From Streptomyces sp. SCL15-4 (GTDB lineage: Bacteria > Actinomycetota > Actinomycetes > Streptomycetales > Streptomycetaceae), in NCBI RefSeq assembly GCF_033366695.1, contig NZ_JAOBTQ010000001.1, positions 5,704,001-5,768,000 on the forward strand: a DNA stretch of 64,000 bases, read 5' to 3'. Below, in pieces: positions 1 to 64,000 of the stretch (positions are counted from its first letter, which is position 1; every line of letters starts with the position of its first letter). The notes below the pieces were generated by a model. It was not told the DNA's origin. It made no database searches and was given only the letters and a program-made list of their open reading frames with translations. The translations under genes were made by a program, and so were the position numbers.

Positions 1-1352
1 TCCATCTCCTCGAAGTCCGAGCCGTCCCCGAGCCGGTCCCAGTCCACCATCTTCGGGACCGGCGCCCAGGGCTGATGGCTGGAGGTCAGGATGAGCAGCG
101 ACATCCGCCCCTTGCCGGCGGCCGGGCGCTTGCCGTGCACGCGCTCCTGGTACTGCTGGAGCGCGTACTGGTCGGGCATGGTCGACCAGCTGAACTTGGG
201 CCCGCGGTAGCCCAGCCGGAAGGCGTCGTAGACCTTGTCCAGGCCGTACCACTTCTGCTCCGGCCAGCCCTTCTGCACACCCGGCATCACCCCGACCGTC
301 TCGAACGCGCCGGTCCTGCGGAACGCGCCCGTCAGGCTGAGGTGGTCGCTCGCCATGACCGTGCGGTAGCGCTGCTGGTTGCTGATCCACAGGCCCGACA
401 TGGTGGTGGAGTGGCCCAGCCAGCTGTTGCCGCCGTACGTCGCCGAGGTCAGCCAGCCGCTGCGGGCGTGGAAACCGGACTCGGCCAGGGCCTTGGTGCG
501 GGCGTCGAGCATCCGGTCCACGCCGGGCGCCGTGACCGGGTCCTCGATCGCGCTGCGGCCGTAGCTCTCGACGAACGTGAAGATCACGTCCTTGCCGCGC
601 AGATCGGGCACGAGCCGGCTGCCCGGAGTGTTCCCGAACGCGTCGACGCGGGCCGCCTCGCGGAACTCCGCCTCGTCCCGGAGGGTGTCGGAGACCCGGT
701 GGACCTGGCCGCGCAGCGCGGTCACGGCGCCGTGCGAGGCGAGCGGCACGGCCGCCGGCCGGAGGCCGAGCGAGGCACAGACGACCCAGGCGACGGCGGC
801 GACCAGGGTGCCGCGGCGGGCGGCGCCGGGATGCCGGGCGAGCAGTCCGGTCAGCCGCACCATGGACAGCGCCAGCAGCACGAAGAGCAGCAGGACCAGG
901 CCGGCCGCCCCGCACACGGCGGTGAGAGCGACTCCGTGGCCGAGGGAGTCCTCCAGGTACGACTCCGCGTCACCGAGCAGGCTCCAGTCCAGCACCACGT
1001 CGAACGTCCGGCCGAGGTACTGCTCGAAGCCCATGTCCAGCGCGTTCAGCACGGTCAGCGCCGCGAGCAGCACCCCGCACACCGCCGCCACCGCCGTCCG
1101 GGACCGGCGCGGCAGCGCGGGCAGCACCGCCGCCCCGACGACGGCCTCCGCCGGTATCCGCACGAAGGCGGCGGGCCCGAGCCGGTCGACCGAGTCCGGC
1201 ATCACGAGCGCTGCGAGCACGAGCAGGGCGGCGAGGCCGGTGAGGCCGGCGGACAGCGCGCGTGCCCTGCCCGGCCACCGCCACCACGCACCGCGTACGA
1301 CGGACTCCTGCGGCCCGGCCGCCCCGGGCTCGACCACGACTGACTGACGCAT
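1..1352 (-). CDS. Sulfatase/LTA-synthase-like membrane protein (3' end cut by window)
   Basis: At least 450 residues are present and the frame is still open at base 1, so the C-terminus is missing. The first ~200 residues hold about five hydrophobic segments (roughly 31-52, 60-80, 85-105, 138-164, 180-200). A soluble sulfatase/alkaline-phosphatase-type domain starts near residue 252 with VIFTFVESYGRSA and continues with GNSWLGHSTTMSGLW, where the Ser/Thr nucleophile of this superfamily would lie. This architecture (membrane anchor plus extracytoplasmic sulfatase fold) is that of LtaS-like phosphoglycerol or phosphoethanolamine transferases and of uncharacterised Streptomyces sulfatases. The substrate cannot be read from the sequence. 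The start is the ATG at 1350-1352; no clear ribosome site precedes it, so a nearby GTG is possible. It lies 60 bases downstream of the glycoside hydrolase pair on the same strand. Confidence 0.8.
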   Translation of the reverse strand, partial: MRQSVVVEPGAAGPQESVVRGAWWRWPGRARALSAGLTGLAALLVLAALVMPDSVDRLGPAAFVRIPAEAVVGAAVLPALPRRSRTAVAAVCGVLLAALTVLNALDMGFEQYLGRTFDVVLDWSLLGDAESYLEDSLGHGVALTAVCGAAGLVLLLFVLLALSMVRLTGLLARHPGAARRGTLVAAVAWVVCASLGLRPAAVPLASHGAVTALRGQVHRVSDTLRDEAEFREAARVDAFGNTPGSRLVPDLRGKDVIFTFVESYGRSAIEDPVTAPGVDRMLDARTKALAESGFHARSGWLTSATYGGNSWLGHSTTMSGLWISNQQRYRTVMASDHLSLTGAFRRTGAFETVGVMPGVQKGWPEQKWYGLDKVYDAFRLGYRGPKFSWSTMPDQYALQQYQERVHGKRPAAGKGRMSLLILTSSHQPWAPVPKMVDWDRLGDGSDFEEM

Positions 1353-1412
1353 GCCCGTGGGTACGGCCCGCGGCGGACCGCTGTTCACCGAGGAGCGCGG
1401 GACACCGTGCGC

Positions 1413-3350
1413 TCAGGCGCCCCCCACCGCCGTCAGCAAGGCGAGCGGCGCCGCCGCGGACCGGGCCTCGCGGCCGCACGCGTGCGGGTACGGGACCGGC
1501 TCGCCGTGGGTGTCCCGTCCGTAGCCGGCCCAGGCCTCCGGCAGCCGGTACCCCGTCGCCGCCGCCGCGTCGACCAGCGCGTGCGCCACCGCGCGGGCCT
1601 CGTCGTGCAGGCCGTAGCGCGCGAGGCCCAGCGTGATCAGCGCGTTGTCGTGCGGCCAGACGGAACCGCGGTGGTAGGACAGCGGATGGTAGGCCGCCTG
1701 CCCGGAGGCCACCGTGCGCACGCCCCAGCCGGAGAAGAAGTCCGGTTCCAGCAGCCGCCGGCCCACCACCTCGCCGTACTCCTTGTCCAGCAGCCCCGAC
1801 CACAGCAGATGCCCGGCGTCGGAGGCGAGCGCGTCGACGCGCCGGCCCTGCCCGTCCAGCGCCAGCGCGGGAAACGACTGCTCCCGCATCCAGAAGTCCC
1901 GCTGGAACCGGTCCCGCAGATCGGCCGCCGCCTGCTCCAGCAGCGCCGCGTACGTCTCGTCGCCCCACACCCCGCGCGCCACCGACGCCGTGCGGCGCAG
2001 CGCGTCGTACGCGTAGCCCTGCGCGCCCGCCGCCATCACCGCGCCGGTGGGCCGGGTGCCGTCGGCGCAGCAGATCGCGCCGGGTGAGTCCTTCCAGTTC
2101 TGGTTGGCGAGGCCGCCCTCGTCGGCGCGGTAGACGAGATAGCCGCGCGAGGTCAGCCCGCCGTGGTCGAGCATCCAGCCGACGGCGGCCCGGGCGTGCG
2201 GCTCCAGCCGGCGGGCCAGGGCCGTGTCGCCGGTCTGCTCGACGTAGGCGCCGAGCAGGACGAGGAACAGCGGGGTGGCGTCCACCGAGCCGTAGTAGCG
2301 GCCGAACGGCACCTGCCCGAAGTGGGCCAGCTCCCCGTGCCGTACCTCGTGCACGATCTTGCCGGGCTGGGCCACCGGGGAGTCGCCGGCGCCGGTCGCC
2401 TGCGTGGCGGCCAGGGCGAGCAGGGTGGCGGCGGCCAGCCCGGGGCGGTAGGGCAGGACGAACAGGGAGGTGAGCAGCGCGTCCCGGCCCAGCAGGGTGA
2501 GGAACCAGGGCGCGCCGGCCGCCGGGACACGCAGCTCCTCGCCGTCCGGTCCGCCGGCCGGCACCTGGAGCGCGGCGAGGTCGGCGAGGCCCCGGACACA
2601 GGCCGCGGCCAGCTCCGGCCACTCGGCCGGGAAGGCCACGCCCTGGGTGAACTCCTCCTCCTTCGCGCGTAACTGGCGGTGGACGGCGGCCGGGTCGCGG
2701 GGCACGCGCAGGGCGCGCCTCTCGCCGTGCGGGCGGGCGATCACCCGCAGCAGCAGCTCGGTCGTGCCGTGCGGCGCGAGGTCGAGGGACCACACCAGGC
2801 GGCGGGCGCCGGTGCCGGTCTCCTCCACGGCGTCCGGGGCGGGGTCGGCGGTGATCGTCGTACAGGAGCGCCAGTCGGCCCGCTGGTAGGCGAACTCGAT
2901 GCCGTCGGCGACGAGCCGGCGGGAGCGTACGGCGCCGGCCTTGACGTAGGTGCGGTGGTCGGAGCGGAGTTCGAACTGGTCGGTGAAGTCGGCGTCCACG
3001 GTGAGCGCGAGCCGGACGGTGGTGGGCACCGGGCGGTTGCTGGTGACCCGCAGCGACTCCACGAACGAGCTGTCGCCGACGGCCTGCGCACGGAAGACGG
3101 TGTGGGCCGGCGGTTCCTGCCGGCCGCCGCGCGGGACCAGCACACAGCGGGTCTCGTCCCCGTCCGTCACCGGGCTGAGCACCTCGGGCACCGCCCCGTC
3201 GACGGTGAGCTGCCAGCGGCTGAGGTGCCGGGCGTCCCGGACGAACAGCCCGTCCGGGGAGCCGCTGCCGCGTACTCCGCTGATGTCGCCGCGGTCGCCC
3301 ACGGCGGCGAAGGTGGCGCCGTGCACGAGCAGATGATGCCGGTCCGTCAT
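1413..3350 (-). CDS. Glycogen debranching-type glucosidase (amylo-alpha-1,6-glucosidase family)
   Basis: 645 residues, cytoplasmic (no signal peptide). The N-terminal ~200 residues, starting HHLLVHGATFAAVGDRGDIS, match the bacterial glycogen-debranching N-terminal domain (GDE_N_bis). The remainder is an (alpha/alpha)6-barrel glucosidase domain with YRPGLAAATLLALA, YYGSVDATPLFLVLLGAY and HRGSVWPHDNALI, typical of amylo-1,6-glucosidase-like proteins. Such enzymes trim alpha-glucans or small glucosides; the true substrate is not fixed by sequence. The ATG overlaps the TGA of the preceding glycoside hydrolase gene (ATGA at 3347-3350), so the two are translationally coupled. The pair faces a divergent ROK repressor, suggesting sugar-responsive control. 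Confidence 0.85.
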   Translation of the reverse strand: MTDRHHLLVHGATFAAVGDRGDISGVRGSGSPDGLFVRDARHLSRWQLTVDGAVPEVLSPVTDGDETRCVLVPRGGRQEPPAHTVFRAQAVGDSSFVESLRVTSNRPVPTTVRLALTVDADFTDQFELRSDHRTYVKAGAVRSRRLVADGIEFAYQRADWRSCTTITADPAPDAVEETGTGARRLVWSLDLAPHGTTELLLRVIARPHGERRALRVPRDPAAVHRQLRAKEEEFTQGVAFPAEWPELAAACVRGLADLAALQVPAGGPDGEELRVPAAGAPWFLTLLGRDALLTSLFVLPYRPGLAAATLLALAATQATGAGDSPVAQPGKIVHEVRHGELAHFGQVPFGRYYGSVDATPLFLVLLGAYVEQTGDTALARRLEPHARAAVGWMLDHGGLTSRGYLVYRADEGGLANQNWKDSPGAICCADGTRPTGAVMAAGAQGYAYDALRRTASVARGVWGDETYAALLEQAAADLRDRFQRDFWMREQSFPALALDGQGRRVDALASDAGHLLWSGLLDKEYGEVVGRRLLEPDFFSGWGVRTVASGQAAYHPLSYHRGSVWPHDNALITLGLARYGLHDEARAVAHALVDAAAATGYRLPEAWAGYGRDTHGEPVPYPHACGREARSAAAPLALLTAVGGA

Positions 3351-4816
3351 CCCCGGTCCCCTCCTTGGTCACTCTTGTCGAACGTGCCGGTGCCGAGCCG
3401 GGACACGCCCCTTTGAGGGCTCTTGTCCGGCCCTTGACGTTCACGCGGTACGCGCTCGCGGTGGTACAGGTCCAGCGCGAGCGCCGCCGTCCAGCTGAAG
3501 CCGGTCGCGCCGCAGGCATCGCCGGTGTACGGGTCGACGTACTCGGCGAAGCCGGTGGCGCCGGCCAGGTCCAGGAACGCCGTGCGCAGGGCGTCGGCCG
3601 CGGCCGTCTCGCCGTGCGTGCGCAGGCCGCGTTCCAGCAGCCAGCCGGTGTTGAACCAGGCCGGGCCGCGCCAGTACCGGTGCGGGTCGAAGGCCTCTCC
3701 GAGCAGGTCGTAGCTCGGCACCAGCCGGGTGCGGTCGCCGAGCGAGAAGTGCGGCCCGCGCAGGGTGCGCACCAGCGCGGCGGCCACGGCCCGGGGCAGG
3801 CCGGGCAGGAGCAGCGGGACCAGCCCGGAGACCGAGCGCTCGGGCCGGAGCCCGCCGCCGCCTCGCAGGTCCCGGCACAGGAACATCCCGGCGGCCGGCT
3901 CCCACAGCCGCTCCACCAGGGCCGCCGTCAGCCGCTCGGCGCGCTCCCGGCGGGCGGCGCCGGCCGCGCCCAGCTCCTCGGCGATCCTCGCGAGGGCGTG
4001 CTCGGAAACGATCAGCAGGGCGTTGAACGCCGGGTCCTCCACGGCGAACTCCCCGTCCCCGTCCGCGTATTCACGGTCCCGGTAGTCGGCGGCCAGCCGT
4101 ACGTACCTGCCGTAGTCCAGGTCCGTCGGCCGGTCCTCCGCCGCGCCGTGGTCGAGGTCGGCGCGGCGGAAGGAACGGGCGGGCGCGGGGGTGATCCGGG
4201 CCAGCGGGGCGTCCCAGCAGGGGCTGTTGTCCATGCCCTGCTCCCACGGGTGGACCACGGCCACCAGGCCGGCGCCGCCCAGGTCCCGCCGGTGCAGCAG
4301 ATACCGGTGCCAGGCGGCCAGCCGCGGATAGACGCGGGCCAGGAAGCCGCGGGCGCGGGACAGGGCGGGGTCGGCGCGGTGCACCAGCCAGGCGGCGAGC
4401 GCGTGCACCGGTGGCTGCACGATGCCGGAGGTCTGTACGGTGCGCGGGGCGCCCGCGGCGCGCCCGGCGGTGGAGGAGCGCCAGAAGTCGGGGCTCGGGA
4501 AGTAGGCGTCGAGCGGGACGGAGGGGTTGAAGACGATGTGCGGGACGCGTCCGTCGGCCCACTGCGCGGCCAGCAGCGTCTCCAGCTCCGTCTGGGCCCG
4601 CGCCGGCGAGACGTGCCGCAGCCCGATGGCGATGAACGCCGAGTCCCAGGACCACTGGTGCGGGTACAGCTTCCGGGACGGGACCGTCGAGGCGCCCGTC
4701 CAGTTGGCCTCCAGCAGCCGGGCGGCCCTGACGTGCGGGAACGCCGACGCGGTCGGTGGATCGTATGCGATCTCGTACGGAAAGGGACGGCTGCTGACCT
4801 GGGCGGTGCGATCCAC
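3347..4816 (-). CDS. GH63-like glycoside hydrolase (mannosyl/glucosylglycerate hydrolase type)
   Basis: 489 residues from the GTG at 4816. This start is preferred because GGGGAG sits six bases upstream; the open frame runs further but that extension crosses the divergent promoter and has no domain. Motifs are KLYPHQWSWDSAFIAIGL, HPWEQGMDNSPCWDAPL (the Asp region of GH63 enzymes) and YWRGPAWFNTGWLLERGL, which carries the second acidic residue near the C-terminus. This is the pattern of bacterial mannosylglycerate and glucosylglycerate hydrolases. No signal peptide is seen, so it should act on a cytoplasmic solute or imported glucoside. It is the first gene of a two-gene operon with the debranching-type enzyme and is divergent from a ROK regulator. 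Confidence 0.75.
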   Translation of the reverse strand: MDRTAQVSSRPFPYEIAYDPPTASAFPHVRAARLLEANWTGASTVPSRKLYPHQWSWDSAFIAIGLRHVSPARAQTELETLLAAQWADGRVPHIVFNPSVPLDAYFPSPDFWRSSTAGRAAGAPRTVQTSGIVQPPVHALAAWLVHRADPALSRARGFLARVYPRLAAWHRYLLHRRDLGGAGLVAVVHPWEQGMDNSPCWDAPLARITPAPARSFRRADLDHGAAEDRPTDLDYGRYVRLAADYRDREYADGDGEFAVEDPAFNALLIVSEHALARIAEELGAAGAARRERAERLTAALVERLWEPAAGMFLCRDLRGGGGLRPERSVSGLVPLLLPGLPRAVAAALVRTLRGPHFSLGDRTRLVPSYDLLGEAFDPHRYWRGPAWFNTGWLLERGLRTHGETAAADALRTAFLDLAGATGFAEYVDPYTGDACGATGFSWTAALALDLYHRERVPRERQGPDKSPQRGVSRLGTGTFDKSDQGGDRG

Positions 4817-4881
4817 TCGGGGCTCCCCGAAGACGTGCGGCCGATCGGGTTCGGCCGCGGCCACCGTAGGGTTACGTCTAA

Positions 4882-4911
4882 TTAACACGCAAAACTCAAT
4901 ATGTAATGCAA
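4882..4911. promoter_or_regulatory. Overlapping divergent promoters, glycosidase operon / ROK gene
   Basis: This AT-rich patch in a very GC-rich window lies between the two divergent genes. Leftward: -35 TTGCAT (4911-4906) and -10 TGTTAA (4887-4882), 18-base spacer. Rightward: -35 TTAACA (4882-4887) and -10 TAATGC (4904-4909), 16-base spacer. The two overlap face to face, so one bound regulator could repress both. Assignment is by eye only; no convincing inverted-repeat ROK operator was found. Confidence 0.35.
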
Positions 4912-4936
4912 GCTGGAGAAACACAAGGGGGTGCGC

Positions 4937-6175
4937 ATGACCGGACGTCCGGGAAGGACCGGCAGGGCCGTCAGGAGCGGCAGGAGCGGAGGCCAGGCGG
5001 GAGCCGGCGATCTGCTCGCCCTCGTGCGCAACGGCCGGGCCGTGACACGCGGAGCGCTCCAGCAGGCGACCGGACTGTCCCGGGCCACCGTGGGCCAGCG
5101 CCTGGACCGGCTGTTCCGGGCGGGCTGGCTGCGCGAGGGCGCCGGCGGCCCGGTCGACTCGCCGCTCGGCGGACGCCCCTCCATCACCCTGGAGTTCGAC
5201 GACTCCCACGCCGTGGTCCTCGCCGCCGACCTGGACACCCGGCACGCCCGCGCGGCCGTGCTCACGCTGACCGGCGAGATCCTGGCGGAGCACGCCGGCA
5301 CGCTGGTGGTGGAGGAGGGCCCGGAGAAGGTCCTCGGTGAACTGGGCGGCTGGTTCGAGGAGTTGCTGGTCAAGGCCGGGCACCGGGCCGAGGAGGTGTG
5401 CGGGATCGGGATCGCGGTGCCGGGCCCGGTGGACAGCGAGACCGGCCGCGTGGTGCAGCCGCCGATCATGCCGGGCTGGGACGGGTACGACATCCGGAGC
5501 CGGATGTCACGCGTCTTCACCGAGCGCACCGGGGCGCCCGCGCTGCCGGTGCTGGTCGACAACGACGCCAACCTCATGGCCTACGGCGAACAGCGCACCG
5601 GATACCCCGACTGCACGGCCTTCGTACTGGTCAAGGTGTCCACCGGCATCGGCGCCGGAGTGGTGGTGGACGGCTCGATCTACCGGGGCGTGGACGGCGG
5701 CGCGGGCGACCTCGGGCACATCCGGGTCGGCGCCGACGCGCTGTGCCGGTGCGGTTCGCGGGGCTGCCTCGCGGCGGTCGCCAGCGGTGGCGCGGTGGCC
5801 CGGCGGCTGGCGGCGACCGGAGTGCCGGCCGCCTCCGGGTCGGACGTGCGGGACCTGCTGGCCGCGGGGCACCCGGAGGCCGCGGCGCTGGCGCGGGAGG
5901 CCGGCCGGCAGGTCGGGGACGTGCTGGCGACGGTGGTGACCCTGCTCAACCCGGGCGTGCTGATGATCGCGGGCGACCTGGCCGGGACGCCCTTCCTGAC
6001 CGGCGTGCGCGAGTTGCTCTACCAGCGGGCGTTGCCCCGCTCCACGGCCCACCTGGACGTGGTCACCTCCCGGCTCGGCGAGCGCGCCGGGCTGATCGGG
6101 GCCGGGGCACTGGTGGTGGAGCACCTGTACGCGCCGGAGCGGGTGGAGGAGCGGCTCGCGGCGATGGGGGTGTGA
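4937..6175 (+). CDS. ROK-family transcriptional regulator
   Basis: 412 residues. An N-terminal winged helix-turn-helix (about residues 20-75: RGALQQATGLSRATVGQRLD, then wing sequence SPLGGRPS) is followed by a ROK sugar-kinase fold with VLAADLDTRHARAAVL (phosphate-loop-like), GIGIAVPGPVD, DNDANLMAYGE and the zinc motif CRCGSRGCL. ROK regulators usually bind sugars or sugar phosphates and repress catabolic operons. ATG 4937 is preferred over GTG 4931, because AAGGGG lies five to six bases before the ATG and overlaps the GTG. It is divergent from the two glycoside hydrolases, its probable targets, and may autoregulate. The ligand is unknown. Confidence 0.88.
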   Translation: MTGRPGRTGRAVRSGRSGGQAGAGDLLALVRNGRAVTRGALQQATGLSRATVGQRLDRLFRAGWLREGAGGPVDSPLGGRPSITLEFDDSHAVVLAADLDTRHARAAVLTLTGEILAEHAGTLVVEEGPEKVLGELGGWFEELLVKAGHRAEEVCGIGIAVPGPVDSETGRVVQPPIMPGWDGYDIRSRMSRVFTERTGAPALPVLVDNDANLMAYGEQRTGYPDCTAFVLVKVSTGIGAGVVVDGSIYRGVDGGAGDLGHIRVGADALCRCGSRGCLAAVASGGAVARRLAATGVPAASGSDVRDLLAAGHPEAAALAREAGRQVGDVLATVVTLLNPGVLMIAGDLAGTPFLTGVRELLYQRALPRSTAHLDVVTSRLGERAGLIGAGALVVEHLYAPERVEERLAAMGV

Positions 6176-6615
6176 CGGCCGGGAGGCGGGCCGAAGGACG
6201 GTCCGGAGCCGTCTCCGACTGGTGTCCGGAGTGTCGTCCGCATGGTGGAATCCGGCGGCCTGTGGCAGCGTGATTCTCGCCACCCTTGATAGGGGCACCG
6301 CTCAGATGAGCGGATCTTGCACGACTGCACTTCTCCAAGGGGTGGCACTGGGTGCCACCCCTTGATCGTTCAGCGATCGAAATCAGTCGTGTCGGTGGAT
6401 GCTCATGTGAGCAGGAAACCGCGCCTATGGGCGACGTTGTGTTCAAGAAGTGAAAACATAATCCCGGCCAGGCTTGCCAAGCTTTGACTTTCGATCCGCT
6501 GGCGGACGGGTGGTTACAGGCGCATGACGAGCAAGTAGACGTACCCAACCGCCTTCGATCTGGGTATGTTCCTCGCCGTCAGGGCAGCCACCGTGGCCTC
6601 AAGGAGTCGAGACCC
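6176..6615 (+). ncRNA. Structured leader or small RNA upstream of ppdK, with hairpins at 6298-6415
   Basis: This 440-base gap has no gene but contains dense inverted repeats. H1: CCGCTCA/TGAGCGG at 6298-6313 with a 2-base loop. An 8-base outer stem CACGACTG (6320-6327) pairs perfectly with CAGTCGTG (6384-6391). It encloses H2, a perfect 12-bp stem (6337-6348 with 6352-6363, 3-base loop), and H3, GATCG/CGATC (6364-6378). H4: TGCTCA/TGAGCA at 6402-6415. A three-way-junction fold of this kind could be a cis-regulatory leader, an independent small RNA, or simply an elaborate terminator of the upstream ROK gene. A -10-like CATAAT lies at 6457-6462 without a well-placed -35. Nothing else was seen in the gap. 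I recognise no Rfam family, including ydaO and the 6C motif. Confidence 0.35.
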
Positions 6616-9336
<2,721 letters not shown>

Positions 9337-9407
9337 CCCTCCAGACCCCGGAGCCGTCGCCGGTCCCCGACCCTCACCGATCGACGACGGCCCCGGCGCA
9401 CGAAAGA

Positions 9408-9446
9408 GAAGGGGCGGCACCCCAGTGCGGGGGGTGCCGCCCCTTC
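9408..9446. terminator. Bidirectional terminator after ppdK
   Basis: A perfect 16-bp stem (9408-9423 with 9431-9446) and a 7-base loop, placed between convergent ppdK and the excalibur-domain gene. No long U-tract follows, as is usual in Streptomyces. Confidence 0.85.
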
Positions 9447-9490
9447 GCGCGTTCCCCGTTCGCCCGCCCACGGCGGCCGGACGGCCCCGG

Positions 9491-9976
9491 TCACTCGCAG
9501 GCCACTCCGTCGCCGTCCCGGTCGAGGTGGGAGTCGTAGCCCGGGTCGCCGGTGTGCAGGGGAGTGACGCCGGCGGCGCGGGCGGCGGTGCAGTTGGCGT
9601 AGTAGACGGAGCCCGAGCCCGAGCCCGAGCCGGAGCCGTCGGCGTCGGCGGCTTCGCCGGCGGACGCCGGCTGGGCCGTGACCGTCCTGGTGACCTTGAC
9701 GGTACGGGTCTCGGTCACGGTGGGAGCGGGTTCCGGGGCCGCGGTGTGCGTCGCCGTCGCCGTCTCCGTGGCGGTGGCCGTGGCCGTCACGGTGACGGCC
9801 GGGCGGGGACGGGCGGCGGCCGGCTTCGCGTCGGAGGCCGGGTCCTCGCCCGCGGCGCCTATGCCGACGCCGGCGAAGAGGGCGAGGGCGAGGGCGGGGA
9901 GCACGTAGCGCTTCCGGGCCCAGCGAGGGGTCCGCGGCGCGGGCGGTGTGGACGGCGGGGTGTACGGGTTTGTCAT
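9491..9976 (-). CDS. Excalibur calcium-binding domain protein, membrane-anchored
   Basis: 161 residues. A short Pro-rich cytoplasmic N-terminus precedes one membrane segment (RYVLPALALALFAGVGIGAA). A long Thr/Ala/Val linker with TATATATETATAT-type repeats and a Gly-Ser run follows. The C-terminal excalibur domain is VYYANCTAARAAGVTPLH to DRDGDGVACE, with two Cys and a calcium-loop-like DxDxDG motif. Such proteins are exported and cell-surface associated; their function is not established. The ATG at 9974-9976 is chosen because GAGGGGGG lies five bases upstream; an earlier in-frame start would add a non-conserved stretch. Confidence 0.8.
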   Translation of the reverse strand: MTNPYTPPSTPPAPRTPRWARKRYVLPALALALFAGVGIGAAGEDPASDAKPAAARPRPAVTVTATATATETATATHTAAPEPAPTVTETRTVKVTRTVTAQPASAGEAADADGSGSGSGSGSVYYANCTAARAAGVTPLHTGDPGYDSHLDRDGDGVACE

Positions 9977-10105
9977 GTGTGCCCCCCTCAGGCGACGCGC
10001 GCCTTCCGGACGGTGGCACGCGCCGACCACCGTAGTGGCGCGGTGCCGCTTGTGAAGGGAGGTGATGGTTTCGTGATGAACGAATGGAGGGGCGGGCGGG
10101 GCGGA

Positions 10106-10133
10106 GGCCGGCGCCCGGTGTGTGGCGCCGGCC
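10106..10133 (-). terminator. Terminator after the DUF4232 gene
   Basis: A perfect 10-bp stem GGCCGGCGCC/GGCGCCGGCC with an 8-base loop, 24 bases past the stop of the DUF4232 gene. The rest of the 180-base gap to the excalibur gene should hold the latter's promoter; none is obvious. Confidence 0.6.
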
Positions 10134-10156
10134 CCTCGTCCCGGTTCCTCAGCCGG

Positions 10157-10735
10157 TCAGAACGCGCCGTCCACGTTCACCGGTCCCGTCTGGAAGACCC
10201 CCGAGCAGGTCTTCCACGGTGCCGGGACGAGGGTCGCCGTGCGGGAGGCCGGCGGATAGACCCGGAGGTAGGTGCCGGTGCGTTCGCAGGGGCCGCCCAC
10301 CGGGCCGTTGGTCGTGCGGAGCACCGCCGTGGCGGAACGGCCGGGGCTCAGGGCGACCGTGCCGTAGCTCCGGCCGCTGTGCCCCGCCGCCGGGCCGATC
10401 CGGTGGTGGGCGCCGTCCAGGACGCTCACGCCCGGATAGCCGCGCAGGGCGCACTTGGTGGTGCTGGTGTTGGTGAACCGGACCGGCCAGTACAGGGACC
10501 CGGCCGCGCCCTCCTTTCCGCCCATGGACAGATACAGGTCGCTCACCGCGCAGGTCCGTATGGCGGCCGTGGTCCGCGCCGCCCCGGGCGTCGCGCTCCA
10601 GGCGGCCCCGGCGGCCGTGACGCCCAGCAGCGCGGCGGCCAGCGCGGTCACCGGACCCCGCCGGCGCAGGGTCCGGGGAGGTCCCGCGCGGTGCGGACCG
10701 GGGTGGGGGGCCGTCGGATGCGGCTTCTGATACAT
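10157..10735 (-). CDS. DUF4232 secreted protein
   Basis: 192 residues. After a basic Pro-rich start comes a signal or anchor helix (GPVTALAAALLGVTAAGAAW). The exported domain matches the DUF4232 pattern common in Streptomyces: CAVSDLYLSMGGKEGAAGS, WPVRFTNTSTTKCALRGYPG and several conserved Cys that probably form disulfides. Function is unknown. The ATG at 10733-10735 is well supported by AAGGAGGA six bases upstream. It is divergent from the sugar ABC importer; the 215-base intergenic region contains a 10-bp palindrome CCGGTACCGG at 10816-10825 of unknown meaning. Confidence 0.8.
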   Translation of the reverse strand: MYQKPHPTAPHPGPHRAGPPRTLRRRGPVTALAAALLGVTAAGAAWSATPGAARTTAAIRTCAVSDLYLSMGGKEGAAGSLYWPVRFTNTSTTKCALRGYPGVSVLDGAHHRIGPAAGHSGRSYGTVALSPGRSATAVLRTTNGPVGGPCERTGTYLRVYPPASRTATLVPAPWKTCSGVFQTGPVNVDGAF

Positions 10736-10950
10736 GGCACATCCTCCTTCTTCGGGGCGAAGGGGTGCATGAAGGTCACTGTGTTGGATGCGCCCCGGAG
10801 CGGAAAAGTTGTGCACCGGTACCGGGACACGGAATCCGGGTGCCCACCGGACGGCCAACGCCGACACACGGCCGCAACGCGTCTTTCGTAATCGCCGCGC
10901 ATGGTTGATCGTTGGGCCGTGCATCGATGACGGACGTCAGGGGGCACAGG

Positions 10951-12192
10951 ATGACGATCAGCCGCAGGACACTGCTGGCCGCGGGCGCGGGCACCGGACT
11001 GCTCGCCGCGTGCGGATCGAACACCGGGCGCGGGGGCGGCGGCTCCGGGCCCCGGCTGTCCCAGTGGTACCACCAGTACGGCGAGCCGGGCACCGAGCGG
11101 GCCGTGCAGCGGTACGCCGCCGCCTTCAAGAAGGCCGAGGTCTCGGTGCAGTGGCGGCCGGGCAACTACGACCAGCAGACCGCCGCCGCCCTGCTCACCG
11201 ACTCCGGGCCCGATGTCTTCGAGGTCAACGGCCCGACCCTCGACCAGATACGCGGTGGCCAGGTCCTCGACCTCACCGACCTGCTGGCGGGAGTGAAGGA
11301 CGACTTCAACCCGGCCGTCCTCGCGCCGAAGACCCACGAGGGCAGGATCTACGGCATTCCGCAGGTCATCGACATGCAACTGCTGTACTACCGCAAGAGC
11401 CTGCTGCGCGACGCCGGCGTGGAGCCGCCCGCCACCCTGGACGCCCTGGTCGAGGCCGCCCGCAAGCTCACCGACGGCAGGACCAAGGGCCTCTTCCTCG
11501 GCAACGACGGAGGCGCCGGCGTCCTCGGCGGAACTCCCTTGTACGCGGCCGGATTCCCGCTCGTCACCGACGACGGACGCGTCGGCTTCGACGACCCCGC
11601 CGCCGCCCGCACCCTCGGCAAGCTGCACCGGCTGTACGCCGACGAGTCCCTCCTCCTCGGCGCGCCCGCCGACTGGTCCGACCCCTCCGCCTTCCTCCAG
11701 GGGCTGACCGCGATGCAGTGGTCCGGACTGTGGGCGCTGCCCCGGGTGCGGAAGGAACTCGGGGACGACTTCGGGGTGCTGCCCTTCCCGGCGGACGGCA
11801 GCCGGGGCCGGCCCGCCGTGCCCGTAGGGGCCTACGGCGCCGCCGTGAGCGCCCGCAGCAGGCACAAGGAACTGGCCAAGGAGTACGTGCGGTGGCTCTG
11901 GGTCCGGCGCACCGACTACCAGAAGGACTTCGCGCTCTCCTACGGCTTCCACATCCCCGCCCGGCGCTCCCTCGCCGCCGAGGCCGCACCGCTGCGCGAG
12001 GGCCCGGCCGCCGACGCCGTACGGTTCACCACCGACCACGGCTACGCCCAGCCGCTGCTGTGGACCCCGGCCGGCCAGACCGCCTACCAGGACGCGCTCA
12101 GCCGGATCATCAAGGGCGGGGCGGACCCGGAGCGTGAACTGCGGGCCGTCGTACGGAAGGTGACGGAGGAGATCGGCAGGGTGCGGAAGTGA
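10951..12192 (+). CDS. Sugar ABC transporter, substrate-binding lipoprotein
   Basis: 413 residues. The signal peptide has a twin-arginine start (ISRRTLLAAG) and a lipobox LLAAC, so the mature protein should be lipid-anchored outside the membrane. The body is an extracellular solute-binding family 1 fold (TAAALLTDSGPDVFEVNGPT, GIPQVIDMQLLYYRKSLL). The ATG at 10951 follows AGGGGGCACAGG. It is the first gene of a three-gene importer. No ATPase gene is present; in Streptomyces the shared ATPase MsiK usually energises such carbohydrate importers. Ligand unknown, probably an oligosaccharide or glycoside. Confidence 0.9.
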   Translation: MTISRRTLLAAGAGTGLLAACGSNTGRGGGGSGPRLSQWYHQYGEPGTERAVQRYAAAFKKAEVSVQWRPGNYDQQTAAALLTDSGPDVFEVNGPTLDQIRGGQVLDLTDLLAGVKDDFNPAVLAPKTHEGRIYGIPQVIDMQLLYYRKSLLRDAGVEPPATLDALVEAARKLTDGRTKGLFLGNDGGAGVLGGTPLYAAGFPLVTDDGRVGFDDPAAARTLGKLHRLYADESLLLGAPADWSDPSAFLQGLTAMQWSGLWALPRVRKELGDDFGVLPFPADGSRGRPAVPVGAYGAAVSARSRHKELAKEYVRWLWVRRTDYQKDFALSYGFHIPARRSLAAEAAPLREGPAADAVRFTTDHGYAQPLLWTPAGQTAYQDALSRIIKGGADPERELRAVVRKVTEEIGRVRK

Positions 12193-13091
12193 GGCGGCAC
12201 AGAACCCTGTGGTTCTGGGTGTTCGTCGGGCCGTTCGCGCTCGGGCTCGCGCTGTTCACGTACGTGCCGCTGCTGTGGAGCGTGGGCCTGAGCTTCTTCG
12301 ACGCGCACAACACCGTCACGCCGACGCGCTTCACCGGACTGGACAACTACACGGCGATGCTGCGGGACGCGGCGTTCCGCGACAGCCTGAAAACCTTCCT
12401 CCTCTTCACCGCCTTCATCGTGCCCGTCACCTACGGGTTCTCCCTGGCCCTCGCCCTGATGGTCAACCGGGTGCGCCGGGCGCGGGCGTTCTTCCGGTCG
12501 GTGTTCTTCCTGCCGGCCGCGTGCAGTTATGTGGTGGCCGCGCTGATCTGGAAGATGTCGATCTTCAGCGGGGTGCGGTTCGGGCTGGCGAACACCGTGC
12601 TGGGCCTCTTCGGCAGCGACTCCGTCGCCTGGCTGTCCACCACCGACCCGCCCTGGTACTGGCTGGTCATCGTGACCGTACGGCTGTGGCTCCAGGCCGG
12701 GTTCTACATGATCCTGTTCCTCGCCGGGCTCCAGCGGATCGACCCGGCGCTGTACGAGGCGGCGGCCGTGGACGGGGCCCGGCCCGGCTGGACGGTGCTG
12801 CGGCACATCACCCTGCCCCAGCTGCGGGGCACCTCGGTCGCGGTGGTGCTGCTGCTCGTCGTGAACGCCTTCCAGGCCTTCGACGAGTTCTACAACCTGC
12901 TCTCCGACGCCCGGGGCTATCCGCCGTACGCCCGGCCGCCGCTGGTCTACCTCTACTACACCGCGCTCGGCCAGGGACAGGACCTGGGCCTGGGCAGCGC
13001 GGGCGCGGTGATCCTCGCCCTGGTCATCGCGGTCGTCACCGTGGCACAGGCCCGCTGGCTGCGGCTGGGAAGGACGGACGGCGATGGATGA
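12189..13091 (+). CDS. Sugar ABC transporter permease (MalF type)
   Basis: 300 residues with six predicted membrane helices and the permease EAA loop YEAAAVDGARPGWTVLRHIT, which docks the ATPase. The GTG start overlaps the stop of the binding-protein gene by four bases (GTGA), indicating translational coupling. It forms the membrane channel with the next gene product. Confidence 0.92.
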   Translation: MRRHRTLWFWVFVGPFALGLALFTYVPLLWSVGLSFFDAHNTVTPTRFTGLDNYTAMLRDAAFRDSLKTFLLFTAFIVPVTYGFSLALALMVNRVRRARAFFRSVFFLPAACSYVVAALIWKMSIFSGVRFGLANTVLGLFGSDSVAWLSTTDPPWYWLVIVTVRLWLQAGFYMILFLAGLQRIDPALYEAAAVDGARPGWTVLRHITLPQLRGTSVAVVLLLVVNAFQAFDEFYNLLSDARGYPPYARPPLVYLYYTALGQGQDLGLGSAGAVILALVIAVVTVAQARWLRLGRTDGDG

Positions 13092-13917
13092 CGCCCTGGT
13101 GCGGGCCGGGCGGGCGCTGCGGCTGGCGCTGCTGACCGCGCTCGCCCTGCTCTTCCTGATCCCCTTCTACCTGCTGGTGCGCAACGGGCTGGCCGACGAG
13201 CGGGACATCACCTCTCCCGAATGGACGTTCTTCCCCGCCGACGTGCGGTGGGGCAACGTCCGGGAACTGTTCGCCGACCCGTCGGTGCCCTTCGCCCGGT
13301 CCCTGCTCAACTCCGCGCTGATCGCCGTCGCCACCACCCTCGGCACCCTGCTGCTCGCCTCCCTGGCCGGCTACGGCCTGGCCCGCATCCCCTACCGGCA
13401 CGCGAACAAGGTGTTCTACGGCATCCTGGGCACCCTGCTGGTCCCGGCGGCCGTCACCTTCGTCCCCAGCTTCGTGCTGGTGTCGTCGCTGGGCTGGATC
13501 TCCACGCTGCGCGGGCTGATCGTGCCGACGCTGTTCTCCGCGTTCGCCTGCTTCGTCTTCCGGCAGTACTTCCTCGGCTTCCCCCGGGAGCTGGAGGACG
13601 CGGCGCAGGTGGACGGGCTCGGGTACTGGCGGACGTACTGGCGCGTCGTCGTCCCCAACGCCCGTCCGGTGTTCGCGGCGGTGGGGACGATCGTGTTCCT
13701 CGGCGCGTGGAACTCCTTCCTGTGGCCGCTGGTGATCGGGCAGGACCGGAGCGCCTGGACGGTGCAGGTGGCCCTGTCCTCGTTCACCACCGCGCAGGTC
13801 GTCCGGCTGCACGAGCTGTTCGTCGCGGCGGCCGTGTCGATCCTGCCGTTGCTGCTGGTGTTCCTGTTCTTCCAGCGGTGGATCGTGGCGGGGGTGGAGC
13901 GCACCGGGATCGACTGA
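13084..13917 (+). CDS. Sugar ABC transporter permease (MalG type)
   Basis: 277 residues, six membrane helices, EAA loop ELEDAAQVDGLGYWRTYWRV. It overlaps the MalF-type permease by eight bases and completes the importer. The 56-base space before the convergent nirD stop contains no clear strong hairpin. Confidence 0.92.
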   Translation: MDDALVRAGRALRLALLTALALLFLIPFYLLVRNGLADERDITSPEWTFFPADVRWGNVRELFADPSVPFARSLLNSALIAVATTLGTLLLASLAGYGLARIPYRHANKVFYGILGTLLVPAAVTFVPSFVLVSSLGWISTLRGLIVPTLFSAFACFVFRQYFLGFPRELEDAAQVDGLGYWRTYWRVVVPNARPVFAAVGTIVFLGAWNSFLWPLVIGQDRSAWTVQVALSSFTTAQVVRLHELFVAAAVSILPLLLVFLFFQRWIVAGVERTGID

Positions 13918-13973
13918 CCCGCGGGACGGACCGGCTCAGGCCGCGGAGCCGCCGTCGACGCGGACCGTTTCCG

Positions 13974-14348
13974 TCAGGAGACCCGGGCGTCGGACAGCTG
14001 GTGGGCGCGCACCTCGTACACCGCGATCCGCACCGTCTCGTCGTCCAGGCAGGCGCCGCTGACCAGGTCGAAGCGCTGCTTGAGCAGCGGCGAGGCCACG
14101 AACGGGCGGCCCTGGTGGGTGCCGGTCAGGCCGCGGGAGAGGACGGCCGCCCCGGTGAACGGGTCGCGGTTGTCCACGGCGTACAGCCGGCCGGCGCGGT
14201 CCCGGAAGACCGCCGCCTGGCGGCCGTCGGGCAGCAGGGCGGCCACGCCGCGGCCGGGGACCAGCATGCTCAGGTCGCAGACCGTGAACCAGCCGTCCGC
14301 CAGCTGGAGCTGCACCTTCAGATCGGTCGTCTCAATGGCCAGGGTCAT
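13974..14348 (-). CDS. nirD: Assimilatory nitrite reductase small subunit
   Basis: 124 residues with a Rieske-like fold of the NirD family (VCDLSMLVPGRGVAALLPDG, YAVDNRDPFTGAAVLSRGL). The Cys/His cluster ligands of true Rieske proteins are absent, as expected for NirD. It supports NirB in the six-electron reduction of nitrite to ammonium with NADH. The ATG overlaps the nirB stop (ATGA, 14345-14348), so it is coupled to nirB. Confidence 0.93.
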   Translation of the reverse strand: MTLAIETTDLKVQLQLADGWFTVCDLSMLVPGRGVAALLPDGRQAAVFRDRAGRLYAVDNRDPFTGAAVLSRGLTGTHQGRPFVASPLLKQRFDLVSGACLDDETVRIAVYEVRAHQLSDARVS

Positions 14349-16954
14349 CGCTGGGCGCTTCCTTCCAGGACGTCGTCGGCGGGCCGCAGCCCGATGTTCA
14401 GCAGCGGGAGGTCGGGCTTGATCTGGTCGCGCTCGGGGACGAAGGAGACCACCGGGTCGGGGGTGTCCGGCGCGTTGACGAAGGACACGAACCGGGCCAG
14501 CTTCTCGGGGTCGCCCACGGTCTCGGCCCACTCGTCCCGGTAGTGCGCGACGTGCTCGCGCATCAGCCGCTCCAGTTCGTCGCAGATGCCGAGCGAGTCG
14601 TGCACCACCACGTCCCGTACGTGGTCCAGGCCGCCGGGGATGCGCTCCAGCCAGGCGGAGGTGCGCTCCAGCCGGTCGGCGGTGCGGATGTAGAACATCA
14701 GGAACCGGTCGATCAGCCGGACCAGTTCGGCGTCGGACAGGTCCTGGGCGAGCAGGTCGGCGTGGCGCGGGGTGGCGCCGCCGTTGCCGCCGACGTACAG
14801 GTTCCAGCCGCCCGCGGTGGCGATCACACCGAAGTCCTTCGACTGCGCCTCCGCGCACTCGCGCTGGCAGCCGGAGACCGCCGACTTCAGCTTGTGCGGG
14901 GACCTCAGGCCCCGGTAGCGCAGCTCCAGGTCGATCGCCATCCGGACCGAGTCCTGCACGCCGTAGCGGCACCAGGTGGAGCCCACGCAGGACTTCACCG
15001 TGCGCAGCGCCTTGCCGTAGGCGTGCCCGGACTCGAAGCCGGCGTCCACCAGCCGGGCCCAGATCAGCGGCAGCTGCTCCACCCGGGCGCCGAACATGTC
15101 GATCCGCTGACCGCCGGTGATCTTCGTGTAGAGGCCGAAGTCCCGGGCGATCTCGCCGATCACGATCAGCTTCTCGGGCGCGATCTCCCCGCCGGGGATG
15201 CGCGGCACCACCGAGTACGAGCCGTTCTTCTGGAGGTTGGCGAGGAAGTGGTCGTTGGTGTCCTGGAGCGCGGCCTGCTCGCCGTCCAGGACATAGCCGC
15301 TCGCGCCGATGGAAGGGGCGAGGGAGGCGATGATCGAGCCGACCGTCGGCTTGCACACCTCGCAGCCCTCGCCGCCCCGGGCGTCCTCGCGGCCGTGACG
15401 GTCCAGCAGCTCCCGGTACGAGGTGATGCGCAGCGCGAGGACGATCTCGTACAGCTCCTCGCGGGTCTGGGAGAAGCAGCCGCACAGCCCCTTGTCGACC
15501 TCGACGCCGGACGCCTCCAGCTCGGCGGTGAGCAGCTGGCCCAGCACCTTCACGCAACTGCCGCAGCCGGTGCCGGCCTTGGTGCACTTCTTCACCTCGG
15601 GCACGGTCACGCAACCGTGCTCGGTGACCGCGCCGCGGATCGTGCCCTTGCTGACGTTGTGGCAGGAGCAGATGATCGCGTCGTCCGGGAGGGCGGACGG
15701 GCCGAGCTGGGCCCCCGAATCGGCTCCGGCGGGCAGGACGAGCGACTCGGGGGAGATCGGCGGCACCGAGCCGGTGAGCGCGCGCAGGGTGCCGTACGCC
15801 TCCGCGTCGCCGACCAGGATGCCGCCGAGCAGGGTGCCGTCCGCGCCGATGACCAGCTTCTTGTACAGGCCCGCGCGCGAGTCGGAGTAGACGACGTCGA
15901 GGCAGTCCTCGGTGGTGCCGTGCGCGTCGCCGAAGGAGGCGACGTCCACGCCGAGCAGCTTCAGCTTGGTGGACAGGTCGGCGCCGGTGAAGGACGCCTC
16001 GTCGGCGGCGATGGTCGCGGCGGCCGTCTCGGCCTGCTCGTAGCCCGGCGCCACCAGTCCGTACACCCGGCCGTCGGCGGCCAGCGCGCACTCGCCGATC
16101 GCGAAGACGTGCGGGTCGGACACGGTCCGGCACTGCTCGTCCACCGCGATGCCGCCGCGCTCGCCGACCGTCAGGCCCGCGTCCCGGGCCAGCTGGTCGC
16201 GGGGGCGGACGCCGGCGCTGAACACCACCATGTCGGCGGCGAGTTCGGAGCCGTCGGACAGCTTCATGCCGGTGACGGCGCCGTCGGGGCCGGTCACGAT
16301 CTCCTGGGTGCCCACGCCGGTGTGGACCGTCAGGCCCATCTGCTCGATGGTCCGCAGCAGGGCCGCGCCGCCGCCCTCGTCGACCTGCACCGGCATCAGG
16401 CGCGGCGCGAACTCCACGATGTGCGCGTTCAGTCCGAGCCCCTTGAGCGCGCCGGCGGCCTCCAGGCCGAGCAGCCCGCCGCCGACCACGGCACCGGTCT
16501 TCGCCCGGGACTTCGCGTACTCCTCGATGGCGAGCAGGTCCTCGATGGTCCGGTAGACGAAGCAGCCGGTGGCGTCCTTGTTCGGTACCGGCGGCACGAA
16601 CGGGTAGGAGCCGGTGGCCAGGACGAGGACGTCGTAGTCCACGACCAGGCCCGAGCGGGCGGTCACCTTCCGCGCCGCGCGGTCGATCGTCTCGGCCGGG
16701 TCGCCGATGTGCAGCTCGATGCCGTGGTCCTTGACGAACTCCATGTCGGTCATGGAGAGGTCCTCGGGGGTCTTCCCCGAGAAGTACGAGGTGAGCTGCA
16801 CGCGGTCGTACGCCGGACGCGGCTCCTCGCACAGCACGACCACGCGGTGCGTGGCGGTCAGGCCGCGCTCGGCGAGCGCTTCGAGGAAGCGCTGGCCGAC
16901 CATGCCGTGGCCGACGAGCACGATCGTGGGGGTGGCCTCCGGGGTGGCGGACAT
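14345..16954 (-). CDS. nirB: Assimilatory nitrite reductase large subunit
   Basis: 869 residues, full length. Order: FAD/NAD(P)-binding module (TIVLVGHGMVGQRFLEAL; VVGGGLLGLEAAGALKG); BFD-type [2Fe-2S] domain (IICSCHNVSKGTIRGAV with TGCGSC); ferredoxin-like repeat; then the siroheme/[4Fe-4S] domain with CVGSTWC and GCQREC as the Cys-x5-Cys and Cys-x3-Cys cluster ligands. It reduces nitrite to ammonium in the cytosol. Siroheme supply fits the chelatase gene at 27.4 kb. Its start directly abuts the stop of the partner flavoprotein (TGAATG), and GGAGG lies upstream. The probable GlnR-type site upstream of the operon points to nitrogen control. Confidence 0.96.
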   Translation of the reverse strand: MSATPEATPTIVLVGHGMVGQRFLEALAERGLTATHRVVVLCEEPRPAYDRVQLTSYFSGKTPEDLSMTDMEFVKDHGIELHIGDPAETIDRAARKVTARSGLVVDYDVLVLATGSYPFVPPVPNKDATGCFVYRTIEDLLAIEEYAKSRAKTGAVVGGGLLGLEAAGALKGLGLNAHIVEFAPRLMPVQVDEGGGAALLRTIEQMGLTVHTGVGTQEIVTGPDGAVTGMKLSDGSELAADMVVFSAGVRPRDQLARDAGLTVGERGGIAVDEQCRTVSDPHVFAIGECALAADGRVYGLVAPGYEQAETAAATIAADEASFTGADLSTKLKLLGVDVASFGDAHGTTEDCLDVVYSDSRAGLYKKLVIGADGTLLGGILVGDAEAYGTLRALTGSVPPISPESLVLPAGADSGAQLGPSALPDDAIICSCHNVSKGTIRGAVTEHGCVTVPEVKKCTKAGTGCGSCVKVLGQLLTAELEASGVEVDKGLCGCFSQTREELYEIVLALRITSYRELLDRHGREDARGGEGCEVCKPTVGSIIASLAPSIGASGYVLDGEQAALQDTNDHFLANLQKNGSYSVVPRIPGGEIAPEKLIVIGEIARDFGLYTKITGGQRIDMFGARVEQLPLIWARLVDAGFESGHAYGKALRTVKSCVGSTWCRYGVQDSVRMAIDLELRYRGLRSPHKLKSAVSGCQRECAEAQSKDFGVIATAGGWNLYVGGNGGATPRHADLLAQDLSDAELVRLIDRFLMFYIRTADRLERTSAWLERIPGGLDHVRDVVVHDSLGICDELERLMREHVAHYRDEWAETVGDPEKLARFVSFVNAPDTPDPVVSFVPERDQIKPDLPLLNIGLRPADDVLEGSAQR

Positions 16955-18169
16955 TCAGGAGCCTCCATCGTTGGTGAGCAGGTGCAGCAGGGGCCCGTCG
17001 TCGGGGAGCGGCTCCGCTCCCTCCCAGGCGCGGGCGAGCGCGCCGACGGTCCCGAGTTCGCCGACGAGGACCCCGCCGACCAGGCGGTCGTCGCGGACGA
17101 CGACCTTGCGGTAGGTGCCCCGGGTGGCGTCGGCGAGCCGCACGACGTCGTCGCCGGGGCGCGCCTCGGTCTCGCCGAACGCGGCGAGGTCGAAGGGGGA
17201 GCCGGGACCGGTCAGGGTGAGCCGGGTCAGGGAACGGGTGCCGCGATAGCGGGCGGCGGTGTCGCCCGCGAGCAACTCGGCGAGTGCGTCGGCCTGTTCG
17301 AGGGCCGGCTCGGCGAGGCCGTAGACGGTGCCGTCGTGCTGGGCGCAGTCGCCGATAGCGTGGACGAGCGGGTCGGAGGTGCGCAGCTCGTCGTCCACGA
17401 GGACGCCCTTGCCGACGGCGAGACCGGCCTGCTCGGCGAGTTTGGTGCGGGGCCGAACCCCGCAGGCGAGGACCACGAGGTCGGCGTCGAGGGCGTAGCC
17501 GTCGGCCAGCTCCACCGAGCGGACCGCGCCGGCCACGCAGCGCACGTCCCGCACCCGGCACTCGGTGTGCACCTCCACACCGAGGTCGGTGAGGTGGCGC
17601 AGCACCAGCCGGGAGGCGTCCGGGTCGAGCTGGCGCTCCATCAGCCGCTCGGCCTGCTGCGCGAGGACCACCTGGGCGCCGCGCGCGGCCAGCGCGCGGG
17701 CCGCGGAGACGCCGAGCAGGCCGCCGCCGATGACGACCGCGCGCACCCCGGGCCGGACCGCCTTCGCCAGGCCCAGGCAGTCGTCCAGGGTGCGGAAGGC
17801 GTGGACGCCTTCGGGCAGCCGGCGGTCGGGCGTGAACAGGCCGCGCAGCGGGGGCAGCACCGGGTTGGAGCCGGTGGCCAGGACCAGCCTGTCGTAGGCG
17901 ATCGACATGCCGTCGGCGCAGGAGACGGTGCGGGCGGCCCGGTCGATGCCGGTGACGCGGGTGCGCAGCAGGCCGGCGGGCGGCGGGAGGGTGATCACCT
18001 CCGGGGCGTACCGGCCGGCCAGCACCTCGGCGAGGAGCACACGGTTGTACGGCGCGTGCTCCTCGTCGCCGACGAGCAGCGCGGGCGTGCCCAGCTCACC
18101 GAGCCGCCGGGCGAGCCGCACGCCCGCGAGGCCGGCGCCGATCACCACCACACGCGTATTCGAGGTCAT
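16955..18169 (-). CDS. NAD(P)/FAD-dependent oxidoreductase of the nitrite reductase operon
   Basis: 404 residues with an N-terminal FAD-binding Rossmann motif (VVVIGAGLAGVRLARRLGEL), a second dinucleotide site (AVVIGGGLLGVSAARAL) and the C-terminal ATG-like GDCAQHDG region. It resembles the flavoprotein half of NirB and standalone reductases found as the first gene of actinobacterial nir operons. It probably feeds electrons to the nitrite reductase, but a separate role cannot be excluded. First gene of the operon with nirB and nirD; the start is the ATG at 18167-18169 after GGGGAC. Confidence 0.85.
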   Translation of the reverse strand: MTSNTRVVVIGAGLAGVRLARRLGELGTPALLVGDEEHAPYNRVLLAEVLAGRYAPEVITLPPPAGLLRTRVTGIDRAARTVSCADGMSIAYDRLVLATGSNPVLPPLRGLFTPDRRLPEGVHAFRTLDDCLGLAKAVRPGVRAVVIGGGLLGVSAARALAARGAQVVLAQQAERLMERQLDPDASRLVLRHLTDLGVEVHTECRVRDVRCVAGAVRSVELADGYALDADLVVLACGVRPRTKLAEQAGLAVGKGVLVDDELRTSDPLVHAIGDCAQHDGTVYGLAEPALEQADALAELLAGDTAARYRGTRSLTRLTLTGPGSPFDLAAFGETEARPGDDVVRLADATRGTYRKVVVRDDRLVGGVLVGELGTVGALARAWEGAEPLPDDGPLLHLLTNDGGS

Positions 18170-18192
18170 GTCCCCGAGCGTGCGGCCCGGAC

Positions 18193-18219
18193 GTTACCCG
18201 GCGGCATCACGGCTGTTTC
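18193..18219 (-). promoter_or_regulatory. GlnR-type box upstream of the nir operon
   Basis: Read on the minus strand this is GAAAC-n6-GATGC-n6-GTAAC, three pentamers on an exact 11-base repeat, ending 24 bases before the flavoprotein start. GlnR sites in Streptomyces are gTnAC-n6-GaAAC repeats of this periodicity, and nirB is a known GlnR target. Two of three pentamers fit well; the middle one is poor. Confidence 0.45.
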
Positions 18220-18301
18220 CCGGGAGGAACGCTGCCCTCAGCGGGGAGAGGCGGAGGGTGTGAGGGGTCTGCGGGGGAGCCGGGGAGGCTGGTGAGGCCG
18301 G

Positions 18302-19189
18302 TCACCGGGTCCGGAGCAGGTGCACCAGGCCGGTGGTGTCCTCCGCGCCGTGGCCGTCGGCCAGGCGGCGCCGCATGAGGTCGAAGAAGGGGGTGACCAG
18401 TTCCGCGCTCACTCCTTGCTCTTCGGCCGTACGCAACAGGGTGCCGGTGCCCGCGACCTGCATCGCGAGGTGGGAGACGACATCGGTGGTGTAGTCGCCG
18501 GACGCCAGCCGGGCGGCCATGCCGTGCGCCTGGCCGGCCATCGCGGTCAGCCAGGACACGAGCAGCGGCGCGAACTCCTCGGGGGCCACCTCCGTGTCCC
18601 GCAGCAGCGCGAAGGCGCTCGTGATGCCCGCGAACATGCCGTACATGCCGGTCAGCAGCGCCACGTCGTGCAGCGCGGCGAGGGCGGGGCCGGCGCCGAC
18701 GTACTCGGTGCCGGCCGGGACGGCGAGGGTGCCTCGGTGCTCCTCGAACAGCTCCCGGTCACCGCTGTAGAACACGAAGGCGCCGGGCGCGCCGATCATC
18801 GGCGGTACGGCCATGATCCCGCCGTCCAGCAGCCGGGCGCCGCGTTCCTCGGCCCAGGCGGCGCGGGCGCGGGCGTCGGCGGGCGTGCCGGTGGTGAGGT
18901 TCACCAGGTCGCGGCCGGCCAGGTCGGCACCTTCCAGGGCGGCGCCCACCGAGGCGTCGTCCAGCAGACAGGCCACGACGAGCCGGTTCGCGGCCACCGC
19001 CTCCGCCGCGCTGCCGGCCGCCACCGCGCCCTCGGCGGTCAGCGCGTCCGCCCGCCGCGGCGTGCGGTTCCAGACGGTCAGCGGATGCCCGGCGGCGAGC
19101 CAGGCCCGTCCGAGCGCGGTGCCCATCGCGCCGGTGCCGAGCAGGGTCAGAGGGGTAGGGGGGCCGGAGGAAAGGGAGTTGTCGTTCAT
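18302..19189 (-). CDS. Imine-reductase-like NADPH dehydrogenase
   Basis: 295 residues. N-terminal Rossmann fold with LTLLGTGAMGTALGRAWLAA and the Arg-containing NADPH signature WNRTPRRAD; then GGIMAVPPMIG, a segment typical of imine reductases, and an all-helical C-terminal dimerisation domain with ALHDVALLTGMYGM, where the catalytic residue would lie. It could also be a beta-hydroxyacid dehydrogenase relative; physiological substrate unknown. It is divergent from an HxlR regulator across a 12-bp palindrome. No ribosome site precedes the ATG; a leaderless transcript is possible. Confidence 0.75.
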   Translation of the reverse strand: MNDNSLSSGPPTPLTLLGTGAMGTALGRAWLAAGHPLTVWNRTPRRADALTAEGAVAAGSAAEAVAANRLVVACLLDDASVGAALEGADLAGRDLVNLTTGTPADARARAAWAEERGARLLDGGIMAVPPMIGAPGAFVFYSGDRELFEEHRGTLAVPAGTEYVGAGPALAALHDVALLTGMYGMFAGITSAFALLRDTEVAPEEFAPLLVSWLTAMAGQAHGMAARLASGDYTTDVVSHLAMQVAGTGTLLRTAEEQGVSAELVTPFFDLMRRRLADGHGAEDTTGLVHLLRTR

Positions 19190-19223
19190 GACGACTAGGC
19201 TCGCCGGGGGAGCCGCCGCGCAT

Positions 19224-19235
19224 AAGTACGTACTT
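19224..19235. promoter_or_regulatory. Perfect palindrome, probable HxlR operator
   Basis: AAGTACGTACTT is a perfect 12-bp palindrome in the 98-base gap between the imine-reductase-like gene and its divergent HxlR gene, at about the -35 position for the former. HxlR-family operators commonly carry GTAC/AGTAC-type half sites. Confidence 0.5.
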
Positions 19236-19287
19236 CGGAGTGGGTGGTTACCCGCAGGGAAGGGTGCAGGTCGGAAGGGGGAACACC

Positions 19288-19632
19288 ATGCCGGTGGGAC
19301 GGCGGCCGGGGGCGTATGTCTGCGGCACGGACGCGGCGATGGACATCATCGACGGCAAGTGGAAGGTGTCGATCCTGTGGGCGCTGGGGGAGGGCACCCG
19401 CCGGTTCGGTGAGCTGCGGCGGCTGCTGCCGGGCGTCACGGAGAAGGTGCTCGCCGCGCAGCTGCGCGAGCTGGAGGCGGACGGCATCGTGTACCGCGAG
19501 GACCACGCCGAGGTGCCGCCGCGCGTCGAGTACTCGCTGACGGAGGCCGGCGACCGGCTGAACGAGGCGCTGGCGCCGCTGGGGGCGTGGGGCAAGGAGC
19601 ACGTGCTGGGCGGGCAGCCGGCGGTGGGCTGA
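19288..19632 (+). CDS. HxlR-family transcriptional regulator
   Basis: 114 residues, a compact winged helix: AAMDIIDGKWKVSILWAL, then RRFGELRRLLPGVTEKVLAAQLRELE and PPRVEYSLTEAG (wing). A Cys near the N-terminus (YVCGTD) is at the position where redox or electrophile-sensing HxlR members carry a sensor thiol. The ATG at 19288 follows GGAAGGGGG. It is divergent from the imine-reductase-like gene, its likely target. Confidence 0.88.
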   Translation: MPVGRRPGAYVCGTDAAMDIIDGKWKVSILWALGEGTRRFGELRRLLPGVTEKVLAAQLRELEADGIVYREDHAEVPPRVEYSLTEAGDRLNEALAPLGAWGKEHVLGGQPAVG

Positions 19633-19649
19633 CGGTTCGCGCAGTGCGG

Positions 19650-20279
19650 TCAGCGGCTGCCCGTCAGGTGCGCGAACACCACGACGTTGCCCTGGTAGCC
19701 GGTGGTCTTCGAGTAGCCGCCGCCGCAGGTGATGACGCGGAGTTCGGGACGGGGCGCGGCGCCGTACACCTTGTCGTCGGGGAAGTCGCGGGCCGCGTAC
19801 ACCTCCACGGCGTCCACGGTGAACAGCGCCACGGTGCCGTCCCGGCGGTCCACCTCGATCCGGGTGCCGCGCCGGAGCGCGCCGAGGCGGTAGAAGACGG
19901 CGGGGCCGTCGGCGTTGTCCACGTGGCCGGCGACGATCGCGGTGCCCGTCTCGCCGGGCGTGGTCCCGGCCTCGTACCAGCCGGCCAGGTTCGGCTCCTT
20001 CGCGGGCGGGGCGTCCAGGCTGCCGGAGGGGGTGAGGGACAGGCCGGTCAGGGGCGCGTCGACACCGATCGCGGGGATGCGGATCCGCAGCGGCGGGGAG
20101 GGGTCGAGGGCGGGGGCCGTGTGCCGGTCGCCGCCGGGCTCGGTCCGGCCCTCGGCGGCCGCCGGCTGCGGCGGGGTCCGTGCTCCGGTGCCGCCGAGCA
20201 GCCACACTCCCGAGCCGAGGGCCACGAGTGTGACGGCGGCTATGACGGCGTCCCCGGCCCTCCCGCCGCTCCGACGCAT
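19650..20279 (-). CDS. Class F sortase
   Basis: 209 residues. One N-terminal membrane anchor (AVIAAVTLVALGSGVWLLGG), a Pro/Ala-rich stalk, then a sortase barrel with RIRIPAIGVDAPLTGL, the catalytic His in IVAGHVDNADG and the catalytic Cys in ELRVITCGGGY. Many class F sortases have Arg in a YRDN-like motif after the Cys; here the position reads YQGN. It would act outside the membrane. The adjacent surface protein is the obvious partner. Start after GAGAGGGG. Confidence 0.85.
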   Translation of the reverse strand: MRRSGGRAGDAVIAAVTLVALGSGVWLLGGTGARTPPQPAAAEGRTEPGGDRHTAPALDPSPPLRIRIPAIGVDAPLTGLSLTPSGSLDAPPAKEPNLAGWYEAGTTPGETGTAIVAGHVDNADGPAVFYRLGALRRGTRIEVDRRDGTVALFTVDAVEVYAARDFPDDKVYGAAPRPELRVITCGGGYSKTTGYQGNVVVFAHLTGSR

Positions 20280-20396
20280 GGGGAACCCCTCTCGTCAGGT
20301 GTCCTGAGATGCCCGCCTCCTCCGGGCCGCGAGGGGCGTCGGACCCGGAGGGGGCGGGTTGTGCGGTACCGGTGGACGGACAGCGGAGGGTGTCCG

Positions 20397-20933
20397 TCAG
20401 ATCCCGTCGCCTCTCGCCCGGCGATGCAGGAGCCAGGTACCGCCCGCGGCGGCGACGGCCAGTGCCGCCACACCCGCCGTGGTCTGTACGGGGTCGGGGC
20501 CCAGTCCGCCGCCGACCCCCGTCTTCACGCTTCCCCGCGGCCGCACCTGTGCGTGCGCCGCGCTGAGGGCCACCACCAGTTCGCCCGCCACCTGCCGGTC
20601 CCCCTCGGCGCACCGGGCGACGATCTCGTACGTCCCCGGCTGCGCGCTCGGCGGCACCCGGAACCGGCCGGTCGCCTGGCTGTCCTCGGCGCCGGGCGCC
20701 AGCGGGAAGGTGCCGGCGCCGAGCGCCCCGGCGTCCCCGGTCGCGGTGCCCGGGGACCCGCACGCGGCCGTGTGCACGGTGACCTGGCCGCCGGGCGTCA
20801 CGGTGGCCGGCCGGACGTCCAGCCGGCCGGCCGGGCCCGGGGCCGTCGGTTCCGTGGCCGCCATGGCGTGGACGGGTGCCGTGGCGGCCACGGTGAGCGC
20901 GGTACCGGCCAGGAGACGGGCAGTGCGTCGCAT
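20397..20933 (-). CDS. Sortase-associated secreted surface protein
   Basis: 178 residues. Signal peptide (LLAGTALTVAATAPVHAMAA), an immunoglobulin-like domain with one Cys pair (TPGGQVTVHTAACGSPG and YEIVARCAEGD), then a C-terminal hydrophobic helix followed by a basic tail (LLHRRARGDGI). This is the layout of cell-wall or membrane-anchored proteins that sit beside class F sortases in Streptomyces, but no LPXTG motif is visible before the helix. It lies 117 bases upstream of the sortase on the same strand. Confidence 0.7.
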   Translation of the reverse strand: MRRTARLLAGTALTVAATAPVHAMAATEPTAPGPAGRLDVRPATVTPGGQVTVHTAACGSPGTATGDAGALGAGTFPLAPGAEDSQATGRFRVPPSAQPGTYEIVARCAEGDRQVAGELVVALSAAHAQVRPRGSVKTGVGGGLGPDPVQTTAGVAALAVAAAGGTWLLHRRARGDGI

Positions 20934-21014
20934 GGTGCTCCCCAGAGCTTTGTCCGACTCGTCCAGGGGTGCGCCCCTGCCCTACCGAGATAAGTGGCTC
21001 GGCGGCCGGACCGC

Positions 21015-21035
21015 TTCCTGAGGGAGCGTCAGGAA
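21015..21035. repeat. Inverted repeat upstream of the surface protein gene
   Basis: TTCCTGA and TCAGGAA flank a 7-base centre about 80-100 bases before the surface-protein start. It could be an operator or a leader hairpin. Nothing else gene-like was seen between 20934 and 21210. Confidence 0.3.
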
Positions 21036-21210
21036 TGCGGCGAACGGGTGGCGGCCCCGCCACCCGCACGGACCAGCCCGGATGACGTTCGGGCAGGTCG
21101 CGGGCGGGCGCGGGGCGGCCGGGAGAGAGAAGTATGAAAAGAACACGAATGGAGCGGTGGAGCCGGTGAACGGGTGACGGCACGTCAGCGTCCGTCGGCG
21201 CGCACACCGC

Positions 21211-21238
21211 GGGCCGGTGCCCGGCCGGGCACCGGCCC
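21211..21238 (-). terminator. Terminator after the M4 protease gene
   Basis: A perfect 12-bp stem GGGCCGGTGCCC/GGGCACCGGCCC with a GGCC loop, 18 bases past the protease stop. Confidence 0.75.
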
Positions 21239-21256
21239 CTTGGAGCGGCACGGGGG

Positions 21257-22906
21257 TCAGGCGACGTTGACCGCGCTCCAGGCCGCCGCCACGGCGTTGT
21301 ACTCCGCGCTGCCGGTGCCGTAGAGGTCCTTCGCCGCGTTCAGGGTCGCCGTGCGGGCGCCCTTGTAGTTCGTCGAGGACGTCATGTAGACCGTCAGCGC
21401 CCGGTACCAGATCTTGCCGACCTTGTCCCGGCCGATGCCGGTGACCGTGGAGCCGTTGGAGGTCGGCGAGTCGTAGCCGACGCCGTTGATGGTCTTCGCG
21501 CCGCTGCCCTCGGCGAGCAGGTAGGCGAAGTGGTTGGCGACGCCGGAGGAGTAGTGGACGTCGAGGTTGCCGACCGACGAGCTCCAGTAGTCCGCCGAAC
21601 TGCCGTCCTTGGAGGGCTTGTCCATGAAGCGCAGGGCCACCTTGCCGAACCCGGGCTTCACGATCTCCTCGCCGATGAGGTAGTCACCGGCGTCGGAGGG
21701 GTTGTCCGCGTACCACTCCACCATCGTGCCGAGGATGTCGGAGGTGGCCTCGTTCAGCCCGCCGGACTCGCCCGAGTAGGCCAGCGCGGCCGTCTTCGAG
21801 GTCACGCCGTGGGACATCTCGTGCCCGGCGACGTCGAGGGCGACCAGCGGGCCGAAGGTGGTCCCGTCGCCGTCGCCGTACGTCATGCAGAAGCAACTGT
21901 CGTCCCAGAACGCGTTGTTGTAGTTGCTGCCGTAGTGGACGCGGTTGTACGAGCCCTTGCCGTCCCCGGCGATGCCGTTGCGGCCGTGGACGTTCTTGTA
22001 GTAGTCCCAGGTCTCGTCGGTGCCGTACTGGGCGTCGACGGCGGCCGAGGCGCGGTCCGCCGTGGCGCCCGTGCCCCAGTGGTTGTCGGCGTCCGAGAAC
22101 AGGGTCGCGGGGGCCCGGCTGAGGCAGATGCCGAAGATGCACAGGTCGGTCTTGTTCTCCGCGTCACCGGTGTAGGTGTTGCCCCGGGTCGGGTCCTTGA
22201 GCTGGTACGACGACCCGGACTGGGTGGTCTCCAGCGGCACGGTCCCGCTGTAGAGGGAGGCGCCGTCGCCGGTGGCGGTCTCGATGCTGTCCCAGGCGTC
22301 GATCCGCGCGCCGCCGCGGGCGTCGGTCAGCACGGTCCGGGCGACGGGGTTGCCGAGCGAGTCCAGGCCGACGGCGGTGGTGCGCCAGGCCAGCCTGGGC
22401 GTGCCGTGCAGCGCGTCGACCACCAGCTCGGGCCTGGCCTTGGCCTGCTTCAGCGGTGTGCCGGGGTGGGCCGCGCGCAGGGCGTCCACCGCGAGCCGGG
22501 CGGCCTCGGGGCCGGGGACCTCCGGTGTGACGGTGGGCACGGAGACGGTCCGCCGGGTGGCGCGGTCGGCGCCCCGGTAGGTGCCGTCCGGGGCCAGGTG
22601 GACGACGAAGTCGCCGCCGAGGACCGGCAGATGGCGGTAGGTGCGGTCGTAGCGGACGTGCTGGGTGCCGTCCTTGTCCACGATCACGTCCCGCACGCCG
22701 GTGTCCTGCGGCGCGGTGAGGCCCAGCGCGGAGGCGTGGGCCAGGAGCGCGGAGGCCGCGTTCTCGATCGCGGTGGCCCGGGTCGGTCCGCCGCCGGCGT
22801 GGGCGGCGGGGGAGAGGCCGACGGCCAGCAGGGTCGCGGTGGCGGCGGCGACACCGGCGGTGAGCGTGCGGCGGGTTCCTCGGACGTGCTGCCGTGTCCG
22901 GCTCAT
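21257..22906 (-). CDS. Secreted M4 (thermolysin-like) metalloprotease
   Basis: 549 residues. Signal peptide (TAGVAAATATLLAVGLSPAAHA), an FTP/PepSY-type propeptide acting as chaperone and inhibitor (about 40-200), then the mature protease. Catalytic motif VAGHEMSHGVT gives two zinc His and the Glu base; GGLNEATSD gives the third ligand; DVHYSSGVANHFAYLLAEG holds the transition-state His. It degrades extracellular protein. The ATG follows GAGGAG. Monocistronic, with its own terminator and a promoter overlapped by a 14-bp palindrome. Confidence 0.95.
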   Translation of the reverse strand: MSRTRQHVRGTRRTLTAGVAAATATLLAVGLSPAAHAGGGPTRATAIENAASALLAHASALGLTAPQDTGVRDVIVDKDGTQHVRYDRTYRHLPVLGGDFVVHLAPDGTYRGADRATRRTVSVPTVTPEVPGPEAARLAVDALRAAHPGTPLKQAKARPELVVDALHGTPRLAWRTTAVGLDSLGNPVARTVLTDARGGARIDAWDSIETATGDGASLYSGTVPLETTQSGSSYQLKDPTRGNTYTGDAENKTDLCIFGICLSRAPATLFSDADNHWGTGATADRASAAVDAQYGTDETWDYYKNVHGRNGIAGDGKGSYNRVHYGSNYNNAFWDDSCFCMTYGDGDGTTFGPLVALDVAGHEMSHGVTSKTAALAYSGESGGLNEATSDILGTMVEWYADNPSDAGDYLIGEEIVKPGFGKVALRFMDKPSKDGSSADYWSSSVGNLDVHYSSGVANHFAYLLAEGSGAKTINGVGYDSPTSNGSTVTGIGRDKVGKIWYRALTVYMTSSTNYKGARTATLNAAKDLYGTGSAEYNAVAAAWSAVNVA

Positions 22907-22961
22907 CTGTCTCCTCGGGAAGGCGCCCGTCAGGCGTGGGGGTGGCGCTGATGTCCCAAAG

Positions 22962-22990
22962 ATTTAAGTGAGCATGACATGTCATGTCCA
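22962..22990 (-). promoter_or_regulatory. M4 protease promoter with embedded palindrome
   Basis: Minus strand -35 TGGACA (22990-22985), 17-base spacer and -10 TTAAAT (22967-22962), close to consensus, about 55 bases before the ATG. A perfect 14-bp palindrome CATGACATGTCATG (22973-22986) covers the -35 edge and spacer, as expected for a repressor operator. Confidence 0.6.
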
Positions 22991-23099
22991 TAGCGCTGCC
23001 GAGGAGCTTCGTGGATCTTCGGAGGGAGGTGTGGCGGGGCGACGGGGGTAGGGAATCGTTTCCGTGAGGCCGGGGTGCGCGGCCTCCACGCGGTCGTGC

Positions 23100-23933
23100 T
23101 CAGCCGAGCAGGACGGTCCCCTCGGGCACGTCGATGCCGAACTCCTCCTCCGCCACCCGCCGCGCCTCCGCCTCTCCGGTCAGCGTGCGTTGCGTGACCG
23201 TGCCGTCCGCGAGGGTCTCGGTGAGCAGGGCTCCGTCCAGGGAGAGGTGGCGACCGCCGGGGAGGGTCCGCTGGAGGTAGGGGCGGCGGGTGAACGGGGA
23301 GCGCGGGTGGGTGCCGACGAACCAGTTGAACACTTCCAGGTCCGGCGCGGTGAACGACTCCTGGGTGAACGCGTACTGGCCGGCCCACCGCCCGGTCCGC
23401 CGGTCCCGCGTCTGCAACTCCCACAGCGGGAGCGGCCCGTCGTGCGGCAGCGGGGCCAGCCGGTGCCGGCGTCCGGCGCCCTCGTACTCGGTGCCGGCCA
23501 CCAGCGGCACCGGCAGCAGCAGCGCGCCGACCGAGCCGAAGCCGACGTCCGCCAGATACGGCCACGGCTCGCCGGCCACCTCCACCCGGAGCATCGCGTG
23601 CGTACGCGGCCGGCTCTGCGGGGTCTCGGCGCCCACCGTCACCCGGCCGGCCAGCGGCGTCACCCGGAACCCGAGCGCCTCCAGCGCCAGCCGGAGCAGG
23701 GTGTTGTGCTCGTAGCAGTAGCCGCCGCGCCGGCCGCGCACCATCTTGGCCGTCAGGTCGGCGGGCTCCAGGGAGGGGGCCGAGCCGCGCACCGGGTCCA
23801 GGTTCTCGAAGGGCAGCGCCAGCGCATGCGCCAGGTGTACGCCCCGCAGCGTGGCCGGATCGGCCCGCCGCTCGCCCTTGAAGCCGATGCGGTCCAGATA
23901 GGCGTCGAGGTCGTACCGCTGTTCGTCGGACAT
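23100..23933 (-). CDS. Arylamine N-acetyltransferase
   Basis: 277 residues, usual length. Transfers acyl groups from acyl-CoA to arylamines or hydrazines. The Cys-His-Asp triad is visible: MVRGRRGGYCYEHN, SRPRTHAMLRV and PYLADVGFG. It follows nasA by 70 bases on the same strand and may be co-transcribed, without an evident functional link. Start ATG at 23931-23933, ribosome site weak. Confidence 0.93.
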   Translation of the reverse strand: MSDEQRYDLDAYLDRIGFKGERRADPATLRGVHLAHALALPFENLDPVRGSAPSLEPADLTAKMVRGRRGGYCYEHNTLLRLALEALGFRVTPLAGRVTVGAETPQSRPRTHAMLRVEVAGEPWPYLADVGFGSVGALLLPVPLVAGTEYEGAGRRHRLAPLPHDGPLPLWELQTRDRRTGRWAGQYAFTQESFTAPDLEVFNWFVGTHPRSPFTRRPYLQRTLPGGRHLSLDGALLTETLADGTVTQRTLTGEAEARRVAEEEFGIDVPEGTVLLG

Positions 23934-24003
23934 GCCCCGAACCTACGCGACTCCGTCCGTGCCCGCCGCGTCCCCGGGACCGATCCGCGCTCCGTCCGCG
24001 GCC

Positions 24004-26445
24004 CTACGACCGCCGTACGACCTCCACCCGCACCGCGCACGACTTGAACTCCGGCATCCGGGACGTGGGGTCCAGGGCCGGGTTGGTGAGGGTGTTGGCG
24101 CGGCCCTCGCCCGGCCAGTGGAACGGCATGAAGACGGTGTCCGGGCGGATCGTGTCGGTGATCCGGGCCGGCGCCACGGCACGGCCGCGCCGCGAGACCA
24201 CGGCCAGCGGGTCGCCGTCGGCCGCGCCCAGCCGGGCCGCGAGCCGGGGGTGCAGCTCCACGAACGGTCCCGGGGCCGCCGCGTTCAGCTCCGCCACGCG
24301 CCGGGTCTGCGCCCCCGACTGGTACTGGGACACCACCCGGCCGGTGGTCAGCAGCAGCGGATACTCGGCGTCCGGCTCCTCGGCGGTCGCCCGGTGCGCC
24401 ACGGCCACGAACCGGGCCCGGCCGTCCGGGGTGGCGAAACGGTCGAGGAAGAGACGAGGCGTACCGGGATGGTGCCCGACGGCACGCGGGGGCCGCTCGC
24501 CGTCACCGGAACCGGCGTCCGGTACCGGGCTGCCGGGCGAGGCGTCGGAGGCCGCGTCGGGGGCTGCGTCGACGGACGGGGCCTCCGGTGCGGGGCCGGC
24601 GGGCGGGGCTTTCGGTGCGGGGACGCTGGGCAGGGCTGCCCGGGCTGCGTCCGGCTCGCCGGGCAGGGCGGCCGGGGCTGTGTGTCCGCTGTCCGGCAGG
24701 GCGGCCGGGGCTGCGTCCGGCTCGCCGGGCAGGGCCTCCGCCGCCGGGGCGCCGGTCAGCGCGGCCACGGCTGCGAACCCGGTGTCGGGCAGGGCTGCCG
24801 GGGACGTCACCCCGGTGTCGGTTCGCGATTCCCCGGCCGGTTCCTCCGGGCAGGGCCAGAAGACGCCGTTCTCCTCGCTCAGGCGGCGGTAGGTGATGCC
24901 CGAGTAGTCCGCCGGGCCGCCCGCGCTGGCGCGGCGCAGTTCGCCGAAGACCTCCTCCGGGTCGGTCGGGAAGCCCTTCTCCACGCCGAGCCGGCCGGCC
25001 AGCTCGTGCAGGACGTACAGGTCGCTGTGGACGCCCGGCGGCGGCGCGACCGCCCGGCGGCGCAGCAGCACCCGGCCCTCCAGGCTGGTCGTCGTGCCCG
25101 TCTCCTCCGCCCACTGGGTCACCGGCAGCACCACGTCCGCCAGCTCCGCCGTCTCCGACAGCACCACGTCGGCCACGGCCAGGAAGTCCAGCGAGCGCAG
25201 CCGCTTCTCGACGTGCGCCGCGCGCGGGGCCGACACCACCGGGTTGGAGCCCATCAGCAGCAGCGTCCGTACGTCCGTGCCGAGCGCGTCCAGCAGCTCG
25301 TACGCGCTGCGTCCGGGACCCGGCAGGCTGTCCGGGTCCACGCCCCACACCCCGGCCACGTGCCGCCGCGCCGCCGGGTCGTCCAGCTTGCGGTAGCCGG
25401 GCAGCTGGTCGGCCTTCTGGCCGTGTTCGCGCCCGCCCTGCCCGTTGCCCTGCCCGGTCAGGCAGCCGTACCCGGACAGCGGACGTCCCGCCCGGCCGGT
25501 CGCCAGGCACAGGTTGATCCACGCGCCCACCGTGTCCGTGCCCTTGGACTGCTGTTCCGGCCCGCGCGCGGTGAGCACCATCGCCGCCTCGGGCTCGCAG
25601 AACATCCGTACCGCCTCGCGCAGCCGGGGCACCGGCACGCCGGTGATCCGCTCCACGTACTCCGGCCAGTGCGCCATCGCCGCGGCCCGGGCCTCCTCCC
25701 AGCCCGTGGTCCGCTCCCGGATGTACTCCTCGTCCGTCCGGCCCTCCGCCACCACCAGGTGCAACAGGCCGAGGGCGAGGGCCAGATCGGTGCCGGGCCG
25801 GGGCGCCAGGTGCAGGTCGGCCTGTTCGGCGGTCTTCGTCCGGCGCGGGTCCACGACGATCAGCGTGCCGCCGTTCTCCCGCAGCTCGGTGAAGAACCTG
25901 AGCGACGGCGGCATCGTCTCGGCCGGGTTGGAGCCGACGAGGATCACGCAGCCCGTCCTCGGGATGTCCTCCAGCGGGAACGGCAGCCCCCGGTCCAGGC
26001 CGAACGCCTTCACGCCCGCCGCCGCGGCCGACGACATGCAGAACCGGCCGTTGTAGTCGATCTGCGAGGTGCCCAGCACCACCCGCGCGAACTTGCCCAG
26101 CGCGTACGCCTTCTCGTTGGTCAGCCCGCCCCCGCCGAACACTCCGAGCGCGTCCGGCCCGTACCGCTCCCGGGTCGCCGCGAGCCGTCCGGCGATCCGG
26201 TCCAGGGCCTCCGGCCAGTCCGCCGCCACCAGCCGCCCGCCCTCCCGCACCAGCGGGGTGGTCAGCCGCACCGCCGGGGACAGCACCTCGGCCGCCGTAC
26301 GGCCCTTGCCGCACAGCGCGCCCCGGTTGACCGGGAAGTCCGGGCGTTCGGTGACCTCGACGCCCCCCCGGGGCAGGGGCGTGATGTTCATCCCGCACTG
26401 CAAGGCGCAGTACGGGCAGTGGGTGGGCGTCGAGGTGTTCTCCAT
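24004..26445 (-). CDS. nasA: Assimilatory nitrate reductase, molybdopterin catalytic subunit
   Basis: 813 residues. Reduces nitrate to nitrite in the cytosol, feeding NirBD. The N-terminal [4Fe-4S] site is CPYCALQCG plus ALCGKG; the molybdenum Cys is in YNGRFCMSS; the C-terminal molydopterin-dinucleotide domain contains MPFHWPGEG and SRMPEFKSCAV. Between the third domain and the C-terminal domain lies an Ala/Pro/Asp-rich insertion of about 115 residues (about 540-653) that is not part of the family fold. No signal peptide. Weak paired GTTAC motifs (26469, 26492) lie upstream, a possible but imperfect GlnR-type site. Start ATG at 26443-26445. Confidence 0.93.
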   Translation of the reverse strand: MENTSTPTHCPYCALQCGMNITPLPRGGVEVTERPDFPVNRGALCGKGRTAAEVLSPAVRLTTPLVREGGRLVAADWPEALDRIAGRLAATRERYGPDALGVFGGGGLTNEKAYALGKFARVVLGTSQIDYNGRFCMSSAAAAGVKAFGLDRGLPFPLEDIPRTGCVILVGSNPAETMPPSLRFFTELRENGGTLIVVDPRRTKTAEQADLHLAPRPGTDLALALGLLHLVVAEGRTDEEYIRERTTGWEEARAAAMAHWPEYVERITGVPVPRLREAVRMFCEPEAAMVLTARGPEQQSKGTDTVGAWINLCLATGRAGRPLSGYGCLTGQGNGQGGREHGQKADQLPGYRKLDDPAARRHVAGVWGVDPDSLPGPGRSAYELLDALGTDVRTLLLMGSNPVVSAPRAAHVEKRLRSLDFLAVADVVLSETAELADVVLPVTQWAEETGTTTSLEGRVLLRRRAVAPPPGVHSDLYVLHELAGRLGVEKGFPTDPEEVFGELRRASAGGPADYSGITYRRLSEENGVFWPCPEEPAGESRTDTGVTSPAALPDTGFAAVAALTGAPAAEALPGEPDAAPAALPDSGHTAPAALPGEPDAARAALPSVPAPKAPPAGPAPEAPSVDAAPDAASDASPGSPVPDAGSGDGERPPRAVGHHPGTPRLFLDRFATPDGRARFVAVAHRATAEEPDAEYPLLLTTGRVVSQYQSGAQTRRVAELNAAAPGPFVELHPRLAARLGAADGDPLAVVSRRGRAVAPARITDTIRPDTVFMPFHWPGEGRANTLTNPALDPTSRMPEFKSCAVRVEVVRRS
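24485..24830. repeat. Low-complexity repeats inside nasA
   Basis: GC-rich imperfect repeats encode an Ala/Pro/Asp-rich linker. A 28-base segment recurs with a 66-base offset (24642-24669 and 24708-24735), giving PAALPGEPDAA twice, 22 residues apart. The frame stays open, so this is an in-frame expansion, not a break. Confidence 0.7.
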
Positions 26446-26549
26446 GCCGCCCAGCGTGCGTCCGGCGTGTTACGCCCCCGGGCCGACTCCGGTTACACCC
26501 CCGGCACGGCGACCTCCCCGCGCCGCCCGGCCCGCCGTGAGGGCGGGCG

Positions 26550-27227
26550 TCACCGCCCGGCGGCCAGCGCCCGCGCCACCCCCGGCTCCCGTGGCCCGAG
26601 GAACCGCGGGTCCGGCCGGAACACCGCGTCCAGCGCCGCCTTGCCCGCCGCGAACAGCTCCCGCGTCCCGCCGTAGTACCAGGTCGCGTCGTGTTCGGCG
26701 GCCACCCCGACGCCGTACGAGTCCACCCCCGCCGCCTCGCACAGCGCCACCGCGCGCCGGATGTGGAAGTCCTGGCTGATCAGCACCGCCCGGTCCACCC
26801 CGAAGATCCGCTTGGCCCGGACGCAGGAGTCCCAGGTGTCGAACCCGGCGTAGTCGCCGACGATCCGCCCGTCCGGCACCCCGTGCCGGGTGAGGTAGGC
26901 GCGCATCGCGTCGGGCTCGTCGTAGTCCTCGCGGCCGTTGTCGCCGGTGACCAGGACGACCTCGACGCGCCCCGCCCGGTACAGCGTCGCCGCCGCGTCC
27001 AGCCGGTGCGCGAGGTACGGCGACGGCCTGCCGTGCCACAGCCCCGCCCCGAACACCACCGCGACCTCGGCGCGCGGCACGTCCGCCGTGCCGCGCAGCC
27101 GGTCCGCCGTGGACAGGCGCAGCCAGGTCGCCGGCAGCAGCGCCAGCACACACCCGGCCATCACGGCCCACAGCAGCCGCCGCTGCCCGGCCCGGCTGCG
27201 CGGCCATCGCGGCCTGCGGAATCTCAT
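26550..27227 (-). CDS. SanA/YdcF-like DUF218 membrane protein
   Basis: 225 residues with one N-terminal membrane helix (LLWAVMAGCVLALLPATWL) and an extracytoplasmic DUF218 domain: VAVVFGAGLWHGRPSPYLAHRLD, VLVTGDNGREDYDEPDAM and AVLISQDFHIRRAVALCE. Relatives include SanA (vancomycin exclusion) and ElyC (envelope biogenesis); enzymatic activity is not established. ATG at 27225-27227 follows AAGGGGGG. The 104 bases to nasA contain only the GTTAC motifs. Confidence 0.85.
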   Translation of the reverse strand: MRFRRPRWPRSRAGQRRLLWAVMAGCVLALLPATWLRLSTADRLRGTADVPRAEVAVVFGAGLWHGRPSPYLAHRLDAAATLYRAGRVEVVLVTGDNGREDYDEPDAMRAYLTRHGVPDGRIVGDYAGFDTWDSCVRAKRIFGVDRAVLISQDFHIRRAVALCEAAGVDSYGVGVAAEHDATWYYGGTRELFAAGKAALDAVFRPDPRFLGPREPGVARALAAGR

Positions 27228-27381
27228 ACGGTGCCCCCCTTGATCGTCCCCGACCATGGAGGACGCCGCCGGCACCGGTCCGGTTCGCCTCACACTCCGC
27301 CGCCGGCCGTGGTGATGGCATGGAAAATGCCCGTGACGGCCCGGCAACGGGGGCGCAACCTCCGGGGGCCAGGATCCTGCC

Positions 27382-28164
27382 ATGACGGCGACGATCCCAC
27401 TCCGCACCCGGCCGGTCACCGCGCTCGGCCGCCGCCGCCCGGCACCGCCGGCCCTGGTCCTGGTCGCCCACGGCAGCCGCGACCCGCGGGCGCTCACCAC
27501 CGTTCGGGCCCTCATGGCACAAGTCCGCGCACTGCGCCCCGGCCTGCCGGTCCACCTGGGCCACATCGAACTGAACGAGCCCCTGCTGCCCGACACCCTC
27601 GCGGCCCTCGGCGACACCCGCGCCGTCCTCGTCCCGCTGCTCCTCAGCCGGGGCTACCACGTCAAGCAGGACATCCCGGAGCTGGCCGCGGCGGCCCGCG
27701 GCGACATCCGCGCGGCCCCGCCGCTCGGCCCGCACCCGCTGCTCGCCGAGGCCCTGCACGCCCGCCTGACCGAGGCCGGCTGGCCGGCCGCCCCGGACGG
27801 CACCGCCCGCCGCACGACCGCGGTCGTCCTCGCGGCCGCGGGCTCGCGCGACGCGGACTCGGCCGCGGACACCCGCCGCACGGCCCGCCTCCTGGCCGCC
27901 CGCCTCGGCGTCCCGGTGATCCCCGCCTACGCCTGCGCGGCGACCCCGACGGTCCCGACGGCACTGCGCGCGCTGGCGGCCCGCGGCCGGCACCGGGTGG
28001 CGGTGGCGTCCTGTTTCACGGCCCCGGGCCGCTTCGCGACGCAGTGCGCGCAGGCGGCGCCGTGGATCGCCTCGGACCCCCTGGGCGCGCACGAGACGAT
28101 GGCCCGCCTGGTCCTGCACCGTTACGAACAGAGCGTCGCCGCACCGTGGACGTCGGCCGCCTGA
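27382..28164 (+). CDS. Sirohydrochlorin chelatase (CbiX/SirB family)
   Basis: 260 residues, two CbiX-like repeats. The first half carries the metal-binding motif LVLVAHGSRDPRALTTV and LVPLLLSRGYHVKQDIP; the second is a degenerate repeat (VVLAAAGSRDADSAADTRR). It inserts Fe2+ (siroheme route) or Co2+ into sirohydrochlorin. Siroheme is the cofactor of NirB, so ferrochelatase is the likely role. Divergent from the SanA-like gene. Confidence 0.85.
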   Translation: MTATIPLRTRPVTALGRRRPAPPALVLVAHGSRDPRALTTVRALMAQVRALRPGLPVHLGHIELNEPLLPDTLAALGDTRAVLVPLLLSRGYHVKQDIPELAAAARGDIRAAPPLGPHPLLAEALHARLTEAGWPAAPDGTARRTTAVVLAAAGSRDADSAADTRRTARLLAARLGVPVIPAYACAATPTVPTALRALAARGRHRVAVASCFTAPGRFATQCAQAAPWIASDPLGAHETMARLVLHRYEQSVAAPWTSAA

Positions 28165-28221
28165 GGTCCCGCGGCCGCCCGGGAGGAGAACCCGGCGGGC
28201 GATCAGGCTTACTGTCGACCC

Positions 28222-29496
28222 ATGGAAGGCACCGCACTCGCCACCGCGTACGACCCGTCGTCAGCCGAACGCTGGGCCCCCGAACCCGACAAACGACCAG
28301 GCCGTACCGCCTTCCAGCGCGACCGCGCCCGCATCCTCCACTCGGGCGCGCTGCGCCGCCTGGCCGGCAAGACGCAGGTGGTGACCCCGGGAACCAGGAG
28401 CCAGGCCTGGGACGCCAGCCCGCGCACCCGCCTCACCCACTCCCTGGAATGCGCCCAGGTGGGCCGGGAACTGGGCGCGGCCCTCGGCTGTGACCCGGAC
28501 CTGGTGGAGGCGGCCTGCCTCGCCCACGACCTCGGTCATCCGCCCTTCGGCCACAACGGCGAGACCGCGCTGAACGAGTTCGCCGACGACTGCGGCGGTT
28601 TCGAGGGCAACGCCCAGTCCCTCAGGCTCCTCACCCGCATCGAGCCGAAACGGTTCACCGAGGACCGCTCCGTCGGCCTCAACCTCACCCGCGCCACCCT
28701 GGACGCCGCCACCAAGTACCCCTGGCCGCGCGGCGGGCACCCCACCGCGCCCGGGTCGCCGAAGTTCGGCGTGTACGACGACGACCGCGCGGTGTTCGAC
28801 TGGGTCCGGGCCCACGCCCCCGGCACCCGCACCTGCTTCGAGGCGCAGGTCATGGACTGGTCGGACGACGTGGCCTACTCGGTGCACGACGTCGAGGACG
28901 GACTGCACGCCGGTCACATCGACCCCAACTGCCTGGAGGCGGAGCCGGAACGGCAGGCGGTGTTCGAGGTGGCCGTCGGCCGCTACGTCCCCGCCGGCAC
29001 CGACCCGGCCGAACTCTCCGCCGCGCTGGACCGCCTCCAGGACGAGGAGTGGTGGCCGCACGGCTACGACGGCACGGCCGTCGCCCAGGCCCGGCTGAAG
29101 GACGCCACCAGCCAGCTCATCGGCCGGTTCTGCCTGGCCGCCGAGACCGCCACGCGCGCCGCGTACGGCAGGGGCCGGCTCACCCGGTACGCCGCCCGGC
29201 TGGTCGTACCCCGCGCGACCCGGATGGAGTGCGCGGTGCTCAAGGCGGTCGCGGACCGCTATGTGATGCAGCGCGCCGAGCAGGAGCGGCTGCGCGCCGA
29301 CCAGCGGGTGATCGTCGCCGAGCTGGCCGAGGCGCTGACCGCCCGCGCGCCCGACGGACTGGACCCCCAGTTCCGCGCGCTGTTCGACGCGGCGGACGAC
29401 GACCGGGCGCGCAAGCGGGTGATCGTCGACCAGATCGCCTCCCTCACCGACGGCTCCGCGCTGTCGCTGCACGCGAGACTGACGGGACGCGGGTGA
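28222..29496 (+). CDS. dgt: Deoxyguanosinetriphosphate triphosphohydrolase-like protein
   Basis: 424 residues, HD-domain dNTPase that cleaves dNTPs to deoxynucleosides and triphosphate. Metal and catalytic residues lie in [29 protein letters not shown] and [17 protein letters not shown]. No Shine-Dalgarno precedes the ATG, but TACTGT lies seven bases upstream, so the transcript may be leaderless. Sits in a core replication neighbourhood with dnaG. Confidence 0.93.
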
Positions 29497-29600
29497 CGGG
29501 AACGTGACACTCCGTGGCCTGATCGGGTCACACCCTCTTCCCGCATCACGCTCCGTGCGGGAGGCTCCCATGTGGCGGAAACCTCAAGAGGAGGCATCAA

Positions 29601-30866
29601 GTGGTCGACGCGGATCAGACATTCGTCATCGTCGGAGGCGGTCTCGCCGGTGCGAAGGCGGCCGAGACGCTCCGGGCGGAGGGTTTCAGCGGACGGGTGA
29701 TACTGATCTGCGACGAACGCGACCACCCGTACGAGCGTCCGCCGCTGTCCAAGGGCTTCCTGCTCGGCAAGGAGGAGCGCGACAGCGTCTTCGTGCACGA
29801 GCCCGCCTGGTACGCGCGGCACGACGTCGAGCTGCACCTCGGCCAGACCGTGGACCGCGTCGACCGCACGGCGAAGACGGTCCGCTTCGGTGACGACGGC
29901 ACCCTCGTCCGCTACGACAAGCTGCTGCTGGTCACCGGCGCCGAACCGCGCCGCCTGGACATCCCCGGCACCGACCTGGCGGGCGTCCACCACCTGCGCC
30001 GCCTCGCGCACGCCGAACGCCTCAAGGGGGTCCTCCAGCACCTCGGCCGGGCCAACGGGCACCTGGTGATCGCGGGCGCCGGCTGGATCGGGCTGGAGGC
30101 CGCGGCGGCGGCCCGGGAGTACGGCGCCGAGGTGACGGTGATCGAACCGGAGCCGACCCCGCTGCACGGCGTCCTCGGGCCGGAGCTGGGCAACGTCTTC
30201 GCCGAACTGCACCGCGAGCACGGCGTCCGCTTCCACTTCGGGGTCCGGCTCACCGAGATCGTCGGCCAGGACGGCGTGGTCCTCGCGGCCCGCGCCGACG
30301 ACGGCGAGGAGCACCCGGCGCACGCCGTCCTCGCGGCGATCGGCGCGGCACCGCGGGTGGCGCTCGCCGAGGCGGCCGGGCTGGAGATCGCCGGCCGGGC
30401 GCACGGCGGCGGCATCGTGGTGGACGAGCGGCTGCGCACGTCCGACCCCGACATCTACGCGGCCGGCGACGTGGCGTCCTTCCCGCTCGCGCTGTTCGGC
30501 ACCCGGCTGCGGGTGGAGCACTGGGCGAACGCCCTGAACGGCGGCCCGGCCGCGGCGCGCGCGATGCTCGGCCGGGACGTCACCTACGACCGCGTGCCGT
30601 ACTTCTTCACCGACCAGTACGACCTGGGCATGGAGTACAGCGGGTGGGCGCCGCCCGGGTCGTACGACGAGGTGGTGATCCGGGGTGACGCGGGCAAGCG
30701 GGAGTTCATCGCGTTCTGGGTGCGCGAGGGGCGCGTGCTGGCCGGGATGAACGTGAACGTGTGGGATGTCACAGAGCCGATCCAGAACCTGATCCGTTCC
30801 CGGGCCCGGGTGAACGTCGAGGCCCTGTCGGACCCGCACGTGCCGCTCGCCGGGCTCGTCCCGTGA
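29601..30866 (+). CDS. NAD(P)/FAD-dependent ferredoxin-reductase-like protein
   Basis: 421 residues. Two dinucleotide motifs ([37 protein letters not shown]), the FAD Asp motif in [11 protein letters not shown] and a C-terminal reductase domain ([19 protein letters not shown]). It resembles the reductases of P450 or Rieske oxygenase systems, but no ferredoxin is adjacent. GTG 29601 follows AAGAGGAGG. Physiological partner unknown. Confidence 0.88.
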
Positions 30867-30901
30867 CCCCCGAAGGCACCGGAAGCGTCACCGCGCCCCC
30901 G

Positions 30902-30907
30902 TAGAAT
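30902..30907 (+). promoter_or_regulatory. -10 element of dnaG, probably leaderless
   Basis: TAGAAT ends six bases before the dnaG GTG, and no Shine-Dalgarno is present, which fits transcription starting at or next to the start codon. No good -35 was found. Confidence 0.4.
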
Positions 30908-30913
30908 TCATCC

Positions 30914-32815
30914 GTGGCAGGACGGATCAACGACGAGGACGTGAAGGCGGTACGGGACGCGGTCCCGATCGACGCCGTGGTCTCCGAGTACCTCCAGCTG
31001 CGCAACGCGGGCGGCGGCAACCTCAAGGGCCTGTGCCCGTTCCACGACGAGAAGTCGCCGTCCTTCCAGGTCAGCCCGAGCAAGGGACTCTTCCACTGCT
31101 TCGGCTGCCAGGAGGGCGGCGACACCATCACCTTCGTGATGAAGGTGGACCACCTCTCCTTCTCGGAGGCGGTCGAGCGGCTGGCCGCGCAGGCCGGCAT
31201 CACGCTGCGGTACGAGGAGGGCGGATACAACCCGGCCCACCAGCGCGGCGAGCGCATCCGCCTGGTCGAGGCGCACAAGGTCGCCGCGCAGTGGTACGCG
31301 GAGCAGCTCGCCACCGGTGCCGAGGCCGAGGCCGGCCGGGTCTTCCTCGCCGAGCGCGGCTTCGACCAGGCCGCCGCCGTGCACTTCGGGGTCGGCTACA
31401 GCCCGCAGGGCTGGGACCACCTCACCCGCTATCTGCGCGGCAAGGGCTTCACCGACAAGGAACTGATCCTCTCCGGACTGGCCCAGGAGGGCCGCCGCGG
31501 GCCCATCGACCGCTTCCGGGGCCGCCTCATGTGGCCGATCCGGGACATCGGCGGCGAGGTCGTCGGCTTCGGTGCCCGCAAGCTGTACGAGGCGGACAAC
31601 GGGCCGAAGTACCTGAACACGCCCGAGACGGCGATCTACAAGAAGAGCCAGGTGCTGTACGGCATCGACCTGGCGAAGAAGGAGATCGCCAAGACCAGCC
31701 GCGCCGTGGTGGTCGAGGGCTACACCGACGTGATGGCCTGCCACCTCGCCGGGGTGACGACGGCCATCGCGACCTGCGGCACGGCGTTCGGCGGCGAGCA
31801 CATCAAGATCCTGCGGCGGCTGCTGATGGACAACGGCAGCGCTCGGGTGATCTTCACCTTCGACGGCGACGCGGCCGGGCAGAAGGCGGCGCTGCGGGCC
31901 TTCGAGGACGACCAGAAGTTCGCCGCCGAGACCTACATCGCGATCGCGCCGGACGGCATGGACCCCTGCGACCTGCGGCTCGCCAAGGGCGACGAGGCGG
32001 TGGCCGACCTGGCCGAACCGCGCACCCCGCTCTTCGAGTTCGCGCTCCGGCAGATCGTGAGCCGGTACGACCTGGACACCCCGGCCGGCCGGGCCGCCGC
32101 GCTGGACGAGGCCGCGCCGATCGTCGCGAAGATCAAGAACAGCGGCGCGCAGCACGAGGTGGCCGTGGAGCTGGCCGGCATGCTCGGCATCCTCGACACC
32201 CAGTTCGTGGTCCGCCGCGTCGCCCAGCTGGCCCGCTGGGCCCGCGAGGGCGGCAAGGGACAGCAGCGGCCCCGGCAGCCGCAGGCACAGGCGCAGTGGG
32301 AGAACGCCCCGCGGCCCGCCCACACCGGCCCGTCCCTCACCCTGCGCAACCCGGTCTACGCCACCGAACGCGAACTGCTCAAACTCGCCCTCCAGCGCCC
32401 GGAGCTGGTGTCGCCCGCGTTCGACGCGTACGGCGTCGACGAGTTCACCGCTCCTCCGTACGCGGCGGTGCGCCAGGCCATCGCGGAAGCGGGAGGCGCC
32501 GAGTACGGCGTCCAGGACCCGCAGGAGTACCTGGTCCGCGTCCGGGAGGCGGCCCCCGACGACACGGTCCGGGCCATGGTGACCGAGCTGGCGGTGGAGG
32601 CGATCATGCGCCGCACGGTCGACGAGACCTATGCGGGCGAACAGCTGGTCACCGTCCGGCGCCGCGCCGTGGCCCGCCGGCTCACCGACCTCCAGGGCAC
32701 CCTGACCCGGCTCGGCCACTCGGATCCGGCCCAGTCGGCCGCCGTGCAGAACGAGATGATGATCCTCACCAGGTACGACAGGGCCCTCCAGGACGAGGGT
32801 CCGTCGGCCCTCTAG
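30914..32815 (+). CDS. dnaG: DNA primase
   Basis: 633 residues. Makes RNA primers for replication. The CHC2 zinc finger is in [11 protein letters not shown] and [11 protein letters not shown]; the TOPRIM catalytic domain has [11 protein letters not shown] (Glu) and [10 protein letters not shown] (Asp-x-Asp); the C-terminal part is the DnaB helicase-binding region. GTG 30914 is supported by the start of the conserved N-terminus ([12 protein letters not shown]). Confidence 0.98.
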
Positions 32816-32973
32816 CCACCGGGATCACCACCCCGTCACCGGACGGATGCAAAAAGTCACCGCACGCCCCTCGTGGCGGTGTTGTGTCGTACCCCACACT
32901 GGGGGCGGTGCCCGAGCCTCGGAGCGCACGCTGCCGCTCGGCTTCGCAGCGATCATCCTGGAGGTCGCCCCCC

Positions 32974-34113
32974 GTGCAGACCCGGACCCTCGCCCAGACC
33001 GACAGCGCCACCCGCGCCACCCGCACCGAAGCGGACGAGCCGGACGCGGAGACCGGCGCTCTCGTGGCCGTGCCACCGCAGGGCCGGGCCGGCCTGGACC
33101 CGGAGCCGGCCGCCGAGGAGGCCGAGCGGCCGGAGGAGCCGGACGATCCGGAGGAGCCCGCGGAGGTCGAGGTCCCGGTCGTCGCGCGGACGGAGTCCGG
33201 CGGGCCCTCGGCCGACCTGTTCCGGCAGTACCTGCGCGAGATCGGCCGCATCCCGCTGCTCACCGCCGCCGAGGAGGTGGACCTCGCCCGCCGGGTCGAG
33301 GCCGGCCTCTTCGCGGAGGAGAAGCTGAGCGGCACCCCCGACCTGGACAGCGAACTGGCGCTCGACCTGGACCGGCTCGTCGTCCTCGGCCGGATGGCCA
33401 AGCGACGGCTCATCGAGGCGAACCTGCGGCTGGTCGTCTCCGTCGCCAAGCGGTACGTCGGCCGGGGACTGACCATGCTGGACCTGGTCCAGGAGGGCAA
33501 CCTCGGGCTCATCCGGGCCGTGGAGAAGTTCGACTACGCCCGCGGCTACAAGTTCTCCACCTACGCCACCTGGTGGATCCGCCAGGCCATGTCCCGCGCG
33601 CTGGCCGACCAGGCCCGCACCATACGCGTCCCGGTGCACGTCGTGGAGCTGATCAACCGGGTCGTCCGGGTGCAGCGGCGGATGCTCCAGGAACGCGGCC
33701 AGGAGCCCACCGCCGAAGAGGTCGGCGCCCACCTCGACCTGTCGCCCGAGCGGGTCCGCGAGGTGCTGCGCCTCGCCCAGGAACCGGTGTCGCTGCACAC
33801 CCCGGTCGGCGAGGAGGACGACGTCGCCCTCGGCGACCTCATCGAGGACGGCGACGCGGCCAGCCCGGTGGAGTCGGCGGCCTTCCTGCTGCTGCGCGAG
33901 CACCTCGACGCGGTGCTGTCCACGCTGGGCGAGCGCGAGCGGAAGGTCGTACAGCTGCGCTACGGCCTGGTCGACGGGCGCCCGCGCACGCTGGAGGAGA
34001 TCGGCCGGCTGTTCGGCGTGACCCGGGAGCGGATCCGGCAGATCGAGTCCAAGACCCTGAGCAAGCTCCGCGACCACGCCTTCGCCGATCAGCTCAGGGG
34101 CTACCTGGACTGA
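32974..34113 (+). CDS. hrdA: Principal-like RNA polymerase sigma factor (HrdA type)
   Basis: 379 residues, group 1/2 sigma-70. An acidic Glu/Pro-rich N-terminus replaces the long region 1.1 of HrdB. Region 1.2 ([20 protein letters not shown]), region 2 ([37 protein letters not shown]), region 3 and region 4 ([18 protein letters not shown]) are complete. Location beside dnaG matches hrdA of S. coelicolor as I recall; HrdC or HrdD would be alternatives. GTG 32974 lies nine bases after GGAGG. The 158-base space to dnaG contains the probable promoter, not clearly identified. Confidence 0.85.
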
Positions 34114-34138
34114 GGGGCCGCCGCGCCGCGGCGGCCCC
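34114..34138. terminator. Bidirectional terminator between hrdA and the ABC exporter
   Basis: A 10-bp stem GGGGCCGCCG/CGGCGGCCCC with a 5-base loop, filling the 30-base convergent gap. Confidence 0.7.
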
Positions 34139-34143
34139 CGCGC

Positions 34144-36072
34144 CTAGTCCACCTCGGCCACGGCCTGCGCGAACTGCGCCTGGTACAGCCGGGCGTAGGC
34201 GCCGTCGGCCGCCAACAGCTCGGCGTGCGCGCCCTGTTCGACGATCGACCCGTTCTCCATCACGAGGATGGTGTCCGCGTCCCGGATCGTCGACAGCCGG
34301 TGCGCGATCACGAACGACGTACGGCCCGTCGCCAGTTTGGCCATCGCCTTCTGGATCAGCACTTCCGTGCGCGTGTCCACGGAACTCGTCGCCTCGTCCA
34401 GCACCAGGATCACCGGGTCGGACAGGAACGCCCGCGCGATGGTGATCAGCTGCTTCTCACCGGCGCTGACCCCCGTGCCCTCGTCGTCGATCACGGTGTC
34501 GTAGCCGTCGGGCAGCGTACGGATGAACCGGTCCGCGTGCGCGGCCCGCGCCGCCTCCTCGATCTCGCCGCGGGTCACCTCGCGCGCGGCGCCGTAGGCG
34601 ATGTTCTCCGCGATGGTGCCGCCGAACAGCCAGGTGTCCTGGAGCACCATGCCGATTCCGGACCGCAGCTCGTCCCTGGTCATCTCGCGGACGTCCACGC
34701 CGTCCAGCGTGATCCGGCCGTCCGAGACGTCGTAGAACCGCATCAGCAGGTTGACCAGCGTGGTCTTGCCCGCGCCGGTCGGGCCGACGATCGCCACCGT
34801 GTGCCCGGGCTCCACCGTCAGCGACAGGTCCTCGATGAGCGGCTTCTCGGGGTCGTACCGGAACGACACATGCTCCAGGCACACCCGTCCGCGCAGCTCG
34901 GCCGGCCGCTTGCCCGGCACCGGGTCCGCCTCCTGCTCCTCCGCGTCCAGGAGTTCGAAGATCCGCTCGGCGGAGGCCACCCCGGACTGCACCAGGTTCG
35001 CCATCGACGCGACCTGCGTCAGCGGCATGGAGAACTGCCGTGAGTACTGTATGAACGCCTGCACGTCACCGATGGACAGCGAACCGGAGGCGACCCGCAG
35101 ACCGCCGACGACCGCCACCAGCACGTAGTTCAGGTTCGACACGAACATCATCAGCGGCTGCATGACGCCGCTGTTGAACTGCGCCTTGAACGCGGCCTGG
35201 TACAGCGCCTCGTTCTGCTCGGCGAACTGCCGCGCCGACTCCTCCTGCCGCCCGAACACCTTCACCAGCGTGTGCCCGGTGTACATCTCCTCGATGTGGG
35301 CGTTGAGCTTGCCGGTGGAGCGCCACTGCTGCACGAAGTGCGGCTGGGACCGCTTGCCGACCCGGGTGGCGACCACGAACGACAGCGGGACGGTGACGAG
35401 CGCCACCAGCGCCAGGATCCAGGACACCCAGAACATCATCGCCAGCACGCCGACGATGGTCAGCACCGAGTTGATCAGCTGGCCCATCGACTGCTGGAGG
35501 GTCTGCCCGATGTTGTCGATGTCGTTGGTCGCCCGGGACAGCACCTCGCCGCGCTGGCGCTTGTCGAAGTACGACAGCGGCAGCCGCGACAGCTTGGTCT
35601 GCACGTCCTCCCGCATCCGGTACATCGTGCGGTTCACGGCCCGGTTGACCAGCCGGGTCGCGACCGCCATCAGCAGGCCCGCGACCAGGAAGGTGCCGAG
35701 GGCGAGCAGCAGCACATGCCCCACGGCGGTGAAGTCGATGCCCTTGCCGGGCGTGAAGTCGGTGCCCTTCAGCATGTCCGCGACCCGGCCCTGGCCGCGC
35801 TCGCGCATGGAGTCGAGCACCTGCTCCTTCGTGGCGCCGTGCGGCATCTCCCGGCCGATGAGGCCGGCGAAGACCAGGTCGGTGGCGCGGCCGAGGATCT
35901 TCGGGCCGACCACGCTCAGGGCCACGCTGACGACCACGCACAGCAGCAGCGCGTAGATCGTGAGCCGCTCCGGCCGGAACCGGGCGACGAGCCGTTTGCC
36001 CGACCCCTTGAAGTCCATCGAGCGCTGGTCGGGGCCGGCCCCGGCCATCATGCGTCCCATGGGACCGGCCAT
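34144..36072 (-). CDS. ABC exporter half-transporter with canonical catalytic site residues
   Basis: 642 residues: six-helix exporter membrane domain (LTIYALLLCVVVSVALSVVG onward) followed by an ATPase. Walker A GPTGAGKTT, Walker B ILVLDEATSSVD with catalytic Glu, H-loop VIAHRLST; the signature is the less usual VSAGEKQ. It is fused by context to the next gene upstream: its ATG shares one base with that gene's stop (TGATG). Together they form a heterodimeric exporter of the BmrCD/TM287-288 type. Substrate unknown. Confidence 0.92.
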   Translation of the reverse strand: MAGPMGRMMAGAGPDQRSMDFKGSGKRLVARFRPERLTIYALLLCVVVSVALSVVGPKILGRATDLVFAGLIGREMPHGATKEQVLDSMRERGQGRVADMLKGTDFTPGKGIDFTAVGHVLLLALGTFLVAGLLMAVATRLVNRAVNRTMYRMREDVQTKLSRLPLSYFDKRQRGEVLSRATNDIDNIGQTLQQSMGQLINSVLTIVGVLAMMFWVSWILALVALVTVPLSFVVATRVGKRSQPHFVQQWRSTGKLNAHIEEMYTGHTLVKVFGRQEESARQFAEQNEALYQAAFKAQFNSGVMQPLMMFVSNLNYVLVAVVGGLRVASGSLSIGDVQAFIQYSRQFSMPLTQVASMANLVQSGVASAERIFELLDAEEQEADPVPGKRPAELRGRVCLEHVSFRYDPEKPLIEDLSLTVEPGHTVAIVGPTGAGKTTLVNLLMRFYDVSDGRITLDGVDVREMTRDELRSGIGMVLQDTWLFGGTIAENIAYGAAREVTRGEIEEAARAAHADRFIRTLPDGYDTVIDDEGTGVSAGEKQLITIARAFLSDPVILVLDEATSSVDTRTEVLIQKAMAKLATGRTSFVIAHRLSTIRDADTILVMENGSIVEQGAHAELLAADGAYARLYQAQFAQAVAEVD

Positions 36073-37805
36073 CAGGCGGCCTCCGCTTCCGTCAGCTGGG
36101 AGAGCACGATCTCCCGGTAGGTCTCGTTGGATGCCATCAGCTCGGCGTGCCGGCCGGAGCCGACCACCCGGCCCTCGTCCAGCACGATGATCCGGTCCGC
36201 GTCCCGGATGGTCGACACCCGCTGGGCGACGATCACCACGGTGGCCTCGGCGGTCTCCCGCGCCAGCGCGGCGCGCAGGGCGGCGTCGGTGGCGTAGTCG
36301 AGCGCGGAGAAGGAGTCGTCGAAGAGGTAGATCTCCGGGCGCTGCACCAGCGTGCGGGCGATGGCGAGCCGCTGCCGCTGACCGCCGGAGACATTGGTGC
36401 CGCCCTGCGCGATCGGCGCCTCCAGGCCGCCCTCCAGCTTCGTGACGAAGTCCTTGGCCTGCGCCACCTCCAGCGCGTGCCACAGCTCCTCGTCGGTGGC
36501 GTCCGGATTGCCGTAGCGCAGGTTGCCGGCGACCGTGCCGGCGAACAGGTACGGCTTCTGCGGGACGAGCCCGACGGTCTTGGCGAGCAGCACCGGGTCG
36601 ACCTCGCGCACGTCCACGCTGTCGACCAGCACCTCGCCGTCGGTGGCGTCGAACAGCCGGGGGACGAGCCCGAGCAGCGTCGACTTGCCGCTGCCGGTGG
36701 AGCCGATCACGGCGGTGGTCTCGCCGGGCCGGGCCGTCAGGTCGATGGACTTCAGCACCGGCTCCTCGGCACCCGGGTAGCGGAAGCCCGCGCCCCGGAT
36801 CTCCAGGTGCCCGTGCGCGCGCAGCTCGGTGACGCCGGCCGCCGGCGGCACGACGCTGGAGGAGGTGTCCAGGACCTCCTGGATGCGCTCGGCGCAGACC
36901 TCGGCGCGCGGCACCATCATGAACATGAAGGTGGCCATCATGACGGACATCACGATCTGCATCAGATAGGCGAGGAACGCCGTGAGGTCGCCGATGGCCA
37001 TGCCGCCGCTGTCGATCCGGTGCGCGCCGAACCACACCACCGCGATGGACGACAGGTTCACCACCGTCATGACGATCGGGAACATCAGGGCCAGCAGCCG
37101 GCCGGTGGCCAGCTGCATCTCGGTCAGCTCGCCGTTGGCCCGGCCGAACCGCCCCTGCTCGTAGCCGTCCCGGACGAAGGCGCGGATCACCCGGTTGCCG
37201 GTGATCTGCTCGCGCAGCACGCGGTTGACCGTGTCCAGCCGGTCCTGCATCGACCGGAACAGCGGGCGCAGCCGGCGCACGATCAGGGTCACGGAGACGC
37301 CGAGCACCGGTACGACCGCGATCAGCACGGCCGACAGCGGCACGTCCAAGCCGAGTGCCAGCACGATGCCGCCGACGCACATGATGGGCGCCGACACCAT
37401 CAGGGTGAACGTCATCAGGGCCAGCATCTGGACCTGCTGTACGTCGTTCGTCGTACGGGTGATGAGAGAGGGCGCCCCGAAGTGACCCACCTCACGCGCG
37501 GAGAAGGACTGCACCCGGTCGAAGACGGCACCGCGCACGTCCCTGCCGAGCGCGGAGGCGGTCCGGGCGCCGTAGTACACGGCTCCGATGTTGCACACGA
37601 CCTGCGCCAGCGAGATGCCGATCATCAGGGCGCCGAAGGACAGGATGTAGTCCGTGTCGCCCTTCACGACACCGTTGTCGATGATGTCGGCGTTCAAAGT
37701 GGGCAGGTAGAGGGTCGCGCAGGTCTGGAGGAACTGGAGCACCACCAGAAGGGTGATGGGTTTCTTGTAGGGCCTGAGATAGGTCCGTAGAAGTCGTATG
37801 AGCAC
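36072..37805 (-). CDS. ABC exporter half-transporter with degenerate site residues
   Basis: 577 residues from GTG 37805 (VLIRLLRTYLRPYKKP); the open frame extends upstream by 23 codons with no domain and could contain the promoter. Walker A GSTGSGKST and signature NVSGGQRQR are canonical, but the Walker B ends in Asp (YLFDDSFSALD) and the H-loop His is Gln (VIVAQRVST), the classic asymmetric half of heterodimeric ABC exporters. Partner of the following gene. Confidence 0.88.
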   Translation of the reverse strand: MLIRLLRTYLRPYKKPITLLVVLQFLQTCATLYLPTLNADIIDNGVVKGDTDYILSFGALMIGISLAQVVCNIGAVYYGARTASALGRDVRGAVFDRVQSFSAREVGHFGAPSLITRTTNDVQQVQMLALMTFTLMVSAPIMCVGGIVLALGLDVPLSAVLIAVVPVLGVSVTLIVRRLRPLFRSMQDRLDTVNRVLREQITGNRVIRAFVRDGYEQGRFGRANGELTEMQLATGRLLALMFPIVMTVVNLSSIAVVWFGAHRIDSGGMAIGDLTAFLAYLMQIVMSVMMATFMFMMVPRAEVCAERIQEVLDTSSSVVPPAAGVTELRAHGHLEIRGAGFRYPGAEEPVLKSIDLTARPGETTAVIGSTGSGKSTLLGLVPRLFDATDGEVLVDSVDVREVDPVLLAKTVGLVPQKPYLFAGTVAGNLRYGNPDATDEELWHALEVAQAKDFVTKLEGGLEAPIAQGGTNVSGGQRQRLAIARTLVQRPEIYLFDDSFSALDYATDAALRAALARETAEATVVIVAQRVSTIRDADRIIVLDEGRVVGSGRHAELMASNETYREIVLSQLTEAEAA

Positions 37806-37955
37806 GCTGCGTCTCTCGGGGTCGGCGACAGGGGCTGGTCGGTTGCCCTTGGCCCCTATCGTCGGACACTCCACCCGCGTTACCTCAACCGATTAACCCG
37901 AAGGTTTCTCCTCTACTGGACCGGGGTTTCGGGGAGTTACGGCCTGTTGTGCCCT

Positions 37956-39395
37956 TTATGGGCGGAATGCCCCCGGATGGGTCTGCTCCCGCACCGCCGT
38001 GAACTGCTGCCGCACCGCCTGCCCCACGGCCAGTTCCTCGCCCGGCTCCAGCACCTGCGCCGCCGCGCCCTGCCAGGCCGGCGGGGTGCGCGGATCGAGG
38101 GCGCCCTGCGACACCCCGAGCGCCCAGGCCGCCTGCCGGGCCGCGCCGATCGCCGCGTAGTCCGCCGGCTGCGGTACGACGACCTGCGCGCCGAACAGCG
38201 ACGGCGCCGAGGCCTGGACGGCGGGCAGCTCGGCGGCGGCGCCCAGCAGGAAGATCCGGCGCACCTCCACACCCCGTCCGCGCAGCACGTCCAGCGCGTC
38301 CGCCAGCCCGCAGAGCATGCCCTCGAAGGCGGCCCGCGCCAGGTGCTCGGGCTTCATCGACTCGCGCCGCAGCCCCGCGAGGGTGCCCGCGGTGTGCGGC
38401 AGGTTCGGCGTCCGCTCGCCCTCCAGATACGGCAGCAGCACCAGCCCGTGCGCGCCCGGCGTGGACTTCATCGCCAGGTCGGACAGGCTCTCCAGGTCCG
38501 GCAGGCCGAGCAGTTCGGCGGTGCCGCGCAGGGCGCGTACGGCGTTCAGGGTGGTGACGACGGGCAGGTGCATGCCGGTGGCGTCGGCGAGCGAGGTGAT
38601 CATCCCGGACTGGTCGGCGAGCGCCTCCGGGTGCACGGCCATCACGGAGCCGGAGGCGCCGAGCGACACCACCACGTCCCCGAGGCCGAGTCCCAGCCCG
38701 AACGCGGCGGCCATGGTCTCCCCGGTGCCGGCGGAGATCAGCAGCCCCTCCGGAGTGGTGCCGGCCGCCTCGGAGGGGCCGATCACCTCCGGCAGCACCG
38801 CGTGGTGGCCGAGCGCCAGCTCGACCAGGTCGGGGCGGTAGGCGCCGGTGGCCGCCGACCAGTAGCCGGTGCCGGAGGCCCCGCCGCGGTCGGTGGTGCG
38901 CCGCAGCGGCCGCCCGAGCAGTTGCCAGACCAGCCAGTCGTGGGCCTGGAGCAGGACGGCCGTGCGCTGCGCGTTCTCCGGTTCGGTCTTCGCCAGCCAG
39001 CGCAGCTTGGTGACCGGCTGCGCGGCCTGCGGCACAGAGCCGACCGCCTGCGCCCACGCCTCCCGGCCGCCGAGCGCGTCCACCAGGTCGGCCGCGGCGA
39101 CCTGTGCGCGCTTGTCGCCGCCGACCAGGGCCGGGCGGACGGTGCCGCCCTGGGCGTCCAGGGGGACCACGGCGTTCTGCTGGGCCGACACCCCGATGGC
39201 CTGCACCCCCTCCAGCAGCCCGCCGCCGGCCGCCTCACCGAGGGAGAGCAGCCAGGCCTGCGGGTCGACGTCGCTGGGCCGGCCCTCCACCGGATGCGGG
39301 GCGTACCCCTGTCGTAGTACGGCACCGGTGTCCGTGTCGCAGACGACGATGCGCGTGAACTCCGGTGAGCTGTCCAAGCCGGCGACTATCCCCAT
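37956..39395 (-). CDS. FGGY-family carbohydrate kinase (xylulokinase-like)
   Basis: 479 residues, two-domain FGGY fold. The N-terminal phosphate loop is unusual (GLDSSPEFTRIVVCD rather than DxGTxS); later motifs GVSAQQNAVVPLD, GTGETMAAAFGLGL and HGLVLLPYLEGERTPNLP fit xylulokinase-like proteins. It would phosphorylate a pentose or polyol; the odd loop makes substrate assignment uncertain. It stands alone with the small YtxH gene downstream. The 150 bases before the ABC pair show no clear element. Confidence 0.8.
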   Translation of the reverse strand: MGIVAGLDSSPEFTRIVVCDTDTGAVLRQGYAPHPVEGRPSDVDPQAWLLSLGEAAGGGLLEGVQAIGVSAQQNAVVPLDAQGGTVRPALVGGDKRAQVAAADLVDALGGREAWAQAVGSVPQAAQPVTKLRWLAKTEPENAQRTAVLLQAHDWLVWQLLGRPLRRTTDRGGASGTGYWSAATGAYRPDLVELALGHHAVLPEVIGPSEAAGTTPEGLLISAGTGETMAAAFGLGLGLGDVVVSLGASGSVMAVHPEALADQSGMITSLADATGMHLPVVTTLNAVRALRGTAELLGLPDLESLSDLAMKSTPGAHGLVLLPYLEGERTPNLPHTAGTLAGLRRESMKPEHLARAAFEGMLCGLADALDVLRGRGVEVRRIFLLGAAAELPAVQASAPSLFGAQVVVPQPADYAAIGAARQAAWALGVSQGALDPRTPPAWQGAAAQVLEPGEELAVGQAVRQQFTAVREQTHPGAFRP

Positions 39396-39453
39396 GCGGA
39401 GAATTTTGCCGTACCGCCGCGGCCGGCTCGTGGCCGGTGCCGGGAAGCGGGGC

Positions 39454-39747
39454 TCAGGTGTTGCTGGTGCCCCAGTCGTCCTCGCGGGTGCCGTGGCCGT
39501 TGCGCTCCCGCAGCGAGCGGACCCGGTGGGTCACCGACTCCGGGATGCGGTCGCCGACCGTGTGGAAGGCCTTGCCGGCGTAGACCCGGCCCTGCTGGGC
39601 CGCGGTCTCGGCGGTGTTGCGGACCGCGGGGTTCTGCGCGATCTGCTGGGCCGACTTCTTCAGCTGTTCGTAGCGCTCGCGTCCGGCCTTGGTGCCGAGT
39701 ACGTAACCGAGGGCCAGTCCGACGACGAACGTGAGCCGGTAGCGCAT
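39454..39747 (-). CDS. YtxH-domain small membrane protein
   Basis: 97 residues. An N-terminal hydrophobic segment (LTFVVGLALGYVLGTKAG) is followed by an amphipathic, charged helix region (RERYEQLKKSAQQIAQNPAV). Function unknown; such proteins are common in actinobacteria. The ATG at 39745-39747 follows AAGGGTGG. Confidence 0.8.
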   Translation of the reverse strand: MRYRLTFVVGLALGYVLGTKAGRERYEQLKKSAQQIAQNPAVRNTAETAAQQGRVYAGKAFHTVGDRIPESVTHRVRSLRERNGHGTREDDWGTSNT

Positions 39748-39805
39748 GGCTGCCACCCTTCCCGTGTGTAGGTATCTGGTGCGGCGCTGGCGCCGAGGGT
39801 ACCGA

Positions 39806-39837
39806 TTGGCGGAGCACCCCCCTGCTTGCGCTAATGT
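39806..39837 (+). promoter_or_regulatory. Promoter of the tRNA-Asn pair
   Basis: -35 TTGGCG (39806-39811), 18-base spacer and -10 GCTAAT (39830-39835), or TAATGT two bases later, 70 bases before the first tRNA. Confidence 0.45.
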
Positions 39838-39904
39838 ATGTGTCGCAGCGAGCAACCGCCCCCTGGCGAATACCCAGGTAGGTACGTTCGATGCAACGAG
39901 GCGA

Positions 39905-39977
39905 TCCTCCGTAGCTCAATTGGCAGAGCAGCCGGCTGTTAACCGGCAGGTTACTGGTTCGAGTCCAGTCGGGGGAG
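39905..39977 (+). tRNA. tRNA-Asn (GTT), copy 1
   Basis: 73 nt cloverleaf. Acceptor TCCTCCG pairs with CGGGGGA (one wobble), anticodon GTT in loop CTGTTAA, T-loop GGTTCGAGTCC, discriminator G. CCA is not encoded. Confidence 0.97.
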
Positions 39978-39983
39978 CTTCGG

Positions 39984-40056
39984 TCCTCCGTAGCTCAATT
40001 GGCAGAGCAGCCGGCTGTTAACCGGCAGGTTACTGGTTCGAGTCCAGTCGGGGGAG
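39984..40056 (+). tRNA. tRNA-Asn (GTT), copy 2
   Basis: Base-for-base repeat of copy 1 after a 6-base spacer; the two are almost certainly cut from one transcript. Confidence 0.97.
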
Positions 40057-40065
40057 CGCTGAACG

Positions 40066-40088
40066 AGGACCCCTCAGGGGTCCTTTTT
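40066..40088 (+). terminator. Rho-independent terminator of the tRNA-Asn operon
   Basis: 8-bp stem AGGACCCC/GGGGTCCT with a TCA loop, followed by five T. Nothing gene-like was found from here to the next tRNA at 40234. Confidence 0.9.
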
Positions 40089-40233
40089 CATGTCCGGCGG
40101 AACCGCCGCGCCCGTGGCGCTGTCCTCAAGGTCATGAGCGGCAGCGCGGAAGCCGACCAGCCGAGGCAGGAGATCGTATGAGCGGCTATGCTGCGGCAGA
40201 CGGCGCGCACACTTGTACGCGACACGCCGCTAT

Positions 40234-40307
40234 GGGGCGGTAGCTCAGCCGGTTAGAGCAGCGGACTCATAATCCGTCGGCCGTGGGTTCGAGTCCCACC
40301 CGCCCCA
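40234..40307 (+). tRNA. tRNA with CAT anticodon (elongator Met, or Ile2)
   Basis: 74 nt cloverleaf. Acceptor GGGGCGG pairs with CCGCCCC, anticodon CAT in loop CTCATAA, T-loop GGTTCGAGTCC, discriminator A. Starts GGGG with full first pair, so it is not initiator. Met elongator and lysidine-modified Ile2 cannot be told apart by eye. Confidence 0.92.
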
Positions 40308-40390
40308 CCTCAGCACGGCGATGCAGGATCGTTTTGACCTGCACCGGCCCCGTGTCCACCGCACGCTACGCGGTTTCCGCCGCCCCGCTG

Positions 40391-40419
40391 CAACCCTTTG
40401 CCCCGTCCCGGTGTTCTGT
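40391..40419 (+). promoter_or_regulatory. Predicted ECF-type promoter of the alkylation-repair operon
   Basis: CAACCC (40391-40396), 17-base spacer and TTCTGT (40414-40419). The AAC-type -35 is typical of ECF promoters. The -10 ends six bases before the sigma ATG, with no Shine-Dalgarno, predicting a leaderless, possibly autoregulated transcript. Confidence 0.45.
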
Positions 40420-40425
40420 TCGGTG

Positions 40426-41019
40426 ATGGATGAGAGTGCCGAGCGGCAGCTGACCGAGCTCCTGGCCGTGGACCTCGACGACGGCTTCACCGAGCTGGTC
40501 CGGGTCCACGGCAGAGCCGTGTACACGTTCCTGCTCCGGGTCTCCGGCTCGGCCACCGAGGCGGACGACCTGGGACAGGACGTCTTCCTGCGCGCCTACA
40601 CCGCGTTACAGGGCTACGACCGCGAGCGCCGGCGGCAGCTCAAGACGCGCGCCTGGCTGCTCACCGTCGCCGCCAACGTCTGGCGCAACCACCTGCGCAC
40701 CTGCTCGCGCCGCCCGGCCCTGACGGGCGTGCCCGTGGAGGACTCCGGCGACGCCTGGACGGACCACAGTCCGGGACCGGAGGAGCTGGCCGCGCTCGCC
40801 GAGGACCGGCGGCGCCTGGTCGTGGCGTTGCTGGAACTGCCCGAGCACCACCGCGCGCCGGTGGTGCTCCGGCATGTACTGGGACTGAGCTACACGGAAG
40901 TCGCCGAGGTGCAGCGGTGCGCGGTCGGGACGGCCAAGGCACAGGTGTCCCGCGGCCTGAAGGGCCTGCGCCGGCTGCTGGAGCCGGAGACGGCCCTGCT
41001 GGAGGAGGTGATGACATGA
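40426..41019 (+). CDS. ECF RNA polymerase sigma factor of the alkylation-repair operon
   Basis: 197 residues with sigma region 2 (FTELVRVHGRAVYTFLLRV, ATEADDLGQDVFLRAY, TRAWLLTVAANVWRNHLR) and region 4 (LELPEHHRAPVVLRHVLGLS, VGTAKAQVSRGLKGLRRLL). Codon 61 is TTA (40606-40608), the rare leucine codon read by the bldA tRNA, so translation should depend on development. Its stop overlaps the ATG of the Ada-like gene (ATGA), so the two proteins are made together. No classical zinc anti-sigma gene is present; the Ada-like product may be the regulator. GTG at 40423 is an alternative start. Predicted targets are this operon and perhaps other repair genes. Confidence 0.88.
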   Translation: MDESAERQLTELLAVDLDDGFTELVRVHGRAVYTFLLRVSGSATEADDLGQDVFLRAYTALQGYDRERRRQLKTRAWLLTVAANVWRNHLRTCSRRPALTGVPVEDSGDAWTDHSPGPEELAALAEDRRRLVVALLELPEHHRAPVVLRHVLGLSYTEVAEVQRCAVGTAKAQVSRGLKGLRRLLEPETALLEEVMT

Positions 41020-41816
41020 GGAGTGACCGAGAGGTACCGCGCCTCGACGCGGCCCGGTCCGGCCTGGCCGGACTCGTCACGGAACCACCGGCGGACTTCG
41101 CCGTGCGCGTGCTGCGCCGCGCCGGCGTCCCGCGTGAGCGCTACGACACCTATGTCCGCCTCGACACCGCCGCCGGCGGTCTCTTCGTGGCGGCGAGCGC
41201 GGAGGCGGTGACCGGAGCCGCGCTGGACACCGGCGGGCTGAGCGCACCGGGCTTCGAGGAACTGCACCGCTCCCGGACCCGCCGTCCGGCCCTGCGGTCG
41301 GCCAGACCGTTCCCGGGGGTCGTCACCGCGCTGCGCACCGGCCGCGCCCGGCGCCTGCCCGTCGATCTGTCGCCGCTCGGCCCGGTGGAGCGGGCCGTGC
41401 TGGAGGCCGTGCGCACCATCCCGGCCGGACAGCTGCGCCCGGTCGGCTGGATCGCCCGGGAGGCCGCGGTGGCACCGGACGACGTGCTCGGCGCGCTGGC
41501 CCACAACCCGGCCGCGGTGCTGATCCCCTGCCACCGGGTGACGTACGACGACGGCACCCCGTGCGACGCCGGCCACCTGCCCGCGACGGGCGAGGCGCTG
41601 CGCGCCGCCGAGGGCGTCGACGCGGGACGGGCGGCCGAGCTGCGGCGGCGCGGCGCGGTGTTCCTCGGCAGCGACACGACCCGGATCTACTGCCACCCCA
41701 CCTGCGCCCACGCCCGCCGCATCACCCCGCCCCACCAGGTGCCGTTCCGTACCGCCCGGGAAGCCGGGCGGGCCGGGTACCGGGCCTGCAAGAGCTGCCG
41801 GCCCGTCACCGTGTGA
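41016..41816 (+). CDS. Ada-like protein: MGMT domain plus C-terminal Ada zinc methyl-acceptor domain
   Basis: 266 residues. Residues about 45-190 resemble O6-alkylguanine-DNA methyltransferase: a degenerate N-terminal part and the DNA-binding half with acceptor Cys172 in VLIPCHRV. Residues about 213-264 are the Ada zinc domain: Cys226 and Cys230 (RIYCHPTCAHARR), Cys258 and Cys261 (RACKSC). Spacing 4, 28 and 3 nearly equals E. coli Ada (4, 27, 3), where one Cys accepts methyl from phosphotriesters. The order is inverted relative to E. coli Ada and the AraC DNA-binding domain is absent. Coupling to an ECF sigma gene suggests a methyl-sensing role that controls the sigma factor; this is inference. 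N-terminal sequence LVTEPPADFAVRVLRRAG resembles regulatory tails next to sigma genes. Confidence 0.8.
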   Translation: MRSDREVPRLDAARSGLAGLVTEPPADFAVRVLRRAGVPRERYDTYVRLDTAAGGLFVAASAEAVTGAALDTGGLSAPGFEELHRSRTRRPALRSARPFPGVVTALRTGRARRLPVDLSPLGPVERAVLEAVRTIPAGQLRPVGWIAREAAVAPDDVLGALAHNPAAVLIPCHRVTYDDGTPCDAGHLPATGEALRAAEGVDAGRAAELRRRGAVFLGSDTTRIYCHPTCAHARRITPPHQVPFRTAREAGRAGYRACKSCRPVTV

Positions 41817-41831
41817 CGGCCCCTCGCACCC

Positions 41832-41880
41832 ACGGTCACGACCGGACCCGACGGTCACGACCGAACCGACGGTCACGACG
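41832..41880 (+). repeat. Three tandem 12-bp repeats upstream of ogt
   Basis: ACGGTCACGACC at 41832, 41851 and 41869 (last base changed in the third), spaced 19 and 18 bases. The first two carry the inverted repeat CGGTC-AC-GACCG. They fill the 78-base gap between the Ada-like and ogt genes and could bind a regulator on nearly successive double turns or form RNA hairpins. Confidence 0.7.
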
Positions 41881-41894
41881 AACACGGAGTTGTC

Positions 41895-42446
41895 TTGCGA
41901 ACCACTCTCACCCCCGGCGACACCGAGGCGGCGGTCACGGCGCACCCCACACCGCTGGGGCCGCTGGTGCTCGCCGCCACGGCCGACGCGCTCGTGCTGT
42001 GCTGCTACGGCACGGTGGAGGACGCCGCCGCCCGGCTCGCCCGGGGTGGGCTGCGCGCCGTGGCCGAGGAGCGCGCGGACCCGGCCCCGCTGAAGGTGCT
42101 GGCTCAGGCCCGGGACGAACTCGACGCCTATCTCACCGGCGCCCGCCGGGACTTCACCGTGCCGGTGGACCTGCGGCTCGCCACGCCGTTCAGCCGGCAG
42201 ACCGTCATGGCGCTGGAGGCGTTCGTGCCGTACGGGCGCACCGCGACGTACGCGCAGCTGGCCGCCGCGCTGGACCGGCCCCGGGCCGCCCGCGCGGTCG
42301 GCACGGCCCTCGGCGCCAACCCGGTCTGCGTCGTGCTGCCCTGCCACCGGATCGTCGGTTCCGGCGGCAGCCTGAACGGGTATGCGGGCGGTCTGGACGC
42401 CAAACGGTTCCTGCTCGGCCTGGAAGCGGGCCCGGCGGCGCCCTGA
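41895..42446 (+). CDS. ogt: Methylated-DNA--protein-cysteine S-methyltransferase
   Basis: 183 residues. Suicide repair protein that removes methyl from O6-methylguanine. N-terminal fold (HPTPLGPLVLAATADALVL), DNA-binding helix with Arg finger (ARAVGTALGANP), acceptor Cys150 in VVLPCHRIVG, and GYAGGLDAKRFLL. The start is TTG 41895, with GGAG five bases upstream. It is the complete version of the activity; the Ada-like protein upstream is a divergent second copy. Part of the alkylation-repair operon. Confidence 0.93.
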   Translation: MRTTLTPGDTEAAVTAHPTPLGPLVLAATADALVLCCYGTVEDAAARLARGGLRAVAEERADPAPLKVLAQARDELDAYLTGARRDFTVPVDLRLATPFSRQTVMALEAFVPYGRTATYAQLAAALDRPRAARAVGTALGANPVCVVLPCHRIVGSGGSLNGYAGGLDAKRFLLGLEAGPAAP

Positions 42447-42520
42447 CCGGTGGGCGCCGGCCGTCCCCGGCGCCCGCCCCTCTTCTTCCGCACGTCCATC
42501 CGCCACGGAGAGCCACACGC

Positions 42521-43297
42521 GTGAACAGCTACGACAGCCCGCCCCTGCCCGGTCTCGCGGAACCGCCGGCCGCCGCCGCACCCGCCCCGGACGACGACGG
42601 GCCCGGCGTCCTGCCGCCCCTGAACTGGCCCGCCCTCGCCGCCGAGCTGGACGCGGAGGGCGTCGCGCTCACCCCGCCCCTGCTGTCCGCCGAACAGTGC
42701 GCCCGGCTGCGGGAGATGTACGACGAGCCGGCGCTCTTCCGCAGCACGGTGACGATGGCCAGGCACCGGTTCGGCGAGGGCGCCTACCGCTACTTCGCCT
42801 ACCCGCTGCCCGAACCGGTCCGGGCCCTGCGCCGCGAGCTGTACCCGCACCTGGCGCGCATCGCCAACACCTGGGCCGACCGGCTCGGCGAGCCCGGATT
42901 CCCCGACCGCCACGAGGACCTGGTCGCCGCCTGCGCCGCCGCGGGCCAGCACCGGCCGACCCCTCTGCTGCTCCGCTACGAACAGGGCGGCTACAACTGC
43001 CTGCACCAGGACGTGTACGGCGACCTCACCTTCCCGCTCCAGGTGGCGGTGGTGCTGGACCGGCCGGACGAGGACTTCACCGGCGGCGAGAGCGTGTTCG
43101 TGGAGCAGCGGCCGCGCGCCCAGTCCCGGCCCCTGGTGCGGCGGCCGGCGCAGGGACAGGGGCTGATCTTCGCTGTCCACCACCGCCCCGTACGCTCCGC
43201 GCGCGGCTGGAGCCGGGTGATGCTGCGCCACGGGGTGAGCGCCGTGCACAGCGGGCGGCGCCATGTGCTCGGTGTGATCTTCCACGACGCCCGCTGA
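42521..43297 (+). CDS. 2-oxoglutarate/Fe(II) oxygenase (AlkB-like role, COG3826-type)
   Basis: 258 residues. The double-stranded beta-helix core carries the iron triad His162 and Asp164 (LHQDVYGD), His237 (MLRHGVSAV), and Arg247 in GRRHVLGV, placed ten residues after the distal His for binding 2-oxoglutarate. It is not close to classical AlkB in sequence but belongs to the group of oxygenases often found next to ada genes, and probably reverses or detoxifies alkyl damage by oxidative dealkylation. GTG 42521 follows GGAG by ten bases. Last gene of the repair operon, followed by a hairpin at 43394. Confidence 0.78.
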   Translation: MNSYDSPPLPGLAEPPAAAAPAPDDDGPGVLPPLNWPALAAELDAEGVALTPPLLSAEQCARLREMYDEPALFRSTVTMARHRFGEGAYRYFAYPLPEPVRALRRELYPHLARIANTWADRLGEPGFPDRHEDLVAACAAAGQHRPTPLLLRYEQGGYNCLHQDVYGDLTFPLQVAVVLDRPDEDFTGGESVFVEQRPRAQSRPLVRRPAQGQGLIFAVHHRPVRSARGWSRVMLRHGVSAVHSGRRHVLGVIFHDAR

Positions 43298-43393
43298 GCG
43301 GGGCGGCGTCCGGGTGCCTCGCCCCGTGCCGCGGCGAACCCGTGTACGACCGCCGTACCGGCCCGGTTCTGCCGCCTCGCTCCAGTGAAGCCG

Positions 43394-43413
43394 CAGCCCC
43401 GGCAACGGGGCTG
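43394..43413 (+). terminator. Terminator of the repair operon
   Basis: 8-bp stem CAGCCCCG/CGGGGCTG capped by a GCAA tetraloop, about 100 bases after the oxygenase gene. Confidence 0.6.
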
Positions 43414-43453
43414 GTCAGAGCCGCCCGTCCACGCTCCGGGAACTGCCGCTCCG

Positions 43454-43493
43454 GCTGGAGTGCCGCTGGAGATCGGCAACAAGGCCGTTACAT
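43454..43493 (+). promoter_or_regulatory. Candidate SARP site and promoter of the nitrosourea-type operon
   Basis: Direct heptamers GCTGGAG at 43454-43460 and 43465-43471 lie exactly 11 bases apart, the spacing SARP activators recognise. The second occupies the -35 position relative to a -10-like TTACAT (43488-43493, 17-base spacer). The SARP gene of this cluster is the obvious candidate binder. The rest of the gap 43298-43582 shows only the upstream terminator. Confidence 0.4.
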
Positions 43494-43582
43494 ACGGTGG
43501 TTGTGCGACGGCAGGGGACATGTGTGACCTGCCTCGTACCACTGTCAACCCGGCGACACAGCGTTAAGGAGCAGTGGCACAC

Positions 43583-44668
43583 ATGCGGCACGTACAAGAG
43601 GCACGGGCCATGCCCGCGGAGCACGAGGCCCGACCGGCCCCGGTGACCATGCCGGCGAACGGTTCGCCGTACCGTCTGGGAGCGGCGCTGCTGCAGTCGC
43701 TCGCGCAGGAGATGAACGCGCTCGCCGAACAGGCGTCGGCGCTGCTGAGCATGCCCCCGGAGGAGCTGTCCCTGGATGCGGACGCCTTCGCCCAGATCGC
43801 CCGCAGAAACGTTCCACGCTGGCACTTCGCCATGCTCAACGACATCGAGCGCAATACCGCGCTGATGACCGCCCTGGAGCGGGGCATCCCGGCGGGGTCG
43901 ACCGTGCTGGACATCGGCTCCGGCAGCGGACTGCTCGCCATGGCCGCCGCCCGGGCCGGCGCGAGCAGGGTCTTCACCTGCGAGATGAACCCGCTGCTGG
44001 CCGAGATCGCCCGGAACGTCGTCAACGCGCACGGCCTGTCCGACGTCATCACCGTCATCGGCAAGCCGTCCACCGGCCTGGACCCGGTGCGCGACCTCGG
44101 CGGACCGGTGGACGTCCTGGTGTCGGAGATCGTCGACTGCGGCCTGATCGGCGAGGGCCTGCTGCCCTCCGTGCGCCACGCCCGCGAGCACCTGCTGAAG
44201 CCGGACGGGATCATGCTGCCCTCGGCGGCCCGGCTGCACGGCCGGCTGGTCAGCAGCGAGGCGGTGCTGAAGCTGAACCAGGCCACCACGGCCGGCGGCT
44301 TCGACGTCTCGCTCATGAACACGTTCGCGACCCGCGGCCACTTCCCGGTCCGGCTCGACACCTGGCCGCACCGGTTCCTGTCCGAGACGGCGCCGCTGGT
44401 CGAGTTCGACCTCGCGCGGTCCCCGCTCGAACCCGGCGAACGCCCCCTCGCCCTGACCGCCACCGCCGACGGCGAGGCCCAGGCCCTCGCCGTCTGGTTC
44501 GAGCTGGACATGGGCAGCGGCATCACCTTGTCCAACCCGCCGGACAACCCCCGCTCGCACTGGATGCAGGGCTGGGTCCCGCTGGAGAAGCCCGTGCCGA
44601 CCAAGGCCGGCGAGACGGTCGCCCTCCGGCTCGGCTGGAGCGACTTCACCCTCCGCGCGAGCATCTGA
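43583..44668 (+). CDS. sznE: Arginine N-methyltransferase, SznE type (PRMT fold)
   Basis: 361 residues. SAM-binding motif VLDIGSGSGLLA (108-119) with ribose-binding Glu134; double-Glu loop SEIVDCGLIGEG with Glu182 and Glu191 nine residues apart, exactly as in protein arginine methyltransferases, where they clamp the guanidine; THW-like loop SHWMQGW (326-329 HWMQ). In streptozotocin biosynthesis SznE methylates free L-arginine to N-omega-methyl-L-arginine, the SznF substrate; the next gene encodes an SznF-type enzyme, so the same step is inferred. ATG 43583 is preferred; AAGGAG (43566-43571) is too close to GTG 43574. An N-terminal helical extension of ~60 residues precedes the fold. Confidence 0.88.
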   Translation: MRHVQEARAMPAEHEARPAPVTMPANGSPYRLGAALLQSLAQEMNALAEQASALLSMPPEELSLDADAFAQIARRNVPRWHFAMLNDIERNTALMTALERGIPAGSTVLDIGSGSGLLAMAAARAGASRVFTCEMNPLLAEIARNVVNAHGLSDVITVIGKPSTGLDPVRDLGGPVDVLVSEIVDCGLIGEGLLPSVRHAREHLLKPDGIMLPSAARLHGRLVSSEAVLKLNQATTAGGFDVSLMNTFATRGHFPVRLDTWPHRFLSETAPLVEFDLARSPLEPGERPLALTATADGEAQALAVWFELDMGSGITLSNPPDNPRSHWMQGWVPLEKPVPTKAGETVALRLGWSDFTLRASI

Positions 44669-44738
44669 CACCCCCTCACCCGGCACCGGCCACAAGCCGG
44701 CCGCCGTACCCGTCTGGACCAGGACCAGGGAGCAAGCG

Positions 44739-46157
44739 ATGAGCCACGTCCCTCCGCACGTCCCGTTCGAACTCGGCGGTGCCGAACTGCGCGACGCGGT
44801 CGTGCAGTACGCCACCGCCCCGATCTACCACGACAACCTGGACTGGGTGAACCACGACAATCCCTACCGCCGGCAGCTCAGGCCGCAGGTGCTGCCGCAC
44901 CTGGACTACGACCGGGTCCCGGGCCGGGAGAACATCCTCGACTACGCGAGCCTGGCCGTGCAGCGCCTGCTGACCTCCGTCTACGAGGCCGACCTCGTGT
45001 TCTTCCCCAAGGCCGGGCTGAAGGGCAAGGAGGAGGACTTCCGGGCGTTCTACAGCCCCGCCAACCGGGCGCTCGGCGAGCGGATCCGGCCGGCGCTGGA
45101 GCGCTACGCCTTCGGCTTCCTCGACGACGAGGTGGAGACCTCCGGCAACTGGACCGCGCAGAGCCTGGACGCCTACCTGGACTCGCTCGACACCGCGGGC
45201 GGCGAGGAGCAGATGCCGGCGGAGAAGGCCATCCTCGGCTCGGCCGACCCCCGGCGGGCGGCCCGGATGTGGCTGGTGCAGTTCGCGCCGGACTTCCTCT
45301 CCGAGGCCTCGCCGATGATGCGCAACGTGCTCGGCTACTACGGCCCGGCCCAGTCCGAGTGGTTCAAGGTCGTCATCGACGAGTACGGCTACGGCGTCCA
45401 CGACACCAAGCACAGCACCCTGTTCGAACGGACCCTGGAGTCGGTGGGCCTGGAGTCCGACCTGCACCGGTACTGGCAGTACTACCTGAACAGCAGCCTG
45501 CTGCTGAACAACTACTTCCACTACCTGGGCAAGAACCACGAGCTGTTCTTCCGTTACGTCGGCGCGCTCTACTACACCGAAAGCTCCCTGGTCGACTTCT
45601 GCCGCCGCGCCGACAAGCTGCTGCGCGAGGTCTTCGGCGACACGGTGGACACCACCTACTTCACCGAGCACGTCCACATCGACCAGCACCACGGCCGGAT
45701 GGCCCGCGAGAAGATCATCAAGCCGCTGGTGGAGGCGCACGGCGACGGCATCATCCCGGAGATCGTGCGGGGCATCGAGGAGTACCGGGTGCTGCTGGAG
45801 GTCGGCGACTTCGACTTCTCCGAGCAGATCGCGTGGATGGACGCCCAGCCCGAGCTGAAGAAGCTGCACGGACCGGTCTTCGAGGGGCTCAAGCAGGGCA
45901 AGGTCGACGCGCCGGTGGCCCACCTCGTCGAACCGCGCGGCGAGCTGTCCAACACCCACTGCCACGACGGCGACGAGCTGTGCCACATCGTCTCCGGCAC
46001 CATGCGCTTCGAGAGCGGCCTGGGCTCCTCGCTGATCCTGCGGGCCGGCGAGGGCGTCGTCATCAAGCGCAACCGGCTGCACGGCGCGAACATCGAGTCG
46101 GACGAGTGCGTCTACGAGATCCACTCCGTCGGGGACTACCGCGCGTGCCTGTCGTGA
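44739..46157 (+). CDS. sznF: N-nitrosating metalloenzyme, SznF type (di-iron HDO plus cupin)
   Basis: 472 residues. N-terminal helical dimerisation region, central haem-oxygenase-like di-iron oxidase domain (about 145-330) and C-terminal mononuclear-iron cupin (about 385-472). Ligands for the di-iron site are at Glu189, Glu215, His225, Glu281, His311, Asp315 and His318; cupin ligands are His407, His409 and His448, with Tyr459 nearby. These numbers coincide with those I remember for SznF. SznF hydroxylates N-omega-methylarginine twice at the guanidine and then rearranges it to an N-nitrosourea. Complete conservation argues for the same reaction here. AGGGAG precedes the ATG; the stop overlaps the Rieske gene start. 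Confidence 0.93.
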   Translation: MSHVPPHVPFELGGAELRDAVVQYATAPIYHDNLDWVNHDNPYRRQLRPQVLPHLDYDRVPGRENILDYASLAVQRLLTSVYEADLVFFPKAGLKGKEEDFRAFYSPANRALGERIRPALERYAFGFLDDEVETSGNWTAQSLDAYLDSLDTAGGEEQMPAEKAILGSADPRRAARMWLVQFAPDFLSEASPMMRNVLGYYGPAQSEWFKVVIDEYGYGVHDTKHSTLFERTLESVGLESDLHRYWQYYLNSSLLLNNYFHYLGKNHELFFRYVGALYYTESSLVDFCRRADKLLREVFGDTVDTTYFTEHVHIDQHHGRMAREKIIKPLVEAHGDGIIPEIVRGIEEYRVLLEVGDFDFSEQIAWMDAQPELKKLHGPVFEGLKQGKVDAPVAHLVEPRGELSNTHCHDGDELCHIVSGTMRFESGLGSSLILRAGEGVVIKRNRLHGANIESDECVYEIHSVGDYRACLS

Positions 46158-46522
46158 CCTTCACCGCCGAGGGGCGGGACAACTGCGCGGTCATCGAGGG
46201 AACGCCGTACGTCTACGCGACGGTCGGCGGCCGGGGCTTCGTGATGCGGGCCCGGTGCCCGCACCGCGGCGGCCCGCTGCACCTGGCCGGGATGGCCGAG
46301 GACGGCATCCGGCTGGTGTGCCCCTGGCACGAGCGGGGGACCTCCCTGGCCCGGATGCGGGCGGAGGTCCCGGCCGTACGGGTGGGCGACCGGGTCACCG
46401 CCGTCTTCCCCGAGCACCCGCCGGCCCGCGGCTGGCCGGCCCCGCCCCGGGACTGCGCCGTCGGCCTGGAACACCGGCCGCTGTCGCCCGCGCTGAGCCG
46501 CCCGCGCGCGGCGGCCGGCTGA
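46154..46522 (+). CDS. Rieske [2Fe-2S] protein of the nitrosourea-type cluster
   Basis: 122 residues. Cluster ligands are Cys-x-His in RCPHRGGPLH and Cys-x2-His in VCPWHERG. No oxygenase domain, so it is a small electron-transfer protein. GTG 46154 overlaps the sznF stop (GTGA), implying co-production; GTG 46145 is possible. The likely role is to deliver electrons to the di-iron site of the SznF-type enzyme, which needs external reductant; this is inference. A 16-bp hairpin follows. Confidence 0.85.
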   Translation: MTFTAEGRDNCAVIEGTPYVYATVGGRGFVMRARCPHRGGPLHLAGMAEDGIRLVCPWHERGTSLARMRAEVPAVRVGDRVTAVFPEHPPARGWPAPPRDCAVGLEHRPLSPALSRPRAAAG

Positions 46523-46571
46523 CCCGCCGGCCACTGCAACGCCCCGGCGCCGGCCGGTGTTGTACAGACGG

Positions 46572-46615
46572 CCGGTCCGGGTGCCGGCCGGCGCGGCCCC
46601 CGGCACCCGGACCGG
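46572..46615 (+). terminator. Strong hairpin inside the biosynthetic cluster
   Basis: A perfect 16-bp GC-rich stem (46572-46587 with 46600-46615) and a 12-base loop in the 126-base gap between the Rieske and ATP-grasp genes. It divides the gene set into sznEF-Rieske and the later genes, as terminator or attenuator. Confidence 0.6.
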
Positions 46616-46648
46616 ACCACGAGTGATCACACGTGAGGAGAGCGGAAC

Positions 46649-47899
46649 ATGGGCAGGGACGGTGACAAGCCGCTGCTGCTGCTGATCGGCAGCAGTTCGC
46701 GGCGCAGCCGGGAGTTCATCCTGCGATCGGTGAGCCGGCGCTATGCGCTCTGGCTGCTCCAGCCGGCCCCGGTGACCTGGGAGGAGCCCTACGTCGTCGG
46801 CGGCACCGAGGTCGACAACACCCGTCCCGAACTCCTCGTCGAGGCCGCCCGCCAGGTGGCCGCCGAGCACGAGGTGACGGGCGTGTTCTGCTACGACGAG
46901 GGCCTGGTCACCCCGGCCGCGCACGTGGCCGAGGCGCTGGGGCTGCCGGGGAACTCCGCCGAGACCGTGGCCGCCTGCCGGGACAAGAACGCCACGCGGA
47001 CCGCGCTGGAGCGGGCCGGGGTCGCCCAGCCCGTCTCCATCGGCGTGCGCTCCCTGGACGAGGCCCGCCAGGCGGCGGACAAGATCGGCTTCCCGGTCGT
47101 GCTCAAGCCGCGCGGACTGGCCGGCGGCATGGGCGTGCGCCGGGCCGACGGGCCCGGCGACATCGAGAGCGCCTACCGCGCGGCGACCGGCGTCTCCTAC
47201 CCGGGCGTGCCCGTCTTCGAGGTGTCGGTGCTGGTCGAGGAGTACGTCGACGGGCCCGAGATCAGCGTCGACGCCGTCTTCTTCGAGGGCGAGGGCACCC
47301 CGCTGGCGGTGGCCCGCAAGCAGGTCGGGTTCGCGCCCTTCTTCGAGGAGACCGGGCACGAGGTCGACGCGGCCGACCCGCTGCTGTCCGACCCGCGGCT
47401 CCTCGAGGCGCTGCGGGCCAGCCACGCCGCGCTCGGCTTCCACACCGGCGTCAGCCACACCGAGTTCCGGCTCACCGCCGACGGCCCGCGCCTGATGGAG
47501 GTCAACGCCCGCCTCGGCGGCGACATGATCCCCTACCTCGGCGAGCTGGCCACCGGCGTCGACATCGCGATGGCGGCGGCCGACGTCGCGGCGGGCCGGC
47601 GCCCCGAGACCACGCCGACCCGGCGGCGGGCCGCGGCGATCACGTTCCTGTACCCCGAGCGGGACACCGAGATCGAGTCGGTGACCGTCCACGAGGACCG
47701 CTTCCCGGCCGGCATCCACGGCGCCGACCCCATGGCCGACCCGGGGGCCGTGCTGCGGCTGCCGCCGCGCGGCTACATCTCCCGGTACGCCCGGGTCATC
47801 GCCCTCGCCGACTCCATGGAGCGGGCACGGGCGGCGCTGCTGAAGGCGCCGGAGATCGTGGAACTCGCGGGCCGCCCGGTGGCGGAGCCGCCCCGATGA
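46649..47899 (+). CDS. ATP-grasp ligase 1 of the nitrosourea-type cluster
   Basis: 416 residues. Pre-ATP-grasp domain, then ATP-grasp with the lysine-containing glycine loop VVLKPRGLAGGMGVRRA, VEEYVDGPEISVDAVFF and the metal-binding strand GPRLMEVNARLGGDMIP, as in BacD/carnosine-synthase-like amino acid ligases. It should form an amide or peptide bond between a carboxylate and an amine by way of acyl phosphate. Substrates are unknown; the arginine-derived nitroso amino acid or a precursor is likely. AGGAG precedes the ATG. The stop overlaps the MFS start (ATGA). Confidence 0.85.
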   Translation: MGRDGDKPLLLLIGSSSRRSREFILRSVSRRYALWLLQPAPVTWEEPYVVGGTEVDNTRPELLVEAARQVAAEHEVTGVFCYDEGLVTPAAHVAEALGLPGNSAETVAACRDKNATRTALERAGVAQPVSIGVRSLDEARQAADKIGFPVVLKPRGLAGGMGVRRADGPGDIESAYRAATGVSYPGVPVFEVSVLVEEYVDGPEISVDAVFFEGEGTPLAVARKQVGFAPFFEETGHEVDAADPLLSDPRLLEALRASHAALGFHTGVSHTEFRLTADGPRLMEVNARLGGDMIPYLGELATGVDIAMAAADVAAGRRPETTPTRRRAAAITFLYPERDTEIESVTVHEDRFPAGIHGADPMADPGAVLRLPPRGYISRYARVIALADSMERARAALLKAPEIVELAGRPVAEPPR

Positions 47900-49191
47900 C
47901 GACCGGACAGACGTCCGCCGGGCCGGGGAAGGCGGGCCGGCCGTCGGTCCTGGAGGCCCTGCGGGGGATCCCGGGCCCCATCTGGCTCGTGCTCGTCGGC
48001 ATGCTGGTCAACCGGCTCGGCAACTTCCTCCAGATCTACCTGGTGCTCTACCTGACCGCCAAGGGCTTCTCCGCGACGGAGGCCGGGTTCGCGCTCGGCG
48101 CCTACGGCGTGGGCTCGGTGGCCGGTGTGCTGATCGGCGGCTCGGCCTCCGACCGCATCGGCTACGCGTGGACGATCGTCGGGTCCATGGCGCTCGCCGG
48201 CCTGGGCACGCTGAGCCTGCCCCACCTGGACAGCCTGCCCCTGGTCATCACGGTCGCCGCGGTCATCGGCCTGCTGGCGCAGATGTACCGGCCGGCCTCC
48301 TCGGCCCTGCTGGTGGAACGCACCCCCGAGAGCCACCACGTGATGGTGTTCGCCGTCTACCGCATGGCGTTCAACCTCGGCACCACGGTGGGCCCGCTGC
48401 TCGGCGCGCTCCTCATCAGCCACTCGTACGATCTGATCTTCTATCTGGAGGCCGGGGCGCAGCTCGGCTTCGCCGCCTTCGCCCTGGTCCTGGCGCGCTC
48501 CGGAGGCATGGCGAAGCAGGCCGAGCCGCACGCCGACGCCCCGAGCCGGTCGTACACCGCCGTGCTGCGCGACACCCGGTACGTGCTGTTCCTGCTGGCG
48601 CTCTTCCTCAACGCCGTCGTCTACATCCAGCACACCTCCGCGCTGCCGCTCCAGATCAAGGCCGACGGACACAGCGTGGCCTTCTACTCCAGCCTGCTGT
48701 CGCTGAACGCCGTCATGGTCATCTGCCTGGAGCTGCTGTTCACCAAGTACGTGCAGCACCTGCCCGGCAAGGTCGCCGTGGCGCTCGGCGTCGGCCTGGT
48801 CGGCGTCGGGATGAACCTGTACGTGGCCGGGCCCGCCATGGCCATGTACGTCGTGGCGACGGTGGTGTGGACGGCCGGCGAGATGATCGGCACGCCGACC
48901 GCCTCGGCCTGGCCGGGCAAGGTCGCCCCCGAGCACCTGCGCGGCCGCTACATCGCCGCCGCCGCCTTCCCCATGCAGATCGGCTACGCGGTCGGCCCGG
49001 TGCTCGGCGTCGCCGCCTGGCAGCTGTCGCACGCGTCCGTGTGGTGGCTGTCCGGGCTGCTGACCGTGGGTGCCGTGGCGGCCGCCCTGGCCGGCATGAG
49101 CGAGCGCCGCGCGGACCCCGGCACCGGCACCGCCCCGGCCGGCGAGAAGCCGGCCGGACGCGGCGGACCGGTCGCCGCCGACACTCCCTGA
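47896..49191 (+). CDS. MFS transporter of the nitrosourea-type cluster
   Basis: 431 residues, about 12 membrane helices, with the MFS loop motif GGSASDRIGYAWTIVGS between helices 2 and 3. Likely exports the product or a protected intermediate, giving efflux in addition to repair. Translationally coupled to ATP-grasp ligase 1. Confidence 0.88.
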   Translation: MTTGQTSAGPGKAGRPSVLEALRGIPGPIWLVLVGMLVNRLGNFLQIYLVLYLTAKGFSATEAGFALGAYGVGSVAGVLIGGSASDRIGYAWTIVGSMALAGLGTLSLPHLDSLPLVITVAAVIGLLAQMYRPASSALLVERTPESHHVMVFAVYRMAFNLGTTVGPLLGALLISHSYDLIFYLEAGAQLGFAAFALVLARSGGMAKQAEPHADAPSRSYTAVLRDTRYVLFLLALFLNAVVYIQHTSALPLQIKADGHSVAFYSSLLSLNAVMVICLELLFTKYVQHLPGKVAVALGVGLVGVGMNLYVAGPAMAMYVVATVVWTAGEMIGTPTASAWPGKVAPEHLRGRYIAAAAFPMQIGYAVGPVLGVAAWQLSHASVWWLSGLLTVGAVAAALAGMSERRADPGTGTAPAGEKPAGRGGPVAADTP

Positions 49192-49235
49192 CCCGCCCCA
49201 CCGCACCCCTGGATTCGGAAGCGAGCGAGCCGCGC

Positions 49236-50192
49236 ATGGCCTACGCAGAAGGCATAGAGAAGTTCGTGGAGACGGTCAACGGCGCGCTGCCGCCGGACTT
49301 CTACACCTACCCCGTCGAACGGCAGCGGGTCCTGTACGACGCGCTGACCGAGGTCCTCCCCATCCCCGTGCCCGAGGGCGTCCGGCACCGGGACGCCACC
49401 GTGGAGCACGAGGGCCGCACGGCCCGCATCCGCGTCTACGAACCGGCCGAACGCACCGGCGACGCCGTGCTGTTCTACATCCGCGGCGGCGGCTTCGTCA
49501 TCGGCTCGCTGCACAGCCACCACAGCCTGGTCGCCGAACTCGCCGACCGCACCGGCCTGGTGACGATCGCGCTGGACTTCGGCATGGCCCCGGAGAACCC
49601 GTTCCCCGGCCCGCTGGAGGACTGCTACGCCGGACTGTGCGGCACCCTCGCCGCCCTGCCCGCGCTGGGCCTCGGCGCCCTCGACCCGGACGGCGCGGTG
49701 ATCTGCGGGGAGAGTTCGGGCGCCAACATGGCGGTGGTGCTGTCGATGATGGCGCGCGACCGCGGCGGCCCCCGCCCGCGCGGCCAGGCGGTGATCAGCC
49801 CGGTGCTGGACTTCACCCGCTGGCGCGACGGCGGCGAGGACGCGCCCCTGCTGTCCGGCGGCGAGATGGAGTTCTACACCGCCTGCTACTGCCCGAAACC
49901 GGAACAGGCCGCGGACCCTTACGTCTCGCCACTGCTCGGCGGGGCCTTCCACGACCTGCCGCCGGCCTACGTCGTCGGCTGCGCGATGGACTCCCTGTGC
50001 GTGGACGCGGAGAAGTACACCGCCCTGCTCAAGGAGCACGGCACGCCGGTCACGTATGTGCGCGAGGAGGGCATGGTGCACGCCCCGGTGCGCGCCCGGC
50101 GGGTCAGCGAGCCCGCGGCGGACTTCTTCGCCCGCTACTGCGCCGCCGTCGCGGCGCTGGCCCGGAAGGAAACCGTCGATGGCGGGCACTGA
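49236..50192 (+). CDS. Alpha/beta hydrolase (hormone-sensitive-lipase family) of the cluster
   Basis: 318 residues. Triad Ser160 (GESSG), Asp252 (CAMDSL) and His282 (MVHAP) is complete. The family oxyanion motif HGGG is changed to RGGG (FYIRGGGFVIG, residues 83-86). It may hydrolyse an ester or amide, or have acyltransferase or non-hydrolytic activity. ATG 49236 has only a weak ribosome site (GGAAGCGAG). It overlaps the next ATP-grasp gene by 14 bases. Confidence 0.82.
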   Translation: MAYAEGIEKFVETVNGALPPDFYTYPVERQRVLYDALTEVLPIPVPEGVRHRDATVEHEGRTARIRVYEPAERTGDAVLFYIRGGGFVIGSLHSHHSLVAELADRTGLVTIALDFGMAPENPFPGPLEDCYAGLCGTLAALPALGLGALDPDGAVICGESSGANMAVVLSMMARDRGGPRPRGQAVISPVLDFTRWRDGGEDAPLLSGGEMEFYTACYCPKPEQAADPYVSPLLGGAFHDLPPAYVVGCAMDSLCVDAEKYTALLKEHGTPVTYVREEGMVHAPVRARRVSEPAADFFARYCAAVAALARKETVDGGH

Positions 50193-51453
50193 CCCGCGCA
50201 CCGGACCGGGCGGCGGCCCCTGCGTCGTCGTCGACCCCTACTCCTCCGGTGCCCTCTTCGCCGACGCGCTGCGCGAGCGGGGCGTCCCGGTCGCGGCGGT
50301 GGTCAGCAGCCCCCGCCCGCCCGAGGCGTTCGCCTCCTCCTACCGGCCCGGCGACTTCCCCGACGTCATCGTCCACGACGGCGACCTGGACGAGGTCGTG
50401 CAGCGGGTGCGGGCGCTGGACCCGCGCTGTGTCATCGCAGGCTGCGAGTCCGGCGTGGAACTGGCCGAACGGCTCTCTCCCCGGGTGCTGCCCGCGCTGA
50501 GCAACGTACCGGCCCTGGCCGAAGCCCGCCGGGACAAGAGCCGGATGGCCGACGCCGTACGGGCCGCCGGGCTGCCGGTCATCCCGCAGCTGTGCACCGC
50601 CGACGTCGAGGAGGCGGCCGCCTGGCTGGAGCGCGAGGGCCTGGCCGGGGCCGACCTCGTGATCAAGCCGCCCAAGAGCGCCAGCACCGACGGCGTGACC
50701 AAGGTGCCGGGCGGCGCGGACTGGCGGGCCGTGTTCGAGCGGCAGATCGGCCGGGTCAACCAGTTCGGCGAGGTCGACGACCGGCTCGTCGTGCAGAAGT
50801 TCGTCACCGGCACCGAGTACGTGGTGGACACCTTCAGCCACGACGGCAAGCACTCCCTGGTGGACGTGTGCGCCTACGGCAAGGTCGACAACGGCCCGCA
50901 CATGGCCGTCTACGACACCATGCGCTGGCTGCCGCCGGACGACCCGGCCGTGGCCGTCCTGACGGAGTACGTCTTCGGCGTGCTGGACGCGGTGGGCGTC
51001 CGCTTCGGCTCCGCCCATGTCGAGGTGATGGGCACCGCCGACGGCCCGCTGCTCATCGAGCTGGGCGCCCGTCCGCACGGCGGCGGCCAGCCGCGGTTCA
51101 ACCGCAACGCCACCGGCGACAGCCAGATCGACCGGACGGTGCGCTGGCTCACCGGCGGCGAACTGCCGCAGAGCTACGAACTGCTGACCCACCAGATGTG
51201 CGTCTTCCACATGGCCCGCCGCTCCGGGACGGTGCGCGGCACCGCAGTCCTGGACGAGATCCGGACCCTGCCGAGCCACCACTTCTCGGTGCGGAACCTG
51301 TCCGACGGCGACCGGGTCCCCGTCACCAAGGACCTGGTCGACAGCCTCGACTTCGGGTTCGTGATCCTCGCCCACCCGGACGCGGAGCAGATCGAGCGGG
51401 ACTACCGGGCCGTGCGCGCCCTGGAGCGGCGGCTGGCCATCACGGAGCCGTGA
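50179..51453 (+). CDS. ATP-grasp ligase 2 of the nitrosourea-type cluster
   Basis: 424 residues. ATP-grasp motifs are DLVIKPPKSASTDGVTKV, VVQKFVTGTEYVVDTFSHDG and HVEVMGTADGPLLIELGARP. Distinct from ligase 1, so two separate condensations are implied. The C-terminal lid region (THQMCVFHMARRSG) is typical of this ligase group. ATG 50179 lies inside the end of the hydrolase gene after AAGGAA. Last gene of the rightward operon; a strong terminator follows. Confidence 0.84.
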   Translation: MAGTDPRTGPGGGPCVVVDPYSSGALFADALRERGVPVAAVVSSPRPPEAFASSYRPGDFPDVIVHDGDLDEVVQRVRALDPRCVIAGCESGVELAERLSPRVLPALSNVPALAEARRDKSRMADAVRAAGLPVIPQLCTADVEEAAAWLEREGLAGADLVIKPPKSASTDGVTKVPGGADWRAVFERQIGRVNQFGEVDDRLVVQKFVTGTEYVVDTFSHDGKHSLVDVCAYGKVDNGPHMAVYDTMRWLPPDDPAVAVLTEYVFGVLDAVGVRFGSAHVEVMGTADGPLLIELGARPHGGGQPRFNRNATGDSQIDRTVRWLTGGELPQSYELLTHQMCVFHMARRSGTVRGTAVLDEIRTLPSHHFSVRNLSDGDRVPVTKDLVDSLDFGFVILAHPDAEQIERDYRAVRALERRLAITEP

Positions 51454-51464
51454 TCCGCCCGCTC

Positions 51465-51512
51465 GCCTGCCCGGCGCGCCCGGCCGCCGGCGGACGGGCA
51501 CGCCGGGCAGGC
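51465..51512. terminator. Bidirectional terminator between ATP-grasp 2 and the SARP gene
   Basis: A perfect 12-bp stem GCCTGCCCGGCG/CGCCGGGCAGGC around a 24-base GC-rich loop that folds further; it abuts the SARP stop codon. Confidence 0.75.
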
Positions 51513-53693
51513 TCAGGCCGTCCGGACCGGCTCCGCCTCCTCCCGGCCGGGCAGCGTCCTGGCGTACCGGAGCAGCGGGGCGGGCACGTCGAACCGGCCG
51601 AGCGCGTGCTCGCGCACCATGCTCGCGTCGGCCAGGCGGCACAGGGCCCACCGGGCCTCGCCCGGTGTCAGGCCGGCCAGCTCCGCCATGGTGTACGCGG
51701 TGATGTCGGCGCCTGTGGTTTCGCCGAGCAGCCGGAACACCCGGCGGGCCGGCCCGGGCAGCGCCGCGTAGGACGGCTCGAAGGCCGCGTGGACCGAGCA
51801 CAGCAGGCTGTCCTGCGCGTCGGAGGGCTGCCGGACCAGCCCGCCGGCCTGCAACTCGGCGTAGTACCGGGCGATGCCGAGACCGGGATGCTGCGCCAGC
51901 CGCGTCGACAGGATGCGCAGCACCAGCGGCAGACCGCCGCAGTACTTGCCCAGGGCCATGGCGGCCAGGGGTTCCCGCTCGACGCGTTCGGGCCCCAGCA
52001 GCCGGCCGAGCAGCGTCAGCGTCTCCTCGTCGTCCAGCCCGTCGACGGCGACCCGCTGGACGCCCTCCCGGGCCGTCAGGTCGGGCAGGGCGTTGCGGCT
52101 GGTGACGAGCACGGCGCAGCCGGCGTCGCCGGGGATCAGGGGCCGGATCTGGTCCGCGTCCCACGCGTCGTCGAGCACGACCAGGACGCGCCGGCCGGAC
52201 AGCCGGGTGCGGTAGAGGTTCGTCGCCTCGCCGAGGGTGCCGGGGATCCGGTCGCCGGGGACGCCGAGGGCGCGCAGGAACGAGGACATCGCCTCCAGGG
52301 CGCCCGGCGGGCGCTGCCGGGCGTGGCCGTGCAGGTCGGCGTAGAGCCGGCCGTCCGGGAAGCGGTCGAGCACCCGGTGCGCCCAGCGCAGCGCGATCGC
52401 CGTCTTGCCCACACCGGGCGGCCCGGTGATCAGCGCCGCCGGGACCTGCCCGTCCCGCTCGCCCGGGGCGAGCAGCAGCCGGTCCAGCTCCCGGAGCTGG
52501 CCGGTCCGCCCGACGAAGTGACGATTCAGCCCGGGAAGTTGGGACGGCCGGACCTCGGGCGGTTCGGACGGGGCCGGCGGCGCGGTCTCCCGCGGGGCCG
52601 GCGCCGCCCGCCGGGCCGGCACTTCGCCGGCGTGCCCGGTCAACTGCTGTTGCAGGACCTGCACATGGGCCTGGCGCAGCTCCCGGCCGGGTTGCAGGCC
52701 CAGTTCGGCGTCGAGGCGCCGGCCGACGTCGGCGAACACCCGCAACGCCTCCGACTGCTCGCCGCAGCAGGCCAGCGCCAGCATCAGCCGCGCCTGGAGC
52801 CGTTCGTTCAGCGGCTCGTCCTCGGCGGCGGTGTACAGCGCGGGCACCACCAGTTCCGGCTGCCGGAACCGCAGCGCGAGGTCCGCGTACAGCAGCAGGT
52901 TCTCGGTCCGCTGCCGGGTCGCGGCCGTGGCCGCCGGATGCAGGGCCAGCTGGGGTTCCTCGGTCAGGACCGGGCCGCGCCAGCAGCGGTGCGCCCGGCT
53001 CGCGAACTCGTAGGCGGCCGTATGGTCGCCGTCGGCGTGGGACCGCCGCGCCATGTCCGCCAGGTCCTGGAAACGGGTCAGGTCGACCTGGTCGCGTCCG
53101 AGGGACAGCGCGTAGCCGACGGGGGTGCGGACCAGGCACGACGGGGCCTGGTCCGCGGGGCCGGAACCGGGGGAGCGCAGCAGTCCGCGCGCCTGGCTCA
53201 CATAGGTGTGGATCAGGTTCTGGTAGGAGCGGGGCGGTTCCTTCGGCCAGAGCGTACGGCCTATTTCGTCCAGGCTGGCGGACTCGGGATGGCACAGTGC
53301 CAGCAGGGACAATAACCTGCGCAGTTTGCAGGCGCGCACTTCGGTCACGGTGCCGCCGCGATCGATGGTGAGGGCGCCGAGAATGCCGATACGCAGGCCC
53401 GATTCGCCCCGGCCCTCGGGTTTCCGGCTCCGTGACACGGAATGCCGGATCTCGTCGACCTCGAGGCCGAGGACGCCGGCCAGCCGCCGCAGCGTGCGGG
53501 CCTGCGGCTGTTCCACCCGGCCGCTCTCGATGTCGCGCAGGGCCCGCACACTGATCCCGGACAACTCGGCGAACTCCCGCTGGGTCAGGCCGGTCCGCTC
53601 CCGGAACGTCCGGACCTGGATGTGGAAGGGAAGCGCCGGCCTCGGGTGGAGCGGACGGTCTGTGACAGTTCCGGTGATACGAAGGTCCGGCAT
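51513..53693 (-). CDS. XRE-SARP-NB-ARC regulator, probable pathway-specific activator
   Basis: 726 residues. Order: XRE/Cro helix-turn-helix (28-82, FRERTGLTQREFAELSGISV), OmpR-like DNA-binding domain (about 100-195), BTAD domain (203-350), Pro-rich linker, then NB-ARC ATPase (395-640) with Walker A GPPGVGKT at 424-431 and VLVVLDDAWD. It lacks the C-terminal TPR region of AfsR. Codon 127 is TTA (53313-53315), the bldA target codon that often gates cluster activators. Probable switch of the adjacent nitrosourea-type operon. ATG 53691-53693 has only a G-rich upstream stretch as ribosome site. Confidence 0.87.
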   Translation of the reverse strand: MPDLRITGTVTDRPLHPRPALPFHIQVRTFRERTGLTQREFAELSGISVRALRDIESGRVEQPQARTLRRLAGVLGLEVDEIRHSVSRSRKPEGRGESGLRIGILGALTIDRGGTVTEVRACKLRRLLSLLALCHPESASLDEIGRTLWPKEPPRSYQNLIHTYVSQARGLLRSPGSGPADQAPSCLVRTPVGYALSLGRDQVDLTRFQDLADMARRSHADGDHTAAYEFASRAHRCWRGPVLTEEPQLALHPAATAATRQRTENLLLYADLALRFRQPELVVPALYTAAEDEPLNERLQARLMLALACCGEQSEALRVFADVGRRLDAELGLQPGRELRQAHVQVLQQQLTGHAGEVPARRAAPAPRETAPPAPSEPPEVRPSQLPGLNRHFVGRTGQLRELDRLLLAPGERDGQVPAALITGPPGVGKTAIALRWAHRVLDRFPDGRLYADLHGHARQRPPGALEAMSSFLRALGVPGDRIPGTLGEATNLYRTRLSGRRVLVVLDDAWDADQIRPLIPGDAGCAVLVTSRNALPDLTAREGVQRVAVDGLDDEETLTLLGRLLGPERVEREPLAAMALGKYCGGLPLVLRILSTRLAQHPGLGIARYYAELQAGGLVRQPSDAQDSLLCSVHAAFEPSYAALPGPARRVFRLLGETTGADITAYTMAELAGLTPGEARWALCRLADASMVREHALGRFDVPAPLLRYARTLPGREEAEPVRTA

Positions 53694-54114
53694 GCCCCCC
53701 CCGGTGCCGAGTGATGAATCAGCCCCCTGGCAGTGCTCGATTGCTGGCGATCGTAAGTCGAATGGCCCGGTGGCGCAATTTACGCGGCGTGAACTCCGAA
53801 TAGCGCCGCCGCATATTCCTCCCGGCGCAAAACTATGCACCGGAAGTCATTGACCGAAAAGCACTATTGACATCATCGCGGCAAGGACTCGGACCGCGAG
53901 CGGGCGGCGCGGCCGGACCGGCGCCACGTGGCCGGGACCCGGCACGCCGGGCTCGGCCGGCCGCGCCGGAAGGGAGGTTTCCGCCATCCTGACGGTGTGC
54001 GGGACCGGCCGGATCCCGGATGCCGGGGCCGGCGGGGGCTGTCCGGCCGGTGCCACCGTCCCTACCGTGGGGAGCGCCCGCGCGCCGCACGGTTCCGCGA
54101 AGGAGAACGGCCGT
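53694..54114. other. Divergent control region, SARP / M20 genes
   Basis: A 421-base gap, AT-richer than its surroundings between 53740 and 53880. It contains TTGACC and TTGACA-like hexamers near 53850-53870 and scattered GGCGCAA-type motifs (53772, 53824) without regular spacing. No gene was found. It should hold the promoters of both divergent genes. Confidence 0.4.
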
Positions 54115-55383
54115 ATGACATCCACCCCCAGGACCACAGGCGGCACGCCGGACGACCCCGCCCCTAACCGGCCGGCGGCCGTCCGCCTCGCCGGGCCCGG
54201 CCTGCTCGACGAGGCACGCCGGCTGGCCCCCGGTGCCATCGCCCTGCGCCGCGCCCTGCACCGGGGCCCCGAGCAGGGCCTCGACCTGCCGGCCACCCAG
54301 CGCCTGGTCCTGGACGCGCTCGACGGCCTCGGCCTGGACATCCGCACCGGGCGCGCCCTGTCCTCCGTGACCGCGACGCTCACCGGGGCGGCCGACGGCC
54401 CGGCGATCCTGCTGCGCGCCGACATGGACGCGCTGCCGGTCACCGAGGACACCGGGCTGCCGTTCGCCTCGCGCGGCGCCGGGCTGATGCACGCCTGCGG
54501 GCACGACGCCCACATGGCGATGCTGGTGGGCGCGGCACGGCTGCTCGCCGGGCGGCGCGCGGCGCTCCCCGGGCGCGTGGTGTTCATGTTCCAGCCCGGC
54601 GAGGAGGGCCATCACGGAGCCCGTCTGATGATCGAGGAAGGAGTGCTGGAGGCGGCGGGCGGCCGGGCCGGTGCCGCCTTCGCCCTGCATGTGCACCCCA
54701 ACCTGCCGGCCGGCGCGGTGCGGCTGCGGCCGGGACCCCAGATGGCGGCCTCCGACCTGTTCCGCGTCGTGGTCCGGGGGCGCGGCGGGCACGCCTCGGC
54801 GCCGCACACCGCCTGTGACCCGGTGCCGGTGGCCTGCGAGATCGTCCTCGCTCTGCAGACCGCCGTCACCCGGGGCGTGGCCGCCGACGACAGCGCCGTG
54901 CTCAGCGTGACCCGGCTGGCCTCGGGCACTGCGGCCGGTGTCATCCCCGACACCGCCGAACTCTCCGGCACCCTGCGCACGCTGGCCGAGCCGACCCGGC
55001 GGCACCTGCACGAGGTGATCGCCCGGGTCGCCCACGGGGTGGCCGCCGCGCACGGTGCCACGGCGGAGGCGACCGTCGTCCCCGGCTATCCGGTCACCGC
55101 CAACGACCCGGGCTTCACCGGCCTCGTCCACCGCGCCGCCGCCGACGCGCTCGGCACCGGCGCGGTGGAGGTCCTGCCCGCGCCGCAGATGACGGCGGAG
55201 GACTTCTCCTACGTGCTGCGGGCCGTCCCCGGCGCCCTCGCCTTCCTCGGCGCCTGCCCGCCGGGCCTTTCCCCCGACGAGGCCCCGGCGCTGCACTCGT
55301 CCCGCATGACCATCGACGAGGACGTGATCGCCACCGGCATCGCCTGCCACGCCGCGGTGGCCCTCGCCTTCCTGGCCGGCTGA
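54115..55383 (+). CDS. M20-family amidohydrolase of the cluster
   Basis: 422 residues. Metal and catalytic residues: LMHACGHDAHMAMLVGAA, FQPGEEGHHGARLM, ALHVHPNLPAG, and dimerisation-domain RGRGGHASAPH. Closest in type to N-acyl-amino-acid (hippurate/IAA-conjugate) amidohydrolases. In this locus it could remove an N-acyl or aminoacyl protecting group to release the active nitrosourea; inference only. ATG 54115 follows AAGGAG by nine bases. Divergent from the SARP gene. Confidence 0.88.
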   Translation: MTSTPRTTGGTPDDPAPNRPAAVRLAGPGLLDEARRLAPGAIALRRALHRGPEQGLDLPATQRLVLDALDGLGLDIRTGRALSSVTATLTGAADGPAILLRADMDALPVTEDTGLPFASRGAGLMHACGHDAHMAMLVGAARLLAGRRAALPGRVVFMFQPGEEGHHGARLMIEEGVLEAAGGRAGAAFALHVHPNLPAGAVRLRPGPQMAASDLFRVVVRGRGGHASAPHTACDPVPVACEIVLALQTAVTRGVAADDSAVLSVTRLASGTAAGVIPDTAELSGTLRTLAEPTRRHLHEVIARVAHGVAAAHGATAEATVVPGYPVTANDPGFTGLVHRAAADALGTGAVEVLPAPQMTAEDFSYVLRAVPGALAFLGACPPGLSPDEAPALHSSRMTIDEDVIATGIACHAAVALAFLAG

Positions 55384-55445
55384 GGACGCCTTCGCCGTCG
55401 GCCCCGGAACGGGCCGGCCCGCCGGCTCCCGGGAGACCTGCTCAA

Positions 55446-55733
55446 GTGCCCGCCATACCGGAGGACTTCGGACCGCCGATGCCGTACGGCAGCCCGGGTG
55501 CGGCCGTCAACGCCGCCGGGGTGCTGCCGGAAGTGGGCGGCGCCGGGGCCGACTTCCCGTGGGACGAGACCGCGCGCGCCGAACGCGGCCTGCGCGGCAA
55601 CCGCCTGGTCCCGACCGTGCGACCGTGGAACGACGGCGTGTACTGCCGCGAACTCGACGCCCGCCGCGGGGCCCGGCCCACCGGCCGGCCGGCCCGGCTC
55701 GACGCGGTCCTCGCGCGCCGCCCGTCCCGGTGA
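55446..55733 (+). CDS. Small protein of unknown function
   Basis: 95 residues from GTG 55446, 62 bases after the M20 gene and probably co-transcribed. Codon third positions are strongly G/C, supporting a real gene. Rich in Pro, Gly and Arg; includes RLVPTVRPWNDGVYCREL. No membrane segment, signal peptide or known motif. I do not recognise it. Confidence 0.5.
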   Translation: MPAIPEDFGPPMPYGSPGAAVNAAGVLPEVGGAGADFPWDETARAERGLRGNRLVPTVRPWNDGVYCRELDARRGARPTGRPARLDAVLARRPSR

Positions 55734-55884
55734 CCGGCGGACGGCCCGCTCGTAACGATGGCATGAAGTGTGCCCGTCCAGGCGTGAACAGGTCAGGTCC
55801 TGGGCACGGACCCTCTACCGGTGTGCCGGACCGGTCGATGCCGGCAGGAGGAGGGCGTCATGGACCGTCGGATCCGGGTACGTG

Positions 55885-56625
55885 TCAGCCGGCGGCCCGC
55901 CCCGCGCGGGCAGGAGATCGATCGCAGGACTCCCTCGGGGCGCGTGCTGCCGTACTGACCCGGCGGACCGCGGCGGCCAGCGCGGACCCCAGCGGCTCCG
56001 GCGGCGGCGTGCCGTCCGGTGCCGCGCTCGCCGTGACCGCCGCCGCGACCTGCCGCAGCTTGGTGTTGGTCCGCTGGGACGCCTCCCGCAGGATGTCCCA
56101 GGCCTGCTCCGGAGTGCAGGCGTGGGCCGCCATCAGCACGCCCCGGGCCTGGTCGATGACCGGACGCGAGTCGATCGCGTGGCGCAGCTGCGCTATCTCC
56201 AGGCGCAGCACGTCCAGTTGCTCGGCGCGCTCCCGGGCCACCGCCGAGGCCGCGGCGTCGGAGCGGCCGGCGGGCAGACCGCCGCTGAGCGGGTCCACGG
56301 GGTCCAGGCCCATCAGCTCCAGTACCCGGCGCGGCTGCCCGTGCCAGCCGGTGGCACCGACCGGCACGCGGTGCCGGCGGCCGTACTCGCTCAGCGTGCG
56401 CAGGGCCGTGAGCCCCGCGGTGTCCAGGAAGACCACCTCGGCGGCGTCCAGGTCGACCCGGCAGACGCCCGGCGGCAGCGCGGCCAGAGCCTCGGCGAGG
56501 GCGTCGGCGCAGCCGTGCACCAGCTCGCCGCGGGCCTGGAGGCGGACCCGGCCGCCTTCCGCCCGGACGCCGACGGTCAGGGGTGCCGCTCGCCCGTCCC
56601 GCGGTGCGCGTGCCGCTGTGGTCAT
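55885..56625 (-). CDS. STAS-ANTAR domain protein
   Basis: 246 residues. An N-terminal STAS domain (LVHGCADALAEALAALPPGV, VVFLDTAGLTALRTL) is joined by a coiled-coil-like helix (RERAEQLDVLRLEIAQLRHA) to an ANTAR RNA-binding domain (VIDQARGVLMAAHACTPEQA). ANTAR proteins act as antiterminators on paired RNA hairpins; the STAS part suggests control by an anti-sigma-type kinase. GGGAGGGG precedes the ATG. Divergent from the STAS/MEDS pair. Confidence 0.85.
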   Translation of the reverse strand: MTTAARAPRDGRAAPLTVGVRAEGGRVRLQARGELVHGCADALAEALAALPPGVCRVDLDAAEVVFLDTAGLTALRTLSEYGRRHRVPVGATGWHGQPRRVLELMGLDPVDPLSGGLPAGRSDAAASAVARERAEQLDVLRLEIAQLRHAIDSRPVIDQARGVLMAAHACTPEQAWDILREASQRTNTKLRQVAAAVTASAAPDGTPPPEPLGSALAAAVRRVSTAARAPRESCDRSPARAGRAAG

Positions 56626-56802
56626 GTCTCCCCTCCCGGGCCGCCGATCCTCGTTGTCCCCCGCCTGCCCCCCGCGCCGCCGGCTACACCCGCCGGCCGG
56701 CCCGTGCCCGTCCGGCGCGCTCGGCGCCCGGGTGATGTGCGTCCGGCGGGCAGCGGAGGGCGCATACTGGGCAGCTGTGTATCTGTGCGACTGGGAGATG
56801 GC

Positions 56803-57186
56803 ATGAGCGCGGCCGAGCCGGCCCGACTGCCGCCGGCCGCCGCCGTGCCCGAACAGGCGGTGCCGCGGCTCGATGTGTACCCGCTGACCGGGCGGAGCGG
56901 ATTCCGGGCGGTGGGCGAGGTGATCCTGCCCACGCGTGGCATATGGCAGCGCGCGCTGGAGCGGGTCGCGCGCGAGGCCGAGGACGTCGGGGGCGAGGAC
57001 GTGTATTACTTGGAGCTGTCCGCGGTGACTTTCGTCGATGTGGCGGGCGCCGGCGCGCTGGCGGACACCGCCCGTTGCCTGGACGGGCGGCGCCGGCTGG
57101 TGCTGCACCGGCCGCCGGACACGCTGCCGCGGATGCTCGGGCTGCTGTGGCCCGGCCTGCCCGGGATCGAGGTGTCGGCGTCGTGA
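56803..57186 (+). CDS. STAS-domain anti-sigma factor antagonist-like protein
   Basis: 127 residues. Single STAS domain with LELSAVTFVDVAGAGALADT, where the phosphorylatable Ser of SpoIIAA-type proteins would lie; the position reads Val-Ala, so phosphorylation may be lost. Overlaps the next gene (GTGA). Confidence 0.8.
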   Translation: MSAAEPARLPPAAAVPEQAVPRLDVYPLTGRSGFRAVGEVILPTRGIWQRALERVAREAEDVGGEDVYYLELSAVTFVDVAGAGALADTARCLDGRRRLVLHRPPDTLPRMLGLLWPGLPGIEVSAS

Positions 57187-58136
57187 CCACGCTGAGCGAG
57201 CCCGTGGAGCCGTTCGTGCACCCCGCGCTGTTCTACGGCGACCCGCACGAGTACCTGGCCGGCACCGTCTCCTTCGTCCGCGAGGGCCTCGCGGCGGGCG
57301 AGCCGGTCGCGGTGGCCGTACCGGCGGAGAACCTGCGGCTGATCCAGGACGCGCTGGGCGGCGACGGCGCCGGCGTACGGTTCCTGGACATGCGCGAGGC
57401 CGGCCGCAACCCCGGCCGGATCATCCCCGGCGTGCTGCGCGCCTTCGCCGACCGGCAGCCGCCCGGCCGGCGGGTCCGGATCATCGGCGAGCCGATCTGG
57501 GCGGGCCGCAGCGCCGACGAGTACCCGGCCTGCGCGCAGCACGAGGCGCTGATCAACGCGGCGTTCCGGGGCCGCGAGATCACCATCCTGTGCCCGTACG
57601 ACACCTCCCGGCTGGACGAGAGGACGCTCGCCGACGCCCGGGCCACCCACCCGGTCGTCATCCCGGGCGGCTCGGCCGACGGGCTGGCGAGCCCGGCGTA
57701 CGACCCCGACGGCGTCGTGGCCCGCTACAACCTGCCGCTGCCGCCCGCCCCCGGCGCCGGACCCGGGGTGCTCGCCGCCGCCTTCACCGAGGACTCCCTC
57801 TCCGCCGTCCGGCACCTGGCCACCGGCCACGGCGCCCGGCTGGGCCTGGCCGGGACGGCGCTGGAGAACCTGGCGCTGATCACCGCCGAGCTGACCACGA
57901 ACAGCGTGGTGCACGGCGGCGGCACGGGCACGCTGACGGTGTGGGCGCAGGACGGGCACGTGCTGTGCGAGGTCCGCGACAAGGGCCGCCTCGACGACCC
58001 GCTGGCCGGCCGCCGCCCGGCCGCCCGCGACCAGCGCGGCGGACGCGGACTGCTGCTGGTCAACCTGCTGTCCGACCTGGTACGCGTCCACACCGGACCG
58101 GAGGGCACCACCATCCGCTGCTACCTGGGCCGCTGA
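57183..58136 (+). CDS. MEDS sensor domain plus HATPase (anti-sigma kinase-like)
   Basis: 317 residues. An N-terminal MEDS domain (FVHPALFYGDPHEYLAGTVS, RIIGEPIWAGRSADEYPACA), also found in DcmR-type sensors, is followed by a Bergerat-fold ATPase of the RsbW type (ALENLALITAELTTNSVVHG, N-box; VRDKGRLDDP; GRGLLLVNLLSDL). Predicted to bind or phosphorylate STAS partners, here the upstream gene and perhaps the divergent STAS-ANTAR protein. GTG 57183 overlaps the STAS stop. Confidence 0.87.
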   Translation: MTTLSEPVEPFVHPALFYGDPHEYLAGTVSFVREGLAAGEPVAVAVPAENLRLIQDALGGDGAGVRFLDMREAGRNPGRIIPGVLRAFADRQPPGRRVRIIGEPIWAGRSADEYPACAQHEALINAAFRGREITILCPYDTSRLDERTLADARATHPVVIPGGSADGLASPAYDPDGVVARYNLPLPPAPGAGPGVLAAAFTEDSLSAVRHLATGHGARLGLAGTALENLALITAELTTNSVVHGGGTGTLTVWAQDGHVLCEVRDKGRLDDPLAGRRPAARDQRGGRGLLLVNLLSDLVRVHTGPEGTTIRCYLGR

Positions 58137-58146
58137 GACCCGGGGC

Positions 58147-58204
58147 CCGTCGTCCGGCCGCGGGCGCGGGGCCGGCCCCGGTCGCGCCCGGGGCCGGACG
58201 ACGG
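58147..58204. terminator. Bidirectional terminator
   Basis: A 13-bp perfect outer stem (58147-58159 with 58192-58204) around a further GC-rich foldback containing GGGGCCGGCCCC, in the convergent gap between the MEDS and MreB-like genes. Confidence 0.7.
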
Positions 58205-58221
58205 CCGCGGCGTGCCGCCCG

Positions 58222-59259
58222 TCAGGCGGCCAGCGGGTTCAGCTGGAGCGGCTCGATCCGCCCCTCCAGCATCGCGCCCAGGCCCTGGGCCACGCACACG
58301 TCCGGGCGTTCGGCGATGTGCACCGGCATCCGCGTGGCCTGCCGCAGCATCTGGTCGAAGCCGGGCAGCAGGGCCGAGCCGCCGACCATCACGATCCCGC
58401 GGTCGGCGAGGTCGGCCACCAGGTCGGGCGGGCAGTCGCGCAGCACCTTGCCGATGCCGTCCAGGACGGCCGTCAGCGGGGTCTGGATCGCGTGGCGCAC
58501 GGCCGCGGTGTCCACCCGCACGCTGCGGGCCAGTCCCGTGGCCACGTCCCGGCCGTGGATCTCGGCCGACGCCGGGCCGTCGGCGGTGAGGCCGTTGCCG
58601 GACAGGGCCAGGTGCAGCGGCCGTACCGACTGGGTGGGCAGCATCAGCTCGTGCTGGTGCCGCAGATGCTGCACGATCGCGTGGTCCACGGCCTCGCCGC
58701 CCACCGGAATCCGCTCGGCGGCGACGATGGAGCCCAGCGAGAGCACCGCGACCTGGGTCGCCGCCGCCCCGCACACCATGACCATGGTGGCCTCCGGCCG
58801 CTCCACCGGCAGCCCGCACCCCACCGCGGCGGCGATCAGCGTGTCCACCAGCTCCACCCGGCGCGCCCCCAGCCCGACCAGCGTCTCGACGGTCGCCCGC
58901 TGGGCCAGCGGGTCGGCGTCGTGCGGGGCGCAGGCCGCCGCCCGCAGCCGGGGCTTGCGGCGCAGCATGCGGCGCATCTTGTCGCCCAGCAGGTGCCGCA
59001 GCATGCGCTGGGCCATCTCGATGTCCACCACCGTGCCGCCGGAGACGGGCCGTACGACCTTGATGTAGTCGGGAGTGCGGCCCGTCATCCGCTCCGCGAA
59101 CTCGCCCACGGCGATGAGCGCGCCGCTGCGGGTGTTCACGGCGGCGGCCGAGGGCTGGTCCACGACCAGCCCGGCGCCCTTCACGTACACCCGGGTACGC
59201 GCCGCGCCCAGGTCGACGGCGAAGTGGCAGCGGCGCAACTGCTCCAGGCTGACGGTCAC
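58222..59259 (-). CDS. MreB/Mbl-like bacterial actin
   Basis: 345 residues. Actin-fold ATPase: phosphate 1 VDLGAARTRVYVKG, MVMVCGAAATQVAVLSLGS (phosphate 2) and VMVGGSALLPGFDQML (adenosine motif). It diverges from housekeeping MreB/Mbl and lies far from mreCD-type genes, so it is more like the third, non-essential MreB paralogue of Streptomyces. GTG 59259 follows GGGAGGA. Same strand as the SAV_2336-type gene, 158 bases downstream. Confidence 0.85.
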   Translation of the reverse strand: MTVSLEQLRRCHFAVDLGAARTRVYVKGAGLVVDQPSAAAVNTRSGALIAVGEFAERMTGRTPDYIKVVRPVSGGTVVDIEMAQRMLRHLLGDKMRRMLRRKPRLRAAACAPHDADPLAQRATVETLVGLGARRVELVDTLIAAAVGCGLPVERPEATMVMVCGAAATQVAVLSLGSIVAAERIPVGGEAVDHAIVQHLRHQHELMLPTQSVRPLHLALSGNGLTADGPASAEIHGRDVATGLARSVRVDTAAVRHAIQTPLTAVLDGIGKVLRDCPPDLVADLADRGIVMVGGSALLPGFDQMLRQATRMPVHIAERPDVCVAQGLGAMLEGRIEPLQLNPLAA

Positions 59260-59417
59260 GGCGGATCCTCCCGAGTGCACAGGCCTTGGCGTGCCCGGCC
59301 GACCGCCGGGCCCACTGGCATCCTGACGCGCCGCCGGGAGCGGGCGCCCGCTGGGCGCGGCCGGGCGGGGCGCCGCCGAACGGGCGTAATTCCCGGCCGC
59401 ACCGGTGTGTCGCCGGG

Positions 59418-62400
59418 TCACAGGGCGCGCGCGGCCTCCAGCAGCGGTTCCAGGGAGGAGAGGGTGACCTCGCTGCCCTCCTCGCGCAGCCGCCGCCGTC
59501 CGGCCGCGGTGGGCGCGTAGCCGATGAAGCGGACGCCGAGCTGCTGGGCGGCGGTCAGCTCGGCGACCGAGGAGCTGATCAGCACCCCGCCGCGGGCGGG
59601 CGTGCCGCGGGCGTCCAGGGCGCGCAGCAGGCAGTCGGGGTGCGGGGTCAGCAGGCCGAGGTCGTCGCGGCGGCCGTGGACGCCCGCCAGCGGCAGCCGG
59701 TGGGGCAGCAGACAGTGGTGGACGGCCGCGGTCGACACGTCCGTCACCACGCTGACCCGGCGCCCGGAGCGGTACAGGGCGCGGACCAGCGCGAGGGAGC
59801 GGTGCGTCATGGGCGCGTCGGGTACGGCGGCCCGTTCCAGGTCGTCGAGGCGGGCCCGCAGCAGGGGCCCGAGCCGGTCGTGCGCGAAGGCGCGCAGCAG
59901 GTCCAGCGGATGGGCGAACGCCTCGCGGCCGGCGGCGCTCGCGACGGGCAGCGACCGGCCCGACAGCGCGTCCTGCGGATCGCGGTGGTCGGCCACCACC
60001 GACAGCAGGTCGAGCACCGCCTCCCGCGCCGAGTGCGCCGTGAACAGCCGCGCGAGCGGCCCCTCGAAGCCGACCAGCACCGTCTCGGCGTCGTCGAGCA
60101 GGGCCGACAGCCGCCGCCGGGACGGCACGGGCGGCTCCGCCGCCGGGACCGGCGCCCACTCGGGGACCAGTTGCACGGTGTACGACACCGCGAGCCCCGG
60201 CACCGGCCAGTCGGCCACCCCCGCGTTCACCGCCCGCTGGGCCGCGCCCGCCCGGCGCAGCGGATGTCTGCGGGTGAGCGGGGCCGCCGCCGCGCACAGG
60301 TGGCGCAGCAGCCGCCCGGGGACGTCGGTGGCCTCGGCGCGGACGAAGGCGACCGGGTCGGCCACCCGCCAGGACAGCATCACGGCGGCCTGGAACGCGC
60401 CCTTGCCGGAACTGGGCAGGGACACGATCCGGCGCGTCTCGTGCGGGGTGAGGTCGACCGAGTAGTACGTCTCCGGACGGGACGGACGCGTGCCGTAGGG
60501 CTGGATCGGGTCGAGCAGTGTCAGCGGGCCGTCGGCGCGGAGGTGCACGACGGCCGTCCGGCCCGGGGTGGGGACGCCCAGCTCGCGCAGGTCGGGCGCG
60601 ATGAACGGGCCGTGGACCAGGTCGCGTTCCTCCGGCGCGGCGGACTGCGGGCCGAGCAGGCGGTACCAGGCGGCCGGCGGGCTGTCCGGGGCGCTGTCGG
60701 CGAACAGCGGCCAAAAGGGCTGGGCGCGCTGGGCGGCGGAGCTGGCGGCGAACTCGTCGTACAGCGCGGGCGGTACGACGACCGTGACGTCCGCGGCCGT
60801 CTTCGGCGGGGCGGCGGACGGCCGTCCGAACGTCACCGTGAGCCTCGGCGGATCGCTCAGGCGGCCGAGGGTGTGGGGCAGTTCGCGCAGGGCGGCGGCG
60901 AGGACGGGCAGCAGATAGGCGCCGGGACCGGTCCGCACCAGATAACCGTCCGGGCGGACGGTCACCTCGTACCGGCGGGGGCTGACGAAGCCGCGCGCGA
61001 GGATCTCGTGCACCGCGGCCTCCAGGGTGACGCGGGCCTCCGGGCGCCCGGTCAGCTCGTCGGCCGCGAAGTGGATCTCGGGGCGGTCCCCGGCGCTCTC
61101 CCCGGTGCTCTCCCCGGCGTTCTCTCCGGCGCTCTCCCCGGCCAGGACCGTGAGCGTACGGCGCAGCGCCTCCAGGTCGGCCCGGGCGGCCTCGGCGGCC
61201 GGGCCCGGAATCCCCGGCAACGGCTCGCCCCGCCACAGCGCCAGTGCCTGCCGGGCCGCCGGCCGGCCGCCGTCCGGGTCCCCGGCGGCCCGGGCCCGCT
61301 CGGCCTCGGCGGCCAGCCGGCGGGCGCGGAAGACGTCGGCGCCGTCGGCGGCGAGGCCGCCGCCGGGGCGCAGCGCGTGGCCGTCCGCGGTGGTGAGGAG
61401 GGCCGGGCCGAGCAGCCGGCCGAGGCGGTCGAGACCGCGCCGCAGGAGAGGACGGCCGGCCGCGGGATCGTCCGTGAGCCCGGCGGCCAGTTCCTCCTCG
61501 GTCGCGGGCGCGCCCTCGCGCAGCACCAGCATGCACAGCACGGCCCGGTCGTGCGGGTCCTCGAGGTCGAGGGGGCGGCCGTCGCGGGTGACCCGGAGCG
61601 GGCCGAGGAGGGAGAAACGGAGCGGGCCGTGGCGTTCGGCCAGGCGCAGGAGCCGCTCGACACCGTCGCGCCGGCCCTCCGCGGTGCCGGAGAGCAGGCC
61701 GCCGGCGGCGGCGTCCAGCTCCGCGCCGAGCGCGTCCGGGCCGCCGTACAGGCTGCGCGCGATGCCGCCGAGCGCCCGGAGCGACCCCTCGCGGTCCCCG
61801 GCGACCAGCGGTGCGGAGTCCAGGCAGGTCAGGACCGGCCCGTCCGGGCCGAGGACGACGGCCCGGGCGTCCGGCACCCCGCGCGGCCCCTCCTGCGCGT
61901 GCAGGGCGAGGACCGCCTCGGTCAGCTTCGGCAGCAGGGCGACGACCTCCTCGGCGGGCAGACCGTCCGGAGCGTCGTCCAGGCGCCGGCGCAGCGTGGG
62001 GCCGATGACGAACTCCCGGACCAGATAGGGCGTCCCGTCGGCGTGGCCGTGATCGAGGACGCGCGCGATCCCGGGATGGACCGGCTCGCGGAGCCGCCGG
62101 CAGAGGTCCGCGAACGCGGCGGGGGACGGCCCGGGCGGATACCGGCGCACCACGACGAGGGCGCCGCCCTCCCGCGTGTCCTCCGCCAGCAGGCGCGTGT
62201 CCCCGGCCGGCCCGACCAGCCGGTACCGGCCCGCGAACAGCTCCTCGGCGCCGTCCGCCGACAGCCGGCGCACGCTGTCCCGAAGGACCGTGGCGAACGG
62301 ATCGTCCTCCACGGCCGTCCCCGCGCCCCGCGCGGACGGCACCGACGCCTCGAACTCGCCCGGCGCCCGGCCCGCCCTGCGGTCGATCAGCCCGCCGATC

Positions 62401-63845
62401 CGGCCGAGGAGTTCGGTGGTGCGGTGGCGCTCGGTGCGGGGCAGGCCGAGCAGCAGCAGCTCGCGGACGCCGTCCCGGAACGCGTAGGCGCCGGGCGGGG
62501 CGCCGGGCACGGTGGTGAGCATGCCGCTGAGGACGACCTCGGCCAGGTGCCGGGGCCGCGGGTCCGGTTCGACCGCGGCCTGTACCAGGCGCATGACCGG
62601 CAGATCCGGGCGCCCCACCGCGAGATGGCCGGCCAGCCGGACCGCCTCGGGCGAGGCGGTCGCCCGGAACCGCAGCACCAGCTCCTCGGCGCCGAGCCGC
62701 CCGACATCGGTACGGTCCTCGGCGTCCGCCGGCAGCGGACGGCCCAGCTCGGCGACCGCGGCGGGGAACTCGGCGCCGCCCGGCGTGGCCAGCAGCCCGG
62801 CCCAGTGCGCCAGCCACCGCGGCTCCGGCTCCAGCACGGGCAGCGGCACGGCCCCGCGCGAGCGGACCTCCTCGTCCGGCCCCGGCTCGGCGCGCCGCTC
62901 GTACGGCGTGAACGCGAGCGCCGCCGAGGGCGCCACGGGATGCGGGGCCGACAGGGTGCCGGGGCCGGCGGGCAGGGCCGTGTCCCGCCACAGGTGCTCC
63001 GGCAGCGGCTGTACGACGGCCAGCGGCATCCGGCGCGCCCAGCGGTGCAGGGTGGCGAACCAGCGCTCGCCGGCGGGGCCCTGACGCCACTGCGGGCCCG
63101 TGCAGTCGCTGATCAGGAGCGTGACGGTACGGCCGTCGGCGGGAGCGGGCGGGCCGGGGCCGCGTACTCGGCCGTCGGCGTCCGCGCGGTACAGGCCGAT
63201 CGTGCGGAACACGCCCGACTCGCCGAGCACCGTGTGCAGTTCGCGCACCAGCGGGCGCCAGACCGGCATGGTCGGCCCGGCGTCGTACACCAGGTTCAGC
63301 CGCAGCCAGCGCTCCCGGGCGGGCCGCAGCACCGGCAGCCACCACGCCGGGTCGGCGCCCAGCCGGGCGATGCGGTCGGCGGTGGCCCGCTCGTCCAGCT
63401 CCCGGCCCACGGGCGCCTCCGTCCGGCGGGCCAGCGGACGCAGCGCGCGGTGCAGGGCGAGCCGGTGGCGCAGCATCGGGGGCGCCGGTGCGAGGAGCGT
63501 GGCGTGGGGCCGGGCCGCCGCCGGGGCGGGCCGCCGGGCGGGCAGGTGCAGGGGCACCCGGGCGGGCGGCGCGGGAGGCCGGTCGGGCTGCGGCGGCGGC
63601 CCGGGCGGGGGCGCCGGCGGCTGGTGCGGGGACGGCGGTCGCGCGGGCGGCGGCGCGGCCGGGGCCGGTGGGGTGCGGGCTCCGGCCTCCTGTCCGGTGG
63701 TGCCGGTCTGCGGCCGCATGTGCCGGGCCAGCCACAGCACCTCGGCCAGTTCCAGCGGGGTCGGGCGCGCGCCGTCGGCCGCCCGGGCGAGCACGTCGGC
63801 CAGGCGGACCACGAGGTCCGGGGCGCCGGCCGGCTCAGAAGACAT
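59418..63845 (-). CDS. SAV_2336-type giant multidomain protein
   Basis: 1475 residues, cytoplasmic. The N-terminal region (LADVLARAADGARPTPLELA) and the WWLPVLRPARERWLRLNLVYD block match the SAV_2336 N-terminal family; a Pro-rich linker separates them. Near 540-700 lies a kinase-like fold (FAGRYRLVGPAGDTRL; VREFVIGPTLRRRL) without the HRD and DFG residues, so a pseudokinase. Near 744 begins an OmpR-like/BTAD-like section (FSLLGPLRVTRDGRPLDLE). After a Glu-Ser-Gly repeat comes a less characterised region with ETYYSVDLTPHETRRIV (~1127), then a HAD-like C-terminus (VLVGFEGPLARLF; VSVVTDVSTAAV). Related proteins are paired with AAA+ ATPases in proposed ternary conflict-type systems. Overlaps the preceding gene by 11 bases. 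Confidence 0.75.
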   Translation of the reverse strand: MSSEPAGAPDLVVRLADVLARAADGARPTPLELAEVLWLARHMRPQTGTTGQEAGARTPPAPAAPPPARPPSPHQPPAPPPGPPPQPDRPPAPPARVPLHLPARRPAPAAARPHATLLAPAPPMLRHRLALHRALRPLARRTEAPVGRELDERATADRIARLGADPAWWLPVLRPARERWLRLNLVYDAGPTMPVWRPLVRELHTVLGESGVFRTIGLYRADADGRVRGPGPPAPADGRTVTLLISDCTGPQWRQGPAGERWFATLHRWARRMPLAVVQPLPEHLWRDTALPAGPGTLSAPHPVAPSAALAFTPYERRAEPGPDEEVRSRGAVPLPVLEPEPRWLAHWAGLLATPGGAEFPAAVAELGRPLPADAEDRTDVGRLGAEELVLRFRATASPEAVRLAGHLAVGRPDLPVMRLVQAAVEPDPRPRHLAEVVLSGMLTTVPGAPPGAYAFRDGVRELLLLGLPRTERHRTTELLGRIGGLIDRRAGRAPGEFEASVPSARGAGTAVEDDPFATVLRDSVRRLSADGAEELFAGRYRLVGPAGDTRLLAEDTREGGALVVVRRYPPGPSPAAFADLCRRLREPVHPGIARVLDHGHADGTPYLVREFVIGPTLRRRLDDAPDGLPAEEVVALLPKLTEAVLALHAQEGPRGVPDARAVVLGPDGPVLTCLDSAPLVAGDREGSLRALGGIARSLYGGPDALGAELDAAAGGLLSGTAEGRRDGVERLLRLAERHGPLRFSLLGPLRVTRDGRPLDLEDPHDRAVLCMLVLREGAPATEEELAAGLTDDPAAGRPLLRRGLDRLGRLLGPALLTTADGHALRPGGGLAADGADVFRARRLAAEAERARAAGDPDGGRPAARQALALWRGEPLPGIPGPAAEAARADLEALRRTLTVLAGESAGENAGESTGESAGDRPEIHFAADELTGRPEARVTLEAAVHEILARGFVSPRRYEVTVRPDGYLVRTGPGAYLLPVLAAALRELPHTLGRLSDPPRLTVTFGRPSAAPPKTAADVTVVVPPALYDEFAASSAAQRAQPFWPLFADSAPDSPPAAWYRLLGPQSAAPEERDLVHGPFIAPDLRELGVPTPGRTAVVHLRADGPLTLLDPIQPYGTRPSRPETYYSVDLTPHETRRIVSLPSSGKGAFQAAVMLSWRVADPVAFVRAEATDVPGRLLRHLCAAAAPLTRRHPLRRAGAAQRAVNAGVADWPVPGLAVSYTVQLVPEWAPVPAAEPPVPSRRRLSALLDDAETVLVGFEGPLARLFTAHSAREAVLDLLSVVADHRDPQDALSGRSLPVASAAGREAFAHPLDLLRAFAHDRLGPLLRARLDDLERAAVPDAPMTHRSLALVRALYRSGRRVSVVTDVSTAAVHHCLLPHRLPLAGVHGRRDDLGLLTPHPDCLLRALDARGTPARGGVLISSSVAELTAAQQLGVRFIGYAPTAAGRRRLREEGSEVTLSSLEPLLEAARAL
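61090..61137. repeat. Four tandem 12-bp repeats within the SAV_2336-type gene
   Basis: CCGGCGCTCTCC-type units at 61090, 61102, 61114 and 61126, encoding AGES/AGEN/TGES-like tetrapeptides in an interdomain linker; the frame is kept. Confidence 0.8.
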
Positions 63846-64000
63846 CGGACTGCGCGCTCTGCCCCAGATACGGCATCAGCCGCTCGGCCAGCCGGTCCAG
63901 GGAATCGGCGTCCAGGCCGGCGGAGCGGGCCAGGTAGATCGCGTTCAGCAGCTGGTCGGTGGCCAGCTCGCCGGCGCCCGACCGGGTCAGGAAACGGTCG
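63835..64000 (-). CDS. C-terminal end of a probable AAA+/MoxR-type ATPase (partial)
   Basis: The last 54 codons only, ending LAERLMPYLGQSAQSDVF; the rest lies beyond the window. The helical end (ELATDQLLNAIYLARSAGL) fits the lid of MoxR-type ATPases that usually precede SAV_2336 genes, but too little is present to prove it. It overlaps the following gene by 11 bases, so the two are coupled. Confidence 0.45.
   Translation of the reverse strand, partial: DRFLTRSGAGELATDQLLNAIYLARSAGLDADSLDRLAERLMPYLGQSAQSDVF

Follow-up and report, generated by a model that had tools for sequence, protein, structure and literature searches.

A putative sigma factor-Ada module for self-protection and control in a nitrosourea-type gene cluster of Streptomyces

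Gene organization of the cluster

We analyzed a window of 64,000 nt from Streptomyces sp. SCL15-4 (contig NZ_JAOBTQ010000001.1, assembly GCF_033366695.1); all coordinates are positions within this window. A sigma/repair module, the sznE and sznF homologues, and genes for assembly and export occupy 40426-51453, all on the forward strand (Table 1). The SznF homologue matched the solved SznF structure (6m9r) over residues 1-471 with 1,057.8 bits, and its diiron-type and cupin domains, together with the adjoining PRMT-type SznE, are those of SznE/SznF nitrosourea clusters. Compared on these two genes, the cluster resembles the szn/stz clusters that encode streptozotocin in Streptomyces achromogenes (BGC0002313 and BGC0002294; PMC11705231). 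The SARP-type regulator is the presumed activator of the early genes.

Table 1. Features of the sigma/repair module and neighboring genes
Feature	Position	Strand	Remarks
ECF-type promoter GCAAC-N15-GGTGTT	40390..40415	+	exact copy, directly 5' of sigma gene
ECF sigma factor, 197 aa	40426..41019	+	Sigma70_r2, Sigma70_r4_2
AdaSw	41016..41816	+	N-terminal helices, MGMT-fold domain, C-terminal Ada zinc domain
MGMT2, O6-alkylguanine-DNA alkyltransferase	41895..42446	+	family match; PCHR kept
2-oxoglutarate/Fe(II) oxygenase (Oxygenase-NA)	42521..43297	+	PF09859
sznE homologue, PRMT-type arginine N-methyltransferase	43574..44668	+	domain search
sznF homologue, N-nitrosating enzyme	44739..46157	+	Haem_oxygenas_2 (diiron) + cupin domain
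Rieske-type ferredoxin	46154..46522	+	domain search
Second exact sigma-promoter copy	46536..46561	+	87 bases 5' of ATP-grasp/MFS/hydrolase/ATP-grasp operon
ATP-grasp ligase 1	46649..47899	+	domain search
MFS transporter, probable exporter	47896..49191	+	domain search
Alpha/beta hydrolase	49236..50192	+	Abhydrolase_3
ATP-grasp ligase 2	50179..51453	+	domain search
SARP-type regulator	51513..53840	-	BTAD, NB-ARC

The initial annotation had placed repair genes close upstream of sznE, on the same strand, in a nitrosourea-type cluster. Our gene calls agree, with 276 bases between the oxygenase stop and the sznE start, except that its "four repair genes" consist of three repair-type genes and a sigma factor.

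Domain architecture of the repair-type proteins

The gene following the sigma gene, which it overlaps by 4 bases (ATGA), encodes a domain-swapped Ada-type protein (AdaSw), in which an MGMT fold is followed by a C-terminal Ada zinc domain. The only Pfam domains were PF01035 and PF02805, and the Pfam scan detected no AraC-type helix-turn-helix. The earlier description as Ada-like thus holds for the two domains, which are combined in one protein as in the Ada response, but not for their order or for a DNA-binding domain of the AraC type. The MGMT-fold active-site motif PCHR lies at residues 171-174, and the zinc-site cysteines are C226, C230, C258, and C261. Listed structural matches cover mainly residues 39-205; retroviral integrases among them were regarded as meaningless here and attributed to a shared RNase H-like fold.

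Across 120 AdaSw homologues compared for PCHR, the motif was present in 105, including the window copy, and the MGMT cysteine has been lost in some lineages, whereas the four zinc cysteines are invariant. By this pattern of conservation, sensing is a better fit for AdaSw than repair, and AdaSw may report damage to the sigma factor. No anti-sigma domain was found among the window genes scanned, and AdaSw sits where an anti-sigma gene usually does. Alternatively, AdaSw could be one more repair enzyme and the sigma factor a plain cluster-situated activator without damage sensing. Retention of PCHR in most homologues and in the window copy fits that possibility; a zinc site that never varies, next to an MGMT cysteine that some lineages can dispense with, does not.

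MGMT2 retained PCHR in all 32 matches from relatives. The third repair-type protein, the PF09859 oxygenase, is a probable direct-reversal dealkylase by family, with no match among PDB sequences. PF09859 was found in 98 of 392 Streptomyces genomes (7 of 8 with sznF versus 91 of 384 others) and was unlinked to sznF in G090 and G366, so we rejected it as a cluster marker. Copies linked to sznF were 63-100% identical to the window oxygenase, compared to 50.8-61.6% for the rest. This separation, and the lack of a relative of solved structure, would be compatible with a role of the oxygenase and AdaSw in biosynthesis instead of repair. However, no oxygenase was seen at several sznF loci that bear the module (L027, L028, L030, L041, L042, and L043), and Actinomadura terrae has a PF09859 gene and an MGMT gene, both under the same sigma promoter, on stretches apart from the sznF cluster (L206 and L207). 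We consider a biosynthetic role very improbable.

A conserved promoter before the module and the export operon

Of 35 ECF-AdaSw loci, 30 have an exact copy of GCAAC-N15-GGTGTT immediately 5' of the sigma gene. The exceptions are L043, L145, L196, L197, and L204, of which L145 has the promoter with one mismatch and L204 has a copy where the gene run begins; an exact copy in this position is also absent from L209 of G408. The ATP-grasp/MFS operon, too, has the promoter in front of it in 13 of 15 cases. The host genome (8.42 Mb) contains three exact copies, two of them inside the cluster, where first-order simulations predicted 0.007 matches per 11.5 kb. The third (C1:7972558, reverse strand), with no accepted reading frame downstream, is probably due to chance. 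We also rejected a one-mismatch copy at 43476 before sznE, which was not conserved in six relatives compared by eye; no conserved promoter copy precedes sznE-sznF. Promoter copies within 500 bases upstream of oxygenase genes were uninformative as a test: among 58 oxygenase copies, those at L123 and L206, which represent a single gene, were the only ones to have it, and it was absent from 13 sznF-linked and 31 unlinked copies of the genus. The 13 sznF-linked copies come after MGMT2.

A two-block promoter before both the sigma gene and its predicted targets is the arrangement of an autoregulated ECF regulon, and the sigma gene is probably autoregulated via the copy at its 5' end, likely with a leaderless start. 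The earlier proposal that the module is coordinated by its own ECF sigma factor gains support from this promoter, which is conserved before repair and biosynthetic genes alike. Promoters before assembly and export genes are also what a plain activator would show. Evidence against such an activator comes from stand-alone sigma-AdaSw pairs with this promoter that are not part of an sznF cluster (L198-L202); some of them precede AlkB-family genes and have no evident biosynthetic target. In addition, ECF groups beside MGMT genes are already recognized, their regulation being listed as unknown in the matched part of PMC8999054 (ECF122). On balance, we regard a sigma factor without damage sensing as rather unlikely and favor AdaSw as its sensor.

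The 14 AdaSw genomes contain 39 further promoter copies outside these loci, approximately 2.8 per genome against a background of approximately 0.8, which represent further targets or noise. In 11 sznF loci without a linked sigma gene, the spacer was N15 in nine copies, N17 in four, and N20 in two. In G398, AdaSw was not found in the search, yet a 9.7-kb contig (L205) carries a promoter copy in front of an MGMT gene; sigma-AdaSw may fall in an assembly gap there, so the contrast with L024 is weaker than it looks.

Distribution of the module relative to sznF

AdaSw was present in all eight Streptomyces genomes with a close sznF, 1.7-9.8 kb away from it, and in 6 of 384 without, giving 14 of 392 overall; the Fisher value for this contrast is too small because the clusters share descent. 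The repair genes would count against self-resistance if they were equally frequent without sznF, and for AdaSw they are not: it is far commoner with the cluster than without, as expected of cluster-situated self-resistance. The PF09859 oxygenase is widespread and is linked to sznF in only five of the eight genomes. Gene order has been rearranged between the clusters of relatives, and the linkage of the module was retained.

These data also bear on whether the module is a general chromosomal operon for alkylation stress that is merely a neighbor of the biosynthetic genes. The stand-alone pairs, some with AlkB-family genes, and the frequency of PF09859 in the genus are in line with this explanation. 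However, AdaSw is rare in Streptomyces, and in 13 of its 14 genomes it lies beside sznF (eight) or in a second cluster type (five); its linkage outlasts rearrangement, and the sigma promoter precedes biosynthetic and export operons. A general stress operon is thus unlikely.

Repair-based self-resistance, as initially proposed, is supported by this distribution and by AdaSw linkage kept through rearrangement. As a qualification, neither an MGMT-fold nor a PF09859 gene lay within 25 kb at 7 of the 21 sznF loci from named genomes; one of the seven (in G408) sits on an 8.9-kb contig. A single origin of all sznF-linked AdaSw was rejected: the tree requires seven changes, at least five of them imposed by well-supported branches, and repeated exchange or capture is more likely.

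A second cluster type carrying AdaSw

Five of the six Streptomyces genomes with AdaSw but no close sznF carry it in conserved clusters of a second, unrelated type (for example, C2:9055000-9115000 of G180), one of which was seen incompletely. This cluster type is marked by CreD-like and aminohydroxybenzoate genes, and no SznF match was obtained in these genomes at the threshold used. The CreD-like lyase matched 5xny with 577.6 bits. With this lyase, a flavoprotein like 8cp2, and an AMP-binding enzyme, the cluster type resembles cremeomycin-type diazo clusters (CreD/CreE/CreM). We did not find a second cluster type carrying the module described in the literature searched.

Comparison with known systems

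Self-resistance of this repair-based kind has previously been described for streptozotocin: PMC9040887, with reference to Ng 2019, attributes it to repair by AGT and AlkB homologues. We found no description of an ECF sigma promoter network in szn/stz-type clusters in the literature searched. ECF122 sigma genes adjoin 6-O-methylguanine DNA methyltransferase genes, with no anti-sigma gene recognized (PMC8999054), and the window sigma factor is alike by this description; relative to the part of it matched, the promoter, the swapped Ada domain, and the link to a biosynthetic cluster are features of the module here. Among the matches listed, including PMC4437013 and PMC8999054, no ECF/Ada alkylation regulon was described beyond this mention of ECF122.

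The module shares with Escherichia coli Ada a zinc-cysteine phosphotriester domain and an MGMT domain, AlkB/MGMT-type effectors, and, by prediction, autoregulation. Unlike E. coli Ada, AdaSw has the reversed domain order, no AraC helix-turn-helix, and copies that have lost the MGMT cysteine, and its likely transcription partner is an ECF sigma factor. Repair genes within genotoxin clusters are also known from AlkZ (azinomycin), YtkR2 (yatakemycin), and TxnU/LldU. These are glycosylases for bulky adducts, whereas the module here would directly reverse small alkyl groups and has its own sigma factor.

Proposed role of the module

We consider it quite probable that this is a self-protection and control module of a nitrosourea producer, with sigma-driven repair and export and AdaSw as methylation sensor. 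From separate copies of the GCAAC-N15-GGTGTT promoter, the ECF sigma factor would transcribe its own operon (sigma, AdaSw, MGMT2, and oxygenase) and the late assembly and export operon (ATP-grasp, MFS, hydrolase, and ATP-grasp). Judging from their families, MGMT2 would remove O6-alkyl groups from guanine, the oxygenase would remove N-alkyl groups, and the MFS protein would export the product. It is most likely AdaSw that detects methyl phosphotriesters, through its invariant four-cysteine zinc site, and that controls the activity of the sigma factor; DNA methylation by the product would then raise immunity and export together. We infer the repair activities in vivo, promoter recognition by the sigma factor, the sensor role of AdaSw, and the direction of this feedback from sequence comparisons.

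More tentatively, and with slightly less than even confidence, we suggest that sigma-AdaSw is a previously undescribed DNA-methylation switch, in which methyl transfer to the swapped Ada zinc site controls the sigma factor directly, and that it has been repeatedly captured by nitrosourea and diazo-type producers so that the DNA damage which a producer inflicts on itself turns on repair, export, and the last steps of synthesis.

In this model the Ada response has a sigma-factor counterpart, and the model gives a testable account of how producers of small DNA-methylating drugs stay alive and control when the drugs are made. In addition, the combination of sigma-AdaSw and its promoter may serve as a search handle for clusters of alkylating compounds, one that already points to the CreD-like cluster class.

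Repair module beside the nitrosourea genes

The repair operon that the initial annotation placed directly beside a nitrosourea cluster is real. The gene run was confirmed in a genome of 8.42 Mb and joins a four-gene module to the nitrosourea genes sznE and sznF. The module consists of an ECF sigma gene, AdaSw (our label for an MGMT fold with a C-terminal Ada zinc domain), MGMT2 (likewise our label, for an O6-alkylguanine-DNA alkyltransferase) and a PF09859 2-oxoglutarate/Fe(II) oxygenase. Overlaps of 4 bases occur at sigma/AdaSw, sznF/Rieske and ATP-grasp/MFS and one of 14 bases at hydrolase/ATP-grasp, while 276 bases separate the oxygenase gene from sznE. SznF of the window matched the crystallised SznF over residues 1-471 with 1,057.8 bits. 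The cluster may have inserted at the tRNA genes 5' of the module, and the M20-type gene just past the SARP gene could belong to the pathway.

Positions of features in the window and in compared genomes
Feature	Location	Position	Strand
ECF sigma, AdaSw, MGMT2, PF09859 oxygenase, sznE, sznF, Rieske, ATP-grasp, MFS, alpha/beta hydrolase, ATP-grasp (in this order)	window	40426-51453	+
SARP regulator, next after second ATP-grasp	window		opposite
Two tRNA-Asn and one tRNA-Met, directly 5' of module	window	39905-40309	
M20-type peptidase/amidohydrolase	window	53995-55383	
AraC-type Ada and AlkB-family oxygenase	G180, L141	3037-3936, 18352-19008	
Promoter before MGMT gene	G398 (Actinomadura rubrisoli), L205	1468	-
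Promoter copies outside cluster, similar spacers	G090, contig C1	8506336, 5726779, 3236469	
Promoter copies outside cluster, similar spacers	G366, contigs C1, C13, C2	C1:551640, C13:9896, C2:255635	

Co-occurrence of AdaSw and sznF

We surveyed 392 Streptomyces genomes, counting sznF at ≥70% identity and AdaSw at E <= 1e-15. sznF was found in 8 genomes, and distant relatives (28-44%) in three more were scored as negative. AdaSw was found in 14, comprising all 8 sznF genomes, in which coordinates place the two genes 1.7 to 9.8 kb apart, and six others (G046, G179, G180, G287, G302 and G340). The association gave a Fisher p of 2.3e-13, which overstates independence because the clusters share descent. 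A class-wide sample of 394 genomes contained eight with AdaSw, among them G000 and G366.

A named collection of 20 sznF loci was also considered; searching its 18 genomes returned 22 matches, one of which (40% identity) was dropped, leaving 21 loci. An MGMT-fold gene lay within 25 kb of 14 of them, and none was found within that distance at the other seven (G396, G398, G402 contig C11, G404, G407 contig C7, G408 and G409). By coordinates, 16 of the 18 genomes have at least one MGMT domain with an Ada zinc domain no more than 95 bases after it on the same strand. This arrangement was not found in G398, and G404 (Sphaerisporangium album, L208) carries a diverged sigma gene, 35% identical, beside separate MGMT and Ada-zinc pieces. 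Chosen for having sznF, the named genomes hold no control; the genus survey serves as one, with a single genome counted in both (G397 = G227). Two separate sznF clusters of different layouts can occupy one genome, as in Streptomyces sp. SID8352 (L018 and L027), G402 (C11, C19) and G407 (C5, C7).

The module lies 5' of the cluster on the same strand in the window, L018, L019, L020 and L038, 5' on the opposite strand in L028, and 3' on the opposite strand in L027, L030, L041, L042 and L043. It is split in L021, L023 and L025, and also in L039 with L149 and L040 with L148, where MGMT2-oxygenase is 5' and sigma-AdaSw lies past the SARP gene. In L032 and L034, MGMT2 (same strand) and the oxygenase (opposite strand) precede sznE without AdaSw. 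Retention of the module despite such shuffling argues for selection for proximity. The proposal that the operon confers self-resistance is well supported.

The AdaSw tree (35 rows) separated a mostly stand-alone from a mostly cluster group at 100/100, with Kutzneria L028 and Sphaerisporangium L204 placed in the former; its sznF-linked rows need seven changes, at least five of them forced. Oxygenases adjoining sznF need two changes on a quick tree and are 63-100% identical to that of the window, versus 50.8-61.6% for all others compared.

A predicted promoter shared by most sigma-AdaSw loci

Aligning sigma gene starts revealed a two-block sequence just 5' of the start codon, GCAAC-N15-GGTGTT. 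Exact copies stand directly 5' of the sigma gene at 30 of 35 ECF-AdaSw loci, with the first in-frame start codon 3-10 bases beyond: 16/18 sznF-type loci (including G400's L162, which is at a contig break), 7/8 of a second cluster type and 7/9 stand-alone loci. No exact copy directly precedes the sigma gene at L043, L196, L197, L145 or L204; L145 has one with a single mismatch, and L204 has a copy at the head of its ATP-grasp-MFS-sigma-AdaSw run. The diverged S. album sigma gene likewise has none.

At 17 sznF loci with a sigma gene, the N15 spacing yielded 43 copies versus 0 or 1 for every other spacing from 10 to 20; 11 loci without a linked sigma gene yielded 9 (N15), 4 (N17) and 2 (N20), and the second cluster type 15 (N15) and 1 (N16), some loci being parts of one cluster. 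Reversed or scrambled patterns gave 0 in all three groups. The window's genome holds three exact copies, two in the cluster, and none of the reversed control. Of the 76 copies in the 14 AdaSw Streptomyces genomes, 37 fall within the clusters or, in the case of G340, precede the sigma gene; the other 39 amount to about 2.8 per genome. At least one copy occurs in 141 of 246 genus genomes, and 105 of 238 have none once 8 AdaSw genomes are removed, giving a background near 0.8 per genome. The outside-cluster copies in G090 and G366 are possible further sigma targets.

Predicted targets of the sigma factor

The promoter precedes the first ATP-grasp gene at 13 of 15 loci having that gene (window, L018-L021, L023, L025, L030, L034, L038-L040 and L204). 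It is absent there in L024 and L031 (G398 and G404), but G398, an assembly in which no AdaSw was found, carries a copy in front of an MGMT gene on a contig of 9.7 kb, which speaks against a clean contrast. A copy also stands before MGMT2 at L021, L023, L025, L039 and L040, where the cluster is split; others lie in front of amidase genes in L026, L028 and L029, an MFS gene in L026 and a hydrolase gene in L033; in L036, a frame of the same length as the amidase genes follows a copy. From these sequences, the sigma regulon would comprise repair, export and late assembly genes. No conserved copy precedes sznE-sznF, which we therefore assign by inference to SARP control. Coordination of repair by the operon's own ECF sigma factor, as initially proposed, is favored by the presence of the promoter before genes of repair and of biosynthesis alike.

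The Actinokineospora sznF clusters L029, L032, L034 and L036 carry promoter copies and have sigma-AdaSw elsewhere in the genome, which predicts control in trans.

Apparent reuse in a second cluster type, and stand-alone loci

Around the modules of G179, G180, G287 and G302 we found a common set of a DeoC-type aldolase, DHQS-II, an AMP-binding enzyme and an O-methyltransferase. We take the aldolase and DHQS-II to perform 3-amino-4-hydroxybenzoate synthesis, after GriI/GriH. A lyase, flavoenzymes, SAM synthetase and PfkB kinase are also present in G179, G180 and G302, the G287 stretch examined ending earlier. Further parts occur in G719, G680 and G396 (C17), and in G046 only MTHFR and PfkB were seen before the contig end. 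The G180 lyase matched CreD with 577.6 bits, and a 670-aa protein of that cluster, presumably CreE-like, matched 8cp2 (named FAD-binding protein) with 703.9 bits. The AraC-type Ada and AlkB-family oxygenase genes also held by the G180 cluster bring two kinds of alkylation response into one cluster. In this cluster type the promoter precedes, besides the sigma gene, MFS genes (L140, L144, L193) and AMP-binding genes (L140, L144, L145). In G340, the sixth AdaSw genome without sznF, the promoter accompanies sigma-AdaSw-MGMT2, and the gene set is absent from the 20 kb examined around it. Beside its sznF, Sphaerisporangium corydalis (G406; L204 with L033) has a hybrid run of an aldolase/DHQS-II-like pair, amidase, three ATP-grasp genes, MFS and sigma-AdaSw.

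The genomes G420 (two loci), G513 and G569, together with Actinomadura terrae (G409) and Actinokineospora (G402, G405), carry sigma-AdaSw pairs with no such cluster in the 12-20 kb examined. L199, L201 and L202 have an AlkB-family gene after the pair; L198-L202 carry the promoter, which is missing at L196 and L197. A. terrae also has the promoter in front of a PF09859 gene (L206) and of an MGMT gene (L207), in both cases at a long distance from the sznF cluster of this species.

In the literature, the clusters and SznE/SznF chemistry are described (PMC11705231), ECF122 factors neighbor 6-O-methylguanine DNA methyltransferases with their mechanism yet to be characterised (PMC8999054), and genome mining yielded >400 cryptic clusters (PMC10849742), with "resistance" or "repair" occurring 0 times in the main text of the latter. 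No description of the sigma regulon or of its sharing by both cluster types was found in the open-licence literature searched, and such absence is weak evidence. The core of the self-resistance reading has been published before: PMC9040887, citing Ng 2019, attributes streptozotocin resistance to AGT and AlkB homologues acting in repair. The present analysis adds a putative sigma regulon with its promoter, a swapped-Ada sensor candidate and the apparent reuse of this package in a second cluster class.
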